NCBI GenBank assembly: GCA_029667085.1
Contig: JARUHJ010000002.1
Location: 248,001 to 312,000 of the forward strand
Direction: 5' to 3'
Origin: Deltaproteobacteria bacterium IMCC39524
GTDB taxonomy: Bacteria; Desulfobacterota; Desulfuromonadia; Desulfuromonadales; BM103
Length of the DNA stretch: 64,000 bases
Shown here: piece by piece, positions 1 to 64,000 of the stretch
How the letters are laid out: each line of letters begins with the position of its first letter
Position numbering within the stretch: position 1 is the stretch's first letter
The notes under the pieces: generated by a model
Seen by the model: only the letters and a program-made list of their open reading frames with translations
Database searches by the model: none
What the model was told of the DNA's origin: nothing
Made by a program: the position numbers and the translations under genes

Positions 1-440
1 TTGGCCGTGTTTGCGCGACCGGTTCTGTGCAGGTAGACGAACTGATGGTTGTCGAGCGTTACTCGCACGTTATGCACATCGTTTCCAACGTCAGTGGACG
101 CCTTATGCCTGGACAGGATGCTCTTGATGTCTTCTCTGCAACCTTCCCGGCGGGGACCTTGAGTGGCGCCCCTAAAATTCGTGCCATGGAAATTATTGAG
201 GAGATGGAGCCGGTGCGTCGTGAGATTTACGGTGGTGCTGTCGGTTATATCTCTTTCGATGGTAATATGGATCTTGCAATCGCGATTCGGACTCTGGTTG
301 CTCATAAAAATCGGATTCACCTTCAGGCCGGTGCTGGTATCGTTGCAGACTCTGACCCAAAAGCAGAGTATGAGGAAACCGTCAACAAGGCCATGGGGGT
401 CAAGATGGCCATCGAACTGGCGCGTCAGGGATTAGACTGA
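1..440 (+). CDS. trpE: Anthranilate synthase component I, C-terminal part (truncated by window edge)
   Basis: Catalyses chorismate plus glutamine (or ammonia) to anthranilate, the first step of tryptophan synthesis, together with TrpG. The reading frame is open from base 3 with no start, so only the last 145 residues are present. The chorismate-binding fold is clear: [11 protein letters not shown], then [40 protein letters not shown] and EYEETVNKA near the end. The stop is followed after one base by trpG, so the two subunits are translationally coupled. The same motifs occur in PabB, but the following trp genes make TrpE far more likely. Confidence 0.95.
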
Positions 441-441
441 A

Positions 442-1011
442 ATGCTGCTGATGATCGACAACTACGATTCGTTCACCTATAACCTGGTACAGTATCTGCG
501 CGAACTGGGTGAAGAGGTTGAGGTCTATCGTAACGACAAAATTTCTCTGGCTAAGATTGAAGCTCTCAATCCCACACGACTTGTGGTGTCCCCGGGGCCC
601 TGTACACCCAATGAAGCAGGTATCTCTGTGGAAGCCATCAAGCATTTTGCAGGTAAACTGCCGATCCTCGGTGTGTGTCTGGGGCACCAGTCGATTGGTC
701 AGGCCTATGGCGGCAAGGTTGTTCGTGCTGACCGCCTGATGCATGGCAAGACCAGCCCGGTTTTTCATGATAACCGTGAGCTCTTCGTCGGCCTCCCTGA
801 TCCTTTTGATGCGACCCGATATCACTCCCTGTTGGTAGAACGTTCTTCTCTGCCGGAATGTCTTGAAGTTACTGCATGGACGGCAGAAGGTGAGATCATG
901 GGCATGCGGCATCGTAGCCTGCCAGTTTGGGGTATGCAGTTCCATCCGGAGTCGATTCTGACGGTTGCCGGTATGGACATGCTGAACAACTTTTTGCAGA
1001 TGACCAAGTAG
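442..1011 (+). CDS. trpG: Anthranilate synthase component II, glutamine amidotransferase
   Basis: Class I glutamine amidotransferase of 189 residues that hydrolyses glutamine and channels ammonia to TrpE. The nucleophile is Cys79 in GVCLGHQ, and the His/Glu pair lies in QFHPESI near the C-terminus. [10 protein letters not shown] at the N-terminus and VVSPGPCTP around residue 50 are typical of TrpG/PabA. It starts one base after the trpE stop. In many bacteria this subunit also serves PabB in folate synthesis. No second copy is visible here, so dual use is possible but not shown. Confidence 0.95.
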
Positions 1012-1023
1012 CCAGGAGCCCTC

Positions 1024-2073
1024 ATGATAAAGGACGCAATTAGCAAGGTTGTTCTGCGGCAAGATCTGCTAGAGACCGAAATGATTGAGGTGATGAACCA
1101 GATCATGGGTGGTGAGGCGACTCCCGCTCAAGTTGGCGCGTTTATCACCGCGTTACGAATGAAAGGCGAAACTATCGAAGAAATTACCGGCGCTGCCAGG
1201 GTTATGCGTGATCACGCCACCCCCATCCGGGTGGGTAAGGCCCTCGATATTGATCGTGAAGAGATTAACCTGGATCGCGAGACGGTCTTGGACACATGTG
1301 GTACAGGTGGCAGCGGGACAAAAAGTTTCAATATTTCAACGACAGTTGCATTCGTTGTCTCTGCCTGTGGTACCAAGGTCGCGAAACATGGCAATCGCAG
1401 TATCTCCTCTGCCTGTGGTAGCGCCGATGTTCTGGAGGCTCTTGGGGTTAACCTGAACGTAACTCCAGAGCAGGTTGAATCGTGTATCAATGAGGTCGGG
1501 GTTGGCTTTCTCTTTGCCCCCGCCCTGCACGGGGCCATGAAGCACGCGATTGGCCCCCGCCGCGAAATTGGTATACGCACAATCTTTAATATCCTTGGGC
1601 CTTTGACCAATCCGGCCGGTGCGGATCGCCAGGTCTTGGGCGTTTATGAAGAGAAACTGGTTGAAGTTCTGGCCAAGGTTCTGGTCAAGCTCGGCTGTCA
1701 GCGTGGCTTTGTTGTCCACGGGCAGGACGGCATGGATGAGATTACCCTGACCGGTCCGACACGTATCGCCGAGATCAACGAAGGGAAGGTCACCCTCTCG
1801 ACGATAGAGCCGGAAGACTTTGGTTTGCGGCGCTGCCTGCTGACTGACCTCCAGGGTGGTGACGCCGAGGAGAATGCTGCAATCGTTAGAGATGTTCTGG
1901 CCGGGGCTGAAGGACCTAAGCGGGATGTTGTTCTGCTCAATGCGGCCTATGCGCTGATTGCAGCCGGAATCGTAGAGAGCGTGGATGCCGGCTTGCAGAA
2001 GGCTCGCAACGTGATCGACGAGGGGTTGGCCAAGGCGAAGCTCGAAGGGCTCGTCTATTTAACCAATGCATGA
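1024..2073 (+). CDS. trpD: Anthranilate phosphoribosyltransferase
   Basis: Transfers phosphoribose from PRPP to anthranilate, the second step of the pathway. At 349 residues it has the family's usual length. The PRPP/pyrophosphate-binding signature [15 protein letters not shown] is at about residue 91, followed by [21 protein letters not shown] and the [19 protein letters not shown] segment that binds anthranilate. It follows trpG by 12 bases and has a GGAG sequence before the ATG. It is a single-function protein, not the TrpG-TrpD fusion found in enterobacteria. Confidence 0.96.
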
Positions 2074-2116
2074 CCCGCTAATGTACCCCTGAACTTAATC
2101 TGAGCTCTGATCAATA

Positions 2117-2908
2117 ATGATACTCGATAAAATAGCTGAACATAAACGTCAAGAAGTTGCTCTGGCCAAAAGCCGACGTTCTCTTGCCTCATTGCGGCAA
2201 GGGATCGATGATCTCGAGGACCAGCCGAGGGGCTTTTTGCGCGCCCTGCGTGCAACTGCGGATTCTGGTTGGACCTCTGTCATTGCTGAAGTCAAGAAGG
2301 GTTCACCCAGTAAAGGGGTGATTCGTGAAGACTTCGATCCTTTGACGATTGCAGAGACTTACCAGGCCAATGGTGCGACCTGTTTGTCGGTGTTGACGGA
2401 TGAGAACTTCTTTATGGGGCATCTCCTGTACCTGGCAAAGATTCGCGAGGTCGTCAGTCTGCCACTTCTGCGCAAGGATTTTATTTGCGACCCTTACCAG
2501 ATTTACGAGGCTCGAGCCGCTGGAGCGGACGCCATCCTTCTGATCGCGGCCATGCTTGATGCGGTGCAGCTTGCAGAGTACAATGCCCTGGCGGGCGAGC
2601 TTCATCTTGATGTCCTGCTGGAAGTTCATGATGAGGCAGAGCTGGAGTCGGCGCTGACAACAAGCTGCGAGCTGATTGGCATCAACAATCGCAACCTGCA
2701 GACTTTCGCGACAGATCTGGCAACCACAGAACGCTTGCTGCCATTGATCCCCGCCGGTCATTTCGTGGTTGCTGAAAGTGGTATCTCGTCAAGAGCAGAT
2801 GTCCTGCGTTTACAGAAGGCTGGTGCCAGGGGCTTTCTGATCGGAGAATCACTGATGCGCGAGGACGATATCGGCACCAAGCTGAAAGAACTTCAAGGTG
2901 AAAATTAA
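2117..2908 (+). CDS. trpC: Indole-3-glycerol phosphate synthase
   Basis: Closes and decarboxylates CdRP to indole-3-glycerol phosphate. This is a TIM barrel of 263 residues. Visible signatures are the strand VIAEVKKGSPSKG with its catalytic Lys, LLRKDFICDPYQIYEARAAGADAILLI, and GINNRNLQTF followed by VAESGIS. It is not fused to trpF as in E. coli; trpF is a separate gene further on. The gap to trpD is 43 bases with only a weak ribosome site, so it probably depends on operon readthrough. Confidence 0.96.
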   Translation: MILDKIAEHKRQEVALAKSRRSLASLRQGIDDLEDQPRGFLRALRATADSGWTSVIAEVKKGSPSKGVIREDFDPLTIAETYQANGATCLSVLTDENFFMGHLLYLAKIREVVSLPLLRKDFICDPYQIYEARAAGADAILLIAAMLDAVQLAEYNALAGELHLDVLLEVHDEAELESALTTSCELIGINNRNLQTFATDLATTERLLPLIPAGHFVVAESGISSRADVLRLQKAGARGFLIGESLMREDDIGTKLKELQGEN

Positions 2909-2957
2909 TTTCATATGTCACAATTTCCTATAATAATTAACGTCAAGGAGATATCTC

Positions 2958-4310
2958 ATGCAGAGTAAAATTCTTCTCAGCGAAGATCAGCTTCCCAAAC
3001 AGTGGTACAACATTATCCCGGATATGCCAGGTGAAATGGCTCCGGTTGTTCATCCCGGCACCCTTCAGCCGGTTTCTCCCGATGATCTCCTGCCCCTCTT
3101 CCCCATGGGCCTGATTGAACAGGAAGTCTCGCAGGAGCGCTGGATCGATATCCCGGAAGAGGTCCGTGAGATATATAAACTATGGCGTCCGGCTCCGATG
3201 TTTCGAGCGCATCAGCTGGAAAAAGCTCTCGGCACTCCGGCCAAGATTTACTACAAGTATGAAGGTGTCTCGCCGGCCGGTTCTCACAAGCCGAATACTG
3301 CCGTGCCGCAGGCTTATTACAACAAGGTTGCCGGCACCAAGCGCATCGCATCGGAAACCGGTGCCGGACAGTGGGGCTCCTCTATCGCCCTTGCTTGTCA
3401 GCACTTCGGCCTCGAGTGTACCGTCTACATGGTTAAAGTCTCTTATGGTCATAAACCTTACCGTAAGAGCATGATGCAGTTGTGGGGCGCTGATGTTTTT
3501 CCTTCACCGTCAGACAAGACCAACGCCGGGCGCGCGATTCTTGCCAATGATCCGGATAACCAGGGCTCTCTCGGTATTGCCATCAGTGAAGCTGTAGAAG
3601 ACGCTGCCACCCATGAGGATACCCGTTACGCTCTGGGCAGTGTACTCAACCATGTCTGCATGCATCAGACGATTATCGGCCTCGAAGCGAAAGAACAGCT
3701 TAAAATTGCAGGTGATTACCCTGATGTAGTCATCGGTTGCCACGGCGGCGGTTCAAACTTTGCGGGAATTGCCTTCCCTTTCATCTCCGATAAAGCCAAC
3801 GGCAAGGATGTCCGTCTTTTGGCCATGGAGCCGGCAAGCTGCCCGACACTAACCAAGGGAGTTTACGCCTTCGATTATGGCGATACGGCAAAAATGGCAC
3901 CGATCTCGAAAATGTATACCCTCGGCCATGACTTCATGCCTCCCGGTATCCATGCGGGCGGTCTGCGTTATCATGGCGCGTCTCCCCTGGTGTCACAACT
4001 GGTTCACGAAGGGGTCGTCGAGGCAAAAGCTGTTCCGCAGACAGCTTGTTTTGAAGCTGCCGTACTCTTCGCACGCACCGAGTCTATTATCCCGGCACCA
4101 GAGTCCTCACACGCTATCCGTGGTGCAATTGACGAGGCGTTGCAGGCCAAGGAAGAAGGGAAAGCGAAAACGATTCTCTTTAACCTCTCCGGGCATGGTC
4201 ATGTCGACATGGCAGCTTACGACGCTTACTTCAGTAATCAGCTGGAAGATTACGAATATCCTGAAGCTGCCATTCAGGAGTCCCTTTCACATCTGCCTAA
4301 GGTTGGCTAG
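2958..4310 (+). CDS. trpB2: Tryptophan synthase beta-like protein, TrpB2 type
   Basis: PLP enzyme of 450 residues belonging to the long TrpB2 branch: an N-terminal part with [13 protein letters not shown], the PLP lysine in [19 protein letters not shown], the phosphate-binding loop [10 protein letters not shown], and a C-terminal [10 protein letters not shown]. TrpB2 enzymes condense indole with serine but usually do not pair with TrpA; the ordinary TrpB is also present, two genes downstream. A strong ribosome site (AAGGAG) precedes the ATG. Placement inside the trp operon supports a tryptophan role, for example indole salvage. Its true substrate preference cannot be read from sequence. Confidence 0.93.
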
Positions 4311-4313
4311 TTG

Positions 4314-4943
4314 ATGGAAACCTACAGTGTGCCACGGGTGAAAATCTGCGGCATTACTAATCTTGATGATGCCCATCACGCTGCTGCATGTGGAGCGGAC
4401 GCTTTAGGCTTTGTCTTCTATCCGGGCAGTCCACGGTTTGTTGACCCTGATCAGGCCCGGAGAATTATTGCCGAACTGCCTCCCCTGGTGACTGCCGTGG
4501 GGCTCTTTGTCAATGAGCCACCGGCTCGTATTCGTGAGATGGTGGAATTCTGTGGGCTAAACACGGTACAATTGCACGGAGACGAAGAGCCGGATCAATG
4601 TTGCTATCCTCCTAGCCGGGTGATTAAGGCTTTGCGCCTGAGGGGTGATATGCAAGCTAGCCAGTTTGCTGCTTACACTGTCTCGGCCCTGTTGCTCGAT
4701 GCCTTTGTCCCCAACACCTTCGGGGGCACCGGTCATCGTTGTGATTGGGTGCAAGCGTCCACCGTTGCGTCGCAGCACAGAGTTATCCTGGCCGGTGGAC
4801 TTAACCCTGAGAATGTTGCCGAGGCTATACGCCAGGTGCGTCCTTACGGTGTTGACGTATCGAGTGGCGTTGAAGAAAAGCCCGGGCAGAAAGACCCTGA
4901 GAAAGTGGCACGGTTCATCCGTATGGCCAAGGAGGCATTTTAA
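4314..4943 (+). CDS. trpF: Phosphoribosylanthranilate isomerase
   Basis: Isomerises PRA to CdRP, acting between TrpD and TrpC. TIM barrel of 209 residues with the diagnostic start VKICGITNLDDA (catalytic Cys in KICGI), ADALGFVFYPGSPR, VQLHGDE, the conserved FGGTGH loop in the second half, ILAGGLNPENV and VDVSSGVE. The ATG lies four bases after the trpB2 stop; a TTG just upstream is in frame but less likely. The stop TAA abuts the ATG of trpB, implying coupled translation. Confidence 0.95.
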   Translation: METYSVPRVKICGITNLDDAHHAAACGADALGFVFYPGSPRFVDPDQARRIIAELPPLVTAVGLFVNEPPARIREMVEFCGLNTVQLHGDEEPDQCCYPPSRVIKALRLRGDMQASQFAAYTVSALLLDAFVPNTFGGTGHRCDWVQASTVASQHRVILAGGLNPENVAEAIRQVRPYGVDVSSGVEEKPGQKDPEKVARFIRMAKEAF

Positions 4944-6140
4944 ATGAGCTATCAAGAGCCTGATCCCCGCGGGCATTTCGGCCAGTTCGGCGGTCGCTAT
5001 GTTGCTGAAACTCTGATGCCAGCATTGCTGGAGTTGGAGGAAAACTATAAGCAATGTCAGTTAGACCCCTTATTTCAGGCCGAGTTTGATTCGTATCTTA
5101 AAAATTATGTCGGTCGCCCAAGTCCACTTTATTTCGCTGAGAGGCTCACCGAACATCTCGGTGGTGCAAAGATATACCTCAAGCGTGAAGATCTAAATCA
5201 TACCGGTGCTCATAAAGTTAATAATACTGTTGGTCAGATTCTCCTGGCCCGCCGTATGGGAAAACGCAAGGTGATTGCTGAAACCGGTGCCGGCCAGCAT
5301 GGTGTTGCCACCGCGACGGTTGCCGCTCTCTTTGGTCTGCAATGCGATATTTTTATGGGTACCGAGGACATCAGACGTCAGTCTCTCAACGTCTTTCGCA
5401 TGAAGTTGCTCGGTGCTCGCGTCCATGAAGTGACCAGCGGCACGGCTACACTTAAGGACGCAATGAACGAGGCTCTGCGCTATTGGGTGACTCATGTCCG
5501 CGATACCTTCTACGTGATCGGGACTGTCGCCGGACCGCATCCCTATCCGCAAATGGTCCGTGATTTCCAATCAGTTATCGGTCACGAATCCAAGCAACAG
5601 CTTATGGAAGCCGAGGGCCTCTTGCCTGATGTGGCCGTCGCCTGCATAGGCGGCGGGTCTAATGCGATGGGGCTTTTCTATCCCTTCGTCAATGACGCGT
5701 CTGTACGCCTGATAGGAGTCGAAGCGGCCGGTCTTGGTGTGGAGACGGGGAAACATGCAGCGAGTATCTCTGCTGGCCGGGTTGGCGTTCTGCACGGCAA
5801 TAAAACCTATCTTCTCCAGGATGAGGATGGCCAGATTCAACACGCCCACTCAATTTCGGCTGGGCTCGATTATCCGGGTGTCGGACCGGAACATGCTCTT
5901 CTCAAGGATCTTGGCCGCGCTGAATATGTTTCGGTGACCGATGATGAAGCTTTGGCTGCCTTCCGTATGATTACAGAAATGGAAGGGATCATTCCGGCGC
6001 TTGAAAGCGCTCACGCAATCGCCTATCTCCTCAAACTTGCTCCCGAGCTTTCTCCCGAGAAGGTTGTTCTGGTTTGTCTTTCAGGCCGTGGAGACAAGGA
6101 TATACATACCGTTGCCGAAGCAATGGGTGTGGACCTCTAA
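4944..6140 (+). CDS. trpB: Tryptophan synthase beta subunit
   Basis: Canonical TrpB (398 residues), which joins indole and L-serine in complex with TrpA. Signatures are the N-terminal [14 protein letters not shown], the PLP lysine in [27 protein letters not shown], the phosphate loop [12 protein letters not shown], and [10 protein letters not shown] at the C-terminus. It starts directly at the trpF stop. Its partner trpA lies 2.1 kb downstream behind two unrelated genes, which is unusual because trpB and trpA are usually adjacent. Confidence 0.97.
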
Positions 6141-6217
6141 TTAAGGGGCGCTGCGCAAACAGGGAATGGGAAGGAATACGCTTTCCCCTTTCACCCTTTG
6201 TGCTGTCGTCATGCTAA

Positions 6218-7477
6218 ATGAAATTCACTGAACTTGATCTTCCCTCTGAGCTGATGCGCGGTATTGAAAAGGTTGGCTTTGCCGATCTGACGCCGGTTCA
6301 AGAGGAGTCTATCCCGCTGGCACTGCTAGGGCGTGATGTCGCTGCACAGGCCCAGACCGGCACAGGCAAGACCGCAGCCTTCTTGATCGCTCTCTTTACT
6401 CGCCTGCAAAAAAACAAGCCGCAGTCAAAGCGTGGCCCTAGGGCTCTTATCCTGGCTCCAACCCGCGAACTGGTTGTGCAGATCTGTGCTGATGCCGAGG
6501 GTTTGGGTGCCTTTTGCCCCTTCAAAGTGCAGGCGATCTTCGGCGGTGTCGATTACGAAAAACAACGCAAAGCCCTTCAGGATGGTGTCGATGTCATTGT
6601 CGCCACACCCGGTCGGTTAATCGACTATGCCAAGCAGAATGTTTTTTCCCTGAAGCATGTAGAATCATTGGTTATTGATGAGGCCGACCGTATGTTCGAC
6701 ATGGGTTTTATTCAAGACCTGCGTTATATCCTGCGCAAATTACCTCCTTTTGAAAAACGCCAAACGATGCTTTTCTCGGCGACTCTCTCACCTCGTGTTA
6801 TGGAACTCGCCTACGAGTTCATGAACCTTGCCGAGAAAGTGCGCATAGAACCTGAGCAGGTTACTGCCGAACGGGTTGAGCAGATCGTCTATCATGTTTC
6901 GCGGCGAGAAAAGTTCCCGCTCCTGCTTGGCCTGCTTAAAAAGGAGGAAGGGGACGTCCGGGTCCTGCTTTTTGTGAATACCAAAAGGGAGGGCGAACAT
7001 CTCTCTGGGCGTTTGAAAGTCAACGACTTCAGGGTTGCGGTTCTCTCGGGCGATATCCCGCAGAAGAAACGCCTGCGTATCCTTGAGGACCTCAAGGCGG
7101 GCAAGTTGAATTTTCTGGTTGCCACTGATGTTGCCTCACGAGGTTTGCACATCGAAGGTGTGACCCATGTCATCAACTATGATCTTCCGCAGGATGCCGA
7201 AGATTATGTCCACCGCATTGGTCGCACAGCTCGAGCGGGAGCCAAAGGTAAGTCGATCAGCTTTGCCGATGAGGACCTGGCCTATTTTCTGCCGGATATA
7301 GAAGAATATATCGGCATGAAGATACCGAGTACTGTTCCTCAAGACGAAGACCTTTGCAATGATTATAAGCGCGGTCTTCCCCATAAGAAATCACCGGTTC
7401 CAGACAAAAAAGCTGGCGGTAAACCTCGTCCGCCAAGGCGTCGTCGTCCCGGTGCTAACCAAGGCCGAAATAGGTAG
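6218..7477 (+). CDS. DEAD-box RNA helicase, RhlB-like
   Basis: ATP-dependent RNA helicase of 419 residues. The order of motifs is complete: Q motif (FADLTPVQEESIPLAL), Walker A AQTGTGKT, PTRELVVQI, TPGRLIDYAKQN, DEAD box in VIDEADRMFDMGF, SAT, TDVASRGLHI and HRIGRTARAG. The segment around PGRLIDYAKQN and DRMFDMGFI resembles RhlB, the degradosome helicase, more than RhlE. The tail is basic (PRPPRRRRPGANQG), as expected for RNA contact. No clear ribosome site precedes the ATG. It interrupts the trp operon between trpB and trpA. Confidence 0.9.
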   Translation: MKFTELDLPSELMRGIEKVGFADLTPVQEESIPLALLGRDVAAQAQTGTGKTAAFLIALFTRLQKNKPQSKRGPRALILAPTRELVVQICADAEGLGAFCPFKVQAIFGGVDYEKQRKALQDGVDVIVATPGRLIDYAKQNVFSLKHVESLVIDEADRMFDMGFIQDLRYILRKLPPFEKRQTMLFSATLSPRVMELAYEFMNLAEKVRIEPEQVTAERVEQIVYHVSRREKFPLLLGLLKKEEGDVRVLLFVNTKREGEHLSGRLKVNDFRVAVLSGDIPQKKRLRILEDLKAGKLNFLVATDVASRGLHIEGVTHVINYDLPQDAEDYVHRIGRTARAGAKGKSISFADEDLAYFLPDIEEYIGMKIPSTVPQDEDLCNDYKRGLPHKKSPVPDKKAGGKPRPPRRRRPGANQGRNR

Positions 7478-7483
7478 AGATGC

Positions 7484-8152
7484 GTGGCGAGCCTTTCTCT
7501 GAAAGATCTGGACGGGTGTCGGCGGTGCTCACGGTTGGTCAATTTTATGGCACAGCTTTCGCCGGCCAAAACACGCCCGCGTGCTGATTACCATAACGGG
7601 CCAGTTAACGGATTTGGTGATTTGCAGGCGCGTGTTTGCCTGGTTGGCCTGGCTCCTGGAGCCCACGGAGCCAACCGAACCGGGCGACCTTTTACCGGTG
7701 ACGGTGCCGGTGATTTCATGTACCCGTTACTCCATCTTGCCGGTTTCTCAAATCAATCGGAAGTTGTCTCTGCTGATGATGGCTTGGAGTTAAATGATCT
7801 CTATATCACCAACGCCGTCAAATGTTTGCCTCCGGAGAATAATCCGAATGCTGCAGAGTTTGCAGCCTGTCGGCCTTATCTCGAGAAAGAGCTGCAGGAG
7901 CTGAAAGCCCTGCGCGTGATTGTTGCTCTTGGCCACGGTGCGCACAAGAGCTTGCTACGGCTCTTTCAGTCACAGGGTTTGATCAAGCGTCTTGCAGAAG
8001 TGCCCTTTAGGCATGGCAGCGCTTACCAGCTGGCCAATGGCCTCACGCTGATTGGTTGTTACCACACGAGTCGCTACAACGTTCAGACAGGTCGGATGAA
8101 TAACAGAATGTTTCTTGATCTGCTTGATCAGGTCAGATTGTTGCTGGAATGA
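7484..8152 (+). CDS. Uracil-DNA glycosylase, family 5 (UdgB-like)
   Basis: Removes uracil and other deaminated bases from DNA. Of 222 residues, the N-terminal CRRC pair and later cysteines (NAVKCLPP, AACRPYL) fit the 4Fe-4S cluster of family 4/5 enzymes. The active-site loop GLAPGAHGANRTGRPFTGD and the C-terminal HTSRYNVQTGRM match family 5, which lacks the usual catalytic acid of family 4. It starts with GTG six bases after the helicase stop. Function is known from the family. The location inside the trp operon is odd and shared with the helicase. Confidence 0.88.
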   Translation: MASLSLKDLDGCRRCSRLVNFMAQLSPAKTRPRADYHNGPVNGFGDLQARVCLVGLAPGAHGANRTGRPFTGDGAGDFMYPLLHLAGFSNQSEVVSADDGLELNDLYITNAVKCLPPENNPNAAEFAACRPYLEKELQELKALRVIVALGHGAHKSLLRLFQSQGLIKRLAEVPFRHGSAYQLANGLTLIGCYHTSRYNVQTGRMNNRMFLDLLDQVRLLLE

Positions 8153-8251
8153 AAAAACGGTTGATATCGTCTGCTTCGTTCCGATAAGATTAATCTTTAC
8201 TTCATCACGACCTGAAGAACTCGGGTTAACACACTGGAAGACGTATAGCTC

Positions 8252-9043
8252 ATGTCAAGGATTACCTCTACATTAAATACTTTGAAAGTACGTGGCGAAA
8301 AAGCCCTGGTCACTTTCATTACTGCCGGAGATCCGGATCTCACAACGAGCGAGCAGTTGGTGCACAGCCTTGTCGAGGCCGGCGCCGATCTGATTGAGCT
8401 CGGCTTCCCCTTCTCTGATCCTATGGCCGACGGACCGACGATTCAGCTCTCTTCGGAGCGTGCTCTGGCCGCGGGGACGACTCTTCGCGGAGTCCTCGAC
8501 CTGGTTGGCAGGGTCCGTCAGCACAGCAATGTGCCGATTGTTCTGATGGGATATTACAACCCTGTTTTCACTTATGGGCCTGCGCAGTTTGCTCGTGATG
8601 CGGCCGCTGTCGGTGTCGATGGTTTGCTTCTGGTCGATCTGCCTCCTGAAGAGGCCGAAGAATTGCACCCGCTGCTTACCGGTGCCGGAGTAGACTTGAT
8701 CACGTTATTGGCCCCGACGACCGGTGCAGAGCGAACGGCACAGCTGGCCGCTGCTAGCGAAGGTTTTCTTTATTATGTGTCGATGACCGGTGTGACCGGA
8801 AGCCAGCAGGTTGATGCCTCAGCGATTACTTCTGCCGTAGCTGATATTAAGCAGATGAGCCCGGTGCCAGTCGCTGTTGGTTTTGGTGTTTCCACGCCGG
8901 AGGATGCCAAGTCTGTTGCTGAGATTGCCGATGCCGTCGTTGTTGGCAGCGCCCTGGTTAAATTGATTGCCGAGTTTAGTGGAACTCCTCGACTTCAGAG
9001 CGAAGTGAAGGGTTTGGTCCGACGACTCAAGGCTGCGATCTGA
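8252..9043 (+). CDS. trpA: Tryptophan synthase alpha subunit
   Basis: Cleaves indole-3-glycerol phosphate to indole and glyceraldehyde-3-phosphate and passes indole to TrpB. TIM barrel of 263 residues. LIELGFPFSDPMADGPTIQ contains the catalytic Glu and Asp region; PIVLMGYYNPVF, DGLLLVDLPPEE and YYVSMTGVTG follow, and GFGVSTPEDA closes the phosphate site. It is separated from trpB by the helicase and glycosylase genes and has a 99-base gap upstream, so it may have its own promoter, although none was obvious. Confidence 0.96.
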   Translation: MSRITSTLNTLKVRGEKALVTFITAGDPDLTTSEQLVHSLVEAGADLIELGFPFSDPMADGPTIQLSSERALAAGTTLRGVLDLVGRVRQHSNVPIVLMGYYNPVFTYGPAQFARDAAAVGVDGLLLVDLPPEEAEELHPLLTGAGVDLITLLAPTTGAERTAQLAAASEGFLYYVSMTGVTGSQQVDASAITSAVADIKQMSPVPVAVGFGVSTPEDAKSVAEIADAVVVGSALVKLIAEFSGTPRLQSEVKGLVRRLKAAI

Positions 9044-9486
9044 GAAGCATATGTCGTCCGGGGGGAAATTCCACGGCTTGGCTCTATTGATGTGAGCTGG
9101 ACAATGACAAAGATCCCGCCTTTGCTGCGGGCTACCTTCTGACGAAAGGACAAGTGTCAATTCTTTACTCGAGAGAGACAACGGCTAGGGAATCGCTCTG
9201 GACTCTTGGCAGATCGGCGAAGGCGGCTGTGTTTGTTGAGCCTCTTTTCTTGGCCGATTGGAGACTCTGGCTCATCAGACCGGTCGTCTGAAACCGCGAA
9301 TACTGATTAAACACCTTGGTAAACTGGACAAACCGGAAGGACCGGTCAAAATATTTCATATGAATCCGCAGTCTCTTGAAGAAATCAGTGCGGAACTGGC
9401 ATCGTGTCAGAGACACTGCCGGATATTGGATGGCAACGAACGGTTCGTTTTCTAAATAGAGAATCGTCTGAATCGCGAGGTAAATA
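9044..9486 (+). pseudogene. trpA-accD intergenic stretch with a possible frameshifted small gene
   Basis: No intact gene was recognised in these 443 bases. Two overlapping plus-strand frames look mildly coding. One runs from GTG 9154 (preceded by AAGGA) to a stop after VVKxx-free text ending RPVV near 9290. The other, shifted by -1, runs from about 9240 to 9455 and ends GNERFVF, containing KIFHMNPQSLEEISAEL. Joined near 9238-9290 they would make a protein of roughly 100 residues. This could be a decayed gene, a sequencing error, or chance. The family is not recognised. Confidence 0.25.
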
Positions 9487-10347
9487 ATGGCCTGGTTTAA
9501 AAAGTCAAAGGCGCCTATTGCGCCCGTTGGAAGTAAGAAAGTACAGATGCCAGAGGGTCTCTGGACGAAGTGCAAAAATTGCGAAGAGATCATCTACTCA
9601 AAGGAGATCGAACGTAATTTAAATGTTTGCCCCAAGTGCGATTATCACTTCCGCATCAGTGCCCGAGAGAGGATTGACCTGGTGATTGATGAGGGGACCT
9701 TCAACGAAACTGACCCCGATATGGCCTCGGTGGATTTCCTGAAATTCAAGGACTCCAAAAAGTACGTAGACCGTATCAAGGCTGCTGTTGCCAAGAATGG
9801 AGGCGGTGACGCCGTTGTCACAGGTTCCGGCCTGATGAACGGACAGGAAGTGGTCGTTGCGGTTTTTGATTTCGCTTTTCTCGGCGGCAGTATGGGTTCG
9901 GTTGTCGGCGAGAAAATCACCCGAGCGATCGAGCTTGGCCTTGAGAACAAGGCGCCGGTCATGGTTTTCTCCTCTTCAGGCGGGGCCCGTATGCAGGAGA
10001 GTATTCTCTCGCTGATGCAGATGGCTAAAACGAGCGCTGCACTTGCCAAACTCAAGAAGGCCGGGATACCTTTTATCTCCGTTCTGACTGATCCGACCAC
10101 GGGTGGTGTTACTGCCAGCTTTGCCATGCTTGGAGACCTCAATGTTGCCGAGCCGAAAGCCTTGATCGGTTTTGCCGGACCTCGCGTCATTGAGCAGACA
10201 ATTCGCCAGCAACTCCCGGAAGGTTTTCAGCGCTCTGAATATCTCCTCGACCACGGCATGGTTGACATGATTGTTTCCCGCCAGGAAATGAAAGCGCGAT
10301 TGTCGCAGGCTTTACGCATCTTTACCCAGCAGGCTTCTGCTTCTTAG
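9487..10347 (+). CDS. accD: Acetyl-CoA carboxylase carboxyltransferase, beta subunit
   Basis: Beta half of the carboxyltransferase that moves CO2 from biotin to acetyl-CoA, making malonyl-CoA for fatty acids. It has 286 residues. The N-terminal zinc ribbon is visible as CKNCEEII and CPKCDYHF, followed by the crotonase-like core with FDFAFLGGSMGSVVGEKI, SSSGGARMQE and TDPTTGGVTASFAMLGD. A GAGG ribosome site lies seven bases before the ATG. accA is not in the window. Linkage to folC is common in bacteria. Confidence 0.97.
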   Translation: MAWFKKSKAPIAPVGSKKVQMPEGLWTKCKNCEEIIYSKEIERNLNVCPKCDYHFRISARERIDLVIDEGTFNETDPDMASVDFLKFKDSKKYVDRIKAAVAKNGGGDAVVTGSGLMNGQEVVVAVFDFAFLGGSMGSVVGEKITRAIELGLENKAPVMVFSSSGGARMQESILSLMQMAKTSAALAKLKKAGIPFISVLTDPTTGGVTASFAMLGDLNVAEPKALIGFAGPRVIEQTIRQQLPEGFQRSEYLLDHGMVDMIVSRQEMKARLSQALRIFTQQASAS

Positions 10348-10397
10348 AACCCTGTCAGTTTCTTCATACACTGCCTTGAGCCCACAGGATTGCGCTA

Positions 10398-11684
10398 GTG
10401 GATTTCACCTCCAGCCTCGACTACCTCTATGGGCTGCAACGTTTTGGCGTTAAGCTCGGCCTGGGGAATATGCGGGCTTTAAAGGCCCGCTTGCCTCAAC
10501 TTCAGGAACCTTTGCCCTGCATTCATGTGGCCGGGACCAATGGCAAAGGTTCTGTCAGTGTCCTGCTGGCGGAGATACTCAAACAAGCAGGGCTGCATGT
10601 TGGGCTGTATACCTCACCACACCTGAACTGTTTCACCGAACGAATCCGTATTGATGGCGTAGCGGTAACCCGCGATGATATTGGTGCTCTCACTGAAATC
10701 ATTCGCCTGAATTCAGAAGACATCCCTTTAACATTTTTTGAAGCGACAACGGCGATGGCTCTTCTGGCTTTTTGTGAGGCCGGTGTCGATGTTGCTGTTA
10801 TCGAAACCGGTCTTGGCGGTCGTCTGGATGCGACTAATATCGTTGATCCCCAGCTTTGTATGATTACTCCTGTCAGCGTTGACCACAGCGAACATCTGGG
10901 CTCCACACTCGCTGAAATTGCAGCGGAAAAGGCAGGCATCATCAAGCCCGGTGTGCCTGTCGTCGTCGGTGCGCAGGAGCCCTCTGCCGAGGAGGTCCTT
11001 CTGTCTGTTGCTACTGCTTGTGAGTCTCAGGTTTCCCTTTCTGGTCGTGATTTTTCCTGGCGGGGTGATCACGATAACTTTACGGTTGTTGTCGATTCTG
11101 ATCATTTGCGTGATTTAAAGTGTGCTCTTGCAGGCGCTCACCAGTTGGATAACTTCGCCCAGGCTGTTGCTGGGGCAATACAGTTACGTAAACAAGGCTT
11201 CAAGATCCCCGATGCTGCCATTGCCGACGCCGGGAAGAATGTCTTCTGGCCTGGGCGCCTGGAATGGTGTCGTGATTCTCAGGTCCTTCTTGATGTCGCT
11301 CATAATGCTGCTGGAATCGCTTGTCTGGCTGATTATCTTGAGACGCAGAATATTAAGCGTATTCATCTGGTCAGTGGCTTGAGTGGTGAGCGTAGCCCCG
11401 CAGAAGTACTCATGCCACTGGTAAAATATGTCGTGGCAGTATATGCTGTACCGGTTTCTTATGGGCAGTCGGTGCCGACCTGTGAGATGGTCGCCTGGGC
11501 TGACAATCAAGGACTGCCCGTTTATGAATATACTGTGGCTGCTGATGGTTTGGCTGCGGCTTGTGAAGGTCTTGGTCGCGACGAATATGTGGTTGTGTGC
11601 GGATCTCTTTATCTGGTGGCAGAGTTAAGGCAGGGAGTCTTGGATTCGCACTCTACAATGGAGTTTGTTCCAGAGACTCTTTAA
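10398..11684 (+). CDS. folC: Bifunctional folylpolyglutamate synthase / dihydrofolate synthase
   Basis: Adds glutamate to dihydropteroate and to folates using ATP. It has 428 residues with a GTG start and an AGGA ribosome site. The Mur-ligase-type P-loop HVAGTNGKGSV is at about residue 42, followed by GLYTSPHLNCFTERIRI, ETGLGGRLDATN, DHSEHLG, and EKAGIIKPG. The C-terminal ligase domain begins near residue 295 with LLDVAHNAAG. It sits 50 bases after accD, as in many genomes. Confidence 0.95.
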   Translation: MDFTSSLDYLYGLQRFGVKLGLGNMRALKARLPQLQEPLPCIHVAGTNGKGSVSVLLAEILKQAGLHVGLYTSPHLNCFTERIRIDGVAVTRDDIGALTEIIRLNSEDIPLTFFEATTAMALLAFCEAGVDVAVIETGLGGRLDATNIVDPQLCMITPVSVDHSEHLGSTLAEIAAEKAGIIKPGVPVVVGAQEPSAEEVLLSVATACESQVSLSGRDFSWRGDHDNFTVVVDSDHLRDLKCALAGAHQLDNFAQAVAGAIQLRKQGFKIPDAAIADAGKNVFWPGRLEWCRDSQVLLDVAHNAAGIACLADYLETQNIKRIHLVSGLSGERSPAEVLMPLVKYVVAVYAVPVSYGQSVPTCEMVAWADNQGLPVYEYTVAADGLAAACEGLGRDEYVVVCGSLYLVAELRQGVLDSHSTMEFVPETL

Positions 11685-11708
11685 TCCTATTTAATGACGG
11701 GTCATTCA

Positions 11709-14705
11709 ATGCAACGTTTATCTCTGCGAGCAAGCTTTTGCGTATTGCTCTTAGCTGCGCTCTTGTTGCCGGTTCCTGTGGTTAATAAAGCTTTTGCTCA
11801 GCCTGGAATCACGGTCGGTTTCGCTGTCGATGGATCAGGGCTCGTAATCTCCTCTGAACTGGGTAAAGAGGTTGGTCTCTATCTCAAAGAGCGGCTTTTA
11901 ACTCCGGTTGATGTCCGCAGTTTTACCTCGGAAGACTTCCTTTATAATTGGCTGGTTCGTTATCGCGAAGTAGATTTTGCCTGGTTAAGTAAAGCTTATC
12001 TGGGCAGGGTTCCTGAAGGGGCGGTCTTTCCGTTGACCGAAAATCTTGACCACTTCCCTGGCCTCTTTAAGGGGAGTATTGTTGCTCGGCAGGGGCAGCA
12101 GACCGCTCTTCTGCAGCAGGTGAGTAACGTTTTTCTGAGTATGCACGAGAGTCCTGAAGGCCGTGCTTTGTTGCAGAAACTTGAGATCAGTCGTTTTATC
12201 TCATCCTCGCATTGGCAAACTCCTGAGTGGGTAGGTGCAGAACAAGTTCCCTCTGAACCCACACCTTCTCCACTAGAGAGAGATTCCCTGAAAATCTCCG
12301 TTCAAGGTGAAACTCCGAGCTCAAAAATCACGTCCGAACCCTTTGCTGAAGATGAACTGAAGGTCGAGGACAAAACACCTGAAATAATAGGATCTTCAGG
12401 TTCAAAACGTGAATCCACTTCACTTGATGATGAAGAACCTCTGGTTGACGAGGCCCTCTCGAAAATATCTGAGGGTCGGCCAACCCCGGTTATTGCAGCG
12501 ATGCCCGATTCTTCTGTGGCGGAGATTGCTGATGTTAGTCCACAAGTAAAAGACGACTCTCAAGATGAACCCGTTTTTGAAACGCCGTCTGACTCTGTTG
12601 ATAGCTCTTTCCCTTTGTCCGTCGATGATAATGACGAAACGGAAATCGCGACTGAGCCGGCGTTAAAAGCTGACCAGGAGTCTCCGATTGCCCTGGTTGC
12701 GGATTCTTTGACATATGATTCTGACGAGGATAGTTATGAGGCAAAAGGTGATGTTGTCCTCCGACAGGGCGAGCTCGAATTAAAGTCTGACACCTTGCTC
12801 TGGCAGGCAGCGACACAGGATGCTTCTGCAGAGGGGGCTGTTGAACTTAAAGACATAGAGACTAAGCTCTTAGGCTCAAGCCTTCAGTACAATATGACGA
12901 CAAGGCAGGGCCAGGTTCGTGACGGCCGGCTTTTTGTCAGCGAAGGTAATTTCCATTTATCGGGCCAACAGATCGAAAAGGAAGGCCAGTTCGAATATTC
13001 AGTTAAAGAGGGTAGCTTTACCACCTGTGATGGCGAGATCCCCGATTGGAAGTTTTCCGCCGATGAAGTGGATATTACAGTCGGAGGTTATGCGCGGGCG
13101 CAGCATGTCTGGTTTCATGTCAAGGACGTCCCGGTTCTGTATACCCCATACATGGCTTTTCCTGTTAAGACCGAACGTCAATCTGGTCTGCTCACGCCTT
13201 CATTTGGTTATTCAAACAACAAGGGGACGCTTGCTTCATTGGCATGGTACCAGGTTATTGATCGTCACATGGATGCCACAATCTATCTTGATTACCTCTC
13301 GGAAGTTGGTCTGGGCAAGGGGCTTGAGTATCGCTATGCATTGCCCGGTCAAAATAATGGCAAGGCCCTTTATTATCACGTTACCGGAACCGGTGAAATA
13401 GAAGAACTGGACCAGAAAGAAGATTTCCCCGATCTTGATTACTACAGGTGGAAACATAGCGGTCGACTGCCAGGAGGTTGGCGCTTGATGGCCGATATTG
13501 AGTATACGGATCAGAAACTCTTCTTTGAAGAGTTTGGAGAAGTTGCTGAGGATTATAATCGCGATAAGACAGTTTCTACGTTGATGCTCCGCCGTAATTG
13601 GCAAAAGCTTAATGTTGTTGGTTTTGCGCGCTACACCAAGGATCTGGAAACTGATAATGACGAAACCTTGCAAACTCTCCCTGAACTGAGCTTCGGACTG
13701 CCCCGCTACCGCCTTGGTGACACTGCTTTTTACGCAGGTCTTGAGAGTTATGCTACCCGCTTTTGGCGCGATGAAGGTGAAAGGGGCGAGAGACTTTACT
13801 TGAGGCCATCGCTTTCAGCGGTATTCAAGCCAGGTTCGTGGCTTGAAGTCACTCCGGAAGCTGCCTTCTACGAACGGCTTTACAGCACCGATGTTACTGA
13901 AACGGACAAGTTTATTCCAGAAGTCTCTCTTGCTCTATCCTCTCGCCTGGTCAAGAGCTTTGATGTCAACCTATTGGGGTCTGATCGCATCCAGCACAGT
14001 ATCGAACCAACCGTGACTTACACTTATGTCCCGGATGAAGAGCAGGGTAGTTTACCTCTCTTTGATCTACGTGATCGGGTTCTCTCCCGGAACGATGTTA
14101 CTTACGCACTGGTCAATCGTCTTACAGCACGTAGCCAAGCGGCGGATGGCTCAAGCTTGTATCGTGATCTATTCTATCTGCGCCTATCTCAGCGCTATGA
14201 TATAGATGAGGTCAGAAATGATCGATCTGGGGAGAAACGTCCTTTCTCTGACTTGCGTGTGGAGATGGATTTTACGCCGGTTAATAATTTTTCCTTTAAT
14301 GCTGAAAGTATAATCCCCGTCTATGGTGATTCAGGATTTAATACTCTGAGTGCTGGTTCGACTCTCAAGGATGATACGGGGAATGCTGTTAGTGCTAGTT
14401 ATACCTACAAAGATGCAGATTTTGCCGGAGTTGCTACAGACTATGTTTCATTTCAGGTAGACACCTCAATTTTGCAACCGCTTTATGTCAGATTCAAGGA
14501 AAGATACGATTTCCAGGAAAATCGTGCTCTTGAAGACTTTGTTGGTTTAGAGTATCGATCGAAATGTTGGAGCATCATACTGTCCTACAAAACTCGATAT
14601 CTGGAAGACGAGGATAATGATCACGAGATAGGCTTCACCTTTGTTTTAGCAGGTCTTGGCCCTCCCATGGGTTTTGCCGAGGGTGTCGATAAGGATATTG
14701 AATAA
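11709..14705 (+). CDS. lptD: LPS-assembly protein LptD with N-terminal binding-protein-like extension
   Basis: Outer-membrane barrel that inserts lipopolysaccharide into the outer leaflet. It has 998 residues from ATG 11709, chosen because a signal peptide (LLLAALLLPVPVVNKAFA) follows at once. Residues about 32-165 resemble half of a PhnD-type periplasmic binding protein (EVDFAWLSKAYLG, GSIVARQG, MHESPEGRALLQ). An acidic Ser/Pro/Glu-rich linker follows to about 325. The OstA/LptA-like domain begins at ALVADSLTYDSDEDSYEAKG, and the barrel has the conserved GSFTTCDGEIPDW and a C-terminal Cys-Trp. Barrel and OstA parts are certain; the extension is discussed as a finding. Confidence 0.93.
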   Translation: MQRLSLRASFCVLLLAALLLPVPVVNKAFAQPGITVGFAVDGSGLVISSELGKEVGLYLKERLLTPVDVRSFTSEDFLYNWLVRYREVDFAWLSKAYLGRVPEGAVFPLTENLDHFPGLFKGSIVARQGQQTALLQQVSNVFLSMHESPEGRALLQKLEISRFISSSHWQTPEWVGAEQVPSEPTPSPLERDSLKISVQGETPSSKITSEPFAEDELKVEDKTPEIIGSSGSKRESTSLDDEEPLVDEALSKISEGRPTPVIAAMPDSSVAEIADVSPQVKDDSQDEPVFETPSDSVDSSFPLSVDDNDETEIATEPALKADQESPIALVADSLTYDSDEDSYEAKGDVVLRQGELELKSDTLLWQAATQDASAEGAVELKDIETKLLGSSLQYNMTTRQGQVRDGRLFVSEGNFHLSGQQIEKEGQFEYSVKEGSFTTCDGEIPDWKFSADEVDITVGGYARAQHVWFHVKDVPVLYTPYMAFPVKTERQSGLLTPSFGYSNNKGTLASLAWYQVIDRHMDATIYLDYLSEVGLGKGLEYRYALPGQNNGKALYYHVTGTGEIEELDQKEDFPDLDYYRWKHSGRLPGGWRLMADIEYTDQKLFFEEFGEVAEDYNRDKTVSTLMLRRNWQKLNVVGFARYTKDLETDNDETLQTLPELSFGLPRYRLGDTAFYAGLESYATRFWRDEGERGERLYLRPSLSAVFKPGSWLEVTPEAAFYERLYSTDVTETDKFIPEVSLALSSRLVKSFDVNLLGSDRIQHSIEPTVTYTYVPDEEQGSLPLFDLRDRVLSRNDVTYALVNRLTARSQAADGSSLYRDLFYLRLSQRYDIDEVRNDRSGEKRPFSDLRVEMDFTPVNNFSFNAESIIPVYGDSGFNTLSAGSTLKDDTGNAVSASYTYKDADFAGVATDYVSFQVDTSILQPLYVRFKERYDFQENRALEDFVGLEYRSKCWSIILSYKTRYLEDEDNDHEIGFTFVLAGLGPPMGFAEGVDKDIE

Positions 14706-14717
14706 GTTGTTGATCGT

Positions 14718-14745
14718 TTGACAAATGTTAGAAATTTGTTATCTT
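14718..14745 (+). promoter_or_regulatory. Sigma-70-type promoter for the HhH protein
   Basis: TTGACA at 14718-14723 and TATCTT at 14740-14745 with a 16-base spacer. It is the only good promoter between lptD and the next gene and would give a leader of about 140 bases. That leader contains a small hairpin (GGCTC-GTTGT-GAGCC near 14773) and a G-rich stretch. No known riboswitch was recognised in it. Confidence 0.6.
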
Positions 14746-14894
14746 CTTCTGAATTTGCCAACCATCCGATGGGGCTCGTTGTGAGCCGGGTTGGGCGGTA
14801 ATAATGATCCGGAGGGGAGGTGTTGTAAGGAGGGACTGCAGGATGTTATGCCCACATCGGGTTCTTTTTTTATTTTGTTTTGGAGGGAAATGTA

Positions 14895-15197
14895 ATGAAA
14901 CGTTATCTGTCAATGCTCGTCCTTTTGGCTGTCGTCAGCACGATCGCTTTTGCACCGGCGACTGCCCTTGCCGCTAATGACCCTGCTGCAAATCAGGTTG
15001 TTGAAACCGTTCACCTTAATCAGGCGACAGCAGAACAACTGCAATCGCTTCCAGGCGTTGGCCCGGCACTTTCTGAGCGTATCGTTGATTACCGTACCGA
15101 GCATGGGCCCTTCAGTTCCGTGGACCAGTTGACTTCGGTGAAGGGTGTCGGCGAGGCCAAACTGGCGAAGTTCAAGAAACAACTGACAGTCGACTAG
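14895..15197 (+). CDS. Exported helix-hairpin-helix protein, ComEA-like
   Basis: Small protein of 100 residues with a signal peptide (LVLLAVVSTIAFAPATALA) and two HhH motifs: LNQATAEQLQSLPGVGPALSERIVDYR and FSSVDQLTSVKGVGEAKLAKFK. This layout matches ComEA-type periplasmic DNA-binding proteins used in DNA uptake, but many bacteria without competence carry such proteins. The ATG at 14895 was chosen over an upstream in-frame TTG because GGAGGG lies directly before it. It is monocistronic, with its own promoter and terminator. Confidence 0.85.
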   Translation: MKRYLSMLVLLAVVSTIAFAPATALAANDPAANQVVETVHLNQATAEQLQSLPGVGPALSERIVDYRTEHGPFSSVDQLTSVKGVGEAKLAKFKKQLTVD

Positions 15198-15217
15198 GTC
15201 AGTTGAAATTGTTACCA

Positions 15218-15245
15218 AAGGCCTGCCTTCCGGCAGGCCTTTTCT
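15218..15245 (+). terminator. Rho-independent terminator after the HhH gene
   Basis: Nine-base-pair stem AGGCCTGCC / GGCAGGCCT with a four-base loop, followed by TTTTCTT. It begins about 20 bases after the stop codon. Confidence 0.85.
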
Positions 15246-15405
15246 TATTGTGCTGATGTTTGTGAATCTCCGACAGCAACGCAATGTTAATTGCCTACAT
15301 CAGCCTGTGTGTGAAAAACCTTGATTTTTAAAGTGAATTGATGGAACAATCCAATTGATAATTGTTTTGATTCTGTTAACTGTGTATCAGTATTAGGGGT
15401 TTATT

Positions 15406-15717
15406 ATGGCAGGAAACCCTGCTAAAGCTTCGCACCCCGATGGGGGGCGTCTTAACTTCTGGCCGTTAGCGTTGGTTGTGCTTCTGCTTGGTTTCGCTTT
15501 TTTTGGCGACCGGGGCATTCTTTATATGCTGAAGCTCTCTGGACAGAAGGCCGATCTGGTACAGAAAATTGCTGGCGTTGAGTCGGAAAATCAGGCCCTG
15601 CGAGGCGAGATCGATTCCTTGCGCGGTGATCGCCGTTACATTGAGAGAATCGCACGTACTGAGTTAGGCATGGTTCGTGATGACGAACTGGTTTTTCAAT
15701 TCTCTGATCGAAAGTAA
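15406..15717 (+). CDS. ftsB: Septum formation initiator, FtsB/DivIC-like
   Basis: Bitopic cell-division protein of 103 residues. A short basic cytoplasmic tail is followed by one membrane helix (about residues 23-42, WPLALVVLLLGFAFF), a coiled coil (QKADLVQKIAGVESENQALRGEI in segments) and the conserved IERIARTELGMVRDDE that defines FtsB/DivIC. It would act in the divisome with FtsL and FtsQ. No strong promoter was seen. A GC-rich hairpin with U-run near 15741-15779 may end the transcript before argS. FtsB versus DivIC cannot be separated by sequence alone. Confidence 0.85.
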   Translation: MAGNPAKASHPDGGRLNFWPLALVVLLLGFAFFGDRGILYMLKLSGQKADLVQKIAGVESENQALRGEIDSLRGDRRYIERIARTELGMVRDDELVFQFSDRK

Positions 15718-15842
15718 CTAGTTGACAAAGAAAATTTACTTAAGCGGGTCCGTTTCGTATCTTGGGAGCGGGCCTTTTCTGTGTCTTTCCAGAACGAAAA
15801 TTTAGCGCTGAATCCCCGTGTTGTTTTCTCGCCTGCGAGTTC

Positions 15843-15871
15843 TTGACACTCTCATAGTGCGGCGCTAACAT
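15843..15871 (+). promoter_or_regulatory. Sigma-70-type promoter upstream of argS
   Basis: TTGACA at 15843-15848, a 17-base spacer, and TAACAT at 15866-15871. Transcription would begin near 15878, ten bases before the large hairpin element, leaving a leader of about 200 bases before argS. Confidence 0.7.
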
Positions 15872-15887
15872 ACATATCCTTTTCCTT

Positions 15888-16056
15888 ATCGGCATTATGT
15901 CTAAATTGACGAGGATAAGTGTGAACTTAGTTTGAGTCGGACGAAAGTTCAGTCAGTTTAGACTTTATGCCCTTAGCCGATTGAGACGCTTGCTGAGTCC
16001 CTTTTTGAATCACAGGACTCAGCTTGTGTGAATACATGCAGGGTTCATAAACCCTG
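15888..16056 (+). ncRNA. Structured 5' leader of argS (three hairpins), unknown class
   Basis: Three inverted repeats follow the promoter. The first is long: GGCAT 15891-15895 pairs ATGCC 15967-15971, a 3x3 internal loop follows, then GTCTAAATTGAC 15899-15910 pairs GTCAGTTTAGAC 15952-15963 (one G-U), and TGAACTT 15922-15928 pairs AAGTTCA 15945-15951. ATCGGC/GCCGAT at 15888/15976 is an alternative base. The second is GCTGAGTCC 15992 / GGACTCAGC 16015. The third is CAGGGTT-CATA-AACCCTG 16039-16056, just before the ribosome site. No known riboswitch or T-box consensus was recognised. It may be a regulatory leader or a separate small RNA. Confidence 0.55.
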
Positions 16057-16080
16057 TTCCAGTGGAGGATTAAACAAATC

Positions 16081-17742
16081 ATGAAGGATCGTCTGCGGCA
16101 ACAGATCGGTGACGCTCTGCAAGCCTGCTTTAATAATGGTACTCTGCACTCGGGAGTCGTTCCTGATGTGCAGATTGAAATCCCGGGAAACCCTGATCAC
16201 GGTGATTTTGCCTCTAATCTGGCCATGACTATGGCCCGTGCCGAAAAGAAATCACCTCGGCAGATTGCTGAAGCCCTGGTCGAAGCTCTCGATGATTGTG
16301 ATTTCTTGAGTAAAGTTGAGATCGCAGGGCCGGGATTTATCAATTTTACCCTGGCGCCAGGTTGTTGGTATGAAGTTCTTGACGAGATCACCGTGAAGGG
16401 CAAAGCCTACGGCCTCTCTCAGGTAGGTGAGGGTCAAAAGGTTCAGGTCGAGTTCGTCAGTGCGAACCCAACCGGCCCTTTGCATATCGGTCATGGCCGC
16501 GGTGCCGCAACAGGCGACGCGGTCGCTTCAGTCCTGCAGGCTGCCGGCTATGAAGTCCAGCGTGAGTACTATATAAACGACGCAGGCAACCAGATGCGTA
16601 CACTTGGCCTCTCGCTCCTGTTGCGTTATCGACAGGTGTGTGGTGAGCAGGTTGAGTTCCCTGATGATTGTTACCAGGGAGACTACATCCTCGACCTCGC
16701 CAAAGAGATTCATGAGGCTGAAGGGACTCGCTACCTTGAACTTGACGAGAACGAGGCAATCAAGTTGCTCGGCTGCTTCGGTGGTGACCGTATCCTGGCG
16801 GGTATCCGGGACGACCTCGAGGCGTTCGGTATTACCTTTGACCGATGGTACAGTGAGCAGGGACTGTTTGATCGCGATGAAGTTTCTGCCGGACTTAAAG
16901 TTCTGAAGGAGAAGGGCCTGTCCTATGAACAGGACGGTGCTGTCTGGTTTCGCACCACCGATTTTGGTGATGACAAGGATCGTGTTCTGGTTCGTTCAAA
17001 TGGAGAAACAACTTACTTCGCCTCAGACGTTGCCTACCACCTGGAAAAGTTCAGTCGTGGGTTCGACACTGTTATTGATGTCTTGGGCGCTGATCACCAT
17101 GGTTACGTTCAACGGATGAAGGCCGTCGTGAATGGCCTGGGTCGCAACCCCGACGATTTGCAGTTCATCCTGGTGCAACTGGTTAGCTTGCTGCGCGAAG
17201 GGGAGCCGGTCTCCATGAGCACCCGCTCGGGTGAGTTTGTGACTTTACGCGAAGTGGTAGACGAGGTCGGGAAAGATGCCTGTCGTTTTATCTTCCTGCT
17301 TAGACGGGCAGACAGCCAGCTTGATTTTGACCTTGAATTGGCCAAGCGGCAAAGCAATGACAACCCTGTTTACTATGTGCAGTACGCACATGCTCGGGTC
17401 TGCAGCATCTGCCGCACTGCTGATGAGCAGGGTGTGGTGACTCTGGAACGCGAGTCGCTGGATTTGTCATGCTTGACGCTCGCCGAGGAACTGGCCCTGG
17501 CGAAGCACCTGGCACGTTACCCGGAAACTGTTATTAACGCGGCACAGAACCGTGAACCGCACCGTGTTGTCTACTTCCTTCAGGAGCTTGCAGCCCAGTT
17601 TCACAGTTACTATAATCGGCAGAGGGTGCTGGTTGATGACCCGGCGACGACACAGGCACGTCTCTATCTCATCAAGGGTGTGCGAACGGTCCTCGCCAAT
17701 GCACTGAACCTGCTCGGAGTTGACGCTCCGGAGCGAATGTGA
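16081..17742 (+). CDS. argS: Arginyl-tRNA synthetase
   Basis: Class I synthetase of 553 residues that charges tRNA-Arg. The N-terminal Add-1 domain contains IPGNPDHGDFASNLAM; the catalytic HIGH motif is in SANPTGPLHIGHGRGAATGD, and the MSTRSGEFVTL segment stands where other class I enzymes have KMSKS. The DALR anticodon-binding domain ends the protein with LYLIKGVRTVLANALNLLGV. GGAGG lies 11 bases before the ATG. It has its own promoter and an unusual structured leader. Confidence 0.97.
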   Translation: MKDRLRQQIGDALQACFNNGTLHSGVVPDVQIEIPGNPDHGDFASNLAMTMARAEKKSPRQIAEALVEALDDCDFLSKVEIAGPGFINFTLAPGCWYEVLDEITVKGKAYGLSQVGEGQKVQVEFVSANPTGPLHIGHGRGAATGDAVASVLQAAGYEVQREYYINDAGNQMRTLGLSLLLRYRQVCGEQVEFPDDCYQGDYILDLAKEIHEAEGTRYLELDENEAIKLLGCFGGDRILAGIRDDLEAFGITFDRWYSEQGLFDRDEVSAGLKVLKEKGLSYEQDGAVWFRTTDFGDDKDRVLVRSNGETTYFASDVAYHLEKFSRGFDTVIDVLGADHHGYVQRMKAVVNGLGRNPDDLQFILVQLVSLLREGEPVSMSTRSGEFVTLREVVDEVGKDACRFIFLLRRADSQLDFDLELAKRQSNDNPVYYVQYAHARVCSICRTADEQGVVTLERESLDLSCLTLAEELALAKHLARYPETVINAAQNREPHRVVYFLQELAAQFHSYYNRQRVLVDDPATTQARLYLIKGVRTVLANALNLLGVDAPERM

Positions 17743-17764
17743 CGGTTCGCCAGGGAGGGTGGGG

Positions 17765-18427
17765 ATGATGGTGCAACCGGTTGTATCGAGAACTCAGCGG
17801 CGAATCGAACGCAAGCAGCTCATGCTGATTGTTGTGTTGATCATTGCAGTCGCAGCTGTCAGCTTTTCTCTTGGGGTGATGTTCGGGCAAAGGAATGTTT
17901 CTAGTCAGGAGCTAGTCGCTGAGGTGGATTCCTTAACCCCTGCCAAGGTGACCCAGATTGTGCCTCCTCCGCCTCCGCAGGAAGAAACGGTGCCGGAAAA
18001 ACCCGAGCGATTAACCTTTTATGACAACCTGCCGAAGGGCAATCAGGCTCCCCTTGGCAGTGGTATCAATCTGCCGCCAGAGAAGCCGACAAAGGCGGTG
18101 CAGGCGAAACCTAAGCCTGCCGTCAAGAAAACAGAGGTGAAGCCGGTTGCTGCTGCGCCTAAGCAGGCAACCGTGCCGACCGTTTCTGCAGAAGGTTCTT
18201 TTGTTGTGCAGATCGCTTCTTTTCGTACCGGTGAGGACGCCAGGGGTTTGGCTGCTCGGCTTAAGCTATATAAACTTTCAACCTTTATCGAGACCGCTGA
18301 TCTTGGCGACAAGGGTGTCTGGTACCGGGTCTTGGCCGGGCCATATCGTAGCCGGGAGGGGGCCGACACTGCTGCTGCTCTATTGAAGGAAAAAGAGCGC
18401 TTGTCTGCTCTTGTCAGGAAGCGATAA
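17765..18427 (+). CDS. Membrane-anchored SPOR-domain protein
   Basis: Of 220 residues: a short basic cytoplasmic N-terminus, one membrane helix (about 18-40, LMLIVVLIIAVAAVSFSLGVMFG), a Pro/Lys/Ala-rich periplasmic linker (residues 65-145), and a C-terminal SPOR domain of about 70 residues beginning FVVQIASFRTGEDARGLAARL. SPOR domains bind glycan strands without stem peptides at division sites, so a role in septal peptidoglycan is likely. The start ATG 17765 follows GGGAGG. It lies 22 bases after argS and is probably cotranscribed with it. Confidence 0.85.
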   Translation: MMVQPVVSRTQRRIERKQLMLIVVLIIAVAAVSFSLGVMFGQRNVSSQELVAEVDSLTPAKVTQIVPPPPPQEETVPEKPERLTFYDNLPKGNQAPLGSGINLPPEKPTKAVQAKPKPAVKKTEVKPVAAAPKQATVPTVSAEGSFVVQIASFRTGEDARGLAARLKLYKLSTFIETADLGDKGVWYRVLAGPYRSREGADTAAALLKEKERLSALVRKR

Positions 18428-18442
18428 GGGGAGAGTTTTTCC

Positions 18443-18471
18443 TTGACATCATGAGGGGGGACGGGTAAATT
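18443..18471 (+). promoter_or_regulatory. Promoter of tRNA-fMet
   Basis: TTGACA at 18443-18448, a 17-base spacer, and TAAATT at 18466-18471, placing the start a few bases before the tRNA. The GC-rich run right after the -10 box (and in the spacer) is typical of stable-RNA promoters. Confidence 0.75.
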
Positions 18472-18483
18472 TCAAAATTCTGT

Positions 18484-18560
<77 letters not shown>

Positions 18561-18570
18561 ATAAAATCAG

Positions 18571-18599
18571 GGACTTGCATTAATTTGCAGGTCCTTTTT
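18571..18599 (+). terminator. Terminator after tRNA-fMet
   Basis: GGACTTGCA 18571-18579 pairs TGCAGGTCC 18586-18594 (one G-U pair), followed by TTTTT. It starts ten bases after the CCA end. Confidence 0.85.
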
Positions 18600-18924
18600 G
18601 TTTGTACTGTCCCCTTTTGTGCCCCTTTGGCCCAATTTGTCCAGACTTCGAACTGAAAAACACCTAAATCTGTCACAAAGGCGTCAAGCGACCAGGCTAA
18701 GAACACCTGCCCCCTCTCAAGGCTCACTTTTTTGCACGGATCACGACTGTTGACATTTCAGGGCCGAGCGAATAGACGGAGACGCGAAGAGGATGTTAGA
18801 TTAAGCGTAGGCAGGCAAATAACCGTTTGCCTACTGAAAGACGGTGCTCCGTATTCATCCCCCTCCTTTGACTGTGGGGCTTTTTTAAATTCGATGTTTA
18901 CACCCCCTGGAAGGTTCTTTCCCT
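18600..18924 (+). other. Intergenic region with possible structured RNA and terminator
   Basis: No gene is supported here. A -35-like TTGACA lies at 18750-18755. ACGGAG 18776-18781 can pair CTCCGT 18847-18852, enclosing a hairpin GTAGGCA 18807 / TGCCTAC 18828. A CCCC...GGGG hairpin followed by TTTTTT (about 18859-18886) then lies just before the Sel1 gene. The layout recalls a small riboswitch with an expression platform, but it matches no class known to me. The C-rich text at 18605-18635 resembles a dispersed repeat. Confidence 0.3.
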
Positions 18925-19698
18925 ATGAGAATATTATCTCTTGCAATTTTACTTTCGCTATCAATGTCGTTCTTTGTTCAGTCATGGGCTGGTGAGGGGG
19001 CTCCTCTGAAAAATGTTATAGCAACCGCTCATGAATTGAACCCCTCTGAACTAAACGAGCTTGCAGTCCGTTATGTGACAGGTGATGACGTGGAGAAAGA
19101 TTATGACCAGGCCAGATTTTTGTGGCTTAAAGCTGCAGAGCATGGTCATGCAGGAGCTCAATACAATCTTGGCCAGATGTATTCTGCTGGAATCGGGGTT
19201 AATAGGAGCCCAGCCGAGGCAGCGCTCTGGTATCAGCGAGCCGCTAACGCAGGAGACTTGCTAGCGCAATTCAATCTTGGACTGATGTACGAGTCAGGCA
19301 CTGGAGTGCAACAGGATACTGTCAAGGCCTTTACCTTTTATCGAGAGGCTGCTCTTCATGGTTTGGCTGAAGCACAGAACTCATTTGGAAGATTGTATGA
19401 AATGGGGCAAGGGGTCGAACAAAACATAGCAGAGGCCAAGAAATGGTATCGATTAGCAGCCTTACAAGGATATGTTTTAGCGCAAAGCAATTTAGGTTTT
19501 CAGATTTATGCCGGGAAAAGTAATGAAGGAGACATGATTGAGGCTTTTGCGTGGCTAAGCCTGGCAGCCAAACAAAATAACGCCATAGCTCAAGCCCACC
19601 TGCGTGAGTTGACCGGCATGATGACAAAAAGGCAAATTGAAGCAGGGCAAAGAATGGCTTATGAGTTAAATTCTGATATAAGCACTCAAGGGAAATAA
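18925..19698 (+). CDS. Exported Sel1-repeat protein
   Basis: Of 257 residues with a signal peptide (ILSLAILLSLSMSFFVQSWA) and about four or five Sel1 (TPR-like) repeats. Examples are AEHGHAGAQYNLGQMYSAGIG, ANAGDLLAQFNLGLMYESGTG and ALHGLAEAQNSFGRLYEMGQG, each spaced by about 36 residues. Sel1 proteins act as scaffolds for protein-protein contacts, often in the envelope. A GGAAGG lies upstream of the ATG. No neighbour suggests a partner. Confidence 0.82.
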   Translation: MRILSLAILLSLSMSFFVQSWAGEGAPLKNVIATAHELNPSELNELAVRYVTGDDVEKDYDQARFLWLKAAEHGHAGAQYNLGQMYSAGIGVNRSPAEAALWYQRAANAGDLLAQFNLGLMYESGTGVQQDTVKAFTFYREAALHGLAEAQNSFGRLYEMGQGVEQNIAEAKKWYRLAALQGYVLAQSNLGFQIYAGKSNEGDMIEAFAWLSLAAKQNNAIAQAHLRELTGMMTKRQIEAGQRMAYELNSDISTQGK

Positions 19699-19845
19699 CT
19701 CGTTTGTTGTGCTTAGGATCTGAATTGCATGGCCTCCAGGGAAGGGGTGTCCGCAGTTTTTCCCCCATTATTAAAGGCCAACTTTGATCGATAAAATCAT
19801 TTCGTTAGGGTGTAATTTGCAACCTTGATTACGAAGGAGGTGGCC

Positions 19846-20610
19846 TTGTTTGTTTTTCGCCTGTCAAAGAGTAATCTCAGCTTTTTAGATGTTCTCTGTT
19901 TGATACTTTTGTCGGTAGTTTTGCAACTCGTCAGTGTTCATGTCCATGCATATGAAGGACAACTGCAGAGGACCGTAAATAATGTTCTGGAAGCTTATGG
20001 TGGCAAAAATAACCTGTTAAAAATTAAAACCATTTCGGCACATGGCCGGATAGACGATTTTCTGCGCAAAACCTCCGGTGGCTATGCCAGAACAATGCGT
20101 CGGCCCGGTGAGTTAAGAATTGATATTATGCCGGAACGAGGTGGAGAGGTGAGGATCCTAAGTCATGGCAAGGGGTTGCAGGGTAGCGGCGACCGGCTCA
20201 GTGCAGCTAAGCCTGTTTCTCTTTCATCTATGCGTTACCAATATGGTTATCTTGATTTGCCGATGAGCCTGGCTGATGGTTCCGCAAAAGCTGTTCACAG
20301 AGGAGTTGAAGAACTGCATGGACGGCCAATGGAGATATTGCTTGTTGAGCTGGTGAGCGCCCCCGATTTAAAAGTTTACATAGATTTCGAGACACACCTT
20401 ATCCGCCGAGTTGAAGCAAGGTTCGAAATGGGTGGAATGGGTAGCAGTGTTTTGGGTACAGAGTATGACAATTTTAAAACAGTTGATGGTGCAGTTTTTC
20501 CTCTTACACTCAACAATTTTGCTGGCGGGAAAAATATCTCCGTCCTCTCAATTACCCGGCTTACGATTAACCAGGCTTTGCCTGATGGTGTGTTCGCTCC
20601 CAATGATTAA
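19846..20610 (+). CDS. Exported protein, outer-membrane lipoprotein-sorting (LolA-like) fold
   Basis: About 254 residues. A TTG start at 19846 is chosen because AAGGAGG lies five bases before it; GTG 19840 is an alternative. An N-terminal hydrophobic signal (VLCLILLSVVLQLVSVHVHA) precedes a mature part that starts with VNNVLEAYGG and resembles LolA-like proteins, with RRPGELRIDI, VYIDFETHLIRRVEARF and YDNFKTVDGAVFPLTLN, the last being a phrase common in proteins of this superfamily. The exact family and ligand are not known. It is probably periplasmic and carries lipids or binds hydrophobic ligands. Confidence 0.6.
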   Translation: MFVFRLSKSNLSFLDVLCLILLSVVLQLVSVHVHAYEGQLQRTVNNVLEAYGGKNNLLKIKTISAHGRIDDFLRKTSGGYARTMRRPGELRIDIMPERGGEVRILSHGKGLQGSGDRLSAAKPVSLSSMRYQYGYLDLPMSLADGSAKAVHRGVEELHGRPMEILLVELVSAPDLKVYIDFETHLIRRVEARFEMGGMGSSVLGTEYDNFKTVDGAVFPLTLNNFAGGKNISVLSITRLTINQALPDGVFAPND

Positions 20611-20903
20611 CAGTTCCTTGATTTAAGTCTTACAAATCACGACTTCCATGCCGCAATATGGCTACTTTTTGATAGGGCCATTAAGAAGCGAATTCCTTCC
20701 CTTTATCAAGGGCACGTGGACAAGTGTTGCCATTGTTATGTGTCCGTACGACGAAGCCATAGTCTTTTTTCCGTCAAGTATTGTCAAGTTGACAATATAT
20801 AACCCTTTTGGTAATGTTTTGTCAGTCGTAGTCGGATCCCAATGCAAACAACGATGCCTCGCATTTCCCATCGTGAGTCCGAGGCTTTTTTGATGGTGCA
20901 GAC
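20611..20903 (+). promoter_or_regulatory. Promoter and attenuator-like leader before the thioredoxin-fold gene
   Basis: No gene is supported. A strong promoter, TTGACA 20789-20794 with a 17-base spacer and TAATGT 20812-20817, would start RNA near 20824. About 30 bases later the RNA can fold as CGATG 20852-20856 / CATCG 20869-20873 or as a terminator GCCTCG 20856-20861 / CGAGGC 20880-20885 plus TTTTTT. The two stems share base 20856 and enclose each other, so they compete. This could be an attenuated leader for the next gene or a short RNA of about 70 bases. Confidence 0.5.
20856..20891 (+). terminator. Intrinsic terminator upstream of the thioredoxin-fold gene
   Basis: GCCTCG / CGAGGC stem with an 18-base loop followed directly by six T residues at 20886-20891. 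It lies only 12 bases before the start codon at 20904, so it would either end the short leader RNA or attenuate the gene. Confidence 0.6.
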
Positions 20904-21158
20904 ATGATTATAGAAATACTCTGTGATGGTTGCCTTGATTGCGGGCTTGTGAAAGGGAAGGTGTGCCAGGCCGTTGCTGACCTTAACCTTAACGCAGAAG
21001 TCTTATCTCATCATGACCCCAAAAGACATGACTCTGGTATTGATTGTGATGGCTTGCTCAAAATTCGTATTAATGGCCTTGTTGTTTCCGCAAAAAGTGA
21101 TTGTTCCGTTCGAGACTTGATGCTGATCTTTAGCAAAGAACCTCATCTCTATGCTTAA
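20904..21158 (+). CDS. Small thioredoxin-fold redox protein
   Basis: 84 residues. The N-terminus MIIEILCDGCLDCGLVKG places CxxC (and a further Cys) after the first beta strand, as in the redox-active disulfide protein 2 / MTH895-like family. The second half, LLKIRINGLVVSAKSDCSV, matches the strand before the final helix. The cis-proline usual in this family appears to be missing (Leu-Leu in its place), so activity may differ. It sits behind a promoter and a possible attenuator, with a convergent gene downstream. Function is unassigned; a thiol or metal role is plausible. Confidence 0.6.
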   Translation: MIIEILCDGCLDCGLVKGKVCQAVADLNLNAEVLSHHDPKRHDSGIDCDGLLKIRINGLVVSAKSDCSVRDLMLIFSKEPHLYA

Positions 21159-21188
21159 AAGTAACGACTCTCTTACAAGTAGATGCCT

Positions 21189-22469
21189 CTAATCTCCCAG
21201 CATGATGCGAATAATCTCCCTGTCGGTCTCTCGCATCCCTTCGCGGCCGAGTCGGCCAATGTTGTTGATCGTGTTCTCTACCCCTTTTGAGACAATGCCG
21301 TCGCCGCCATAGAACTGTTGGCCTTTCTCAAACATATGGAAGCCCAGGATCCCGGCCTCAACGGACGCGGCTATTTTTGCTGCACAGGAAGGTTTTGCCC
21401 CATCGCAGATGATCCCTGAGACCGTTGCCAGCGCGTTGACGATGGTATGGGCCACTTCCTCGAAGCGTCCACCGTGCAGCCATGCGATTCCGGCCCCTGC
21501 GCCGCAGCCGGCGCTGACGGCTCCGCAGTATGCAGAGAGCCTGCCGATGCCGGTTTTCTGGTGAATCGTCACCAGGTTGGAGACGACCAGAGCCCGGAGT
21601 AAGGTTTCCTTGTCTGAGCCCAGTTCTTTCGCATATTCGATCACCGGAACGGAAGCCGTGATCCCCTGGTTGCCACTCCCTGAAGCAATTACGACCGGCA
21701 GGTCACAACCGCTCATGCGGGCATCTGAACCCGCCGCAGCGAGTGCTTTTGCACGAACTTTGACATCATCGCCCCAAACGTCCATCAGCACGGACCCGAT
21801 GTTGGCTCCCCAGTCGCCTTTTATGCCGGCTTCTGCGATCGCCATGTTGTAATTAATCTGGCACTGCAGCAGCTCTTCAATATCCTCAAGCTTGACCGAT
21901 TCTGCGAAACCGAGGATGTCGCGGACATTCATGATGGAACGGTCTGTCAGGTTTGCCGTCTCGACTTCGTCGCAATCCTGGTTTTTATAGATCTCTTCAT
22001 CGTTTTTTGTGATCATAACGATGTTGGTGTGGTAGTGGGAGATCTGCACGCTGGCTGATGAGTCACTGGCAAAGACAGAGACAGTCAGATCAAAAACCAA
22101 ACCATTCTTGGCTTCTGTGACGGTGATCTCGTTATTCTCAAGGAAGTCTTTTATTCTTTCGCGCCCGGAATCATCTATCGAAGAGAGAACTTCCAGGGCT
22201 TTCTTAGCGTTTCCTGCGGCAATTCCGGCCGCGGCAGAGGCTTCTATGCCCCTGAGGTTGCCGGTGTTCGGGACAACCACGCTTTTTACATTTTTAATGA
22301 TGTTGTTGCTCGCTTCAATGACAGCCCGCTCCGGTAAAGCACCCAGTGTCTCTCGAGCTTTTGCTGCCGCATAGGCAATGGCGATCGGCTCGGTGCAGCC
22401 CATGGCCGGAACCAGTTCTTCCTGCAGAATATCCAGATATGCCTGATAGCGTTTGTCTGTCTGTTTCAT
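21189..22469 (-). CDS. L-cysteine desulfidase / serine dehydratase-like iron-sulfur enzyme (UPF0597, CyuA/YhaM)
   Basis: Of 426 residues. The N-terminus EELVPAMGCTEPIAIAYAAAKA holds the conserved cysteine of the CyuA/CdsB family, and NIIKNVKSVVVPNTGNLRG and ICDGAKPSCAAKIA (further cluster cysteines) match as well. Family members use a 4Fe-4S cluster to deaminate L-cysteine (to pyruvate, ammonia and sulfide) or serine. The ATG has AAAGGG upstream. It is transcribed away from the sigma-54 regulator gene. No sigma-54 site was seen before it, so membership in the neighbouring regulon is uncertain. Confidence 0.87.
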   Translation of the reverse strand: MKQTDKRYQAYLDILQEELVPAMGCTEPIAIAYAAAKARETLGALPERAVIEASNNIIKNVKSVVVPNTGNLRGIEASAAAGIAAGNAKKALEVLSSIDDSGRERIKDFLENNEITVTEAKNGLVFDLTVSVFASDSSASVQISHYHTNIVMITKNDEEIYKNQDCDEVETANLTDRSIMNVRDILGFAESVKLEDIEELLQCQINYNMAIAEAGIKGDWGANIGSVLMDVWGDDVKVRAKALAAAGSDARMSGCDLPVVIASGSGNQGITASVPVIEYAKELGSDKETLLRALVVSNLVTIHQKTGIGRLSAYCGAVSAGCGAGAGIAWLHGGRFEEVAHTIVNALATVSGIICDGAKPSCAAKIAASVEAGILGFHMFEKGQQFYGGDGIVSKGVENTINNIGRLGREGMRETDREIIRIMLGD

Positions 22470-23103
22470 TGTTACCCTTTAGTCTTTAATGGATCGAAAA
22501 GTTGCGCCGTTTTTGTTGGGCCGGTGGGACCCTGTCTCCATTTAACACCAATTCCCTGATAAAAGGGAACGGTATTATTGGTCTAACGTCAGCGGCAGGT
22601 CTTTGAGCCGTCGGTCATGTCATCAGACTTTATCTATGTTGAGCTCAACCTGGTCTCTAAAGCTGCGTTGCAGGTGGCTCTGAAACAGCGAGAAAGTCTG
22701 CTTCGCGATTCTCTCGATGGCGCATGGATGAGGCAATCTTACCCGCCAGAATAGCAACCAGATATTTCACCGGCAGGTGTGCGCGCTTTGGGAAAAGATG
22801 CGCGTAAACACTTGAGGTTGTCGGTTTTGTGTCCCGGTTTATCAATGACTGTTCGACGGATTTTCTGCAGCATGCGATTGTCGACGGCCAATTCGTTATG
22901 GTTGTCTTCCTCGTTGCCTTTAATTTGCGCGTGAAGAAGCTATGTTGGAGCCCATTGCTGGCAGATTTGCTCGGTTGCTCAAGTACAAGGACCGTACCAA
23001 TAGCTGCTTTTATGGTGCTTTATTCGTTTCGGTCCAGTTTTGTTCGCTTTTCTCCTTTTTCAGGCATTGTTTTGTGAATAATTAATTCCCTGTTGCATAT
23101 TCG
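22470..23103. other. Intergenic region, no gene recognised
   Basis: About 630 bases between the divergent desulfidase and regulator genes. Short open frames exist on both strands (for example 22657-22845 minus and 22829-23077 plus), but none has a convincing ribosome site or family match. A short hairpin TTCCCT-GATAAA-AGGGAA lies near 22552. The stretch may contain remnants of an older gene. The region near 23050-23100 is AT-rich, as expected of a promoter. Confidence 0.5.
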
Positions 23104-23117
23104 ATGCGTTTACGCAT
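23104..23117. promoter_or_regulatory. Palindromic operator ATGC-N6-GCAT, copy 1
   Basis: Perfect dyad ATGCGTTTACGCAT, 32 bases before the start codon of the first sigma-54 activator. It belongs to the four-copy set ATGCRYWWAYGCAT in this region. No -24/-12 promoter accompanies it here, so autoregulation (probably repression) by the activator is the likely role. Confidence 0.65.
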
Positions 23118-23148
23118 AAAATGTGCTTCTTGATTAAGGAGGTCAGTT

Positions 23149-24891
23149 ATGCCCAGTCATGACTTGTCGGTTGATTTGCAGTCGCTTGCTCCCGCCTTTA
23201 TAGAAGCTCTTTCTGTTCCTTTGTTGGTATGCGATAGGGAGATGCGTATTGTTTTCAGTAACCCTGTCGCAGAAACTCAACTCAACGCTCTCGCGGGAAT
23301 GCTTCTGTCCGAGCCTCTGCCCAAACTGGCCGAAGCAGTTGGAAATTTTCGCCGCAGCGCAACTGTCCATCCTCCTCTAACAATACTTCGCGGCACGAGT
23401 GCCCCATACCTGGCTCTGCTAAGTTCAGTGAAGTCTCCTTCCGGACCCCTGACACTTTGTCTACTACCTCCGGCTCCTGCGACTCCCGAGGGGGATCGCC
23501 GCATGCTCAATTTCGAGGCTTTGACCCTTGAACTTCAGGCAATCATTGACTCTTCGTCTGATGGGCTGTTCGTGTGCGATGGCGATGCGAACGTCATCCG
23601 TGTCAACCCAGCTTCTGAGCGCATTCATAAGCGACCGGCCTCTGAGATGGTTGGAAGAAATATGCGTGAACTGATTCCTGAAGGGTTCATAGATCGTTCC
23701 GCAGCGCTTGAAGCCTGCGTGCAGAAAGAAACTGTCAGCCTGTTACAGAATATGCCAAACAACCGCAAGCTGATTTCCATCGGAACGCCGGTGTTTGACC
23801 AGGCAGGAGAGTTGATCCGGGTCGTGGTCAGTGAACGTGACATTACCGAGATAGATACTTTACAGCGTGAACTTGAGAACCAGGAGGCGATCAAGGATCA
23901 GTACCGTCACCAGATGCTGGAAATGCAGCAAACGGAACTTGAACAGCGGAAAATCATTGCACGCAGTCCGAACATGATCAAGGCCCTGCGCCAGGCGATG
24001 CGCGTGGCTACAGCTGATTCCTCCGTCTTGATCCTTGGGGAGTCGGGAGTCGGAAAAGGCGTGATTGCCGATATGATTCATCATAACTCCCGTCGTGCAG
24101 ATCGACCGTTGATCAAAATCAATTGCGGCGCGATTCCGGAGTCGCTGGTTGAGGCGGAACTCTTTGGCTATGAAAAAGGGGCTTTCACCGGTGCAAACAC
24201 GGGAGGTAAGCCCGGGCAGTTTGAGTTGGCCAATGGAGGCATCCTTTTTCTCGATGAAGTTGCTGAGTTGCCACTGTCGGCCCAGGTGAAGTTGCTGCGT
24301 TTTCTTGAAGATGGCGGGATCACCCGGTTGGGTGCCACCGAAGAGCGCAAGGTTGATGTGCGTGTGCTGGCGGCGACTCATCGGGACCTGGATGATATGG
24401 TTGAGAAAGGAACCTTCCGGCTTGATCTGTATTACCGGCTCAATGTTATCCCCATTCATGTGCCGGCAGTACGTGAACGCAAGGATTGCCTGGTGCCGCT
24501 GATCAGGCACTATATTGATCACTTCTCTCTGCTCAACAATGAGTCCAGGCGGCTTTCGCGGGCAGCTATAGACGCGTTATGCAACTACTCCTTTCCCGGT
24601 AATGTCCGCGAGTTGATGAATATCTGTGAGCGGCTGGTGGTTATGTCGGAAACCGAGTTGATTGACATGGTTGACTTGCCCGTGCAGGTGGCCGGGAGTG
24701 TCAAGACGCGTTTGCCGGAAGAGATGGATTGGCCAGAAACTGTGACGTTGCAGGAGGCTCTGGAGACGGTTGAACGAAACATCCTCACCAAAGCGCGTGA
24801 GCGTTATCGGAGCCAGTCCAGGATCGCAGAGGTCCTCGGCGTGAACCAATCGACAATTGCACGTAAGCTGAAACGTTACGGTCTTCTTTGA
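23149..24891 (+). CDS. Sigma-54-dependent transcriptional activator, PAS-PAS-AAA+-HTH
   Basis: 580 residues. Residues about 15-95 form a degenerate PAS domain (LSVPLLVCDREMRIVFSNP); about 125-240 a second PAS (IIDSSSDGLFVCDGDANVI) ending VVSERDITE, then a coiled coil. The AAA+ core follows with Walker A GESGVGKG, the sigma-54 contact loop GAFTGA, Walker B ILFLDEVAEL and RKVDVRVLAATHRDL. The C-terminal HTH is of the Fis type (RIAEVLGVNQSTIARKLKRYG). AAGGAGG precedes the ATG. PAS sensing suggests a small-molecule signal. It shares long stretches with the gene at 30835. Likely activates the proline/hydroxyproline genes here. Confidence 0.92.
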   Translation: MPSHDLSVDLQSLAPAFIEALSVPLLVCDREMRIVFSNPVAETQLNALAGMLLSEPLPKLAEAVGNFRRSATVHPPLTILRGTSAPYLALLSSVKSPSGPLTLCLLPPAPATPEGDRRMLNFEALTLELQAIIDSSSDGLFVCDGDANVIRVNPASERIHKRPASEMVGRNMRELIPEGFIDRSAALEACVQKETVSLLQNMPNNRKLISIGTPVFDQAGELIRVVVSERDITEIDTLQRELENQEAIKDQYRHQMLEMQQTELEQRKIIARSPNMIKALRQAMRVATADSSVLILGESGVGKGVIADMIHHNSRRADRPLIKINCGAIPESLVEAELFGYEKGAFTGANTGGKPGQFELANGGILFLDEVAELPLSAQVKLLRFLEDGGITRLGATEERKVDVRVLAATHRDLDDMVEKGTFRLDLYYRLNVIPIHVPAVRERKDCLVPLIRHYIDHFSLLNNESRRLSRAAIDALCNYSFPGNVRELMNICERLVVMSETELIDMVDLPVQVAGSVKTRLPEEMDWPETVTLQEALETVERNILTKARERYRSQSRIAEVLGVNQSTIARKLKRYGLL

Positions 24892-24930
24892 CCTCTCTCT
24901 CCTGATATGGATACCGTCTGGCTTGTATTT

Positions 24931-24944
24931 ATGCGCTTATGCAT
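24931..24944. promoter_or_regulatory. Palindromic activator site ATGC-N6-GCAT, copy 2
   Basis: ATGCGCTTATGCAT, 216 bases upstream of the sigma-54 promoter of the ABC transporter operon. The distance is normal for an enhancer of a AAA+ activator and nearly the same as for copy 4 and its promoter (208 bases). Confidence 0.7.
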
Positions 24945-25160
24945 AGCGAGGTCAGGTGCCTCTGCTCCAGGGGCCTTCTGTTGCCGTCGATCCTCTTTTG
25001 AAAGTGTCTCTTGCCGTCGATTGTTTTTTACTTCTTCCACGTGGTTAGAGTTTTGTTTTTTGCTAACATACCGTAAATAATGAATTTTTATTTGAAATCG
25101 CGAAAACCCTGAAATCATCAAGTGGTTTGAGTTGTCTTTACTGCAAAATAAAACAGAGTT

Positions 25161-25176
25161 TGGCATCAGCCTTGCT
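25161..25176 (+). promoter_or_regulatory. Sigma-54 (-24/-12) promoter of the ABC transporter operon
   Basis: TGGCAT-CAGCC-TTGCT, with GG at 25162-25163 and GC at 25174-25175 exactly ten bases apart. It matches the consensus TGGCAC-N5-TTGCW with one change. Confidence 0.85.
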
Positions 25177-25323
25177 CTAGGATTTATCACCTGTTTTTTT
25201 CCGGCTCGACTTTTAAGCCTTATTCAAGGTGGTATAGTTATAAGCAGTTTTTTTGAATGTAGTTTAATCAGTGGGCTTTCGACATGCTGTCGACTCACAA
25301 ACTTCACAACAAGGAGAAGAAAA

Positions 25324-26445
25324 ATGAACAAGTATCTGGCAACATTACTGGCCGTGTTCTTTGCAACCGGCACCGCATTTGCTGCAGACACCCTCAAAGT
25401 TGGTGTTCAGGCCCCAATCACCGGTAGCTATGCTAACGAGGGCCAAGGCATTGAGAATGGCGTGCGCTTGCTCGCCGAGCAGGTCAACGCCAAGGGTGGC
25501 GTCATGGGCAAGCAGATCGAAGTCATCGTCTGCGACGATCAAGGGACCGCAATGGCAGCTGCAATCTGCGCCAAAGACCTGGTTAACAAAGGGGCCCAAA
25601 TGGTTATTGGTTCCTACACCTCGACCGCCGCCGAAGCCGCACAGAAGACCTACTTCAAAGCGGGCGTTCTGCAGACTTCCGACGGTACCGCCGACAGCCT
25701 GACTGAGAATGGCTACTGGACTTTCCTGCGTAACTCTTTTCCGAACAGTGCCGAAGCACAATTCGCCGCCGAATACATGGTTAACGTCAAGAAGTACGAG
25801 CGGATTGTCGTTATCTCCGACTTCTCGACCTATGCAGACGGCCTGGCGAACGCCACCGAAGCAGCGATCAAGGAACTGGGCGGCAACGTGGTTTCTCGCG
25901 ACAAGATTAAGGCCGACTCCCAGAACTTCACTCCTGTTCTGACCAACATCAAGTCCAAGAATCCTGATGCAATCTTCTTTGCCGGTTATTACTCCGACGG
26001 TGGCCAGCTGCGTGCCCAGCAGATTGCGCTCGGCATCAAGGCGGACTTCATCGGTGGCGACGCCAATGACAACCCGGACTTCGTCAAACTGGCCGGCTCT
26101 GCTGCCACAGGCGCTTTCATCATCAACGTTCCTTCTCCAGACGTGCTGCCTTACGAAATTGCCAAGACCTTCATTGCTGACTACCAGAAGAAATACGGTG
26201 AAATGCCTCCTTCCATCTGGGGTTTGATGAATATCGACGGCATGCGCGCTATCATTCACGCCATGGAGCAGAACAAGAGCTTCGACACCAAGAAGGCGGC
26301 TGACTACCTGCACAACATGACCGAGCCACTCCCTGGCATTACCGGTCCGATCGCTTTCGCTAAAGACGGCAACCGCAAAGGCGGTGCCTACGTCGTTAAG
26401 AAGATTGAGGCTGATGGAACATACTCCAACGAGTACGTTCAGTAA
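25324..26445 (+). CDS. livK: Branched-chain-type amino-acid ABC transporter, substrate-binding protein
   Basis: 373 residues with a signal peptide (YLATLLAVFFATGTAFA) and the type I periplasmic-binding fold: LKVGVQAPITGSYANEGQG, KGGVMGKQIEVIVCDDQGT, NKGAQMVIGSYTSTAA, IFFAGYYSDGGQLRAQ and GPIAFAKDGNRKGGAYVVK. ATG 25324 follows AAGGAG. The LivK family binds leucine-type amino acids, but relatives bind proline, amides, urea or aromatic compounds. Its sigma-54 promoter and the flanking hypD and proline genes suggest proline or hydroxyproline; that is inference. Confidence 0.92.
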   Translation: MNKYLATLLAVFFATGTAFAADTLKVGVQAPITGSYANEGQGIENGVRLLAEQVNAKGGVMGKQIEVIVCDDQGTAMAAAICAKDLVNKGAQMVIGSYTSTAAEAAQKTYFKAGVLQTSDGTADSLTENGYWTFLRNSFPNSAEAQFAAEYMVNVKKYERIVVISDFSTYADGLANATEAAIKELGGNVVSRDKIKADSQNFTPVLTNIKSKNPDAIFFAGYYSDGGQLRAQQIALGIKADFIGGDANDNPDFVKLAGSAATGAFIINVPSPDVLPYEIAKTFIADYQKKYGEMPPSIWGLMNIDGMRAIIHAMEQNKSFDTKKAADYLHNMTEPLPGITGPIAFAKDGNRKGGAYVVKKIEADGTYSNEYVQ

Positions 26446-26464
26446 AATCGCCTGATCGTTTAGC

Positions 26465-26499
26465 AAGGGGCGGGGGAGAGAGTTATTCCCCCGCCCCTT
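26465..26499 (+). terminator. Strong hairpin between binding protein and permease genes
   Basis: Thirteen-base-pair, very GC-rich stem AAGGGGCGGGGGA / TCCCCCGCCCCTT with a nine-base loop and no long U-run after it. Such intercistronic hairpins stabilise the binding-protein mRNA or partly stop transcription, giving more binding protein than permease. Confidence 0.7.
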
Positions 26500-26626
26500 A
26501 ATCTTTGCCCGCTTAAAATTGTAAACGTGCAGATACAATAAATTGCCCTTCAGGCGCGAGCAGAGGACGACCTGGTCCTCCTCTGGCTTCTGCAAGGCAA
26601 CTCGTTCACCAAACCCGGAGAAGTTT

Positions 26627-27523
26627 ATGGACACTTTTTTACAACAGTTAGCAAACGGCCTGACTATAGGCAGTATGTTTGCCCTGGTTGCGCTCGGCTA
26701 CACCATGGTCTACGGCGTTATGAGATTGATCAACTTTGCTCATGGCGACATGGTTGCGGCCTCTGCCTTTGTTGGCCTGACAATCTATACTCAGGTGATG
26801 GGACAGGCGACCTCTCTGGTCGCAGTTATTGTTATCTTCCTGTTGACTGCGGTTGCCATGGCGATTGTCGGCATTATTCTCGAACGGGTTGCCTATCGTC
26901 CCTTACGCGAAGCACCGCGTTTGTCGGCGGTGGTCTCGGCACTTGGTGCCTCACTGGTTATCCAGAACGGCATCATGCTGATCTGGGGGCCGCGGATGCG
27001 CATCTTCCCGGAGTTGGTTCCGCAGGTCTACTGGGATCTCGGCGGAGTGGTGATCAGCCTGATCCAGGTGATTATCCTGGTGTTGTCGCTGGTTTTGATG
27101 GTTACCCTCTACCTGTTCGTTGAAAAGACCCGCATGGGTGCAGCGATCCGCGCCTCCTCCATCGATCAGGATGCCGCCCGACTGATGGGCATCAACGTCA
27201 ACAGTGTTATCGCCCTTATTTTTATCATCGGCTCCTCTCTGGGTGCTGTCGGCGGTCTCTTTATCGGCCTCTACTATCGCGGCATTACCTTTAATATGGG
27301 CTGGCAATACGGTCTCTACGCTTTTATCGCTGCAATTCTGGGCGGCATTGGCAATATCCCGGGTGCTATGCTCGGCGGGATGCTGCTTGGCCTGTTCAAT
27401 GCCTTTATCGCCGGTTACGTTTCCAGCACATGGGCTGATGCCTTTACCTTTATCCTGCTGATTTTAATCTTGATTGTCCGCCCGACCGGCATCCTCGGCG
27501 AGCGGGTTGCGGAGAAAGTCTGA
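26627..27523 (+). CDS. livH: Branched-chain-type amino-acid ABC transporter permease LivH
   Basis: 298-residue inner-membrane permease with about eight helices. The conserved N-terminus LANGLTIGSMFALVALGYTMVYGV and the EAA-like loop LMGINVNSVIALIF are LivH hallmarks, as is the ATILGGIGNIPGAMLGG-like sequence near residue 245 (here AAILGGIGNIPGA). The ATG at 26627 follows GGAG; upstream in-frame codons lack a ribosome site. The stop overlaps the livM ATG by one base. Confidence 0.93.
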   Translation: MDTFLQQLANGLTIGSMFALVALGYTMVYGVMRLINFAHGDMVAASAFVGLTIYTQVMGQATSLVAVIVIFLLTAVAMAIVGIILERVAYRPLREAPRLSAVVSALGASLVIQNGIMLIWGPRMRIFPELVPQVYWDLGGVVISLIQVIILVLSLVLMVTLYLFVEKTRMGAAIRASSIDQDAARLMGINVNSVIALIFIIGSSLGAVGGLFIGLYYRGITFNMGWQYGLYAFIAAILGGIGNIPGAMLGGMLLGLFNAFIAGYVSSTWADAFTFILLILILIVRPTGILGERVAEKV

Positions 27524-28479
27524 TGAAAGAATTGCAGAAATTTGCTTATCCGGTCTTCTTCGTCGTTATGGCCGTTCTGCCGCACATGCTTGACGACCGT
27601 TGGCAGGCGGTGGCGATAACATTCCTGATCTTTGCCGTGGTGGCTCTATCTCAAGATATTATCCTCGGTAAGTGCGGTATGTTTAATATGGGCCAGGCGC
27701 TCTTTTTCGGCATGGGTGCTTACACCACGGCAATCCTCAATAACGAGTACGGTTGGTCGATCATCGCCACGATACCGCTGGCGATCATCATCCCGGCCGT
27801 GTTCGGTATCCTGCTGGCCGGTCCGATCGTCCACCTGCGCGGCGACTACCTGCTGGTCGTCACTATCGGCTTCAACATTGTTTTTGTTCAGGTCCTGCAG
27901 AACAATCTCGGCGGCGTGACAGGTGGCCCCAACGGTATCTTTGGCCTCGATTCACTGAGCTTTTTAGGCTATGACCTGATGAGCCAGATTTCGGTCTACT
28001 ATTTTGCTTTCATCGTCCTGTTGCTGACTCTATGGGTGATGCACAACCTGGCTGGGAGTAAACCGGGACGTGCCATGCATTATCTCCGTGAGGATCAGCT
28101 TGCGGCCGAAAGTATCGGTATCAACACCCGCGTCTACAAGATCTTCTCCTTCGGTCTTGGTGCCGGGATTGCCGGACTGGCCGGAACCGTCTATGCCACC
28201 CAGTATTCAGCTGTTAGCCCGGAGGCCTTCGAGTTTATCCAGTCGGTACTCTTCTTCAGTATCGTTCTGGTTGGCGGATCTTCGGTGCCCGGAGTCCTGA
28301 TCGGGGTGTTCGTGATGTTCGTGCTGCCGGAAATTTTCCGCGAGTTCGCCACCTGGCGTTACTTCATCTTCGGTTTCGCTATGATTGCGGCGATGATTAT
28401 GCGGCCACGTGGTATCTGGCCGGCCACTTTCGGTAAAATTCCCAAGTTTTTGATCAAGGAAAATAATCATGGCGCATAA
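27523..28479 (+). CDS. livM: Branched-chain-type amino-acid ABC transporter permease LivM
   Basis: 318-residue second permease. It shows AVVALSQDIILGKCGMFNMG, GPIVHLRGDYLLVVTIGF, the cytoplasmic coupling loop AMHYLREDQLAAESIGIN and GLAGTVYATQYSAVSPEAF, and has about nine membrane helices. Its start overlaps the livH stop and its end overlaps the livG start by 11 bases, so the four genes are translationally coupled. Confidence 0.93.
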   Translation: MKELQKFAYPVFFVVMAVLPHMLDDRWQAVAITFLIFAVVALSQDIILGKCGMFNMGQALFFGMGAYTTAILNNEYGWSIIATIPLAIIIPAVFGILLAGPIVHLRGDYLLVVTIGFNIVFVQVLQNNLGGVTGGPNGIFGLDSLSFLGYDLMSQISVYYFAFIVLLLTLWVMHNLAGSKPGRAMHYLREDQLAAESIGINTRVYKIFSFGLGAGIAGLAGTVYATQYSAVSPEAFEFIQSVLFFSIVLVGGSSVPGVLIGVFVMFVLPEIFREFATWRYFIFGFAMIAAMIMRPRGIWPATFGKIPKFLIKENNHGA

Positions 28480-29248
28480 TGAACTGATATTGACCGACGT
28501 CACCAAGCGCTTCGGGGGATTGACCGCCGTTGACGCTTTAAGTTTCAAGGTTGAAAGTGGCCAGATTTACGGCATCATCGGCCCCAACGGGGCGGGTAAG
28601 ACCACGGTCTTCAACTGCATTACCGGCATCTACAAATCGGAAGAAGGCTCAGTTCTCTGGCGTGGTGAAGAGATCCGCGGCAAGACCCCCTACCAGATTG
28701 TGGATCGTGGCATCGTCCGTACCTTCCAGACCATCCGCCTGTTCGGCCAGATGTCGGTCGCCGAAAACATCATGAGCGGCCGTCACATCAAAAGCACGCA
28801 GAGATGGTGGCACGGCATCATCCCAACTCCCGGGAAAAAGCGAGATGAGCTGGAAAACTGGCAGAAGGTTGAAGAGCAACTCGACTTCTTCAAGTTGAGC
28901 GAGTTTGCTGCTACTCCGGTTGGATCATTGCCATACGGTCTCCAGCGGCGGGTGGAGATTGCCAGGGCGATGGCCGTTGAACCGACCCTGCTGATTCTCG
29001 ATGAACCGGCAGCTGGTCTTAACGACAAAGAGACCCTGGAACTTTTGGAAACTATCTTTAAAATCCGTGACAAAGGTGTCACCGTGCTGCTGATTGAGCA
29101 TGATATGGACATGGTTATGGAAGTGACTGACTACCTGACGGTGATCAACTTCGGCAAAAAGATTGCCGAGGGCACCCCTGAAGAAATCCAGAAGAACCCG
29201 GCCGTCATCGAGGCCTACCTGGGAAGTGAGGATGACGACGATGAGTAA
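28469..29248 (+). CDS. livG: Branched-chain-type amino-acid ABC transporter ATPase LivG
   Basis: 259-residue ATPase. Walker A GPNGAGKTT at about residue 38, Q-loop region, degenerate signature LPYGLQRRVEIARAM, Walker B LLILDEPAAGLN and the H-loop LLIEHDMDMVM. The signature PYGxQRR, rather than LSGGQ, is usual for LivG. It overlaps livM. The C-terminus is acidic (EDDDDE). Confidence 0.94.
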   Translation: MAHNELILTDVTKRFGGLTAVDALSFKVESGQIYGIIGPNGAGKTTVFNCITGIYKSEEGSVLWRGEEIRGKTPYQIVDRGIVRTFQTIRLFGQMSVAENIMSGRHIKSTQRWWHGIIPTPGKKRDELENWQKVEEQLDFFKLSEFAATPVGSLPYGLQRRVEIARAMAVEPTLLILDEPAAGLNDKETLELLETIFKIRDKGVTVLLIEHDMDMVMEVTDYLTVINFGKKIAEGTPEEIQKNPAVIEAYLGSEDDDDE

Positions 29249-29960
29249 CGACGTTTTGTTTGAAATAAAAGATCTGGAAGTCTCCTACGGCAGCATCGCC
29301 GCCATCAAGGGGATCTCCCTCGAAGTGCACAAGGGTGAAATTGTTACCATCCTGGGAGCGAACGGTGCCGGTAAAACCACGACCATGCGCACCATCAGCC
29401 AGCTTCTCAAGGCCAAAGCCGGTTCGATTACTTTTAAAGGGCACGAGCTGACGAAATTGCCTGCCCACAAGATCGTTAAGCTGGGCATCAGCCATTCTCC
29501 GGAAGGGCGACGCGTGTTCGGTATTTTGACGGTCGAAGAGAACCTGATGCTCGGTGCCTTTTCCCAGAGCAAAATGGATCGTCAAACCCTTGCCTGGGTC
29601 TACGAACTTTTCCCTCGTCTGCAGGAACGCCGCAAGCAGTTGGCAGGAACCCTGTCCGGTGGCGAGCAGCAGATGCTGGCGATCGGTCGCGCCTTGATGA
29701 GTAATCCCGAGATGGTGCTGCTCGATGAGCCTTCTCTTGGAATTGCACCGATCCTGGTCAAGGCGATCTTCAAGCAGATCAAGGAGATTGCCAAAAAAGG
29801 TGTGACGGTGCTGCTGGTTGAGCAGAACGCCAAGGCTGCACTGAAGCTGGCTGATCGTGGCTATGTACTCGACGTCGGCAAAATCGCCCTCTCTGGGACC
29901 TCGGAAGAACTGTTGGCTTCGGAGAAAGTACAGGAAGCCTACCTGGGAAAGAAACATTAA
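29241..29960 (+). CDS. livF: Branched-chain-type amino-acid ABC transporter ATPase LivF
   Basis: 239-residue ATPase, partner of LivG. It shows LEVSYGSIAAIKGISLEVHKG, Walker A GANGAGKTTT, the LivF-type HSPEGRRVFGILTVEENLMLGA, signature LSGGEQQMLAIGRAL, Walker B MVLLDEPSLGIAP and the H-loop VEQN. ATG 29241 is chosen because GAGG lies nine bases upstream; ATG 29232 is in frame too. It overlaps the end of livG by eight bases. Confidence 0.94.
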   Translation: MSNDVLFEIKDLEVSYGSIAAIKGISLEVHKGEIVTILGANGAGKTTTMRTISQLLKAKAGSITFKGHELTKLPAHKIVKLGISHSPEGRRVFGILTVEENLMLGAFSQSKMDRQTLAWVYELFPRLQERRKQLAGTLSGGEQQMLAIGRALMSNPEMVLLDEPSLGIAPILVKAIFKQIKEIAKKGVTVLLVEQNAKAALKLADRGYVLDVGKIALSGTSEELLASEKVQEAYLGKKH

Positions 29961-30002
29961 TAGTCTTGCCGGGGCAGAGCAATACTGCGAGAGGATCAAT
30001 CA

Positions 30003-30809
30003 ATGAACTTAAAAGACCTTCTGGTGTATATCGATTTAAGCTCAACCTGCTCAACCAGGCTGGCCACCGCAATCCAGTTGGCCCAGCAGCAGCAGGCCAA
30101 GCTGACTGGTCTCTACACGATTCCACCCCATCGGGCCAGCGACTTTGAACAACCCTATAAGCTGGCGGACCAGGCTAAGCTGAAGTTCCTGCAAACGGTC
30201 GAACAAGCGGGGCTGGAATCGGAGTGGATTTGTGCCGACAGCTCCAGAAACAATCTTGATCTGGTCCAGTCGCTCAATCTTTACGCCCATTATCGCGACA
30301 TGCTGATCGTCAGCCAGACTGACCATGAAGCAAAGCAACAGTCGACACCCAGTGACCTCCCGGAAAAAGCGGTTCTGGGGGCTGGCCGTCCCGTGCTGGT
30401 CGTCCCCTACGCCTGTGACGCCCGAACAATCGGCAAACGGGTGATGCTGGTCTGGCGTGGTGGCCCCGAATCTTCACGGGCCATGCATGATTCGATGCCA
30501 CTGCTGCGCGCGGCCGATTCTGTTCACGTCATATCAATCCAGGGTTACGGGGGCGATGAGGCCTACGAATCTCACAACGCCGATATTTGCAGTCATTTGC
30601 GACACTACGATATCAATGCCATTGCCGAAAAGCACGTTACAGCAGGGCTCAGTATCGGTGACTTGCTGCTCAACCGCTGCGCCGACGAGGGGATCGACCT
30701 GATGGTCCTCGGCGCCTTTTCCCAGTTCCGTCGTGGCAACCAGATCCTTGGCGATGTCGGTCGTTATCTGCTGCAGTCAATGACCGTCCCGGTGCTGATG
30801 TCACACTAA
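30003..30809 (+). CDS. Universal stress protein, two-domain UspA type
   Basis: 268 residues with two Usp-like halves. The second half ends in the nucleotide-binding signature VLGAFSQFRRGNQILGDVGRYLL, equivalent to G-x2-G-x9-G(S/T), followed by VPVLM. It lies 42 bases after livF and 25 bases before the second regulator, suggesting it belongs to the same sigma-54 operon. A Usp in an amino-acid transport operon may tie uptake to energy state; the actual role is unknown. Confidence 0.82.
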   Translation: MNLKDLLVYIDLSSTCSTRLATAIQLAQQQQAKLTGLYTIPPHRASDFEQPYKLADQAKLKFLQTVEQAGLESEWICADSSRNNLDLVQSLNLYAHYRDMLIVSQTDHEAKQQSTPSDLPEKAVLGAGRPVLVVPYACDARTIGKRVMLVWRGGPESSRAMHDSMPLLRAADSVHVISIQGYGGDEAYESHNADICSHLRHYDINAIAEKHVTAGLSIGDLLLNRCADEGIDLMVLGAFSQFRRGNQILGDVGRYLLQSMTVPVLMSH

Positions 30810-30834
30810 CGTCGAGCCGGTTCAAGGAGAGGCC

Positions 30835-32253
30835 ATGGACAGGAGTATCCAGGAATTGACCTGGGAACATGATGCGATCATCGATTCCTCCTCAGATGGC
30901 CTTTTTGTCTGCGATGGTGCCGGTCTTATCCTGCGTGTTAATCCCGCCTCTCAACGAATCAACAACGCCACTGCTAAGCAGTTGGTTGGACGTTCCTATC
31001 TCGACGTTGCCGAAGAAGGGTTGGTTATTCTTCCCTCGGCAGCCCTTGAAGCCATCAAGTCCCGTAGTGTGGTCAGCCTGCTGCAGGAAAACCGTTTCGG
31101 TCGAAAACTTATTTCTACGGCGACCCCGGTGTTTGATGATGCCGGCGAACTGATTCGCGTGGTGGTTAGCGAACGCGATATTACTGAAACGGATCGTCTA
31201 CAGCGGCAGTTGGAAGAACAACAGGCGATTGGTGATCATTTTCGTCACCAGATACAAGAGTTACAGGAAGAGTTTCTCTCCCGTCAGCGGGTGATTGCCA
31301 AAAGTCCTTGTATGGTCAAGGCGCTCAAACAGGCGCTGAAAGTCAGTGAAGTCGACTCGACGGTTCTGATTCTCGGTGAATCTGGGGTTGGCAAGGGTCT
31401 GGTCGCTGACCTGATTCACAAGAACTCCCGCCGTAGCGACAAGCCCATCATAAAAATCAATTGTGGCGCCATCCCGGAAACGCTTATCGAAGCCGAATTG
31501 TTTGGCTACGAAAAAGGTGCCTTTACCGGTGCCTCTGCCAGCAAGCCGGGCCATCTTGAACTCGCTGATGGTGGCACCCTGTTTCTCGATGAAGTCGCCG
31601 AACTCCCGCTGGCTTCGCAGGTCAAGTTGCTACGTTTCATGGAGGATGGTGTGGTTACCCGTCTGGGAAGCACTCAGAGTCGGAAAGTTGATGTCCGTCT
31701 GCTTGCCGCAACCAATCGTGATCTCGATCAGTTGGTTGCTTCCGGCCAATTTCGCACCGATCTATTCTACCGTTTGAGCGTTATCCCTTTGCGTGTCCCG
31801 GCTCTACGTGAACGTAAGGAATGTCTGATTGCATTGATTCGCTCCTACATCGATCATTTTGCTTTACGGTCCAATGTTTCAAGAAAACTGAGTGCTGCAG
31901 CTCTCGACGTCCTGGTTCATTACCATTATCCCGGTAATGTGCGTGAATTGATGAATATCTGCGAGCGTTTGGTCGTGATGTCTGAAACTGAGATGCTCGA
32001 TGTGGGGGATCTGCCTCAGGATGTGGTTGCGTGGTCCAGTGGGGAAGGTTGTCTCGTGGAAAGCAGTTGGCCCGACGGGATGAACATGACGCAAATTCTG
32101 GAGAGCGTTGAAAAGCGTGTACTTTCCGAAGCCAGTAAGCGCTATCGAAAACAGCAGGACATTGCCGAAGCTCTTGGTATGAGCCAGCCTACGGTCGCCA
32201 GAAAGCTGCAGAAGTATGGGGTCAGTTCTCACAGTGCGAGAGTTGAAAGTTAA
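30835..32253 (+). CDS. Sigma-54-dependent transcriptional activator, PAS-AAA+-HTH
   Basis: 472 residues; a paralogue of the product of the gene at 23149 but lacking its first PAS domain. PAS at about 10-125 (IIDSSSDGLFVCDGAGLIL to VVSERDITE), AAA+ at about 150-385 (GESGVGKG, GAFTGA, LFLDEVAELPLASQ), and a C-terminal Fis-type HTH (DIAEALGMSQPTVARKLQKYG). GGAG precedes the ATG. As last gene of the transporter operon it may amplify its own induction. The near-identical recognition helices of the two regulators suggest they could bind the same palindromes. Confidence 0.92.
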   Translation: MDRSIQELTWEHDAIIDSSSDGLFVCDGAGLILRVNPASQRINNATAKQLVGRSYLDVAEEGLVILPSAALEAIKSRSVVSLLQENRFGRKLISTATPVFDDAGELIRVVVSERDITETDRLQRQLEEQQAIGDHFRHQIQELQEEFLSRQRVIAKSPCMVKALKQALKVSEVDSTVLILGESGVGKGLVADLIHKNSRRSDKPIIKINCGAIPETLIEAELFGYEKGAFTGASASKPGHLELADGGTLFLDEVAELPLASQVKLLRFMEDGVVTRLGSTQSRKVDVRLLAATNRDLDQLVASGQFRTDLFYRLSVIPLRVPALRERKECLIALIRSYIDHFALRSNVSRKLSAAALDVLVHYHYPGNVRELMNICERLVVMSETEMLDVGDLPQDVVAWSSGEGCLVESSWPDGMNMTQILESVEKRVLSEASKRYRKQQDIAEALGMSQPTVARKLQKYGVSSHSARVES

Positions 32254-32432
32254 ATTAGTTTTTCACATAGCATAATTCCTGCCGCTTTTTAATTGTTAAT
32301 TCTTACTTGGTTTTTTGCACCCATCAAGACAATCCATGTTATCTGTTGTCGGGAATATTCTTGGCTTGCCCGCATTTTGTCGGAAGGGTGAATCGGTGTT
32401 CCTGGCTTTCCTGCGAGAGTGTCTGAGGCATT

Positions 32433-33050
32433 ATGAGGCTGTACAACAAATATGTTCTTCCGAAACTCGTCCACTGTGCCTGCAATATGCATTCAGTGAT
32501 GAGTCAACGGGAAAAGGTTGTGCCGTTTGCCCGAGGCAGGGTGTTGGAGGTCGGCTTGGGGTCAGGCTTGAATCTTTCTTATTATGACGCAGATAAGGTA
32601 AGCAAGGTCTGGGGTCTTGACCCTTCGTCGGAGATGCTCGGAATGGCAGAAGCAAGAGCAGCTTCTGTTGAATTTGATGTTGAATTCATCTGCTCGGCCG
32701 GTGAGGAATTGTCCCTGGAGAGTAACAGCGTTGACACCGTTCTGGTTACTTACACCTTGTGCACAATCTTTGAAATAGGGCGGGCAATCGAACAAATGGC
32801 CCGTGTTCTCAAGCCCGGTGGCGAGCTCATATTTTGTGAACATGGTGTCGCACCAGATCTGGGTGTCCGGAGAGTGCAAAATTTCATTAACCCCCTCTGG
32901 AAGGCCGTTGGTGGAGGCTGTCACCTTAATCGAAATATCCCGGCACTGCTAGAGCGGGGGGGCTTTAAGCTCAATGAGTTGACGAAAGATTACATCCCCG
33001 GATGGCGGCCGGCATCGTTTAACTACCTGGGCAGGGCCTCAATCAAATAG
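32433..33050 (+). CDS. Class I SAM-dependent methyltransferase
   Basis: 205 residues. Motif I is VLEVGLGSGLNLSYYD, with the acidic ribose-binding residue in VWGLDPSSEMLGMAEARA and motif IV-like VLVTYTLCTI. C-terminal GGCHLNRNIPALLERGGF recalls the METTL7/UbiE-like group that methylates small thiols or lipids. Substrate unknown. It has no obvious sigma-54 site and is separated from the regulator by 180 bases with no feature seen, so it may be independent of the proline genes. Confidence 0.82.
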   Translation: MRLYNKYVLPKLVHCACNMHSVMSQREKVVPFARGRVLEVGLGSGLNLSYYDADKVSKVWGLDPSSEMLGMAEARAASVEFDVEFICSAGEELSLESNSVDTVLVTYTLCTIFEIGRAIEQMARVLKPGGELIFCEHGVAPDLGVRRVQNFINPLWKAVGGGCHLNRNIPALLERGGFKLNELTKDYIPGWRPASFNYLGRASIK

Positions 33051-33119
33051 CTTCTTTACGGGTCTATAACCCAAACAAAGGGAATAGGTCTTTACACCAA
33101 AAGAGTAAAAGCTGAATTC

Positions 33120-33260
33120 AAAAGACCAACGCAAAGACGCTAAGAACACCCAGGAAAGACGCAAAGGGTCCTGTTTTCCCTTTTTGAAGGAGTTTTCTTT
33201 GCGGACTGTTTCTTCCCCTTCGCGCCTTCGCCTAAAGCGCCTGCTTTTGGTGCGTTAAAT
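33120..33260. repeat. Dispersed-repeat-like stretch
   Basis: Two arms, CAACGCAAAGACGCTAAGAA near 33127 with GACGCAAAGGG near 33158, and the reverse sense CTTTGCGGAC...CCTTCGCGCCTTCG near 33198-33230, form an imperfect inverted arrangement. Such GCAAAGACGC-type sequences are common non-coding repeats in Desulfuromonadales genomes. No gene is seen in 33051-33343. Confidence 0.45.
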
Positions 33261-33343
33261 ACTTAGAACATTTGTTTGGTTTTTTAGCCTGTTTCTTTAA
33301 GCTTTGGTCAAATTGTAGTTGTTCCTTCTTAGGATGAGAATAT

Positions 33344-33745
33344 ATGAAAAGTTGGTTGTCGTTCTCTGTCTTTGCTTTGCTCTCTTTGTTTTTGTCGGCT
33401 TGTGGGAGTTCGCAAACCGTGCTTGATCGCGTTTATGTCAAAAATGCCACAAACAGCAGGATTACCGATGTAAAGGTACGTCATGAACCGACGGAAAGAT
33501 ACGGGTCCGTCAATGTTATTCTACCGCACAGGTCCCTGGATATAGGTTTTTCGAAGCACCCGCTCCTCGCTCGGAAGGCCTCTTTAAGCTGGCGCGATGA
33601 TGACGGTAGGGAGTGGACATACACAGTTGCACTGCCTTATGGCCGGAGTGTCGGGAAGGATGGTGAGACAATGAGTCTGGTTTATATTATCTACCCTTCC
33701 GGACTCATCAATGTGCACTTGCTGGAGTCCGTAAAGAGTAAATAG
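33344..33745 (+). CDS. Predicted lipoprotein of unknown function
   Basis: 133 residues with a type II signal peptide and lipobox LSAC (Cys20), so it is anchored by a lipid. The mature part (VYVKNATNSRITDVKVRHEP) looks like a single beta-rich domain; no family was recognised. The ATG lacks a strong ribosome site. Aspartate is absent at +2 (Gly-Ser-Ser), so it probably sorts to the outer membrane. It is monocistronic. Confidence 0.7.
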   Translation: MKSWLSFSVFALLSLFLSACGSSQTVLDRVYVKNATNSRITDVKVRHEPTERYGSVNVILPHRSLDIGFSKHPLLARKASLSWRDDDGREWTYTVALPYGRSVGKDGETMSLVYIIYPSGLINVHLLESVKSK

Positions 33746-34120
33746 TCGGTTCGGCACTCTTCGTTTTTGAGTCTTCTGGTTGTCCACTTTGCTCAAGTGA
33801 GGGTTGTTCTAAAGAAAACCTTTCGCTACAGAGACACAGAGGACACAGAGAAATTCAAGAAACAATCAGGTGTCCCCTGCCCCCTCTGAGTCTCTAGCGA
33901 GAGAAACGAACGGGAGGCTAGGGGAACTGTTAATCCTGACAATAGCTGCTGGAGTGAAGTAGATCGCCAGATTGAGTTTTCTTCTCCCAGCGAATGCGGT
34001 GGTGAATAAAAAATACAAAAATGAATAATAACCTGAACTGTTGCTCCTGCCTCGTTTCTTCTACACTGTAAATAGTTAACGATTATAAGCTTTTGTGATT
34101 GTCTCTCGGCTTCTTTCGGT
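33746..34120. other. Region upstream of the hypD promoter with repeat remnant
   Basis: No gene is seen. Near 33828-33860, ACAGAGACACAGAGGACACAGAGAAA resembles a widespread non-coding repeat, recalled here only in part. An imperfect dyad ATGCGGTGGTGAAT at 33994-34007 has one mismatch to ATGC-N6-GCAT, 113 bases upstream of the sigma-54 promoter; it is too weak to call an operator. 34000-34095 is AT-rich and could bend. Confidence 0.35.
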
Positions 34121-34136
34121 TGGTACTCTTCTTGCT
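34121..34136 (+). promoter_or_regulatory. Sigma-54 (-24/-12) promoter of hypD
   Basis: TGGTAC-TCTTC-TTGCT with GG at 34122-34123 and GC at 34134-34135, ten bases apart. The leader to hypD would be about 145 bases. Confidence 0.78.
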
Positions 34137-34291
34137 CTTGAATATGTATAAAGATTCTCCGGTTGCCTTGGTGAGGCCACGTTTACAGCCTTTATTGTGT
34201 TCAGGCTGTCGTGCGGAGTACAATTAGAGCTGATGGTGTTGTTGTCTGATTGCGTACCCTTTAGGGGCGCGATGTTTGAAGGGAAGAGAAT

Positions 34292-36748
34292 ATGTCAAAA
34301 GAGAGAGACTTAAAGGTGGTCCCCCAGCGTCATGCTGATGCCGAGGGGAACTTTTATTCACCAATCAAGAACGCCATCGGGCCTGGAATGAATGAGCGAA
34401 TTCAGCGTCTACGCAAGTTGAGTGTTGAGACAGAGCCGAGTCTTTCTATTGAACGAGCCCTGCATGAGACTGCTTTTTATAAAGAGAATTATGGTAAGCA
34501 CTCGACGCCGATGCTGCGCGCCTTGAATTTTCTCGATCATTGTCGGAATAAAACCCTCTATCTCGGAGAAGATGAGCTGATCGTTGCCGAACGCGGCCCG
34601 CAACCCAAGGCGGTGCCGACCTTCCCTGAGTTGACCTGTCACAGCGTTGAAGACTTTCTCGTCCTCAACACCCGCGACCAGCAACGTTACACCATCAGCG
34701 ATGAAGACGTTGAAACCTATGCCCGTGAGGTGATCCCTTATTGGCAGGGCAAGACAATCCGTGAGCGGATCTTCAGCCATGTCCCGGATGAATGGCGGGC
34801 GGCTTACGAGGCGGGGCTCTTTACCGAGTTCATGGAGCAGCGCGCACCTGGCCATACGGCCCTCGATGGTCAGATCTATGTTAAGGGAATGCTCGATTAC
34901 AAACGGCAGATTGCGATTGAAATTGCAGCCCTTGATTATCTCAACGATCCGGAAGCCACCGACAAGTTCGAAGAGCTCAAGGCGATGGACGTCTCCTGCG
35001 ATGCGGTGATTGTTTTTGCCGAGCGTCATGCCGATCTTGCCGAAGATTTAGCTGCCAGTGAGAGCGATCCTAAGCGTGTTGCCGAGCTGCAGAAAATCGC
35101 TGAAGTCTGCCGCTGGGTTCCGGCCAATGCGCCACGCACGTTTCACGAAGCGATCCAGATGTACTGGTTTGTTCACCTTGGCACCATTACCGAACTCAAC
35201 GGTTGGGATGCCATGAACCCCGGTCACTTCGACCAGCACTTGGCACCTTTCTATGAAGCTGAGCTTGCTGCTGGCACTTTGACCCGCGAGCAGGCCAAGG
35301 AGTTGCTCTGCTGCTTCTGGATCAAGGTCAATAATCACCCGGCGCCGCCCAAGGTGGGGGTTACAGCCCGTGAGAGCGGCACCTATAACGATTTCACCAA
35401 CATCAATATCGGCGGCATCACCTGTGACGGTCAAGACGGCGTCAGTGACGTCTCCTACATCATGCTCGAGGTGGTCGAAGAGCTGCACATCTTGCAGCCG
35501 GGCAACTCCGTACACGTCAGCAGAAAGACACCGGACCGTTTCCTCGAGGCCGCCTGTAAGGTGATTCGTCAGGGGCACGGCTACCCGTCAATCTTTAATC
35601 CGGATGTTTACGTGGAGGAGCTGCTGCGTCAGGGCAAGTCTCTCAAGGATGCTCGAGAGGGCGGCTGCAGCGGCTGCATCGAGGTCGGCGCATTCGGCAA
35701 GGAGGCCTACGTTCTGACCGGCTACCTGAACGTGCCGAAGATCCTCGAAGTGACTCTGAATAACGGTGTCGACCCGGTGACAGGCAAACGGGTGGGCCTC
35801 GAGACGGGAGACCCACGTGACTTTGCCTGTTATGAAGATCTCTACGAGGCATTTAACAAGCAGTTGAATTTTATTGTTGATACCAAGGTCAGGGTCAGCA
35901 ACTACATCGATCGTATGTTCGCCAAGTATGCTCCGGCACCTTTCCTGTCGGTTGTGATCGAGGATTGCATTAGCAAGGGTCGGGATTATTACGATGCTGG
36001 GCCGCGCTATAATACCAATTATATCCAGTGTACCGGTCTTGGTACGACCACCGACAGTCTCTCTGTGCTCAAAAAACATGTCTTCGAAACCAAGGCGTTC
36101 AGTATAGAGCGCCTCCTTGACGCAGTTGCAAAAAATTTCGAGGGTGAAGAGTTCGTGCGTCAGACGGTTCTCAACAAGACGCCTTTCTTTGGTAACGACG
36201 ATGGTTACGCCGATGATATCGCCCTGCAGATTTATGCTGACTTGTTTTCTGCAATCGATGGCAAGCCGAATGTTAAGGGGGAAACCTTTCATCTCAACAT
36301 GCTCTCTACGACATGCCATATCTATTTCGGCAAGGTGATGGGGGCGACGCCCAATGGGCGTTTGGCCGGCAAGTCGATTTCCGATGGCACTTCGCCGTCT
36401 CATGGCGCAGATACCCATGGCCCGTCAGCCGTGGTGCGGTCATTGACCAAGCTTGATCACACATTGTCTGGAGGCACTTTACTTAACCAGCGCTTCTTGC
36501 CGAGCCTGCTCAAGCGGGACGAGGATATTGCAAGGTTGGGCCAGTTGGTGCGCAGCTATTTCTCTCTGGGCGGTCATCACATTCAGTTCAATATCGTTGA
36601 TACGGCGACCTTGAAAGCAGCCCAGGAGACCCCCGAGGATTATAAGGACCTGCTGGTGCGTATGGCCGGTTACAGCGACTACTTCAATGACATGAACGCA
36701 GACCTGCAGCAGGAAGTGGTTGAGCGTACGGAAAACGAGTCGTTCTGA
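34292..36748 (+). CDS. hypD: Glycyl-radical trans-4-hydroxy-L-proline dehydratase
   Basis: Glycyl-radical enzyme of 818 residues. The thiyl cysteine lies in SGCIEVGAFGKEAYVLTGY: Cys462, Glu464 (+2) and Tyr478 (+16) stand exactly as Cys434, Glu436 and Tyr450 in known HypD, which dehydrates trans-4-hydroxy-L-proline to P5C. The radical glycine is Gly793 in RMAGYSDYFNDMN, 26 residues from the end, as usual. These spacings, not just general homology, separate it from glycerol, choline and propanediol lyases. It is followed one base later by its activase. P5C dehydrogenase downstream supplies the next step. It needs anaerobic conditions. Confidence 0.88.
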   Translation: MSKERDLKVVPQRHADAEGNFYSPIKNAIGPGMNERIQRLRKLSVETEPSLSIERALHETAFYKENYGKHSTPMLRALNFLDHCRNKTLYLGEDELIVAERGPQPKAVPTFPELTCHSVEDFLVLNTRDQQRYTISDEDVETYAREVIPYWQGKTIRERIFSHVPDEWRAAYEAGLFTEFMEQRAPGHTALDGQIYVKGMLDYKRQIAIEIAALDYLNDPEATDKFEELKAMDVSCDAVIVFAERHADLAEDLAASESDPKRVAELQKIAEVCRWVPANAPRTFHEAIQMYWFVHLGTITELNGWDAMNPGHFDQHLAPFYEAELAAGTLTREQAKELLCCFWIKVNNHPAPPKVGVTARESGTYNDFTNINIGGITCDGQDGVSDVSYIMLEVVEELHILQPGNSVHVSRKTPDRFLEAACKVIRQGHGYPSIFNPDVYVEELLRQGKSLKDAREGGCSGCIEVGAFGKEAYVLTGYLNVPKILEVTLNNGVDPVTGKRVGLETGDPRDFACYEDLYEAFNKQLNFIVDTKVRVSNYIDRMFAKYAPAPFLSVVIEDCISKGRDYYDAGPRYNTNYIQCTGLGTTTDSLSVLKKHVFETKAFSIERLLDAVAKNFEGEEFVRQTVLNKTPFFGNDDGYADDIALQIYADLFSAIDGKPNVKGETFHLNMLSTTCHIYFGKVMGATPNGRLAGKSISDGTSPSHGADTHGPSAVVRSLTKLDHTLSGGTLLNQRFLPSLLKRDEDIARLGQLVRSYFSLGGHHIQFNIVDTATLKAAQETPEDYKDLLVRMAGYSDYFNDMNADLQQEVVERTENESF

Positions 36749-36749
36749 T

Positions 36750-37658
36750 ATGCCGCAACCGCTGGTTTTTGACATCAAGCGTTACTCGATCAACGATGGT
36801 CCGGGTATCCGGGCCACAGTCTTCTTCAAGGGCTGTCCGCTGAATTGTCAGTGGTGTCATAATCCCGAAAGTATTTCACCAAAAGTCCAAAAACTCTTTA
36901 CCGCAGCCAAATGCATCGGGTGCGGTGAGTGCTGCCGCGCTTGCCCTGTAGATGCTTGCCGCCTGGCTCCTGATGGTGTGGTCACTGACGGTGATCTTTG
37001 TTCTCTCTGTGGTCAATGTGCTGAAGTTTGCCCGACGCTGGCCACGCAGATGTCGGGGCGCTACTATTCGGTCGCAGAACTTCTTCAGGTTGTTGAAAAG
37101 GAGCGGCCCTTCTTCGATCAATCAGGAGGCGGTGTTACCTTTTCCGGGGGCGAGCCGCTGCTCTATCCCGAGTTCCTGATTGAACTTCTCGAGGCGTGCG
37201 GCAGGCAGGGCGTCCACCGGGCTGTAGATACCTCTGGCTTTGTTAAAAAAGAGGTGCTGCTTAAGGTCGCACAACACACGGATCTGTTCCTTTATGACCT
37301 GAAGATGGTCGATGCAGAAAAACATAAGCGTTACACGGGAGTCGATAATCGCTTGATTCTCGATAACCTGGTGGCGCTGGCTGAATATGGCTCAGAGGTC
37401 CAGATCCGAGTTCCTCTGATAGGTGGCGTGAATGATGATGACGACAGCGTTGCTGCCATGGCCACTTATGTTGCCGCTTTGCCTGGAGAGAAGAGGGCGG
37501 TAAGTCTTCTCCCTTTTCATGATGTCGCCAGGGGTAAGGATGAGAAGCTTGGCCAGGAACGTGATCTTGCTGCGCTGCATGAGCCTGGAGCGGATGCTTT
37601 GCAAAGAGTGATTGAGATCTTTGCTGGGTATGGTTTGACTGCCACGATAGGTGGCTGA
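36750..37658 (+). CDS. Glycyl-radical enzyme activase for HypD
   Basis: Radical-SAM enzyme of about 302 residues that creates the glycyl radical on HypD. The N-terminal RYSINDGPGIRATVFFKGC contains the first Cys of CxxxCxxC (GCPLNCQWCHNPE), followed by a ferredoxin-like insert with two 4Fe-4S motifs, CIGCGECCRACPVDAC and CSLCGQCAEVCP, and GGVTFSGGEPLLYPEF. It has the usual layout of activases for GREs other than PFL. ATG 36750 lies one base after the hypD stop; an upstream GTG is possible but overlaps hypD. Specificity for HypD is inferred from adjacency. Confidence 0.9.
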   Translation: MPQPLVFDIKRYSINDGPGIRATVFFKGCPLNCQWCHNPESISPKVQKLFTAAKCIGCGECCRACPVDACRLAPDGVVTDGDLCSLCGQCAEVCPTLATQMSGRYYSVAELLQVVEKERPFFDQSGGGVTFSGGEPLLYPEFLIELLEACGRQGVHRAVDTSGFVKKEVLLKVAQHTDLFLYDLKMVDAEKHKRYTGVDNRLILDNLVALAEYGSEVQIRVPLIGGVNDDDDSVAAMATYVAALPGEKRAVSLLPFHDVARGKDEKLGQERDLAALHEPGADALQRVIEIFAGYGLTATIGG

Positions 37659-37673
37659 ATATTTATAGTAAAT

Positions 37674-37687
37674 ATGCGTAAATGCAT
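37674..37687. promoter_or_regulatory. Palindromic activator site ATGC-N6-GCAT, copy 3
   Basis: ATGCGTAAATGCAT, 16 bases after the activase stop and 317 bases upstream of the P5C dehydrogenase sigma-54 promoter. Confidence 0.7.
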
Positions 37688-37782
37688 TTAAAATGCGGAT
37701 ATATTCTAGAATCCCCTTTTGCATAAATATATAATAGTTCAATGAAATCAAGAATTTACAGATTTTTATGCGACATCTTGTT

Positions 37783-37796
37783 ATGCATTAATGCAT
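37783..37796. promoter_or_regulatory. Palindromic activator site ATGC-N6-GCAT, copy 4
   Basis: ATGCATTAATGCAT, a perfect 14-base palindrome, 208 bases upstream of the sigma-54 promoter. Together with copy 3, spaced by 109 bases centre to centre, it forms a tandem pair as is usual for hexameric activators. Confidence 0.7.
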
Positions 37797-38004
37797 TGAG
37801 GTCGCCCTGGTAAATCCCTTTTCTTCCCTGTTTGCCCCTCCTTGAAAAGAAAAAACAATATTTCCGTCTATTTATTAGGAGCTTGTTGTTTTTCACAGTG
37901 TCTTTAAAAGTGCAGTGTTTCTAGTCTTTTAGCCCTTTTATCTGCTTCTGGAGGTTGCTTTCCTGGGTGAGAATAACCCGATCTCCTGATTGAAAATTTC
38001 GGCT

Positions 38005-38020
38005 TGGCATCTTGCTTGCT
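38005..38020 (+). promoter_or_regulatory. Sigma-54 (-24/-12) promoter of P5C dehydrogenase
   Basis: TGGCAT-CTTGC-TTGCT, with GG at 38006-38007 and GC at 38018-38019, ten bases apart. It matches the consensus as well as the transporter promoter, with the same -24 hexamer. Confidence 0.88.
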
Positions 38021-38124
38021 CTTATCACTATGTCAGAATGATCTGGTACGCACTGCGGCCGGTCTTGACTCCTGCGTATAAACGATTTTTTAACATAGAA
38101 ACTCTTACGAGAAAGGTGCCCATC

Positions 38125-39768
38125 ATGAACCTGTTGAACAATGCCATCCTTAAGGTCCCGACCCCTGTCAATGAGCCTGTCTACAGCTACGCTCCCGGAA
38201 CTCCGGAACGCGATCTGCTCAAGGCGGCGATTGAAGAAATCACCAACAAGAAAGTTGAGATTCCCCTGATTATCGGTGGTAAAGAAGTTCGTACCGGTAA
38301 AATGGGCAAGGTTGTCATGCCTCATGACCATCAGCATGTTCTCGGTGAGTACCACCTGGGCGGTGAAAAAGAGATCAATATGGCGATTGATGCTGCCATG
38401 GCCGCCAAGGAAGATTGGGCCAACCTGCGTTGGGAAGAGCGCGCTGCGATCTTTCTTAAAGCTGCCGAGCTGCTTTCCGGTAAGTATCGTTACATTATGA
38501 ATGCCGTCAGCATGCTTTCCACCAGCAAGAGCGCCTACCAGGCAGAGATTGATGCAGCCTGCGAGCTGATCGACTTTTTGCGCTTCAACGTGTACTACGC
38601 GCAGCAGGTTTATACCGACCAGCCCATGTATTCGTCGAAAGGTCTCTGGAACTTCGTGCAGCAACGTCCTCTCGAAGGCTTTGTCTTTGCCGTAGCTCCA
38701 TTCAATTTCACCGCTATCGCAGGCAACCTGGCAACAGCGCCGGCCATTATGGGTAACACGATTTTGCTTAAGCCGGCTTCGTCCTGTGTCTATACGCCTT
38801 ACCTCTTTATGCAGATTCTCAAAGAGGCCGGGATGCCCGATGGCGTCATCAACTTTGTGCCGGGTCCCGGTTCGATGGTCGGCAAGGTCTGTCTTGATCA
38901 TAAAGATCTCGGCGGCATTCACTTCACCGGCTCAACAGGCGTCTTCCACCAGATGTGGCAAACCGTCGGCGAGAATATTGCCAAGTACAAGTCGTATCCG
39001 CGCATCGTTGGTGAAACAGGCGGCAAAGACTTTATCGTGGCCCATGAGAGTGCCAATGCCGAACAGCTGACAACAGCGATCATCCGCGGGGCTTTTGAAT
39101 TCCAGGGGCAGAAATGTTCTGCGGCTTCCCGTGCGTATATCCCTAAAACACTCTGGGGGCCGGTTCGTGAGAAGCTCGAAACCGATATGGCCACGATTAA
39201 AATGGGTAAGACCAACGACTTCAGCAACTTCTTTAATGCTGTTATCGACAAGAATGCTTTTGCAACCATTACCGAGTTTATCGATTTCGCCAAAGAGGCT
39301 TCCGATGCTGAAGTTATCATCGGTGGCGGTTACGACGACAGCCAAGGTTACTTCATTGAGCCGACCGTGATCCTGACCAGTAACCCGCATTTCCGCACCA
39401 TGGAAGAAGAGATCTTCGGCCCGGTTATGACGATCTATGTCTATGAAGATGATAAGTATGAAGAAGCTCTTGAACTCTGCGACAAAACCTCGATCTACGC
39501 TCTGACCGGCGCGGTGTTTGCCACCCAGCGTGAAGCTGTGAGTCTCGCTATGACCAAGCTGGAAAATGCCGCAGGAAACTTCTACATTAACGACAAGCCG
39601 ACCGGTGCTGTGGTCGGTCAACAACCTTTCGGTGGGGCACGGGCTTCCGGTACCAACGATAAGGCCGGTTCTTACCTGAACCTGGTTCGCTGGGTGTCGC
39701 CGCGCACCATCAAGGAAACCTTTGAGGCGCCGACTCACTTCGCCTACCCATTCATGGACGCTGAATAA
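38125..39768 (+). CDS. pruA: 1-pyrroline-5-carboxylate dehydrogenase (L-glutamate gamma-semialdehyde dehydrogenase)
   Basis: NAD-dependent aldehyde dehydrogenase of 547 residues oxidising glutamate semialdehyde (open P5C) to glutamate. The sequence is of the ALDH4A1 (eukaryote-like) branch: LGGEKEINMAIDAAM, PFNFTAIAGNLATAP, catalytic Glu in GETGGKDFIVAH, catalytic Cys in FEFQGQKCSAASRAYIP, and GPVMTIYVYEDD. It is a stand-alone enzyme, not the fused PutA. ATG 38125 was chosen with AAAGG upstream and since the long leader contains the sigma-54 promoter. Pairs with PRODH 58 bases downstream and completes the HypD pathway. Confidence 0.94.
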   Translation: MNLLNNAILKVPTPVNEPVYSYAPGTPERDLLKAAIEEITNKKVEIPLIIGGKEVRTGKMGKVVMPHDHQHVLGEYHLGGEKEINMAIDAAMAAKEDWANLRWEERAAIFLKAAELLSGKYRYIMNAVSMLSTSKSAYQAEIDAACELIDFLRFNVYYAQQVYTDQPMYSSKGLWNFVQQRPLEGFVFAVAPFNFTAIAGNLATAPAIMGNTILLKPASSCVYTPYLFMQILKEAGMPDGVINFVPGPGSMVGKVCLDHKDLGGIHFTGSTGVFHQMWQTVGENIAKYKSYPRIVGETGGKDFIVAHESANAEQLTTAIIRGAFEFQGQKCSAASRAYIPKTLWGPVREKLETDMATIKMGKTNDFSNFFNAVIDKNAFATITEFIDFAKEASDAEVIIGGGYDDSQGYFIEPTVILTSNPHFRTMEEEIFGPVMTIYVYEDDKYEEALELCDKTSIYALTGAVFATQREAVSLAMTKLENAAGNFYINDKPTGAVVGQQPFGGARASGTNDKAGSYLNLVRWVSPRTIKETFEAPTHFAYPFMDAE

Positions 39769-39776
39769 TATCAATC

Positions 39777-39797
39777 GGGGGCAGCTGAACTGCCCCC
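39777..39797 (+). other. Hairpin between P5C dehydrogenase and proline dehydrogenase genes
   Basis: Eight-base-pair stem GGGGGCAG / CTGCCCCC with loop CTGAA and no U-run. It resembles the intercistronic hairpin after livK and may stabilise the upstream mRNA or slow readthrough. Confidence 0.5.
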
Positions 39798-39826
39798 AAT
39801 AACCAGTCATTGAGTTGGAGGACGCT

Positions 39827-40741
39827 ATGTCCCTGTTTAACTTCCTTGTTTCAAAAACCATCATGCACGTGCCGGGGCCGATCGTTGGCTTTTTTGCCAG
39901 GGGTTATATTGCCGGAGATGATCTTTCTGCGGCAGTCAGAACCACGAAAGAGTTGAATGGCAAAGGCATGGTCGCAACCATCGATATCCTCGGCGAGTTC
40001 ATCAAGACCAAAGAAGAAGCCAATTTCTTCAAGCAGCAGTGTCTGGATATTCTCAATGGAATCGACAAGGAAGACCTCGATGCCAACCTGTCGCTCAAAC
40101 CGACCCAGCTGGGGCTGGAACTCGACAAAACTTTCGCCTTTGAAAATATTCGCGAGATCGTCGCCCTCGCAGCGAGCCTGAACAATTTTGTTCGTATCGA
40201 CATGGAAGACCACTCATGCACTGACGATACCCTTGAGTTCTTCCGGACTCTCCGGGAGGAGTTCCCGGGACATGTTGGCGTAGTCGTTCAGTCTTACCTG
40301 CGCCGTACGATTGATGACATCGAGGATTTGAGTGACGGCCTGCTTAACTTCAGGCTCTGTAAGGGGATTTATAACGAGCCACGTGAGGTCGCTTACAAGG
40401 ATATGGCGATCATCAATCGCAGCTTTGTGAAATGCCTTGAAAAAATGTTTGAGAAAAAGGCCTACGTTGGTATCGCCACTCATGATGAAAAGCTGGTTTT
40501 CGAATCGGAGCAACTGATCAGGGAGTTTGGGCTGACACGTGAGGAATACGAGTTCCAGATGCTGCTTGGCGTTGACCCCGAGTTGCGGGACCTTCTGGTT
40601 AAACGGGGGCATAAACTGCGGATATATGTTCCATACGGAAAATCATGGCTGCCCTATTCCAGACGCCGTCTCAAGGAGAATCCGAGCATCGCTCAGCATG
40701 CTTTGAGACAGATGCTCGGCATGAAGTCAAAATCTGTCTGA
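39827..40741 (+). CDS. Proline dehydrogenase
   Basis: FAD enzyme of 304 residues oxidising L-proline to P5C, passing electrons to quinone. TIM-barrel motifs are RIDMEDHSCTDDTLEFF, LCKGIYNEP, GIATHDEKLV, YEFQMLLGV and YVPYGKSWLPYSRRRL, the last binding the substrate carboxylate. GGAGG precedes ATG 39827. As in Thermus and Bacillus, PRODH and P5CDH are separate genes next to each other. With HypD it makes P5C a shared intermediate. No proC (P5C reductase) is in the window, so the direction is oxidative. Confidence 0.94.
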   Translation: MSLFNFLVSKTIMHVPGPIVGFFARGYIAGDDLSAAVRTTKELNGKGMVATIDILGEFIKTKEEANFFKQQCLDILNGIDKEDLDANLSLKPTQLGLELDKTFAFENIREIVALAASLNNFVRIDMEDHSCTDDTLEFFRTLREEFPGHVGVVVQSYLRRTIDDIEDLSDGLLNFRLCKGIYNEPREVAYKDMAIINRSFVKCLEKMFEKKAYVGIATHDEKLVFESEQLIREFGLTREEYEFQMLLGVDPELRDLLVKRGHKLRIYVPYGKSWLPYSRRRLKENPSIAQHALRQMLGMKSKSV

Positions 40742-40767
40742 AGGCTGGAATGATTAGTATGATTCGA

Positions 40768-40799
40768 AGGAGGATGCCACTTGTTGGCATCCTCCTTTT
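40768..40799 (+). terminator. Terminator after proline dehydrogenase
   Basis: Twelve-base-pair stem AGGAGGATGCCA / TGGCATCCTCCT with a five-base loop and TTTT after it. It ends the proline operon. Confidence 0.85.
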
Positions 40800-40816
40800 C
40801 GTATAACCTCTTCATA

Positions 40817-40907
40817 GGGACTGTTCCCAAACGGGGGCTGTCCCTTATCGCGTGACGCTGTAATTTAAAAGCCGGGGACAGCCCCGTGAAAAACTGGGAC
40901 AGTTCCC
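40817..40907. repeat. Inverted repeat of GGGACAGCCCC type
   Basis: GGGGGCTGTCCC at 40833-40844 and GGGGACAGCCCC at 40874-40885 are inverted copies, flanked by outer GGGACTGTTCCC (40817) and GGGACAGTTCCC (40896). The segment ends five bases before the next gene. Similar GGGACAG-type elements occur repeatedly between genes in many environmental genomes. Confidence 0.6.
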
Positions 40908-40911
40908 TGAT

Positions 40912-42228
40912 ATGACTCAACAAGCAACACTTAAAACCATATACCGCCTCTGGTGGCCGCTTGCCGTGACCTGGTTGATGATGGCGATCGAAGGGCCTTA
41001 CCTGGCGGCGATTATCGCCCGCATGGGGGAGAGTGCCACGAACCTGGCGGCCTACGGGGTTGCTTATGCCTTCGGCTTGATCACGGAAGCACCGGTGATT
41101 ATGCTTTTGAGTGCCTCAACGCGGTTGGCCAGAGGTCGCAGCGATTACCTGCGCTTGCGTTCATTCTCTGTGGCATTGTGTAGCCTGGTTACGTTGTTTC
41201 TACTGCTGTTGCTTGTCCCTTCTGTTTTTAACCCTTTAACGACCACTCTTCTTGGTTTGTCCACCGCTATAGCCACTCATGTGAATCAGGCTTTATGGTT
41301 ACTTCTGCCGTGGCCGGCGGCGATCGGTATGCGTCGATTTTACCAGGGTGTACTGATCGCCCACCACCAACCGGGGAGGGTCGCTGTCGGCACTGCCGTC
41401 AGACTTATTAGTATGTCTTTAACGGCATACCTTCTCTGGTCTCTAAGTTTTTTGCCTGGTGCCAGCTTGGGCGCTTGTTCGTTAAGTGCCGGCGTGGTCG
41501 CCGAAGCCTTGGCGACCCGTTGGCTGGCCCGTCGTGCGATTACAACATCACTGAAGGAAACAGGTGATGCGGTTGTCATGTCATCCTACGCCGCCTTGAG
41601 TCGTTTCTATCTGCCCCTGGCCATGACCCCGTTGATCGGCCTGAGCGTTCATCCTGTGGTGACTTTTTTTCTCGGTCACAGTTATAAGCCGCTTGAGTCA
41701 TTGGCGATCATGCCGGTGCTTTATGCTCTGACATTCCTGTTTCGTGCGCTCGGATTATCTTATCCAGAGGTGGCTATCGCCACTTTGAAGGATGGTCAGC
41801 AGAATCGCTTGGTGGTCAGAAAGTTTGCCATCTATCTCGCAATAGCTCTAGGCGGAGGGTTGTCCTTGATCGCCTTTACTCCACTGAATGTGGTCTGGTT
41901 TGCAACTCTTTCCGGGCTCTCCGCGGAGTTGGTGTCGTTGGCAATACCGCCGTTACAGATCATGGCGCTCTTCCCGGCCTTGACTGTTGCTATCGGTTAT
42001 CAGCGCGCTATTTTGATTGATGCCGGAAGAACGCTTCCTGTGACATTGGCAACGGCTCTTGAGGCTGTGGGAATTTTTTCAATTCTGGCAGCGCTTGTAC
42101 TATACTCAGCGCTGCCTGGAGTGACGTCTGCTGCACTTGCTTACCTGCTTGGTCGCCTTCTGGCTCTTCTTTACCTGTGCTGGCCCTGCGCCGGTGTCCA
42201 GGGGCGAAACGAACAAGTGATCACCTGA
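40912..42228 (+). CDS. Multi-helix membrane transporter, MATE/ANKH-like
   Basis: 438 residues with about twelve hydrophobic segments. The N-terminus RLWWPLAVTWLMMAIEGPYLAAIIAR and AYAFGLITEAPVIMLLSASTRL recall the MATE superfamily and especially the ANKH-type branch; no substrate can be named. There is no clear ribosome site. It lies right behind an inverted repeat and 23 bases before two EamA permease genes, so the three may form a transporter operon. Confidence is high that it is a membrane transporter, low on the family. Confidence 0.65.
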   Translation: MTQQATLKTIYRLWWPLAVTWLMMAIEGPYLAAIIARMGESATNLAAYGVAYAFGLITEAPVIMLLSASTRLARGRSDYLRLRSFSVALCSLVTLFLLLLLVPSVFNPLTTTLLGLSTAIATHVNQALWLLLPWPAAIGMRRFYQGVLIAHHQPGRVAVGTAVRLISMSLTAYLLWSLSFLPGASLGACSLSAGVVAEALATRWLARRAITTSLKETGDAVVMSSYAALSRFYLPLAMTPLIGLSVHPVVTFFLGHSYKPLESLAIMPVLYALTFLFRALGLSYPEVAIATLKDGQQNRLVVRKFAIYLAIALGGGLSLIAFTPLNVVWFATLSGLSAELVSLAIPPLQIMALFPALTVAIGYQRAILIDAGRTLPVTLATALEAVGIFSILAALVLYSALPGVTSAALAYLLGRLLALLYLCWPCAGVQGRNEQVIT

Positions 42229-42250
42229 TATTTTCTCACAGGGAGTTCTG

Positions 42251-43156
42251 ATGTCTCAAGATAGTTCACGCTCCGGGGTCTGGCTGGTTCTGATGGCCGC
42301 CATGCTCTGGGGAACCACAGGAACCTCGCAGGCTTTCGCTCCTGCCGGTTTCGATCCGATGGTTATTGGAACCTTGCGTCTGGCGATCGGTGGCGCCTCG
42401 ATGCTGTTGATTGTGCTACTGACCAGTGGCATGCCACAGCTGAAAAGCTGGCCCCTCAAGGCAACGCTTTCCGCGGCCCTGTTTACTGCGCTTTATCAAG
42501 CCTTCTTTTTTGCCGGTGTCGCTAAAACCGGAGTTGCCGTTGGGACTATTGTAGGTATCGGTAGTGCACCGGTTGCTGGTGGTATGCTTGGTTATTTCTT
42601 CAGGGGGGAGCGACCTGGAAGGAGTTGGTTTGTCGCAACGACTCTCGCGATTATCGGTTGCGTCGTTTTAACCCTTAGCAGCGGTGGTGATGTTGTTATT
42701 GATCTGATGGGTGTCGCCCTCGCTATCGGTGCCGGTGTTGCCTATGCAGCCTATACTCTGGTGATCAAGGGTTTGTTAGAAAAACACGACGCGAATGCTG
42801 TTATCGCGGTTGTCTTCTGTATTGGTGCCCTGTTCCTTGCTCCTCTGCTAATCGGCCGTGAAATGGCCTGGTTGGCGGCCCCTCGTAGTATTGCTGTCAT
42901 TCTTCACCTTGGCCTGGTAACGGCCGCTCTGGCCTATTGGCTGTTTGCCCGTGGCTTGCAGCGAGTTCCGGTTGCGACTGCGGTGACCTTGACCCTGGCA
43001 GAGCCCTTGACCGCAGGTCTTTTGGGCCTGTTGGTCCTGGGCGAACAACTGAACCCGGTTTCCTTTGTTGGGATATCCCTGATTTTCTCCGGTTTGGCGG
43101 TCCTCACTCTGGGGGGACGCGCGACCCCGGAAGTCCCGGCGGAATTTGGAGGTTGA
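42251..43156 (+). CDS. EamA-family (DMT) transporter 1
   Basis: 301 residues with ten predicted membrane helices in two EamA repeats (about 10-140 and 152-290). It contains MAAMLWGTTGTSQAFAPAG, typical of the family, and AEPLTAGLLGLLVLGEQLNP. These proteins export amino acids or metabolites (RhaT/RhtA-like). GGGAG precedes the ATG. It is followed by another EamA gene four bases after its stop. Confidence 0.88.
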   Translation: MSQDSSRSGVWLVLMAAMLWGTTGTSQAFAPAGFDPMVIGTLRLAIGGASMLLIVLLTSGMPQLKSWPLKATLSAALFTALYQAFFFAGVAKTGVAVGTIVGIGSAPVAGGMLGYFFRGERPGRSWFVATTLAIIGCVVLTLSSGGDVVIDLMGVALAIGAGVAYAAYTLVIKGLLEKHDANAVIAVVFCIGALFLAPLLIGREMAWLAAPRSIAVILHLGLVTAALAYWLFARGLQRVPVATAVTLTLAEPLTAGLLGLLVLGEQLNPVSFVGISLIFSGLAVLTLGGRATPEVPAEFGG

Positions 43157-43160
43157 CCGC

Positions 43161-44057
43161 ATGGTCAATCAACGCAAGGCCTATCTCTACGCAATCATCA
43201 CGGTTTTAATCTGGTCAACGGTCGCTTCAGCGTTCAAGATTTCCCTGCGGACATTGTCGCCTGCACACCTGTTGTTATACGCCAACCTGACTTCTGTCTT
43301 GCTGCTTGGAGTTATCTTGCTGTGCCGCCGCGAGCTGGGGATGGCCTTGCCGAAGAACCGTCAGGAGCTACTGCGTTCAGCGGCTTTGGGAATACTAAAC
43401 CCCTTCCTTTATTACCTGATTCTGTTAAAAGCCTACGATCTGATCCCCGCCCAGGAAGCTCAACCACTTAACAGCATCTGGGCGATCACGCTCTCAATTC
43501 TCGCCGTACCATTACTCAAACAGAAGCTTTCTTTCCGTGAGATGCTTGCGATTCTGGTCAGCTTTTGTGGTGTTGTGGTGATTTCAACCCACGGCGATCC
43601 GTTTGGGATGAATTTTTCCGATCCCCTTGGGGTGGCTCTGGCCTTGGGGAGCACGATTGTCTGGGCGCTCTACTGGATTTTCAATGTCAGGGACAGTAGA
43701 CCACCTCTGGCAGGCCTCTTTATGAACTTCCTCTGTGCACTGCCACTGACCCTGGTTTATTGCCTAGTTTTTACCGAAATGCAGAGGCCCGATCTGACAG
43801 GCTTCCTCGGGGCGGTCTATGTCGGCTGTTTCGAGATGGGAATATCTTTTGTGCTCTGGTTGCAGGCGCTTAAATACAGTGCCAGTACAGCGAAGATCAG
43901 TAGTATCGTTTTCATGTTACCTTTTTTCTCTCTACTCATGATTCATTTTCTTGTTGGCGAAGAGATTTTGCCGTCGACTTTTTATGGGTTAGTTTTGATT
44001 GTGGCGGGATTGGTTTTGCAGCAGATCGTAAAGAACAAAGCCGTTGATATTGAATAA
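43161..44057 (+). CDS. EamA-family (DMT) transporter 2
   Basis: 298 residues, again with two EamA repeats and ten helices: AIITVLIWSTVASAFKISLR and the C-terminal VFMLPFFSLLMIHFLVGEEI. ATG 43161 follows GGAGG; an in-frame TTG 43146 overlaps the previous gene and is less likely. It is distinct in sequence from its neighbour, so probably not a recent duplication. It may act as an exporter; the substrate is unknown. Confidence 0.87.
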   Translation: MVNQRKAYLYAIITVLIWSTVASAFKISLRTLSPAHLLLYANLTSVLLLGVILLCRRELGMALPKNRQELLRSAALGILNPFLYYLILLKAYDLIPAQEAQPLNSIWAITLSILAVPLLKQKLSFREMLAILVSFCGVVVISTHGDPFGMNFSDPLGVALALGSTIVWALYWIFNVRDSRPPLAGLFMNFLCALPLTLVYCLVFTEMQRPDLTGFLGAVYVGCFEMGISFVLWLQALKYSASTAKISSIVFMLPFFSLLMIHFLVGEEILPSTFYGLVLIVAGLVLQQIVKNKAVDIE

Positions 44058-44126
44058 TACGGAGGAGGAATTTTTCTAGCGATGCAGTATACTTATCATT
44101 TTGTCGGTCATTCATGAGTTAAGAAA

Positions 44127-44351
44127 ATGAAAATCACCGTTAAGCTCGTTGGCGCATTTTGTGTCGGAAGATTCAAAAAAAATGTTCAGGAATACCCTTC
44201 CGGTATTAAGGTTGTGGAGGTTATTGACCATCTCCAGTTACCTAAAAATGTTCTTGGCATTATTCTCATCAATGGTCTCCATGCCGGGGAGCAGGATGTC
44301 CTCGAGGATGGTGATACTCTGTCGCTACTTCCGTTGCTGGATGGTGGTTAA
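44127..44351 (+). CDS. MoaD/ThiS-family sulfur carrier protein, linked to AOR
   Basis: 74-residue ubiquitin-like protein. The beta-grasp fold is indicated by MKITVKLVG, INGLHAGEQDVLEDGDTLSLLP and the C-terminal Gly-Gly that is adenylated and thiocarboxylated in MoaD and ThiS. It lies 69 bases before the AOR gene. MoaD-like proteins with AOR are common and probably serve the tungsto-bispterin cofactor. Confidence 0.82.
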   Translation: MKITVKLVGAFCVGRFKKNVQEYPSGIKVVEVIDHLQLPKNVLGIILINGLHAGEQDVLEDGDTLSLLPLLDGG

Positions 44352-44420
44352 GAAGTCCTGTTCCTACGGCTTTTTTGCAATCACCTCCGGCTTTGTCCAA
44401 TGTACTAAGGAGAGAGCCTG

Positions 44421-46262
44421 ATGAAGCTTTTGACAACAGACCCTTCGGCAGAACCGTCCGGTGTCCTGTATCAGCGTTGTACCATAGACTTGAGGACAGG
44501 GTGTCAGCAGATGGAAGAGCTCCCCTGCCGCAACCTGGAAGATGTGCTCGGCGGCTTTGGCCGTTCCTTTCAAGACCTTGCTGAACGAAAGATTGAGACT
44601 GCTTACTGCGACGAGAACCCTTTAATCGTCAATACCGGTCTGCTGACCGGCAGTAGTGCCATGACCGGTTTGCGTACTTACTTCTCCGGTTACAGTCCGA
44701 TCAAAGGCTCTAAGGTGGGGCTTCCTGCTGCAATTTGGTCGACCGGTAGCGGTAAGTTCGGCGCAAAGTTCAAATGGACCGGTCTCGATGAACTGATTTT
44801 CGAAAACCGTTCGGAACAGCCGGTCTATGTTGTGATTAAGGAGACCGAAGCTGGGCCGTCTGTTGAATTGAAGCCTGCCGGACATTTAATTGGTCTTTCA
44901 ACCCATGACAAAATCATGGCTCTGCAGAAAGATTATCCTGACGCCCACTTTGCTGCTATTGGCCAAGCTGGGGAAAACTGGCAGAACAACTATATGGGCG
45001 CTATCGCTCTTTCCACAGAGAACCAGCTCAAAGAGCAGGAGGACAAGTGTCGATTCGCCGGGCGCGGTGGCATGGGCAGCCTGATGGGTTATAAGAACAT
45101 CCTGGCCCTGGTGGCTCAAAGCAACGATAAGCTGAAACCCTTAACCGATGCGGTTAAAAAAGTTAATGTCAACGTTGTTAAGGGGGGAGGGTCGGCCCGG
45201 ATTCAGCCGATAAGTCGTGGCGGCGGCGGCGGGACCTGGGCTGCCTACGATGTTCTGCAGGAATTCCACGCGGTGCCGGTCAATAATTTCCGTCCACAAG
45301 GAAATGCGCTTCCGGAGAAGTTGTTCCGTGAAAATGTTGAAAAAGAGTACGACATCAAGTCGCAGGCCTGCTATCGCTGTGGCATAACCTGTCACAACAA
45401 TGTTTCCGAGAAGAATGCCGATGGCAGCAAGGGCGGGTTTTTGGCCAAGTTTGACTATGAGCCGCTCAACCTGCTCAGTACCAATGTCGGTGTTCACGAT
45501 GCCGGTCAGGCTGCTCGACTGATCCAGCTAGGTGACAATTACGGCATGGATGCCATTTCTCTTGGCGTGACCATCTCTTACGTATTGTCCTACAACGAAA
45601 GGCATCCGCAGGCAACGATTCTCAACGGCGCGACCTTTGGTGATTATGAAAAGATTCGCGAGTTGATCATTCAGGCCGGAGAGGGGGCGCTGCCGGAGAT
45701 CGGCCAGGGTTCCATGCGCCTGTCGCAAAGTCTCAACGAAACCAGCTACGCTTATCATGTTAAAGGCCTGGAGATCGCAGCGTACCAACCCGAAACCAAT
45801 CCCGGTTACGCCTGGGCGATCGCCGGAGGGCACATGTCGATGGGGACCTACGGTCTGCTGACCCGTGAGGGCAAGTCGGATCTTGACTCCTGGGTGAAAG
45901 GGATCACCGAAGATAAACTGCACATTGTCGGCTTTGATATGATCGGCCTGTGTAAATTCTTCGACATTGCCAAGGGCATCGGTACACAGATGGTGGTCGA
46001 TTGTCTGAAGAGTGAATTTGATCTGGACGTCAGTGTCGATAATATCCGTGCTGCAGTTCGTCGCGCTTTTCTGCGCGGCCTGGCTCTTGAGTTACGTCAG
46101 GGGTACACCAAAGCCGAGTTCTGCCTGCCGGCCGAGGTGTTTGAGAATCCGAACCAGAACATAAAGTTGCCTAACATCACCAGCCCTGAATTTATTGAAA
46201 AGCTTGAGAAACGGGTCTGGGAGATCTTTGAGCCGGAGCTTGAAGGGTTGCTGAACGCATAA
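44421..46262 (+). CDS. Aldehyde:ferredoxin oxidoreductase (tungsten/molybdopterin)
   Basis: 613 residues; oxidises aldehydes to acids reducing ferredoxin, or the reverse. The 4Fe-4S ligands are Cys317-x2-Cys320-x3-Cys324 (ACYRCGITCHN) and Cys511 (GLCKFF), and the N-terminal domain holds the pterin-binding loops (GLLTGSSAMTG, GRGGMGSLMGYKN). AAGGAG precedes the ATG. The substrate cannot be told; the AOR branch acts on many aldehydes, including those from amino-acid breakdown. It is followed by an aldehyde dehydrogenase gene after 26 bases. An upstream MoaD-like gene supports cofactor supply. Confidence 0.9.
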   Translation: MKLLTTDPSAEPSGVLYQRCTIDLRTGCQQMEELPCRNLEDVLGGFGRSFQDLAERKIETAYCDENPLIVNTGLLTGSSAMTGLRTYFSGYSPIKGSKVGLPAAIWSTGSGKFGAKFKWTGLDELIFENRSEQPVYVVIKETEAGPSVELKPAGHLIGLSTHDKIMALQKDYPDAHFAAIGQAGENWQNNYMGAIALSTENQLKEQEDKCRFAGRGGMGSLMGYKNILALVAQSNDKLKPLTDAVKKVNVNVVKGGGSARIQPISRGGGGGTWAAYDVLQEFHAVPVNNFRPQGNALPEKLFRENVEKEYDIKSQACYRCGITCHNNVSEKNADGSKGGFLAKFDYEPLNLLSTNVGVHDAGQAARLIQLGDNYGMDAISLGVTISYVLSYNERHPQATILNGATFGDYEKIRELIIQAGEGALPEIGQGSMRLSQSLNETSYAYHVKGLEIAAYQPETNPGYAWAIAGGHMSMGTYGLLTREGKSDLDSWVKGITEDKLHIVGFDMIGLCKFFDIAKGIGTQMVVDCLKSEFDLDVSVDNIRAAVRRAFLRGLALELRQGYTKAEFCLPAEVFENPNQNIKLPNITSPEFIEKLEKRVWEIFEPELEGLLNA

Positions 46263-46288
46263 CCTGATAGATTGAGAGAAAACATCCT

Positions 46289-47872
46289 ATGTGCCTGACT
46301 GGAAAGCAGCTGATTGGTTCAAGCTACGCGTCCCCGGGAGATCAGACCTTCCAGGCGGTTAACCCTGAAACGGGAGCGGCTCTGGAGCCACTCTTTTATG
46401 AAGGAACCTCTCAAGATGTGGATCGAGCGGCGGCTTTGGCTGAAAAAGATTTTGACACTTACAGGGCCACAGACAATAGAAAGCGCGGAGAATTTCTCGA
46501 GACCATCGCGACAGAGCTGTTGACCATTGAAAGAGTCCTGGTCGATCGCGCCATGCAGGAAACCGGTCTCCCTGAGGAACGCCTTGTCGGTGAACTTGGC
46601 CGGACTGTCAATCAGTTGAAACTTTTTGCCCAGTTGGTCAAAGAGGGCTCTTATGTGGAGGCGCGTATCGATCGTGCCTTCCCCGATCGATTACCTGTTC
46701 CCAAACCAGACATTCGTCAGATTCTTATCGCCTTGGGCCCGGTAGCGGTCTTCGGTGCCAGCAACTTCCCGCTTGCCTTTTCCGTCGCCGGTGGTGATAC
46801 GGCCGCAGCGTTGGCCGCCGGGTGTCCGGTTGTGGTTAAAGGCCATCCTGCTCACCCGGGCACCTCCGAATTAGCCGGGCGGGCTATCAGGAGTGCTGTC
46901 ATGAAGTGTGCGATGCCGGAAGGGACTTTCAGCCTGATTCAGGGCCGTAGCCTCGATCTCGGAGCAGTACTGGTCCAGCATTCTCATGTCAAGGCTGTGG
47001 CCTTTACCGGCTCACTTGCCGGCGGTCGAGCCCTTTTCGATCTGGCTGCATCGCGTCCGGAGCCGATTCCTGTTTATGCTGAGATGGGCAGTGTTAACCC
47101 CGTTTTTCTGTTGCCTCAGGCATTGCAGAAGCATAGTGACAGTTTGGTCAAGGATTTTGTGGAGTCGGTGACCCTCGGTGCCGGACAATTCTGCACCTCT
47201 CCGGGGCTCTTGTTTGCTATTAAGGGACCCGCTCTGGAGAACTTTGTCCAGAAAGCAGCAGAACTGCTGGCGAAAAAGCCTCCAGGTCTTATGTTGCATA
47301 GGGGGATCAAGGACAAATTTGAGCAGGGTATCGAACGATTGAAGGACATTCATGGCGTCGTAAGAGAAGGAGACACTTCTCAGGAGACAGGTTGTTTCGT
47401 CAGTGCTGTCCTGCTGCAAACCGATGCCAAGGTTTTCTTTGAAAACACGGGGATCGGTGAAGAGGTGTTTGGCCCCTCTGCCGTGGTCGTCGGGTGTGAT
47501 TCAAAAGAAGAGATGATGACTGCCGCTCAAAATCTTCAGGGCCAATTGACTGCGACCGTTCACGGCCGGGATCTAGAGTTGGAAGATTACGCAGAGCTCT
47601 TTAGGGTGCTCGAGCGCAGGGTCGGCAGGGTTCTTGTGGGTGGCTTCCCGACCGGCGTTGAAGTATGTGATTCAATGAACCACGGAGGACCTTATCCGGC
47701 AACAACGGACAGTCGCTCCACCTCAGTCGGTACGGCTGCGATCAAGCGTTTTTTGCGCCCGGTCTGTTATCAGAATTTTCCCCAGGCAATGCTTCCTGAA
47801 CCACTGAAGAACAAAAACGAGCATAATCTTTGGAGGTTGGTTGACGGCAGTTTAACCCGCGATGATGTCTAG
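46289..47872 (+). CDS. NAD(P)-dependent aldehyde dehydrogenase, 2,5-dioxovalerate-type
   Basis: 527 residues. It belongs to the branch of alpha-ketoglutarate-semialdehyde (2,5-dioxopentanoate) dehydrogenases: N-terminal LTGKQLIGSSYAS, AVNPETGAALEP, FGASNFPLAFSVAGGDTAAALAAG in segments, VYAEMGSVNPVF with the catalytic Glu region, and the catalytic Cys in TLGAGQFCTSPG. This branch also contains fatty-aldehyde enzymes, so the substrate is not certain. In aerobes this enzyme ends the hydroxyproline epimerase route; none of the other enzymes of that route are here. It follows AOR by 26 bases and is probably cotranscribed. Confidence 0.85.
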   Translation: MCLTGKQLIGSSYASPGDQTFQAVNPETGAALEPLFYEGTSQDVDRAAALAEKDFDTYRATDNRKRGEFLETIATELLTIERVLVDRAMQETGLPEERLVGELGRTVNQLKLFAQLVKEGSYVEARIDRAFPDRLPVPKPDIRQILIALGPVAVFGASNFPLAFSVAGGDTAAALAAGCPVVVKGHPAHPGTSELAGRAIRSAVMKCAMPEGTFSLIQGRSLDLGAVLVQHSHVKAVAFTGSLAGGRALFDLAASRPEPIPVYAEMGSVNPVFLLPQALQKHSDSLVKDFVESVTLGAGQFCTSPGLLFAIKGPALENFVQKAAELLAKKPPGLMLHRGIKDKFEQGIERLKDIHGVVREGDTSQETGCFVSAVLLQTDAKVFFENTGIGEEVFGPSAVVVGCDSKEEMMTAAQNLQGQLTATVHGRDLELEDYAELFRVLERRVGRVLVGGFPTGVEVCDSMNHGGPYPATTDSRSTSVGTAAIKRFLRPVCYQNFPQAMLPEPLKNKNEHNLWRLVDGSLTRDDV

Positions 47873-47911
47873 TTACGGCAAGGGCAGTCTGACCAGCAGA
47901 AGCATGCGTTT

Positions 47912-48547
47912 CTACTCAGGGTTTTGATCCGCCTGCCCGGGTACAGGAGTGACTGTTTTTTTGTGGGTCAAAACCTTAAACAGACCGAGTAAACCAATCA
48001 CCGTAAAGAACAAGCCGCGCCACTTGTCTGGTTCCTTGCCCTCACTTAACAAAATCACATCGTCGGCAATGTTCAGGTCGGTCTCTTTTGCCAGATCGAT
48101 CAGTTTCTGTCGATTTCCCCGGGCAATCAGGCCCGCGACCAGCATACCGGTAATGTCCCTTTGGCCTTTAAATTCAGCGCCGTGTACGCGGCGGAATTCT
48201 CTCTTCTCAGGAAGCGTATCAGTAAAGAAGTGATAGTCCTGAAAGAGCTTCAATTGGTGCGGGTTTCGAGTTTCAACCATGACATGAATCTGCTCCTGGT
48301 CGGGATGAGCAACAAGCGGCACCAGCAGCGCTTCCATCTCCAGAGAGCCGGAAGTAGAGATCGCGCGGTCAAGATCCTGATAGCCCGCTTTAACATCCAG
48401 CCATTCACCCGGTGCGCCGATCTGTTCCAGTGTTTCAATACTGACCGGTTGCGGGTCTTGATTGTTAAACCAGAGGTTCAGGTCAGTTACGCCCAGAAAT
48501 AATAAGACCAGGCAGACGGCAATCAAAGTGTAGCGAAAACGACGCAT
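47912..48547 (-). CDS. Membrane protein of unknown function
   Basis: 211 residues with one N-terminal membrane helix (about 7-25, YTLIAVCLVLLFLGVTD) and one near the C-terminus (about 178-192, LFFTVIGLLGLFKVL), the large middle part facing the periplasm. No motif or family was recognised. It is convergent with the aldehyde dehydrogenase gene. No ribosome site is clear. Confidence 0.65.
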   Translation of the reverse strand: MRRFRYTLIAVCLVLLFLGVTDLNLWFNNQDPQPVSIETLEQIGAPGEWLDVKAGYQDLDRAISTSGSLEMEALLVPLVAHPDQEQIHVMVETRNPHQLKLFQDYHFFTDTLPEKREFRRVHGAEFKGQRDITGMLVAGLIARGNRQKLIDLAKETDLNIADDVILLSEGKEPDKWRGLFFTVIGLLGLFKVLTHKKTVTPVPGQADQNPE

Positions 48548-48590
48548 GAAGATATCCGTTGAGAAAGTAAAAGATTTAAAAAAAGAAAAG

Positions 48591-48616
48591 AGAGGGGCTG
48601 CCGGGGCAGCCCCTCT
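48591..48616 (-). terminator. Terminator after the Na+:solute symporter
   Basis: Eleven-base-pair stem AGAGGGGCTGC / GCAGCCCCTCT with a four-base loop. On the minus strand it is followed by TTTTCTTTTTTT. It lies 36 bases after the symporter stop. Confidence 0.88.
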
Positions 48617-48651
48617 CTCTATTTAGCAGGTTGAAGCTTTTCTTGCAAGGA

Positions 48652-50580
48652 TCAGGCTTCAGCCCCTTCCTCGACCATGGCGCCCTTCTTTTGAGTCATC
48701 AGGGAAACGATGATCAGAGTAAGAACACTGGCCGGGATGGAGATGGCTGCCGGGCTGTTGAAAGCAACGGGAGCATCTTGAGGCAACAGACCGTAACGGA
48801 CCCACATGTCAGGAGAAACCAGGATCAGACCGAGAGAAGAAGTCAGACCGATAAAGATCGATGCTGCAACACCCTGGGCGGTCGCCTTCTTCCAGAACAG
48901 AATCATCAGGATCGCAGGCAGGTTAGCCGAAGCCGCAACGGCGAAGGCCCAACCGACCAGGAAGGAGACGTTCATGCCTTCGAAAATGATGCCGAGGTAG
49001 ATGGCGATGCCACCAATGACCATCGCAGAGATCTTGCCTGCTTTGACCTTGCCCGCATCCGTCATGTTCATGCCGAGGAAGTTATCCATCAAGTCGTGGG
49101 CAACGGCTCCGGCTGAGGCGACGATCAGACCCGAAACTGTCCCGAGTACTGTTGCGAAGGCCAGTGATGAGATGACCGAGAAGAGTATGACTCCGAAGGA
49201 AAGGGCCAGCAGCGGTGCCGACATGTTGTTGTCGGTGATGTTGATGACGCCGTTGGTCATAGCACCCAGACCAAGATAGAGAGTCAATACGTAGAAGAAG
49301 CCGATCGCTGCGATAGCGACGATCGTCGACTTACGGGCTGCCGCCTGGCTCGGTACAGTGTAGTAACGAATCAGGATGTGTGGCAGGGCCGCGGTACCGC
49401 AGAAGAGCGCGATCATCAGTGAGATGAAGTTGAATTTGTCGAGGCCGCTGGCATTGTCAACTTTGAACTTCAGTCCTGGACGCAGGATACGGCTGCCTGG
49501 AGTCGGCTTCTGGTAGTAGATGGTGGTCGTGGTGTCGCCAACTTTGACGTACTTCTTGCCCCAGAGGACGACAGTGCTGTCTTTGAAGCGGTTCAGGAAC
49601 TCAAGAGGACCAACGGCTCCAGTCTGAGCAATCTCTTTGCCGTCGACGGTGATTTCCTTGATGTGACCGACAGCGAAGAACTTGCCGTCTTCCTTAGGTG
49701 CACCATTGAACAGCTTGGTACCATCAGCCATTTTTGTAACGAAGAGGGCTTCAACCAGCTCATAGCCAGTGGCGGCTTCTTTGAGATGCCATACTGTTTC
49801 TGATCCGTCCTGAGAGAGCTTGACGAAACCTGCCTGGCCGAACTCAGAATCAAGGCCGGCAACGACATCGTAGCCAGCAACCTGGAGGCTACCGTCAGTA
49901 ACAACGGCATTGAGCGTTTGGAACTTGTGGTATTCCTTGGTGTCGCCCTGGTTAGGGTCCGTACCAAGGCCACGGGTCAGGACGCTGATAACAACGATAG
50001 TGGAGCAGATCAGGAGCAGCGCGCCTTTGAAGAACTGAACGTAAGTGGTCGAAGCCATACCGGCGGTTGCGACGATGATGGTAACAACCACACCAACGAT
50101 GCAGACACCAACCCAGTGCGGCATGCCGAGCAGAGGCTGAACCAGAACGCCGGCACCAACCATCTGTGGGATCAGGTAGAAGACAGAAACAGCCAGAGTC
50201 GAAATGGCCGCCATCAGCTGAATCGACTTGGAGTTGAACTTGGAGTCGAGAGCGTCGGTGAAGGTGTACTTGCCGAGGCGTTTCATTGGCTCTGCGACCA
50301 GGAAGAGAGCAACCATCCAGCCTGCGAGGTAACCGATGGAGTACATCCAGCCGTCGAAACCGGCAGTTGCGATCATGCCGCAAATGCCGAGAAAGGATGC
50401 TGCCGAGAGGTAGTCGCCGGCAAAAGCGATACCGTTGGTGAACCAGTGAATGTTGCCGCCTGCTGCGTAGTAGCCGTCAGCAGAAGAGGTGCGGCGGGCC
50501 AGGTAGAAAGAGAGCCCGAGAACAAAAAGAACAAAAAAGACAAACAGGCCGATGGCCAGAGGTGATTGTGTATATATCAT
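48652..50580 (-). CDS. Sodium:solute symporter (ActP-like, long type)
   Basis: 642 residues with about 13 helices. It shows YYAAGGNIHWFTNGIAFAGDYLSAASFLG, typical of the SSS family acetate-permease group (ActP/YjcG). Compared with E. coli ActP (about 549 residues) it has a long hydrophilic insert at about 205-375 (STIVVISVLTRGLG to DNASGLDKFNF), predicted to be outside the membrane. Related long symporters in Geobacter take up acetate. The DUF485 gene upstream (19 bases) is the usual partner. Substrate acetate or a similar monocarboxylate is inference. GGGGAG precedes the start. Confidence 0.88.
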   Translation of the reverse strand: MIYTQSPLAIGLFVFFVLFVLGLSFYLARRTSSADGYYAAGGNIHWFTNGIAFAGDYLSAASFLGICGMIATAGFDGWMYSIGYLAGWMVALFLVAEPMKRLGKYTFTDALDSKFNSKSIQLMAAISTLAVSVFYLIPQMVGAGVLVQPLLGMPHWVGVCIVGVVVTIIVATAGMASTTYVQFFKGALLLICSTIVVISVLTRGLGTDPNQGDTKEYHKFQTLNAVVTDGSLQVAGYDVVAGLDSEFGQAGFVKLSQDGSETVWHLKEAATGYELVEALFVTKMADGTKLFNGAPKEDGKFFAVGHIKEITVDGKEIAQTGAVGPLEFLNRFKDSTVVLWGKKYVKVGDTTTTIYYQKPTPGSRILRPGLKFKVDNASGLDKFNFISLMIALFCGTAALPHILIRYYTVPSQAAARKSTIVAIAAIGFFYVLTLYLGLGAMTNGVINITDNNMSAPLLALSFGVILFSVISSLAFATVLGTVSGLIVASAGAVAHDLMDNFLGMNMTDAGKVKAGKISAMVIGGIAIYLGIIFEGMNVSFLVGWAFAVAASANLPAILMILFWKKATAQGVAASIFIGLTSSLGLILVSPDMWVRYGLLPQDAPVAFNSPAAISIPASVLTLIIVSLMTQKKGAMVEEGAEA

Positions 50581-50598
50581 GGTCTGAGTTCTCCCCTA

Positions 50599-50862
50599 TT
50601 AATTCAGGCGCGCTTCAGCGGCTGTACAGAAGTGGTTGTAGATGACAGCGAGCACCAAAGCGAAGATGATCAGGAAGAAGCCGTAGAGTACCGCCAGAGT
50701 CTGACCAAAGTAGACTTTTTCCATCAGACCCGGGTTAACCGCGTTGATGACAACAAAGCCGAAGTAGGTCAGGGTGTAGACGATGAACATCGAGATGCCG
50801 ATCTTGCTCTTGTACGCGGCAGCGTTGTCCTTGCCGAGTTTTACTGCTGGTCCGTGTCCCAT
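50599..50862 (-). CDS. DUF485-like membrane protein, symporter partner
   Basis: 87 residues with two membrane helices (about 23-40 and 56-75) and conserved YTLTYFGFV and ALVLAVIYNHFC. DUF485 proteins (YjcH) are coded just before acetate symporters. Its start follows AAGGAG. Probably a small subunit or an assembly factor. Confidence 0.82.
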   Translation of the reverse strand: MGHGPAVKLGKDNAAAYKSKIGISMFIVYTLTYFGFVVINAVNPGLMEKVYFGQTLAVLYGFFLIIFALVLAVIYNHFCTAAEARLN

Positions 50863-51375
50863 AGATGTGACTCCTTTTCTCTCAGTGTTTTTTTTACGCC
50901 AGAAATGTTATGTGATAAATGTGAAACAATAAATTGCGGAAACACCTGTCGTGATGGCCCGCATATTAAATAAAATCCGTTATAACGCACGGAATTGATA
51001 GCTCAAAAGGGCCTTAAAACTGGGCGATCCCTGTTTTGTGAGCACTTTTTAAGGTACTTATTCGTGAAAAACAACCACATCATGGGGTGGTAAATTTTGC
51101 GACATGATACGTCGTTCTAAAAAGAAGTCAACAGAAAATTTTCAGTAAATCAGCTAATTAAAGGGCTTATAAGCATAAAGTATACGGAATAGCAGGAGAT
51201 TTAACTTTTGTGAAAAAATAACCGATCGTGGGGATAGAAAGATGTTTTAACTGATAGGTTAAAAGGTCATCTATATGGTCGCGGACGTATTGAAGAGAGT
51301 TCTTTACCCTGCCGCCGGGGCGCGTTATAACGTCGATGAAAAGGGGCTTTAAATGAGGAGTCAGGTTAAAGGCAA
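50863..51375. promoter_or_regulatory. Divergent intergenic region upstream of the symporter operon
   Basis: No gene is seen in 513 bases. Two copies of the perfect 10-base palindrome CGTTATAACG lie at 50978-50987 and 51324-51333. The middle is AT-rich. No -24/-12 promoter was found on the minus strand. The palindromes could be operator sites. Confidence 0.4.
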
Positions 51376-51564
51376 ATGGATCCAGGTATGATCGAATATA
51401 AAGTTGTAGAGTTAGCCGTGGTAACGGATGAATCGATTGAAGAAGTACTGAACGAACGCACAGCTGAGGGCTGGCAGTTTGACGGCATTCAGTTCGTCAT
51501 TCGTGAAGCCAGCAAGAGGCCTTCGATGGCTTTTGTTCTCTTTACCCGTGAGTTGACCCGTTAG
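51376..51564 (+). CDS. Small DUF4177-like protein
   Basis: 62 residues: MIEYKVVELAVVTDESIEE and LNERTAEGWQFDGIQFV match the pattern of DUF4177, a small alpha/beta domain of unknown function. Either ATG 51376 or 51388 could be the start; the AAAGG upstream is close to the first. It is convergent with the next gene, which lies six bases away. Confidence 0.65.
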   Translation: MDPGMIEYKVVELAVVTDESIEEVLNERTAEGWQFDGIQFVIREASKRPSMAFVLFTRELTR

Positions 51565-51570
51565 ACTCGT

Positions 51571-51747
51571 TCAGTCATCCCAGGTTTCAACGTCCTTGTA
51601 AGAGATGGTGTGTTTTGGGTCCGATGAGGGGGAGGCTCCGCAACGTTGGCAAATCGCTTCCACCGGCTCATCTTCGAGCGTTTCCACTGTGCTGAGCTCC
51701 AACGGTTTGCCTCTGCAACTGCAGTACCACTTCCGGTAGTTGGTCAT
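51571..51747 (-). CDS. Small zinc-ribbon-like protein
   Basis: 58 residues from ATG 51747, which has GGGAGG upstream. Cysteines in YCSCRGKPL and ICQRCGAS form a likely four-cysteine zinc site. Short proteins of this type are common in Desulfuromonadales and have no assigned function. Confidence 0.6.
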   Translation of the reverse strand: MTNYRKWYCSCRGKPLELSTVETLEDEPVEAICQRCGASPSSDPKHTISYKDVETWDD

Positions 51748-51887
51748 CACGACCTCCCTGGTTGGCTTTGTCAACATTAGACCTCCAGTATGGCAGGGAA
51801 TCAGTGAGATGCAACAGAGCTTCAGGCCACATTCTCTTCAGAGCTTTTCTCCTTATCATTTTCAGCAATCGGCAGTAAGGAATCTAA

Positions 51888-53315
<1,428 letters not shown>

Positions 53316-53340
53316 CTGTTTCAGCTGTTCAGAAAACATA

Positions 53341-53376
53341 AAAGCGCAACAGCGGGTTAATCTGTTGCGCTTTTTC
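53341..53376 (+). terminator. Terminator after purB
   Basis: AAAGCGCAACAG / CTGTTGCGCTTT stem with a nine-base loop followed by TTTTTC; the A-rich 5' side makes it possibly bidirectional. Confidence 0.88.
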
Positions 53377-53399
53377 GTTGCTTTTGTAGCGCTTTAGAA

Positions 53400-53845
53400 A
53401 CAAAGCAAAACCGACGGGTCGCGTCCCGTCCGACGCCATACTCTTTTGAAGCCCCAAAAGAGTATGCAGAAAATGGCTGCGCTGCGCTGGGCATGTTTTA
53501 CTCGATGGATGCTGGCGGCAAAAATCAGAGGTGTTAATTTGTAGTTTTTTACACTTCCCCCGATCGCCCCGAGGCCCTTGTGGACCTCTATGACAGCGAC
53601 AAGACGAAGACCATCTGTTGCTTATGCCAACCCCAGCTAGAAACACGACTGTTAGGCCCCCTGAAACGGGCCGGAATGAAACAACTTCTGTAAGTAGAAA
53701 GTTCAGGAACCTGGCAAAAGAATATGCCCTCCGCTAGGAGACGGCACTTTTGCTTACTTTTGTTGCCGGACAAAAGTATGGCGTTCGGCGGTACGCGAAC
53801 CGCCGGTTTTGACTTTCTTTTTGCATAAGAAAAAAGCACAACACA
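53400..53845. repeat. Repeat-rich, non-coding stretch between purB and trpS
   Basis: Three hairpins are visible: GACGGG-TCGCGT-CCCGTC near 53413, CATACTCTTTTG 53437-53448 / CAAAAGAGTATG 53455-53466, and CGGCGGT-ACGCGA-ACCGCCG near 53785. ACAAAAGTATGGCG near 53770 repeats part of the second. The open frames here have no ribosome sites, and their translations look like those often misannotated within dispersed repeats. Likely a copy of a repetitive element. Confidence 0.55.
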
Positions 53846-53887
53846 TTAACCCTCTGATGCGCTTTAATGTTCTGGATATTTGCTTTT

Positions 53888-54853
53888 TTAGTAGATCAAA
53901 CCAGTTTTCTTCCTAACCTTCCGCAACGTCCTGCTCGCCGCATATCTCGCCTTATCCGCACCTTTAGCAAGAATCTCACGAACCCCGTCCGGGTTGGCCA
54001 GCAACTCCTTGCGATACTCAGTCTGAGGGGCAAAATAGTCTCGCACTGTTTCAAAGAGCTCTTGCTTTACGTCGCCGAAGCCGAGATTCCCAGCCTGGTA
54101 GCGCTGGCGCAATGCCTCGTCTTGCTCCTTGTCGAGGAAAAGACGGAAGATTTTATAGACGTTACAGGCATCAGGATCTTTTGGGTCTTCGACCGGGATG
54201 GGAGCTGTGACGATGCGCATGATCTGTTTGCGCAGCGCTTTATCTTCTGCAAAGAGATCGATGGTGTTGCCGTAACTCTTACTCATTTTCTGTCCATCAA
54301 GACCAGGTACGGTGGCGACATCATCGTCAATCTCAGGTTGTGGCAGGGTGAAGATCTCACCGTACTCGTTGTTGAACTTGATGGCGATGTCGCGGGCCAC
54401 TTCAACATGCTGCTTCTGGTCTTTTCCGACTGGGACCGTCTCGCTCTGAAAGAGCAAGATGTCGGCAGTCATTAAGACTGGGTAGGCAAAGAGGCCATGG
54501 TTGGCCGCGATTCCCTTGACGATTTTATCCTTGTAGCTGTGGCAGCGTTCCAAAAGCCCCATAGGAGTGAAGTTGGAAAGAATCCATGCCAGTTCCTGAA
54601 CCTCCGGAACATCAGACTGCACCCAGAAGGTGCTCTTTTCCGGATCCATGCCGAGAGCGAGAAAGTTGGCGGCCGCTTCGAGAGTGCCCTTGGCAAGTTG
54701 TTTGCCGTCACTGACCGAAGTCTGGGCATGGTAGTTGGCGATAAAACAGAAAAGTTCAGCCTCTTCCTGGTGGGCGATCATTTTCGACATCATGCCGAAA
54801 TAATTGCCGAGGTGAAGGGAGCCGGAAGGCTGGATGCCGGATAGTACGCGCAT
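53888..54853 (-). CDS. trpS: Tryptophanyl-tRNA synthetase
   Basis: Class I synthetase of 321 residues. The HIGH-like motif is in GIQPSGSLHLGNYFG and KMSKS in GQKMSKSYGNTI. ATG 54853 was chosen because AAGGAG lies seven bases before; an in-frame ATG two codons upstream is too close to it. It is next to a MscS gene, with no functional link. Confidence 0.96.
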   Translation of the reverse strand: MRVLSGIQPSGSLHLGNYFGMMSKMIAHQEEAELFCFIANYHAQTSVSDGKQLAKGTLEAAANFLALGMDPEKSTFWVQSDVPEVQELAWILSNFTPMGLLERCHSYKDKIVKGIAANHGLFAYPVLMTADILLFQSETVPVGKDQKQHVEVARDIAIKFNNEYGEIFTLPQPEIDDDVATVPGLDGQKMSKSYGNTIDLFAEDKALRKQIMRIVTAPIPVEDPKDPDACNVYKIFRLFLDKEQDEALRQRYQAGNLGFGDVKQELFETVRDYFAPQTEYRKELLANPDGVREILAKGADKARYAASRTLRKVRKKTGLIY

Positions 54854-54987
54854 TATCATTCTCCTTAGAGCGTGTCGGGACGGACGAAGTCACGTTCCTT
54901 GATTTTACATGGGCGCGAACTTACCAGAAAAGACCGCCGATTTCAATCTGTGAGGTTCCTGCATCGCAAGTCCGTTCACTTCCAGTT

Positions 54988-55926
54988 TCACTCTGGTGAG
55001 TCGGTCTTGTAGACAGCTTCAGGGCGAGTTCCAGGTTTACCCTCAGACATATTGGTGTAGAAGCGCTGGGTGGGATAGGCAAAGTCGATGTCGTCGTGCA
55101 CGGCAAAAGCATCAAGGATGTTCTCCCAAAGCTCTTCTTCTGAGCCTCGACGTTTACGGGGGTCGCAGAGATAGCGGATCGTCAGCATGACACCGCAGTC
55201 CTTCACTGTTGTGTAAACCACCGGCGTCAGCTTTTTATAGAAAATCATGAACTTTTTTGCGGCTTCTCTTAGTCTGCGTGCGGCAGAGTCGCTGAGTGAA
55301 TCGCCATGTTGATGGGCTATCTCATCAAGGATCTGCTTTGCCTTGCGCCAGTCACTTTCAAAAGTGACCAGAACCGGTATTTCATTCCAGATGTACTGGA
55401 ACCCTTGGCTGTAATTGGCCAGAACTTCATTGAAAATCTTGCCATTTGGGATGTGGATAACGCGTCCGGTGCTCTGGTCGGAGTCAACCCAGTTGCCAAT
55501 CTCCATCAGGCTGAACATAAAGATACGTTGGTCAATGACATCTCCACGATGGTCGCCAAGCTGGACTCGGTCGCCAACCTTGAAAGGCTGTCGCCAGAGG
55601 ATGAAGGCCCACCCGGCGAGATTGACCAATGGAGTCTGCAGGGCAATGGCCAAACCTGCGGAGAGCAAGCCAAGATAAGTTGACACTGCCTGAAAGCCGG
55701 CAAACCAGATGCGGCCAATCACCAGAAAGGCAAGGGGGTAGGTGATGTAAGCGACACTTTTCCGGATGCGGTACTGTACCTGAACGTCGCGGCCACGCAG
55801 CAAAACAATGAGGCTGATACGACGGAACAGCCAGAAAACCACAAGGGCCAGAATCGTGTAAAAGATTTTGCTTTCAAGAAAATCGCCACTAAAAAGGCCA
55901 TCGCTAAATGAAATGAGAGACTCCAT
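54988..55926 (-). CDS. Small-conductance mechanosensitive channel (MscS family)
   Basis: 312 residues. Three or more membrane helices lie in residues 20-110; the pore-lining helix and beta domain follow: GLLSAGLAIALQTPLVNLAGW is the TM3 equivalent, and PFKVGDRVQLGDHRGDVIDQ starts the MscS beta domain. VIHIPNGKIFNEVLANYS and WRRAKQILDEIA-like text follow. It protects against osmotic shock. GGGAG precedes the ATG. It differs from E. coli MscS in its C-terminal extension. Confidence 0.88.
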   Translation of the reverse strand: MESLISFSDGLFSGDFLESKIFYTILALVVFWLFRRISLIVLLRGRDVQVQYRIRKSVAYITYPLAFLVIGRIWFAGFQAVSTYLGLLSAGLAIALQTPLVNLAGWAFILWRQPFKVGDRVQLGDHRGDVIDQRIFMFSLMEIGNWVDSDQSTGRVIHIPNGKIFNEVLANYSQGFQYIWNEIPVLVTFESDWRKAKQILDEIAHQHGDSLSDSAARRLREAAKKFMIFYKKLTPVVYTTVKDCGVMLTIRYLCDPRKRRGSEEELWENILDAFAVHDDIDFAYPTQRFYTNMSEGKPGTRPEAVYKTDSPE

Positions 55927-56072
55927 GAATTGATACTCCCTAATTAAGGATTAAATTAATAATAACGGAAAGTTAACATCATGCAATGCGATGTATGTTT
56001 ATAGGGTTTTAATCAAGTGGAAGGTAACAACAAGTTGCTAAGTCGAGTGGAACACGTGACCCTGATAAAACC

Positions 56073-56106
56073 AAAAGGGGCACCCTTGATCAGGGCGCCC
56101 CTTTTT
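56073..56106 (-). terminator. Terminator after lon
   Basis: AAAAGGGGC / GCCCCTTTTT stem with a GCACCCTTGATCAGGGC-type inner part; A- and T-runs on both sides make it effective in both directions. It lies 26 bases after the lon stop. Confidence 0.85.
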
Positions 56107-56131
56107 AGCTGTCTCTTCACTCTGCTGAAAA

Positions 56132-58564
56132 TTAAAAAACAATTTTGTAGACGTCATTGAAAGTTTTGACAAAGTGGACTTCTAGCCCCTCTTTGAGGTA
56201 ATCGGGTAAATCTTCAAAGTCGTTGCGGTTGCCTTCCGGAAAGATCAGGACCTTCAGCCCGGCGCGTCTTGCGGCGATGGCTTTTTCCTTGAGCCCGCCG
56301 ATGGGCAGAACGCGACCGGTGAGGGTAAGTTCTCCAGTCATGCCGAGTTTCTTTTTAACCCTTTTGCCCGTGATCATCGACACCAGCGCTGTGGCCATGG
56401 TAACGCCGGCCGATGGGCCGTCTTTCGGCGTGGCACCGGCCGGGACGTGAAGGTGGATGAAGTGCTGATCGAAGAAATCCGCATCACAACAATAATCATC
56501 CATGTGAGCCATAACATAGGAGTAGGCGATCTCTGAGCTCTCCACCATGACCTCGCCGAGTTGGCCGGTCTGTTTGAAGCCCTTGGCCTTGGCGCGCATC
56601 GCCGTGGCTTCGATCTGCAGGGTTGCGCCACCGAGGCTGGTCCAGGCCAGCCCGGTGACGACGCCGGGGATGCCTTCAAAGATTTCATCGGCGGTAAAGA
56701 CCGGCTTCTCGAGATAGCTTTCAAGGTCTTGTCTGGTGATAGACACTTTTTCCAGTGACTCGTCTTCTGCGAAAGCCATGGCTGAGCGGCGCATGATCTT
56801 CTTGATTTGTTTCTCGAGGTTACGGACCCCCGATTCACGGGCGTAGCCATCGATAATCTGTCTGAGCGCGGTCTTCTGGATCGTCACCTGGCCCTTTTTC
56901 AGACCGTGGCTTTTCAGTGCTTTGGGTATCAGGTAGCGTTTGGCGATCTGGAGCTTCTCCTCGAGGATGTAGCCGGAGAGCCGAATCATTTCCATACGGT
57001 CGAGCAAAGGCCGCGGGATAGTGTCGAGTTGATTGGCCGTTGCGATGAATAGCACGTTGGAGAGATCAAAGGGGACGTCCATATAGTGATCGCGGAACGA
57101 TCCGTTCTGCTCCGGATCAAGGACTTCGAGTAGGGCCGAGGCCGGGTCGCCCTGAAATGAAGCTCCGATTTTGTCGATCTCATCAAGCATGATGACCGGG
57201 TTGGAGGTGCCGACTGTCTTCATCGCCTGAATGAATTTTCCTGGCATGGCGCCGATGTAGGTTCTGCGATGACCTTTGATCTCAGCCTCATCACGCATGC
57301 CGCCCAATGAGAAGCGAAAAAACTCGCGCCCCAGGGCACCGGCAATGCTATGACCAATGGAGGTTTTTCCGACTCCGGGAGGCCCCACCAGGCAGAGGAT
57401 GGAGCCGGCGATGTCGCCTTTCATCTTGCCAACGGCAATGAACTCCAGAATTCGTTCCTTGACATCTTCAAGGCCGTAATGATCACGGGCAAGAACTTTT
57501 CTGGCCTTGTCAATATTGTAAGAGTCCTTGCTGTAGACGCCCCAGGGGAGGATCGTTAACCAGTCAAGATAGTTTCGACTGACGTTATATTCGGGAGAGG
57601 AGGGTTCGATCAGTTGAAGCTTCTCCATCTCATCTTCAACAGCGCGCTCTGCTTCCTCGTTCAGCGTCAGCTTTTTGAGGCGTTCCTGGAATTTTTCAAT
57701 TTCCGTGTCCTTGCCTTCTTTTTCCAGCCCCAGCTCATTCTTGATCGCCTTAAGCTGTTCGCGCAGGAAGAACTCACGTTGCTGGGCAGACACTTTATCT
57801 TCGATCTGCTTGGAGATCTTGGTCTGCAGCCGGGAGACTTCGAGCTCTTTCTTCAAAAGCACCAGGACCTTATCGATACGTTTGCGGACATCGATGGTGG
57901 CCAGAATCTCCTGCAGCTCCTGCCCATCGGCGCTGGTCAGGTTGGCTGCGAAGTCTGCCAGCCGGCCCGGATCGTCCATGCTTGAACGGTTGAGAAAGAG
58001 CTTGATCTCTTCGCTGTATAGTGGGTTGATCTGGACGAGTTCCTTTAAGGTGGAGAGGATCGCCATCGAGTATGCCCGCAGCTCAGCATTCCCGGACAGT
58101 TCCGTAGCAAAGTGATAGCGAACCCGGGCGAAGAGAGCGATGCCCTTTTCGTGAATATCTTCTATTTCGAATCTCTCGAGGCTGTTGACCAGGATATGAG
58201 CCGAGTTCTTTTCGCTGTGCAAGACCTTGACGATCTTGGCGGCAACACCGACCTTATGGAGGTTCTCGATGTCGTCCTCTTTATCTAGATCTCGGACCAT
58301 GACCAGGCCAATGGTCTGTACCTGGTGCTCCATCGCCTGGTGCATAGCCGCCACCTGGGCCTGCCCGTTGAGAACCAGCGGAATCATGATGCCGGGAAAC
58401 GCCGGGCGTGGGCGCAGTGGAATAATCGGCAGGGCGGTGGGCAAGATTTCTGACGCAACGACCAGCTCTCCTTCTTTGACGTGTTCTTCGATAAGCTCGG
58501 TCATCTGGTCGTGATCGATTTCGAAATCGGATACGGGATCGTCAAATTGGTCATTTTCGGGCAT
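56132..58564 (-). CDS. lon: ATP-dependent protease Lon
   Basis: 810-residue cytosolic protease. The N-terminal substrate domain starts PIIPLRPRPAFPGIMIPL; AAA+ with Walker A VGPPGVGKTSI and Walker B VIMLDEIDK; catalytic Ser in ATPKDGPSAGVTMATALVS and Lys in LKEKAIAARRAGLKV. It has an acidic N-terminal stretch. AGGAG precedes the start. A bidirectional terminator follows. The upstream region holds a long inverted repeat rather than a heat-shock site that I could identify. Confidence 0.97.
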   Translation of the reverse strand: MPENDQFDDPVSDFEIDHDQMTELIEEHVKEGELVVASEILPTALPIIPLRPRPAFPGIMIPLVLNGQAQVAAMHQAMEHQVQTIGLVMVRDLDKEDDIENLHKVGVAAKIVKVLHSEKNSAHILVNSLERFEIEDIHEKGIALFARVRYHFATELSGNAELRAYSMAILSTLKELVQINPLYSEEIKLFLNRSSMDDPGRLADFAANLTSADGQELQEILATIDVRKRIDKVLVLLKKELEVSRLQTKISKQIEDKVSAQQREFFLREQLKAIKNELGLEKEGKDTEIEKFQERLKKLTLNEEAERAVEDEMEKLQLIEPSSPEYNVSRNYLDWLTILPWGVYSKDSYNIDKARKVLARDHYGLEDVKERILEFIAVGKMKGDIAGSILCLVGPPGVGKTSIGHSIAGALGREFFRFSLGGMRDEAEIKGHRRTYIGAMPGKFIQAMKTVGTSNPVIMLDEIDKIGASFQGDPASALLEVLDPEQNGSFRDHYMDVPFDLSNVLFIATANQLDTIPRPLLDRMEMIRLSGYILEEKLQIAKRYLIPKALKSHGLKKGQVTIQKTALRQIIDGYARESGVRNLEKQIKKIMRRSAMAFAEDESLEKVSITRQDLESYLEKPVFTADEIFEGIPGVVTGLAWTSLGGATLQIEATAMRAKAKGFKQTGQLGEVMVESSEIAYSYVMAHMDDYCCDADFFDQHFIHLHVPAGATPKDGPSAGVTMATALVSMITGKRVKKKLGMTGELTLTGRVLPIGGLKEKAIAARRAGLKVLIFPEGNRNDFEDLPDYLKEGLEVHFVKTFNDVYKIVF

Positions 58565-58620
58565 TCAGGAAACTCCTATGTGAAAGATTCTTCTGATAAT
58601 CAAAATCTTGAGCAGTAATA

Positions 58621-58699
58621 ACCACGGAGCACACGAAGAACTCGAAGGAAATAATCGAGATGCGAGGGGGGCCTCTGTGCTCTTCGTGTGCTCCGTGGT
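58621..58699. repeat. Perfect 19-base inverted repeat
   Basis: ACCACGGAGCACACGAAGA 58621-58639 and TCTTCGTGTGCTCCGTGGT 58681-58699 are exact inverted copies 41 bases apart, lying between lon and polA (divergent). Sequences of this ACCACGGAG type occur widely as non-coding dispersed elements. Confidence 0.8.
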
Positions 58700-58894
58700 C
58701 ACCGTTTTCTACTAATCTCTTCTCTGGAAAGCTAATCATTCCAGAGAGTATTGTCAACCTCGGGCCAGGGAGAAAGTGCTGGTTTGATTCGTTTGTTTGT
58801 GAACGGTCATTGCTGCTGTCATTTCTTCTTCTTTGTCTCCATGCAATCTTGTGAAATAATGGCCGACACTTTTAACTCTATGGAGACCGACCTC

Positions 58895-61570
58895 ATGCCA
58901 AAACAGCCCAAGCGGCTTTTTCTGATTGATGGCTCAAGTTATATCTACCGCGCCTATTACGCGATTCGTCACCTCTCCAATTCACAGGGGATGGCGACCA
59001 ACGCTATCTACGGTTTCACCAATATGCTGCTCAAGGTGATTCGAGAATCACAACCTGATCAGCTGGCTGTGATCTATGACAGCAAGGGGCCGACCTTCCG
59101 CAAGGATCTTTACCCGGAATACAAGGCGAACCGCTCGGCGATGCCGGAAGACCTGGTGCCGCAGATTCCGTATATCAAGCGGGTGGTTGAGGCCTTTAAT
59201 ATACCTGGAATCGAAAAGGCCGGCTACGAGGCAGACGATATCATCGCGACTCTGGCTAGCAAGTTCGCTGCCAAGGGAATAGAGGTGACCGTTGTAACCG
59301 GTGATAAGGACTTGATGCAGATCGTCAGTGATCATGTCTGTCTGCTCGATACCATGAAGGACCAGGTCTCCGGTCCGGCAGAAGTCTTTGAGCGCTTCGG
59401 TGGTGCCGATAAGGTTGTGGAAGTGCAGGCTCTGGCGGGAGACAGTTCTGATAATGTTCCCGGCGTTCCAGGGATCGGTGAGAAAACGGCGAAAGCTCTG
59501 ATCGATGAATTCGGCGATGTCGAGACACTCTTGGCCAGTCTTGATCAGCTGAAAGGCAAGCGTCGGGAAAACCTGGAGAATTTTTCCGACCAGGCCCGTC
59601 TGTCGAAGCAGTTGGTGACTCTGATTACTGATCTCGATCTGGATGTCGATGATGACGCCTTTGTCATGGCAGAACCAAACCGGAAGGCCTTGACCGAACT
59701 CTTTAAAGAGTGTGAATTCAGCAAGTTATTGCAGGAATTCTCTGATGACTCACGTGCCAGTGCCAAGGAGGCTAGCTACCGGGCCGTTTTAAATGAAGGG
59801 GCTCTGGCGGAGATGGTTGCTGCTCTGGAGGCGTCGGAGCGTTTTGCGTTTGATACCGAGACCACCGGTTTGGATCCGTTGCGAGTCGATCTGGTCGGGC
59901 TCTCTTTCGCAGTGACTGCGGGGGAGGCGTGGTATGTGCCGGTCAGTCACCGTTATCTTGGCGTGCCGGAGCAGCTGCCTCTCGATAAGGTGCTTGCGGC
60001 CGTTGGCCCGCTGCTGGGCTCTGCCGAGCATTTAAAGATCGGCCAGAATCTGAAGTACGATATCCTGGTGATGGGGCGTGTAGGGGTCGCAGTGACGGAA
60101 CCCCTCTTCGACACCATGCTGGCCAGCTACCTAGCCAATCCAGCGGCTCAGTCCCATGGCATGGACAGCCTTGCTACTGAGCTGCTTGATTATCGCACCA
60201 TCCCTTACAGCGAAGTTGCCGGTAGCGGCAAGAAGAAGATCTGTTTCGATGAAGTAGAGGTCGAAAAGGCAACGGTCTACGCTGCAGAAGATGCCGACAT
60301 CACTTTACGGCTCTACGAAAAACTTCTGCCGATGATTGCCGAGAAGGGGCAGCAGGAGCTTTTTGATGATGTTGAGATGGCACTGCTGCCGATCCTGGTC
60401 AAGATGGAGCAGACTGGGATTCGTATTGATGCTGAACTGTTGAATGGGCTTTCGGCAGACATGGAGAAGAAGCTTGCTGCACTCGAAATCGAGATTCATG
60501 GCTTGGCGGGGACTACTTTTAACATCGGCTCACCAAAACAGCTTGGTGAAGTTCTTTTTGAACGCCTCGGCTTGGCAAAGGGCAAGAAAACCAAGACCGG
60601 CTGGTCGACCGATGTCGAGGTGTTAAGCAAGCTGGCCGAGGAACATGAGATCGCCGCGAAAATCCTTGATTATCGTTCCCTGTCCAAGTTGAAGGGGACC
60701 TATACCGATGCCTTGCCAAAGCTGATTCATCCAGACACCGGGCGTATTCACAGTAGCTTCAACCAGGCGGTGACTGCCACGGGCAGGCTCTCTTCAAGTG
60801 ACCCCAACTTGCAGAATATCCCGATTCGGACAGAAGAAGGCCGGCGTATCCGGGAAGGTTTTATCCCTTCTGAAGATTGCCTTTTGCTCGCTGCCGACTA
60901 TTCACAGGTCGAGCTGCGAATCCTGGCCCACATGGCTGATGAGCCGGCACTCAAAGAGGCCTTTGCCCGCGGCGAAGATATCCACCGTCGTACAGCCAGC
61001 GAGGTTCTCGGCCTCTTCCCGGAAATGGTCACCGACGAGCAACGCCGTCAAGCCAAGGCGATCAACTTCGGCGTAATCTACGGGATGAGCGCCTTCGGTC
61101 TCGCCAAGCAGCTCGGTATCAGTCGCCGCGAAGCTCAGACCTTTATCGACACTTATTTTGAACGTTATCCCGGTATCAGAACGTTCATGGACTCCTGCAT
61201 CGCGCAAGCACGCGAAAAGATGTACGTGACAACTTTGCTAGGACGGCGCTGTGCAATTCCGGAGATCAACAGCAAGAATGGTGCAGTACGCGGCTATGCC
61301 GAGCGTAACGCGATCAACTACCCGGTGCAGGGCTCAGCCGCCGACATCATCAAGGTTGCTATGGTGCGTATCGCTCATCGCATTGCCGAAGAAGGCTACA
61401 AAACGCGTATGCTGCTCCAGGTTCACGATGAACTGGTTTTTGATGTGCCCGTCGGTGAGCTGGAAAAGATTACGGCTCTCGTCACCGAAGAAATGGAAGG
61501 CGCGGTTGATGTCAGCGTGCCTCTTCTGGTAGAGGTCGGGCACGGGCACAACTGGCGCGAAGCTCACTAA
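58895..61570 (+). CDS. polA: DNA polymerase I
   Basis: 891-residue repair and Okazaki-processing enzyme from ATG 58895 (GGAG nine bases upstream); earlier in-frame ATGs lack a site. The 5' nuclease domain occupies about 1-290 (FLIDGSSYIYRAYYAIRHL, GDSSDNVPGVPGIGEKTA); 3'-5' exonuclease about 315-500 with FDTETTGLDPLRVD; polymerase to the end with SSSDPNLQNIPIRTEEGR, AADYSQVELRILAHMADE and QVHDELVFDV. All catalytic acids look intact, so it has proofreading. It is monocistronic. Confidence 0.97.
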   Translation: MPKQPKRLFLIDGSSYIYRAYYAIRHLSNSQGMATNAIYGFTNMLLKVIRESQPDQLAVIYDSKGPTFRKDLYPEYKANRSAMPEDLVPQIPYIKRVVEAFNIPGIEKAGYEADDIIATLASKFAAKGIEVTVVTGDKDLMQIVSDHVCLLDTMKDQVSGPAEVFERFGGADKVVEVQALAGDSSDNVPGVPGIGEKTAKALIDEFGDVETLLASLDQLKGKRRENLENFSDQARLSKQLVTLITDLDLDVDDDAFVMAEPNRKALTELFKECEFSKLLQEFSDDSRASAKEASYRAVLNEGALAEMVAALEASERFAFDTETTGLDPLRVDLVGLSFAVTAGEAWYVPVSHRYLGVPEQLPLDKVLAAVGPLLGSAEHLKIGQNLKYDILVMGRVGVAVTEPLFDTMLASYLANPAAQSHGMDSLATELLDYRTIPYSEVAGSGKKKICFDEVEVEKATVYAAEDADITLRLYEKLLPMIAEKGQQELFDDVEMALLPILVKMEQTGIRIDAELLNGLSADMEKKLAALEIEIHGLAGTTFNIGSPKQLGEVLFERLGLAKGKKTKTGWSTDVEVLSKLAEEHEIAAKILDYRSLSKLKGTYTDALPKLIHPDTGRIHSSFNQAVTATGRLSSSDPNLQNIPIRTEEGRRIREGFIPSEDCLLLAADYSQVELRILAHMADEPALKEAFARGEDIHRRTASEVLGLFPEMVTDEQRRQAKAINFGVIYGMSAFGLAKQLGISRREAQTFIDTYFERYPGIRTFMDSCIAQAREKMYVTTLLGRRCAIPEINSKNGAVRGYAERNAINYPVQGSAADIIKVAMVRIAHRIAEEGYKTRMLLQVHDELVFDVPVGELEKITALVTEEMEGAVDVSVPLLVEVGHGHNWREAH

Positions 61571-61671
61571 ACTTTAGTTGCGTACTTGACAAATATATGA
61601 ATAAAAGTGATGCTTTCTGGCTTCTTGCATATTGATAATTGTGATTTATCACACATAAATAGGGAGGATGG

Positions 61672-62601
61672 ATGATGAAGAACCTGTGTATTGTATTGAG
61701 TGCCTTGATAGCACTCACACTCTTTTCCGGGACGGCTTTTGGTCTAGGCCAGCCGAATGTAAATCTCGGCTTTACGAGTTTTCTCGATGGTGCTCCGCCA
61801 GCAGGTCCCGGGTTGTACCTGTCAGAATACCTGCAGTATTATACGGCAGATCATTTAAACAATGAAAAGGGCTCCAAGGCTCTTGATGTCGATATTGATG
61901 TCTGGGTTCTGATGAACCAGCTTATCTACCAGTCTGATAAAGAACTCATTTTTGGTGGTAAATGGGGGCTCAATGTCATGTTGCCCGTTGTTGGCCTTGA
62001 TGTGGGGAGCAATCCCGCAGGTCTTGAAGACAATGGTACGGGTCTTGGTGACCTGCTCGTTGGTCCTTACCTTCAATGGGATCCGATCATGGGGGCTAGT
62101 GGTCCCTTAATGGTTAACCGCATTGAATTGCAAACTATTTTCCCGACAGGCAAGTATGATAATGATAAGGCACTCAACCCGGGCAGCAACCACTTTTCAT
62201 TCAACCCTTACTGGGCTGCGACGGTTTTTCTCGGTCCCAAAGCGACTGTTTCCTGGCGACTACACTACCTCTGGAATGACGAAAACGATGATTTCGGACC
62301 TAACAGTGTTGATCTTGAACCGGGTGAAGCTGTTCACGCGAATTTCACTGCCGCCTATGAGGTGTTGCCGAAGCAACTTCGGCTTGGTATTAACGGTTAT
62401 TGGTTCGACCAGATCAGCGATACCAAGGTGGGTGGCAATAAAGACAAGTCTCTAGAAGAAAAGGTTTTTGCCATCGGTCCCGGTGCTGTTTGGCATTTCT
62501 CCCAGGATACACATCTGTTTGTGAATGCATACTTTGAAACAGATGCAGAAAGTCGCCCGGAAGGTGAGCGTTACAATTTGCGCTTTGTTCACCATTTCTA
62601 G
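61672..62601 (+). CDS. Outer-membrane beta-barrel protein, MetA-pathway phenol-degradation (transporter) family
   Basis: 309 residues with a signal peptide (LSALIALTLFSGTAFG). The mature part has repeated beta-strand pairs and LYLSEYLQYYTADHLNN, VDIDVWVLMNQLIYQSDKE, VGPYLQWDP, FPTGKYDNDKALNPGSN and ends in Phe (FVHHF) as barrels do. These features fit the family once annotated as phenol MetA degradation, now regarded as transporters for hydrophobic compounds. ATG 61672 or 61675 may start it, after AGGGAGG. A terminator follows. Substrate unknown. Confidence 0.78.
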   Translation: MMKNLCIVLSALIALTLFSGTAFGLGQPNVNLGFTSFLDGAPPAGPGLYLSEYLQYYTADHLNNEKGSKALDVDIDVWVLMNQLIYQSDKELIFGGKWGLNVMLPVVGLDVGSNPAGLEDNGTGLGDLLVGPYLQWDPIMGASGPLMVNRIELQTIFPTGKYDNDKALNPGSNHFSFNPYWAATVFLGPKATVSWRLHYLWNDENDDFGPNSVDLEPGEAVHANFTAAYEVLPKQLRLGINGYWFDQISDTKVGGNKDKSLEEKVFAIGPGAVWHFSQDTHLFVNAYFETDAESRPEGERYNLRFVHHF

Positions 62602-62626
62602 GCCCAGAACACTTCTGTTAATTATG

Positions 62627-62655
62627 AAAGGCCACCCTGAACCGGGTGGCCTTTT
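62627..62655 (+). terminator. Terminator after the outer-membrane protein
   Basis: AAAGGCCACCC / GGGTGGCCTTT stem with a six-base loop followed by TTTTC. Confidence 0.88.
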
Positions 62656-62759
62656 CTCTTGAGGGCAGTGTCACAAAGCGTTTTGTCGCTGTAGCCTTGC
62701 TATAAGGTTTTAAACGTGGCATGATGCCCGCCCTCTTGGAGAGTTACGGGACATTATTG

Positions 62760-63023
62760 ATGGTAAAAGAGAACGATTACGTCGCCATATTCCACTCGAT
62801 TCATCGGGTTCTCAAGGCTGAGAAAACCCTCAAGCAGGAGAAACAGGATTTTTTGCTGATTCCTGTGCCTCGACAGCTGACTTCTGATTGCGGGTTGGCT
62901 CTGCGCTTTTCGCCCGAGGTTAGAGATGGTCTGTTGTCAATCCTTGAAGAGTCAGACCTGTCTCCAGCGGAAATGTATCAACGCAGCGACGGTGCGTATT
63001 TAGACGTTTCCAGCCTGCTGTGA
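62760..63023 (+). CDS. DUF3343 protein, putative selenium/sulfur carrier-like
   Basis: 87 residues. DUF3343 proteins start with a YVxxFHSxHRVLKAEK-like phrase, seen here in NDYVAIFHSIHRVLKAEKTL, followed by LIPVPRQLTSDCGLALRF, which contains the single conserved Cys. ATG 62760 matches the family start; in-frame ATGs at 62721 and 62724 would add an unrelated tail. Members are proposed to carry sulfur or selenium; no partner gene such as selD is in view. Confidence 0.8.
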   Translation: MVKENDYVAIFHSIHRVLKAEKTLKQEKQDFLLIPVPRQLTSDCGLALRFSPEVRDGLLSILEESDLSPAEMYQRSDGAYLDVSSLL

Positions 63024-63060
63024 CCCTCTGCAAACGAGACTTGCTCTGACCTGATTTCGC

Positions 63061-63090
63061 TTGACAAAGTCCGCGCAGTTTAACTAAAGT
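63061..63090 (+). promoter_or_regulatory. Sigma-70-type promoter of ffh
   Basis: TTGACA 63061-63066 and TAAAGT 63085-63090 with an 18-base spacer (or CTAAAG with 17). It lies 37 bases before the ffh start. Confidence 0.6.
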
Positions 63091-63126
63091 GCTCCCTTTG
63101 CTTTCCGGCAATAAACTGATAACTGT

Positions 63127-64000
63127 ATGTTTGATAACCTGACAGAAAAATTTGATGCTGTATTCAAGCAGCTTCGCGGACGCGGTCGTCTGACTGAAGA
63201 TAATATTCAGCAGGCAATGCGTGAGGTTCGCCTGGCCCTGTTGGAAGCAGACGTTAACTTCAAGGTGGTCAAAGACTTCGTGGCTGCTGTGCGTGAGCGT
63301 GCAGTTGGTCATGATGTTTTGCAAAGTTTGACCCCGGGTCAGCAGGTGGTCCAGATCGTTCGTGATGAACTGGGCTTGCTGATGGGTGGCAGTGAGGACA
63401 ACCAGCTGGATCTGGCTTCCCGCCCGCCCGTTCCGATTATGCTTTGCGGTTTGCAGGGGGCGGGTAAAACCACCACCTGTGGCAAGTTGGCGCTCAAATT
63501 GCGCCAGGAAAAGCGTAACCCCTTGATGGTTCCTGCCGACGTTTATCGTCCGGCAGCGATTGAACAGCTTAAAACCCTCGGCCGCCAGATCGATATTCCG
63601 GTTTTCGACAGCAGTGCTGATCAGGATCCGGTTGAAATCTGCCGGTTGGCACGTGAGTTTGCCGACCGTCAGGGTTACGATACACTGATACTTGATACCG
63701 CCGGTCGTTTGCACGTTGACGACACCCTGATGCAGGAATTGGAGCGGATTCGCGACGACCTGCAACCGCAGGAGATCCTGCTCGTAGCGGACGCCATGAC
63801 AGGGCAGGATGCGGTCAATGTGGCCAGCTCTTTTAATGAGCGCCTCGACCTGACCGGTGTTATCCTGACCAAGCTCGATGGCGATGCCCGCGGTGGTGCT
63901 GCGCTGTCGATTCGTGCCGTCACCGGTAAGCCGATCAAGTTTGTCGGTATGGGCGAAAAGCTCGATGCTCTGGAAACATTTCATCCCGAAAGGATGGCGC
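63127..64000 (+). CDS. ffh: Signal recognition particle protein Ffh (truncated by window edge)
   Basis: GTPase that binds 4.5S RNA and signal peptides and delivers ribosomes to FtsY. The first 291 residues are present: N domain (FDNLTEKFDAVFKQLRGRG), G domain P-loop GLQGAGKTTT, the PADVYRPAAIEQLK motif, DTAGRLHVDD, TKLDGDARGG and FVGMGEKLDALETFHPER. The methionine-rich M domain lies beyond the window. An ATG at 63127 starts the protein and no stop occurs before the end. Confidence 0.97.
   Translation, partial: MFDNLTEKFDAVFKQLRGRGRLTEDNIQQAMREVRLALLEADVNFKVVKDFVAAVRERAVGHDVLQSLTPGQQVVQIVRDELGLLMGGSEDNQLDLASRPPVPIMLCGLQGAGKTTTCGKLALKLRQEKRNPLMVPADVYRPAAIEQLKTLGRQIDIPVFDSSADQDPVEICRLAREFADRQGYDTLILDTAGRLHVDDTLMQELERIRDDLQPQEILLVADAMTGQDAVNVASSFNERLDLTGVILTKLDGDARGGAALSIRAVTGKPIKFVGMGEKLDALETFHPERMA

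Follow-up and report, generated by a model that had tools for sequence, protein, structure and literature searches.

Gene content of the island

The window, by which we mean the whole 64,000-nt stretch of DNA analysed here, comes from a bacterium related to Desulfuromonas and carries a predicted unit of genes that spans about 23.1–44.1 kb and is larger than first described (Table 1). A preliminary description had placed genes for HypD, its activase, P5C (L-glutamate γ-semialdehyde) dehydrogenase (P5CDH) and proline dehydrogenase (PRODH) next to one another, and family matches agree with all of these assignments, with the activase falling below its own equivalog cut-off. Beyond these four, the unit includes genes for two PrdR-like enhancer-binding proteins (EBP1 and EBP2), an amino-acid ABC transporter of the branched-chain type and three further transporters, termed T1–T3. 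Two further genera carry this set of genes as a single co-directional array (L106; L024/L125), and T1–T3 come after hypD in many Desulfuromonadales. The hypD operon is also present in the named strains Malonomonas rubra DSM 5091, Desulfuromusa kysingii DSM 7343 and Pelovirga terrestris. The universal stress protein gene found inside the liv gene run recurs at other loci, including L096, L097, L106, L110 and L125.

Table 1. Genes and regulatory features of the island, in window coordinates.
Feature	Position	Strand	Basis and remarks
EBP1, PAS – sigma-54 activator (AAA+) – helix-turn-helix (HTH) enhancer-binding protein	23149..24891	+	Pfam Sigma54_activat (229.6 bits), PAS_4, HTH_50
Motif B palindrome upstream of livK	24930..24945	+	11/12 positions
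Sigma-54 promoter-like site of livK	25161..25176	+	TGGCATCAGCCTTGCT; absent from the preliminary description
LivK-type periplasmic binding protein	25324..26445	+	Peripla_BP_6 (196.9 bits); ORF listed from 25132, start taken as ATG 25324
LivH-type permease	26543..27523	+	BPD_transp_2; LivH model 231.9 bits, under model cut-off
LivM-type permease	27523..28479	+	BPD_transp_2; LivM model 201.2 bits, under model cut-off
LivG-type ATPase	28469..29248	+	ABC_tran, BCA_ABC_TP_C
LivF-type ATPase	29163..29960	+	ABC_tran; as listed, real start probably later
Universal stress protein	30003..30809	+	Usp (43.1 bits)
EBP2, PAS – sigma-54 activator – HTH protein	30835..32253	+	Pfam
Motif A-like palindrome	34012..34027	+	10/12 positions; 93 bp before hypD sigma-54 site
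Sigma-54 promoter-like site of hypD	34121..34136	+	TGGTACTCTTCTTGCT
HypD	34292..36748	+	NF043068, PDB match, active-site alignment
HypD activase (radical SAM)	36750..37658	+	Best match NF043069; passes TIGR02494; ORF listed from TTG 36720, likelier start ATG 36750, 1 base past hypD
Motif B palindrome upstream of P5CDH	37673..37688	+	10/12 positions
Motif B palindrome upstream of P5CDH	37782..37797	+	11/12 positions
Sigma-54 promoter-like site of P5CDH	38005..38020	+	TGGCATCTTGCTTGCT
P5CDH	38125..39768	+	TIGR01236; best PDB match 4idm; start ATG 38125 instead of listed TTG 37990
Monofunctional PRODH	39827..40741	+	Pro_dh PF01619; Thermus PRODH 2ekg; start ATG 39827
T1, membrane transporter of MOP (MATE/MurJ/Wzx) fold	40912..42228	+	Predicted fold; Pfam: none matched
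T2, EamA-type transporter	42251..43156	+	EamA (134.5 bits)
T3, EamA-type transporter	43146..44057	+	EamA (127.8 bits)

HypD, its activase and the enzymes of P5C metabolism

The HypD protein scores above the cut-off of the NCBIfam equivalog NF043068 (1179.2 bits versus 1100), and its closest PDB entry is Clostridioides difficile HypD (6vxc/6vxe; 975.5 bits, with 495.3 for the runner-up), to which it is about 51% identical. In an alignment whose rows were picked by motifs containing C434, E436 and G765, which makes the evidence of those columns partly circular, all 14 active-site positions compared are identical to those of the C. difficile enzyme (F152, R156, H160, W277, D278, K326, S334, D339, F340, C434, E436, Y450, T645 and G765 in C. 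difficile numbering); G765 is a position that we take to belong to the active site. The alignment omits L134, where HypD is in two pieces, and includes some genomes twice. All positions other than G765 were taken from the structure paper (PMC7077986), according to which Asp278 and Asp339 are strictly conserved in HypD and not in other eliminases. Cys462, Glu464 and Tyr478, whose spacing was remarked on earlier, correspond to Cys434, Glu436 and Tyr450. Comparison with a characterised dehydratase had been proposed as a check on the HypD claimed at 34292, and it gives no indication of another glycyl-radical clade. Judged by its sequence, the protein is a genuine HypD; with family and active site established, it would be expected to dehydrate hydroxyproline to P5C.

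The activase finds its top match in NF043069 without reaching that equivalog cut-off (344.7 bits versus 425), and passes the general activase model TIGR02494 (331 bits versus 174.35). We base its assignment on these two matches and on its adjacency to hypD. Its score below the equivalog cut-off, together with the degree of identity between HypD and the C. difficile enzyme, could be read as signs of a HypD-like enzyme that uses another substrate, for example a different hydroxyproline isomer, but the full set of identical active-site residues, including Asp278 and Asp339, makes this reading very improbable.

P5CDH passes the TIGR01236 equivalog (779.7 bits versus 613.6), and the P5CDH structure 4idm is its top PDB match (620.1 bits). 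PRODH carries the Pro_dh domain PF01619 (110.6 bits versus a cut-off of 27) and matches Thermus PRODH 2ekg (201.3 bits), and does not reach the cut-off of the Thermus equivalog NF045947 (240 against 500).

T1 has neither a Pfam match nor a PDB sequence match. Its predicted model (mean pLDDT 86.2) matches chains of MATE, MurJ and WzxE, with a best E-value of 2.9e-8 among the matches listed and TM scores (query) of 0.58–0.78 in the best 50 rows. On the evidence of this modelled fold, T1 is assigned to the MATE/MOP transporter superfamily.

Sigma-54 sites and related palindromes

The strict sigma-54 form TGGYAY-N5-TTGCW, which was picked post hoc from the sites, occurs four times in the window, where 0.28 occurrences are expected from 60 Markov sequences. 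A loose scan allowing two mismatches was rejected as evidence, with 34 sites found and 36.7 expected, and the strict form was applied instead to orthologous upstream regions. Because the loose scan is at chance level, the case for these sites is built on conservation. Among distinct upstream regions of 400 bp, a strict site is present for 28 of 39 hypD genes, 8 of 10 P5CDH genes and 4 of 7 livK genes, and for none of 27 T1, 8 PRODH or 92 activase genes; extending the region to 500 bp yields a strict match in 3 of the 27 T1 upstreams. The sites predicted earlier before hypD and P5CDH are both present in strict form and conserved. The 11 hypD upstreams that lack a strict site include that of Desulfuromusa kysingii (L025). 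The hypD of L106 likewise has no strict site, and this locus is absent from the conservation counts since its match begins at residue 31. Conserved –24/–12 elements thus precede the orthologous starts of hypD, P5CDH and livK, as in sigma-54-dependent promoters.

Two palindromes that differ by one base per half-site accompany these promoters. Motif A (TATTCA-N4-TGAATA) goes with hypD, and motif B (TATGCA-N4-TGCATA) with P5CDH and livK. When upstream regions are dereplicated on their final 150 bases, keeping L003 and the L024/L125 genome in the set, a palindrome is found in 27 of the 28 hypD upstreams that have a sigma-54 site versus 1 of the 11 that lack one. Neither palindrome occurs in the 500 bp upstream of any of the 27 T1 genes. 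The motif B site of livK is the only place in the 3.78 Mb genome that matches TATGC-N6-GCATA exactly. The copy of motif A in the window is a weak one, and across the genome the motif shows no enrichment (101 places versus 135 in a reversed control). A hybrid A/B site (C4:400885) precedes genes that we interpret as encoding a TRAP transporter; this region has no strict sigma-54 site and is a candidate further member of the regulon.

The PrdR model NF041552 is the best NCBIfam match of EBP1 (396.9 bits) and also matches EBP2 (355.8 bits), both far below its cut-off of 795, and the two proteins are 62.7% identical to each other. Like PrdR, they are predicted PAS – AAA+ – HTH activators associated with sigma-54 sites. 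Passages of PMC6615313 describe sigma-54 control of prd genes in Clostridiales and PrdR sites of the form TGT-N10-12-ACA, whereas the island sites have the form TATKCA-N4-TGMATA. The island also differs in having two paralogues and in including hydroxyproline genes. Two motifs matched by two paralogous activators would represent a small case of regulator divergence.

Fate of P5C

Anaerobic use of hydroxyproline is best known in gut fermenters, where proline is the end product. It had been argued that P5C would instead be oxidised here, in part because no proC was in view. This is true of the window; a single proC is, however, encoded elsewhere in the genome, on a different contig, and at L096, in the same genus, proC lies directly upstream of the island. 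The missing gene therefore fails as an argument for oxidation. One could accordingly suppose that P5C made by HypD is reduced by ProC to proline for protein synthesis, with PRODH and P5CDH serving proline catabolism only, particularly as HypD is paired with P5C reductase in C. difficile and other Clostridia (PMC7077986; passages of PMC9044972). Several observations make such salvage unlikely. Here proC is outside the island, whereas P5CDH shares a promoter type with hypD and is linked to it in several different arrangements: it falls inside the examined flank of hypD at 11 distinct places, although in most of the order the two genes are not adjacent. Among 98 Desulfuromonadales genomes, this P5CDH is present in 38 of 38 that have this HypD versus 8 of 60 that do not, in a comparison whose Fisher test ignores kinship and in which 6 of the 38 genomes (G120, G157, G169, G190, G188 and G136) carry incomplete genes that score under the cut-off and were counted as HypD by score per residue. 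An uptake system and regulation of a substrate-responsive type would also suggest nutrient use. The earlier proposal that P5C is oxidised thus draws support from the linkage and co-occurrence of P5CDH with hypD, with reduction to proline keeping some probability through proC.

The best-known bearers of HypD ferment, according to portions of PMC9044972, and the island activators are similar to PrdR, which activates the genes for proline reductase (PMC6615313, in part). By analogy, hydroxyproline and proline might be fermented and not respired, in a Stickland-type or glutamate pathway whose electron sink is proline reductase. A search for PrdA matched none of 40 genomes and likewise none of 14 control genomes. 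The genome holds 23 multihaem-cytochrome matches, which fit respiration instead, and we consider fermentation improbable, somewhat more so than salvage.

Discussion

We favour, with a probability of about 0.72, the interpretation that this co-regulated island takes up proline and hydroxyproline and oxidises both to glutamate without oxygen. Amino acids would be taken up by LivKHMGF and perhaps by T1–T3. Activated HypD would dehydrate hydroxyproline to P5C, and PRODH would convert proline to the same intermediate, probably passing electrons to quinone. P5CDH, whose family membership is clear, would convert the P5C of both branches to glutamate, which could then be deaminated and oxidised. The two paralogous activators would turn on the livK, hypD and P5CDH promoters by binding the two related palindromes, and their ligands are probably proline and hydroxyproline.

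The island is the likely respiratory counterpart of the gut clostridial route from hydroxyproline to proline, with respiration, substrate and induction being the parts of this comparison that we infer. The enzymes themselves are already known, and the oxidative arrangement for hydroxyproline is an apparently new variation on their use. In this order, whose members respire anaerobically, the route would lead to glutamate and on to its oxidation, so that hydroxyproline-rich polymers gain a predicted path into anaerobic respiration. A more specific version, to which we give even odds, is that Desulfuromonadales possess a dedicated oxidative island under sigma-54 control, in which the activators, probably one per substrate, read the A and B palindromes, and the Pfam-less MOP transporter and two EamA carriers handle substrates or products. 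If so, anaerobic respiration in sediments would draw electrons directly from the hydroxyproline of collagen and cell walls.

The clostridial system shares with the island HypD and its activase, the P5C product and the identical active-site positions. There, however, P5C goes to proline (PMC7077986; passages of PMC9044972), whereas here P5CDH and PRODH accompany HypD. The island is further distinguished by its hypD–activase order, its level of HypD identity, and its own transporters and sigma-54 activators. Parts of PMC12316311 describe sigma-54 control or enrichment for the PRODH and P5CDH genes of Bacilli, and its passages on Desulfuromonadia deal with other functions; in passages of a Desulfovibrio sigma-54 paper (PMC4641369), proline is named only as a residue.

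Aerobic degradation of hydroxyproline proceeds through an epimerase and later enzymes. It treats hydroxyproline as a nutrient, as proposed here, but its enzymes and intermediates are different from those of the HypD route. PutA-type catabolism by PRODH and P5CDH likewise leads from proline through P5C to glutamate, and the island encodes the two activities as separate proteins, as in Thermus, while adding HypD, through which hydroxyproline would enter at P5C. In many other genomes of the class, P5CDH finds a match at 30–35% identity within frames of about 1000 residues, which by our reading are PutA-like.

HypD and its partner enzymes

The preliminary description had placed genes for HypD, its activase, P5C dehydrogenase (P5CDH) and proline dehydrogenase (PRODH) side by side, and all four are located where it put them. 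For the window's HypD, the solved C. difficile enzyme scores 975 bits, about twice the next PDB match. The residues of HypD that hold hydroxyproline are named in the structure paper (PMC7077986), according to which Asp278 and Asp339 are strictly conserved in HypD and not in other eliminases. These correspond to Asp306 and Asp367 in the window, and Ser334 to Ser362. We aligned the two proteins with 131 further sequences, from all of the 132 other loci except L134 (some genomes being present twice), and none of the 133 rows differs at any of the 14 active-site positions checked, three of whose columns belonged to the row filter. Accordingly, this alignment, which had been set beforehand as a test, does not place the enzyme in another glycyl-radical clade. 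The HypD gene at L134 (genome G217) looks broken or misassembled, as it comes in two pieces that overlap and lie in different frames. Genomes G082, G084, G095, G100, G189 and G192 of the same bacterial class carry a related group of glycyl radical enzymes that, at approximately 680-730 bits, falls short of the HypD cut-off.

The HypD-activase model matches the activase best, though with a score below its cut-off (345 versus 425), and the general activase model is passed. Of the 80 named HypD loci, taken as the best of 556 confirmed stretches, 75 have an activase behind hypD.

Features of the hypD island in the window
Feature	Position	Remarks
EBP1, sigma-54 enhancer-binding protein	23149-24891	upstream
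LivKHMGF	25324-29960	upstream
Universal stress protein (USP)		upstream, listed between LivKHMGF and EBP2
EBP2, second enhancer-binding protein	30835-32253	upstream
HypD	34292-36748	1179 bits against HypD equivalog NF043068 (cut-off 1100)
Activase	ATG 36750	best start, 1 base past hypD
P5CDH	ATG 38125	passes TIGR01236 (780 versus 613.6); nearest solved protein P5CDH 4idm
PRODH	39827-40741	monofunctional proline dehydrogenase; nearest is Thermus PRODH
T1	40912-42228	438-residue membrane protein
T1, T2 and T3	40912-44057	downstream
Motif B	24930, 37673, 37782	weaker copy at 23103

A larger gene unit and its arrangement in relatives

The gene unit extends beyond these four genes to activators and a putative transporter upstream and to further putative transporters downstream. 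T2 and T3 are EamA carriers. For T1, which is without a Pfam match, a structure predicted from 12 sequences (mean pLDDT 86.2) resembles transporters of the MOP superfamily (MATE/MurJ/Wzx). Directly behind the island are genes for an aldehyde ferredoxin oxidoreductase-type protein (44421-46262) and then an aldehyde dehydrogenase family protein (46289-47872), and a serine dehydratase alpha domain protein is encoded on the minus strand (21189-22469), adjoining EBP1 on its upstream side.

Among the best 80 of 556 stretches, the named Desulfuromonadales loci with enough flank usually have the order hypD-activase-T1-T2-T3. HypD regions were also taken from 40 further genomes of the class, and T1 is present in 25 of the 31 that come from the window's order (L095-L125), several of the other six being short or cut. 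Two loci of the window's genus (L096 and L097) carry EBP, Liv, USP, in L097 also EBP2, then hypD, activase, P5CDH, PRODH and T1-T3. In L106 and L024/L125, from other families of the order, the genes run in one direction as EBP, P5CDH, PRODH, Liv, USP, hypD, activase and T1-T3. P5CDH is divergent from hypD in L026 and approximately 8.5 kb upstream of it in L023. In total, P5CDH lies in the fetched flank of hypD at 11 places, each counted once (the window, L006, L007, L023, L024/L125, L026, L096, L097, L098, L099 and L106); at most other Desulfuromonadales HypD loci it is located elsewhere. The association recurs across arrangements, as expected for one pathway. The HypD proteins of L015, L023 and L026, whose assemblies are titled Xanthomonadales or Lysobacterales, are 83-85% identical to that of the window, which may reflect transfer or mis-binning.

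Co-occurrence of HypD, P5CDH and T1

Of 194 genomes in the class, 50 have a HypD above the cut-off, 32 in the window's order and 18 in a second lineage, to which loci L083-L094 and L126-L133 belong. The latter proteins are 54-57% identical to the window's in the members aligned, their activase gene precedes hypD, and the window's P5CDH, PRODH and T1-T3 are absent from the fetched flanks. HypD of the first type occurs in 38 of 98 genomes of the order (32 above cut-off and six partial). All 38 carry a P5CDH whose matched part shares 64% identity or more with that of the window, versus 8 of the 60 others (Fisher p ~1e-19, kinship ignored). Among 40 HypD genomes searched, comprising 39 behind named loci (several phyla) and the window's own, P5CDH exceeds the TIGR01236 cut-off in 33, and two lack any match.

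T1 (at least 49% identical) is present in 38 of the 194 genomes, and 34 of these also carry HypD. In three of the remaining four (G153, G080 and G045), P5CDH lies 1-16 kb from T1 on the same strand of the same contig, which suggests a link of T1 to proline or P5C and not solely to hydroxyproline.

Conserved sigma-54 promoters

We searched 400 bp in distinct gene upstreams for the strict form TGGYAY-N5-TTGCW. It is present before hypD in 28 of 39 cases, P5CDH in 8 of 10 and livK in 4 of 7; it is absent before T1 (0/27), PRODH (0/8) and activase (0/92), and reaches at most 0.001 in shuffled sequence. This conservation over orthologous upstreams confirms the sigma-54 promoters proposed earlier for hypD and P5CDH; a match in one sequence would not have been enough by itself. 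When 500 bp are taken instead, 3 of 27 T1 upstreams match. PRODH of L014 has a near-consensus site.

The hypD copies of L096, L024 and L106, which directly follow Liv/USP genes, lack a site; a strict one is found at livK in L096 and at P5CDH in L024, and a near-consensus one at P5CDH in L106. Position behind Liv/USP does not explain other site-less copies, for example that of Desulfuromusa kysingii (L025). The window has a fourth strict match on the minus strand (51714-51729); a sodium:solute symporter gene on that strand (48652-50580) follows it at a distance of approximately 1.1 kb.

Proposed enhancer palindromes

A dyad search revealed two motifs new in this analysis: TATTCA-N4-TGAATA (motif A) upstream of hypD, and TATGCA-N4-TGCATA (motif B) upstream of P5CDH and livK. 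The most frequent dyad occurs in 11 of 37 upstreams versus at most 3 in 20 shuffles. Among hypD upstreams, a palindrome matching at least 10 of 12 positions is present in 27 of the 28 that have a sigma-54 site versus 1 of the 11 that lack one, a count to be read against 0.02-0.06 in shuffled sequence and with the motif derived from the same sequences. Twenty of the 27 are nearer A and seven equally near both. Motif B is found in 8 of 10 P5CDH upstreams and 3 of 7 livK upstreams plus one tie, and no palindrome in 27 T1 upstreams. Motif A mostly lies 73-116 bp before the hypD sigma-54 site, and several loci have two copies approximately 19 bp apart.

Within the window, motif A is represented by a weak copy at 34012 (10/12), and the genome as a whole shows no enrichment of it. 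The motif B site at 24930 is the sole exact TATGC-N6-GCATA match in the genome (3.78 Mb); if one mismatch is allowed there are 56 places (reversed control 47), at least four of them in the window (1.7% of the genome). An A/B hybrid elsewhere in the genome (L135 6885-6900, C4:400885-400900) lies approximately 115 bp before genes read as a TRAP transporter, with no strict sigma-54 site found nearby, and is possibly due to chance.

The recognition helices differ, with NQSTIARKL in activators of the EBP1 type and SQPTVARKL in those of the EBP2 type. An activator with SQPTVAR accompanies a motif A site at P5CDH in L106, and one with NQSTIAR a motif B site in L024; judging by so small a number of cases, the one-base difference between the motifs may depend on the helix. 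For PRODH and P5CDH, PMC12316311 reports sigma-54 enrichment in Bacilli, and PMC4428206 describes a PrdR together with sigma-54 promoters of proline metabolism in one Bacillus. The PrdR site as given in PMC6615313, TGT-N10-12-ACA, is unlike motifs A and B.

Fate of P5C

In the proposed pathway, HypD and PRODH would both make P5C, PRODH probably feeding quinone, and P5CDH would convert it to glutamate, which would then be deaminated. Three ELFV-dehydrogenase matches exceed the cut-off elsewhere in the genome. Kinship suggests that the organism respires, as do 23 hits to a multihaem-cytochrome model, of which some share a frame and others are under cut-off. The preliminary description had argued for oxidation of P5C from the lack of a proC gene in view, and this argument fails because the genome carries proC on another contig. 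Since proC also lies directly upstream of EBP in L096, P5C from HypD could possibly be reduced to proline, as described for hypD with proC (PMC9044972). A search for proline reductase matched none of 40 genomes and equally none of 14 controls. We regard the interpretation in the preliminary description as partly supported, because the proC argument fails and respiration and induction are predictions.

HypD is placed in Firmicutes and Bacteroides by PMC11574389. The enzymes are known; the different predicted metabolic direction, the added transport set and the distinct regulatory layout are the new aspects. In L010, L016, L019 and L025, we read the protein behind T3 as glutamate dehydrogenase, which fits glutamate as the product.
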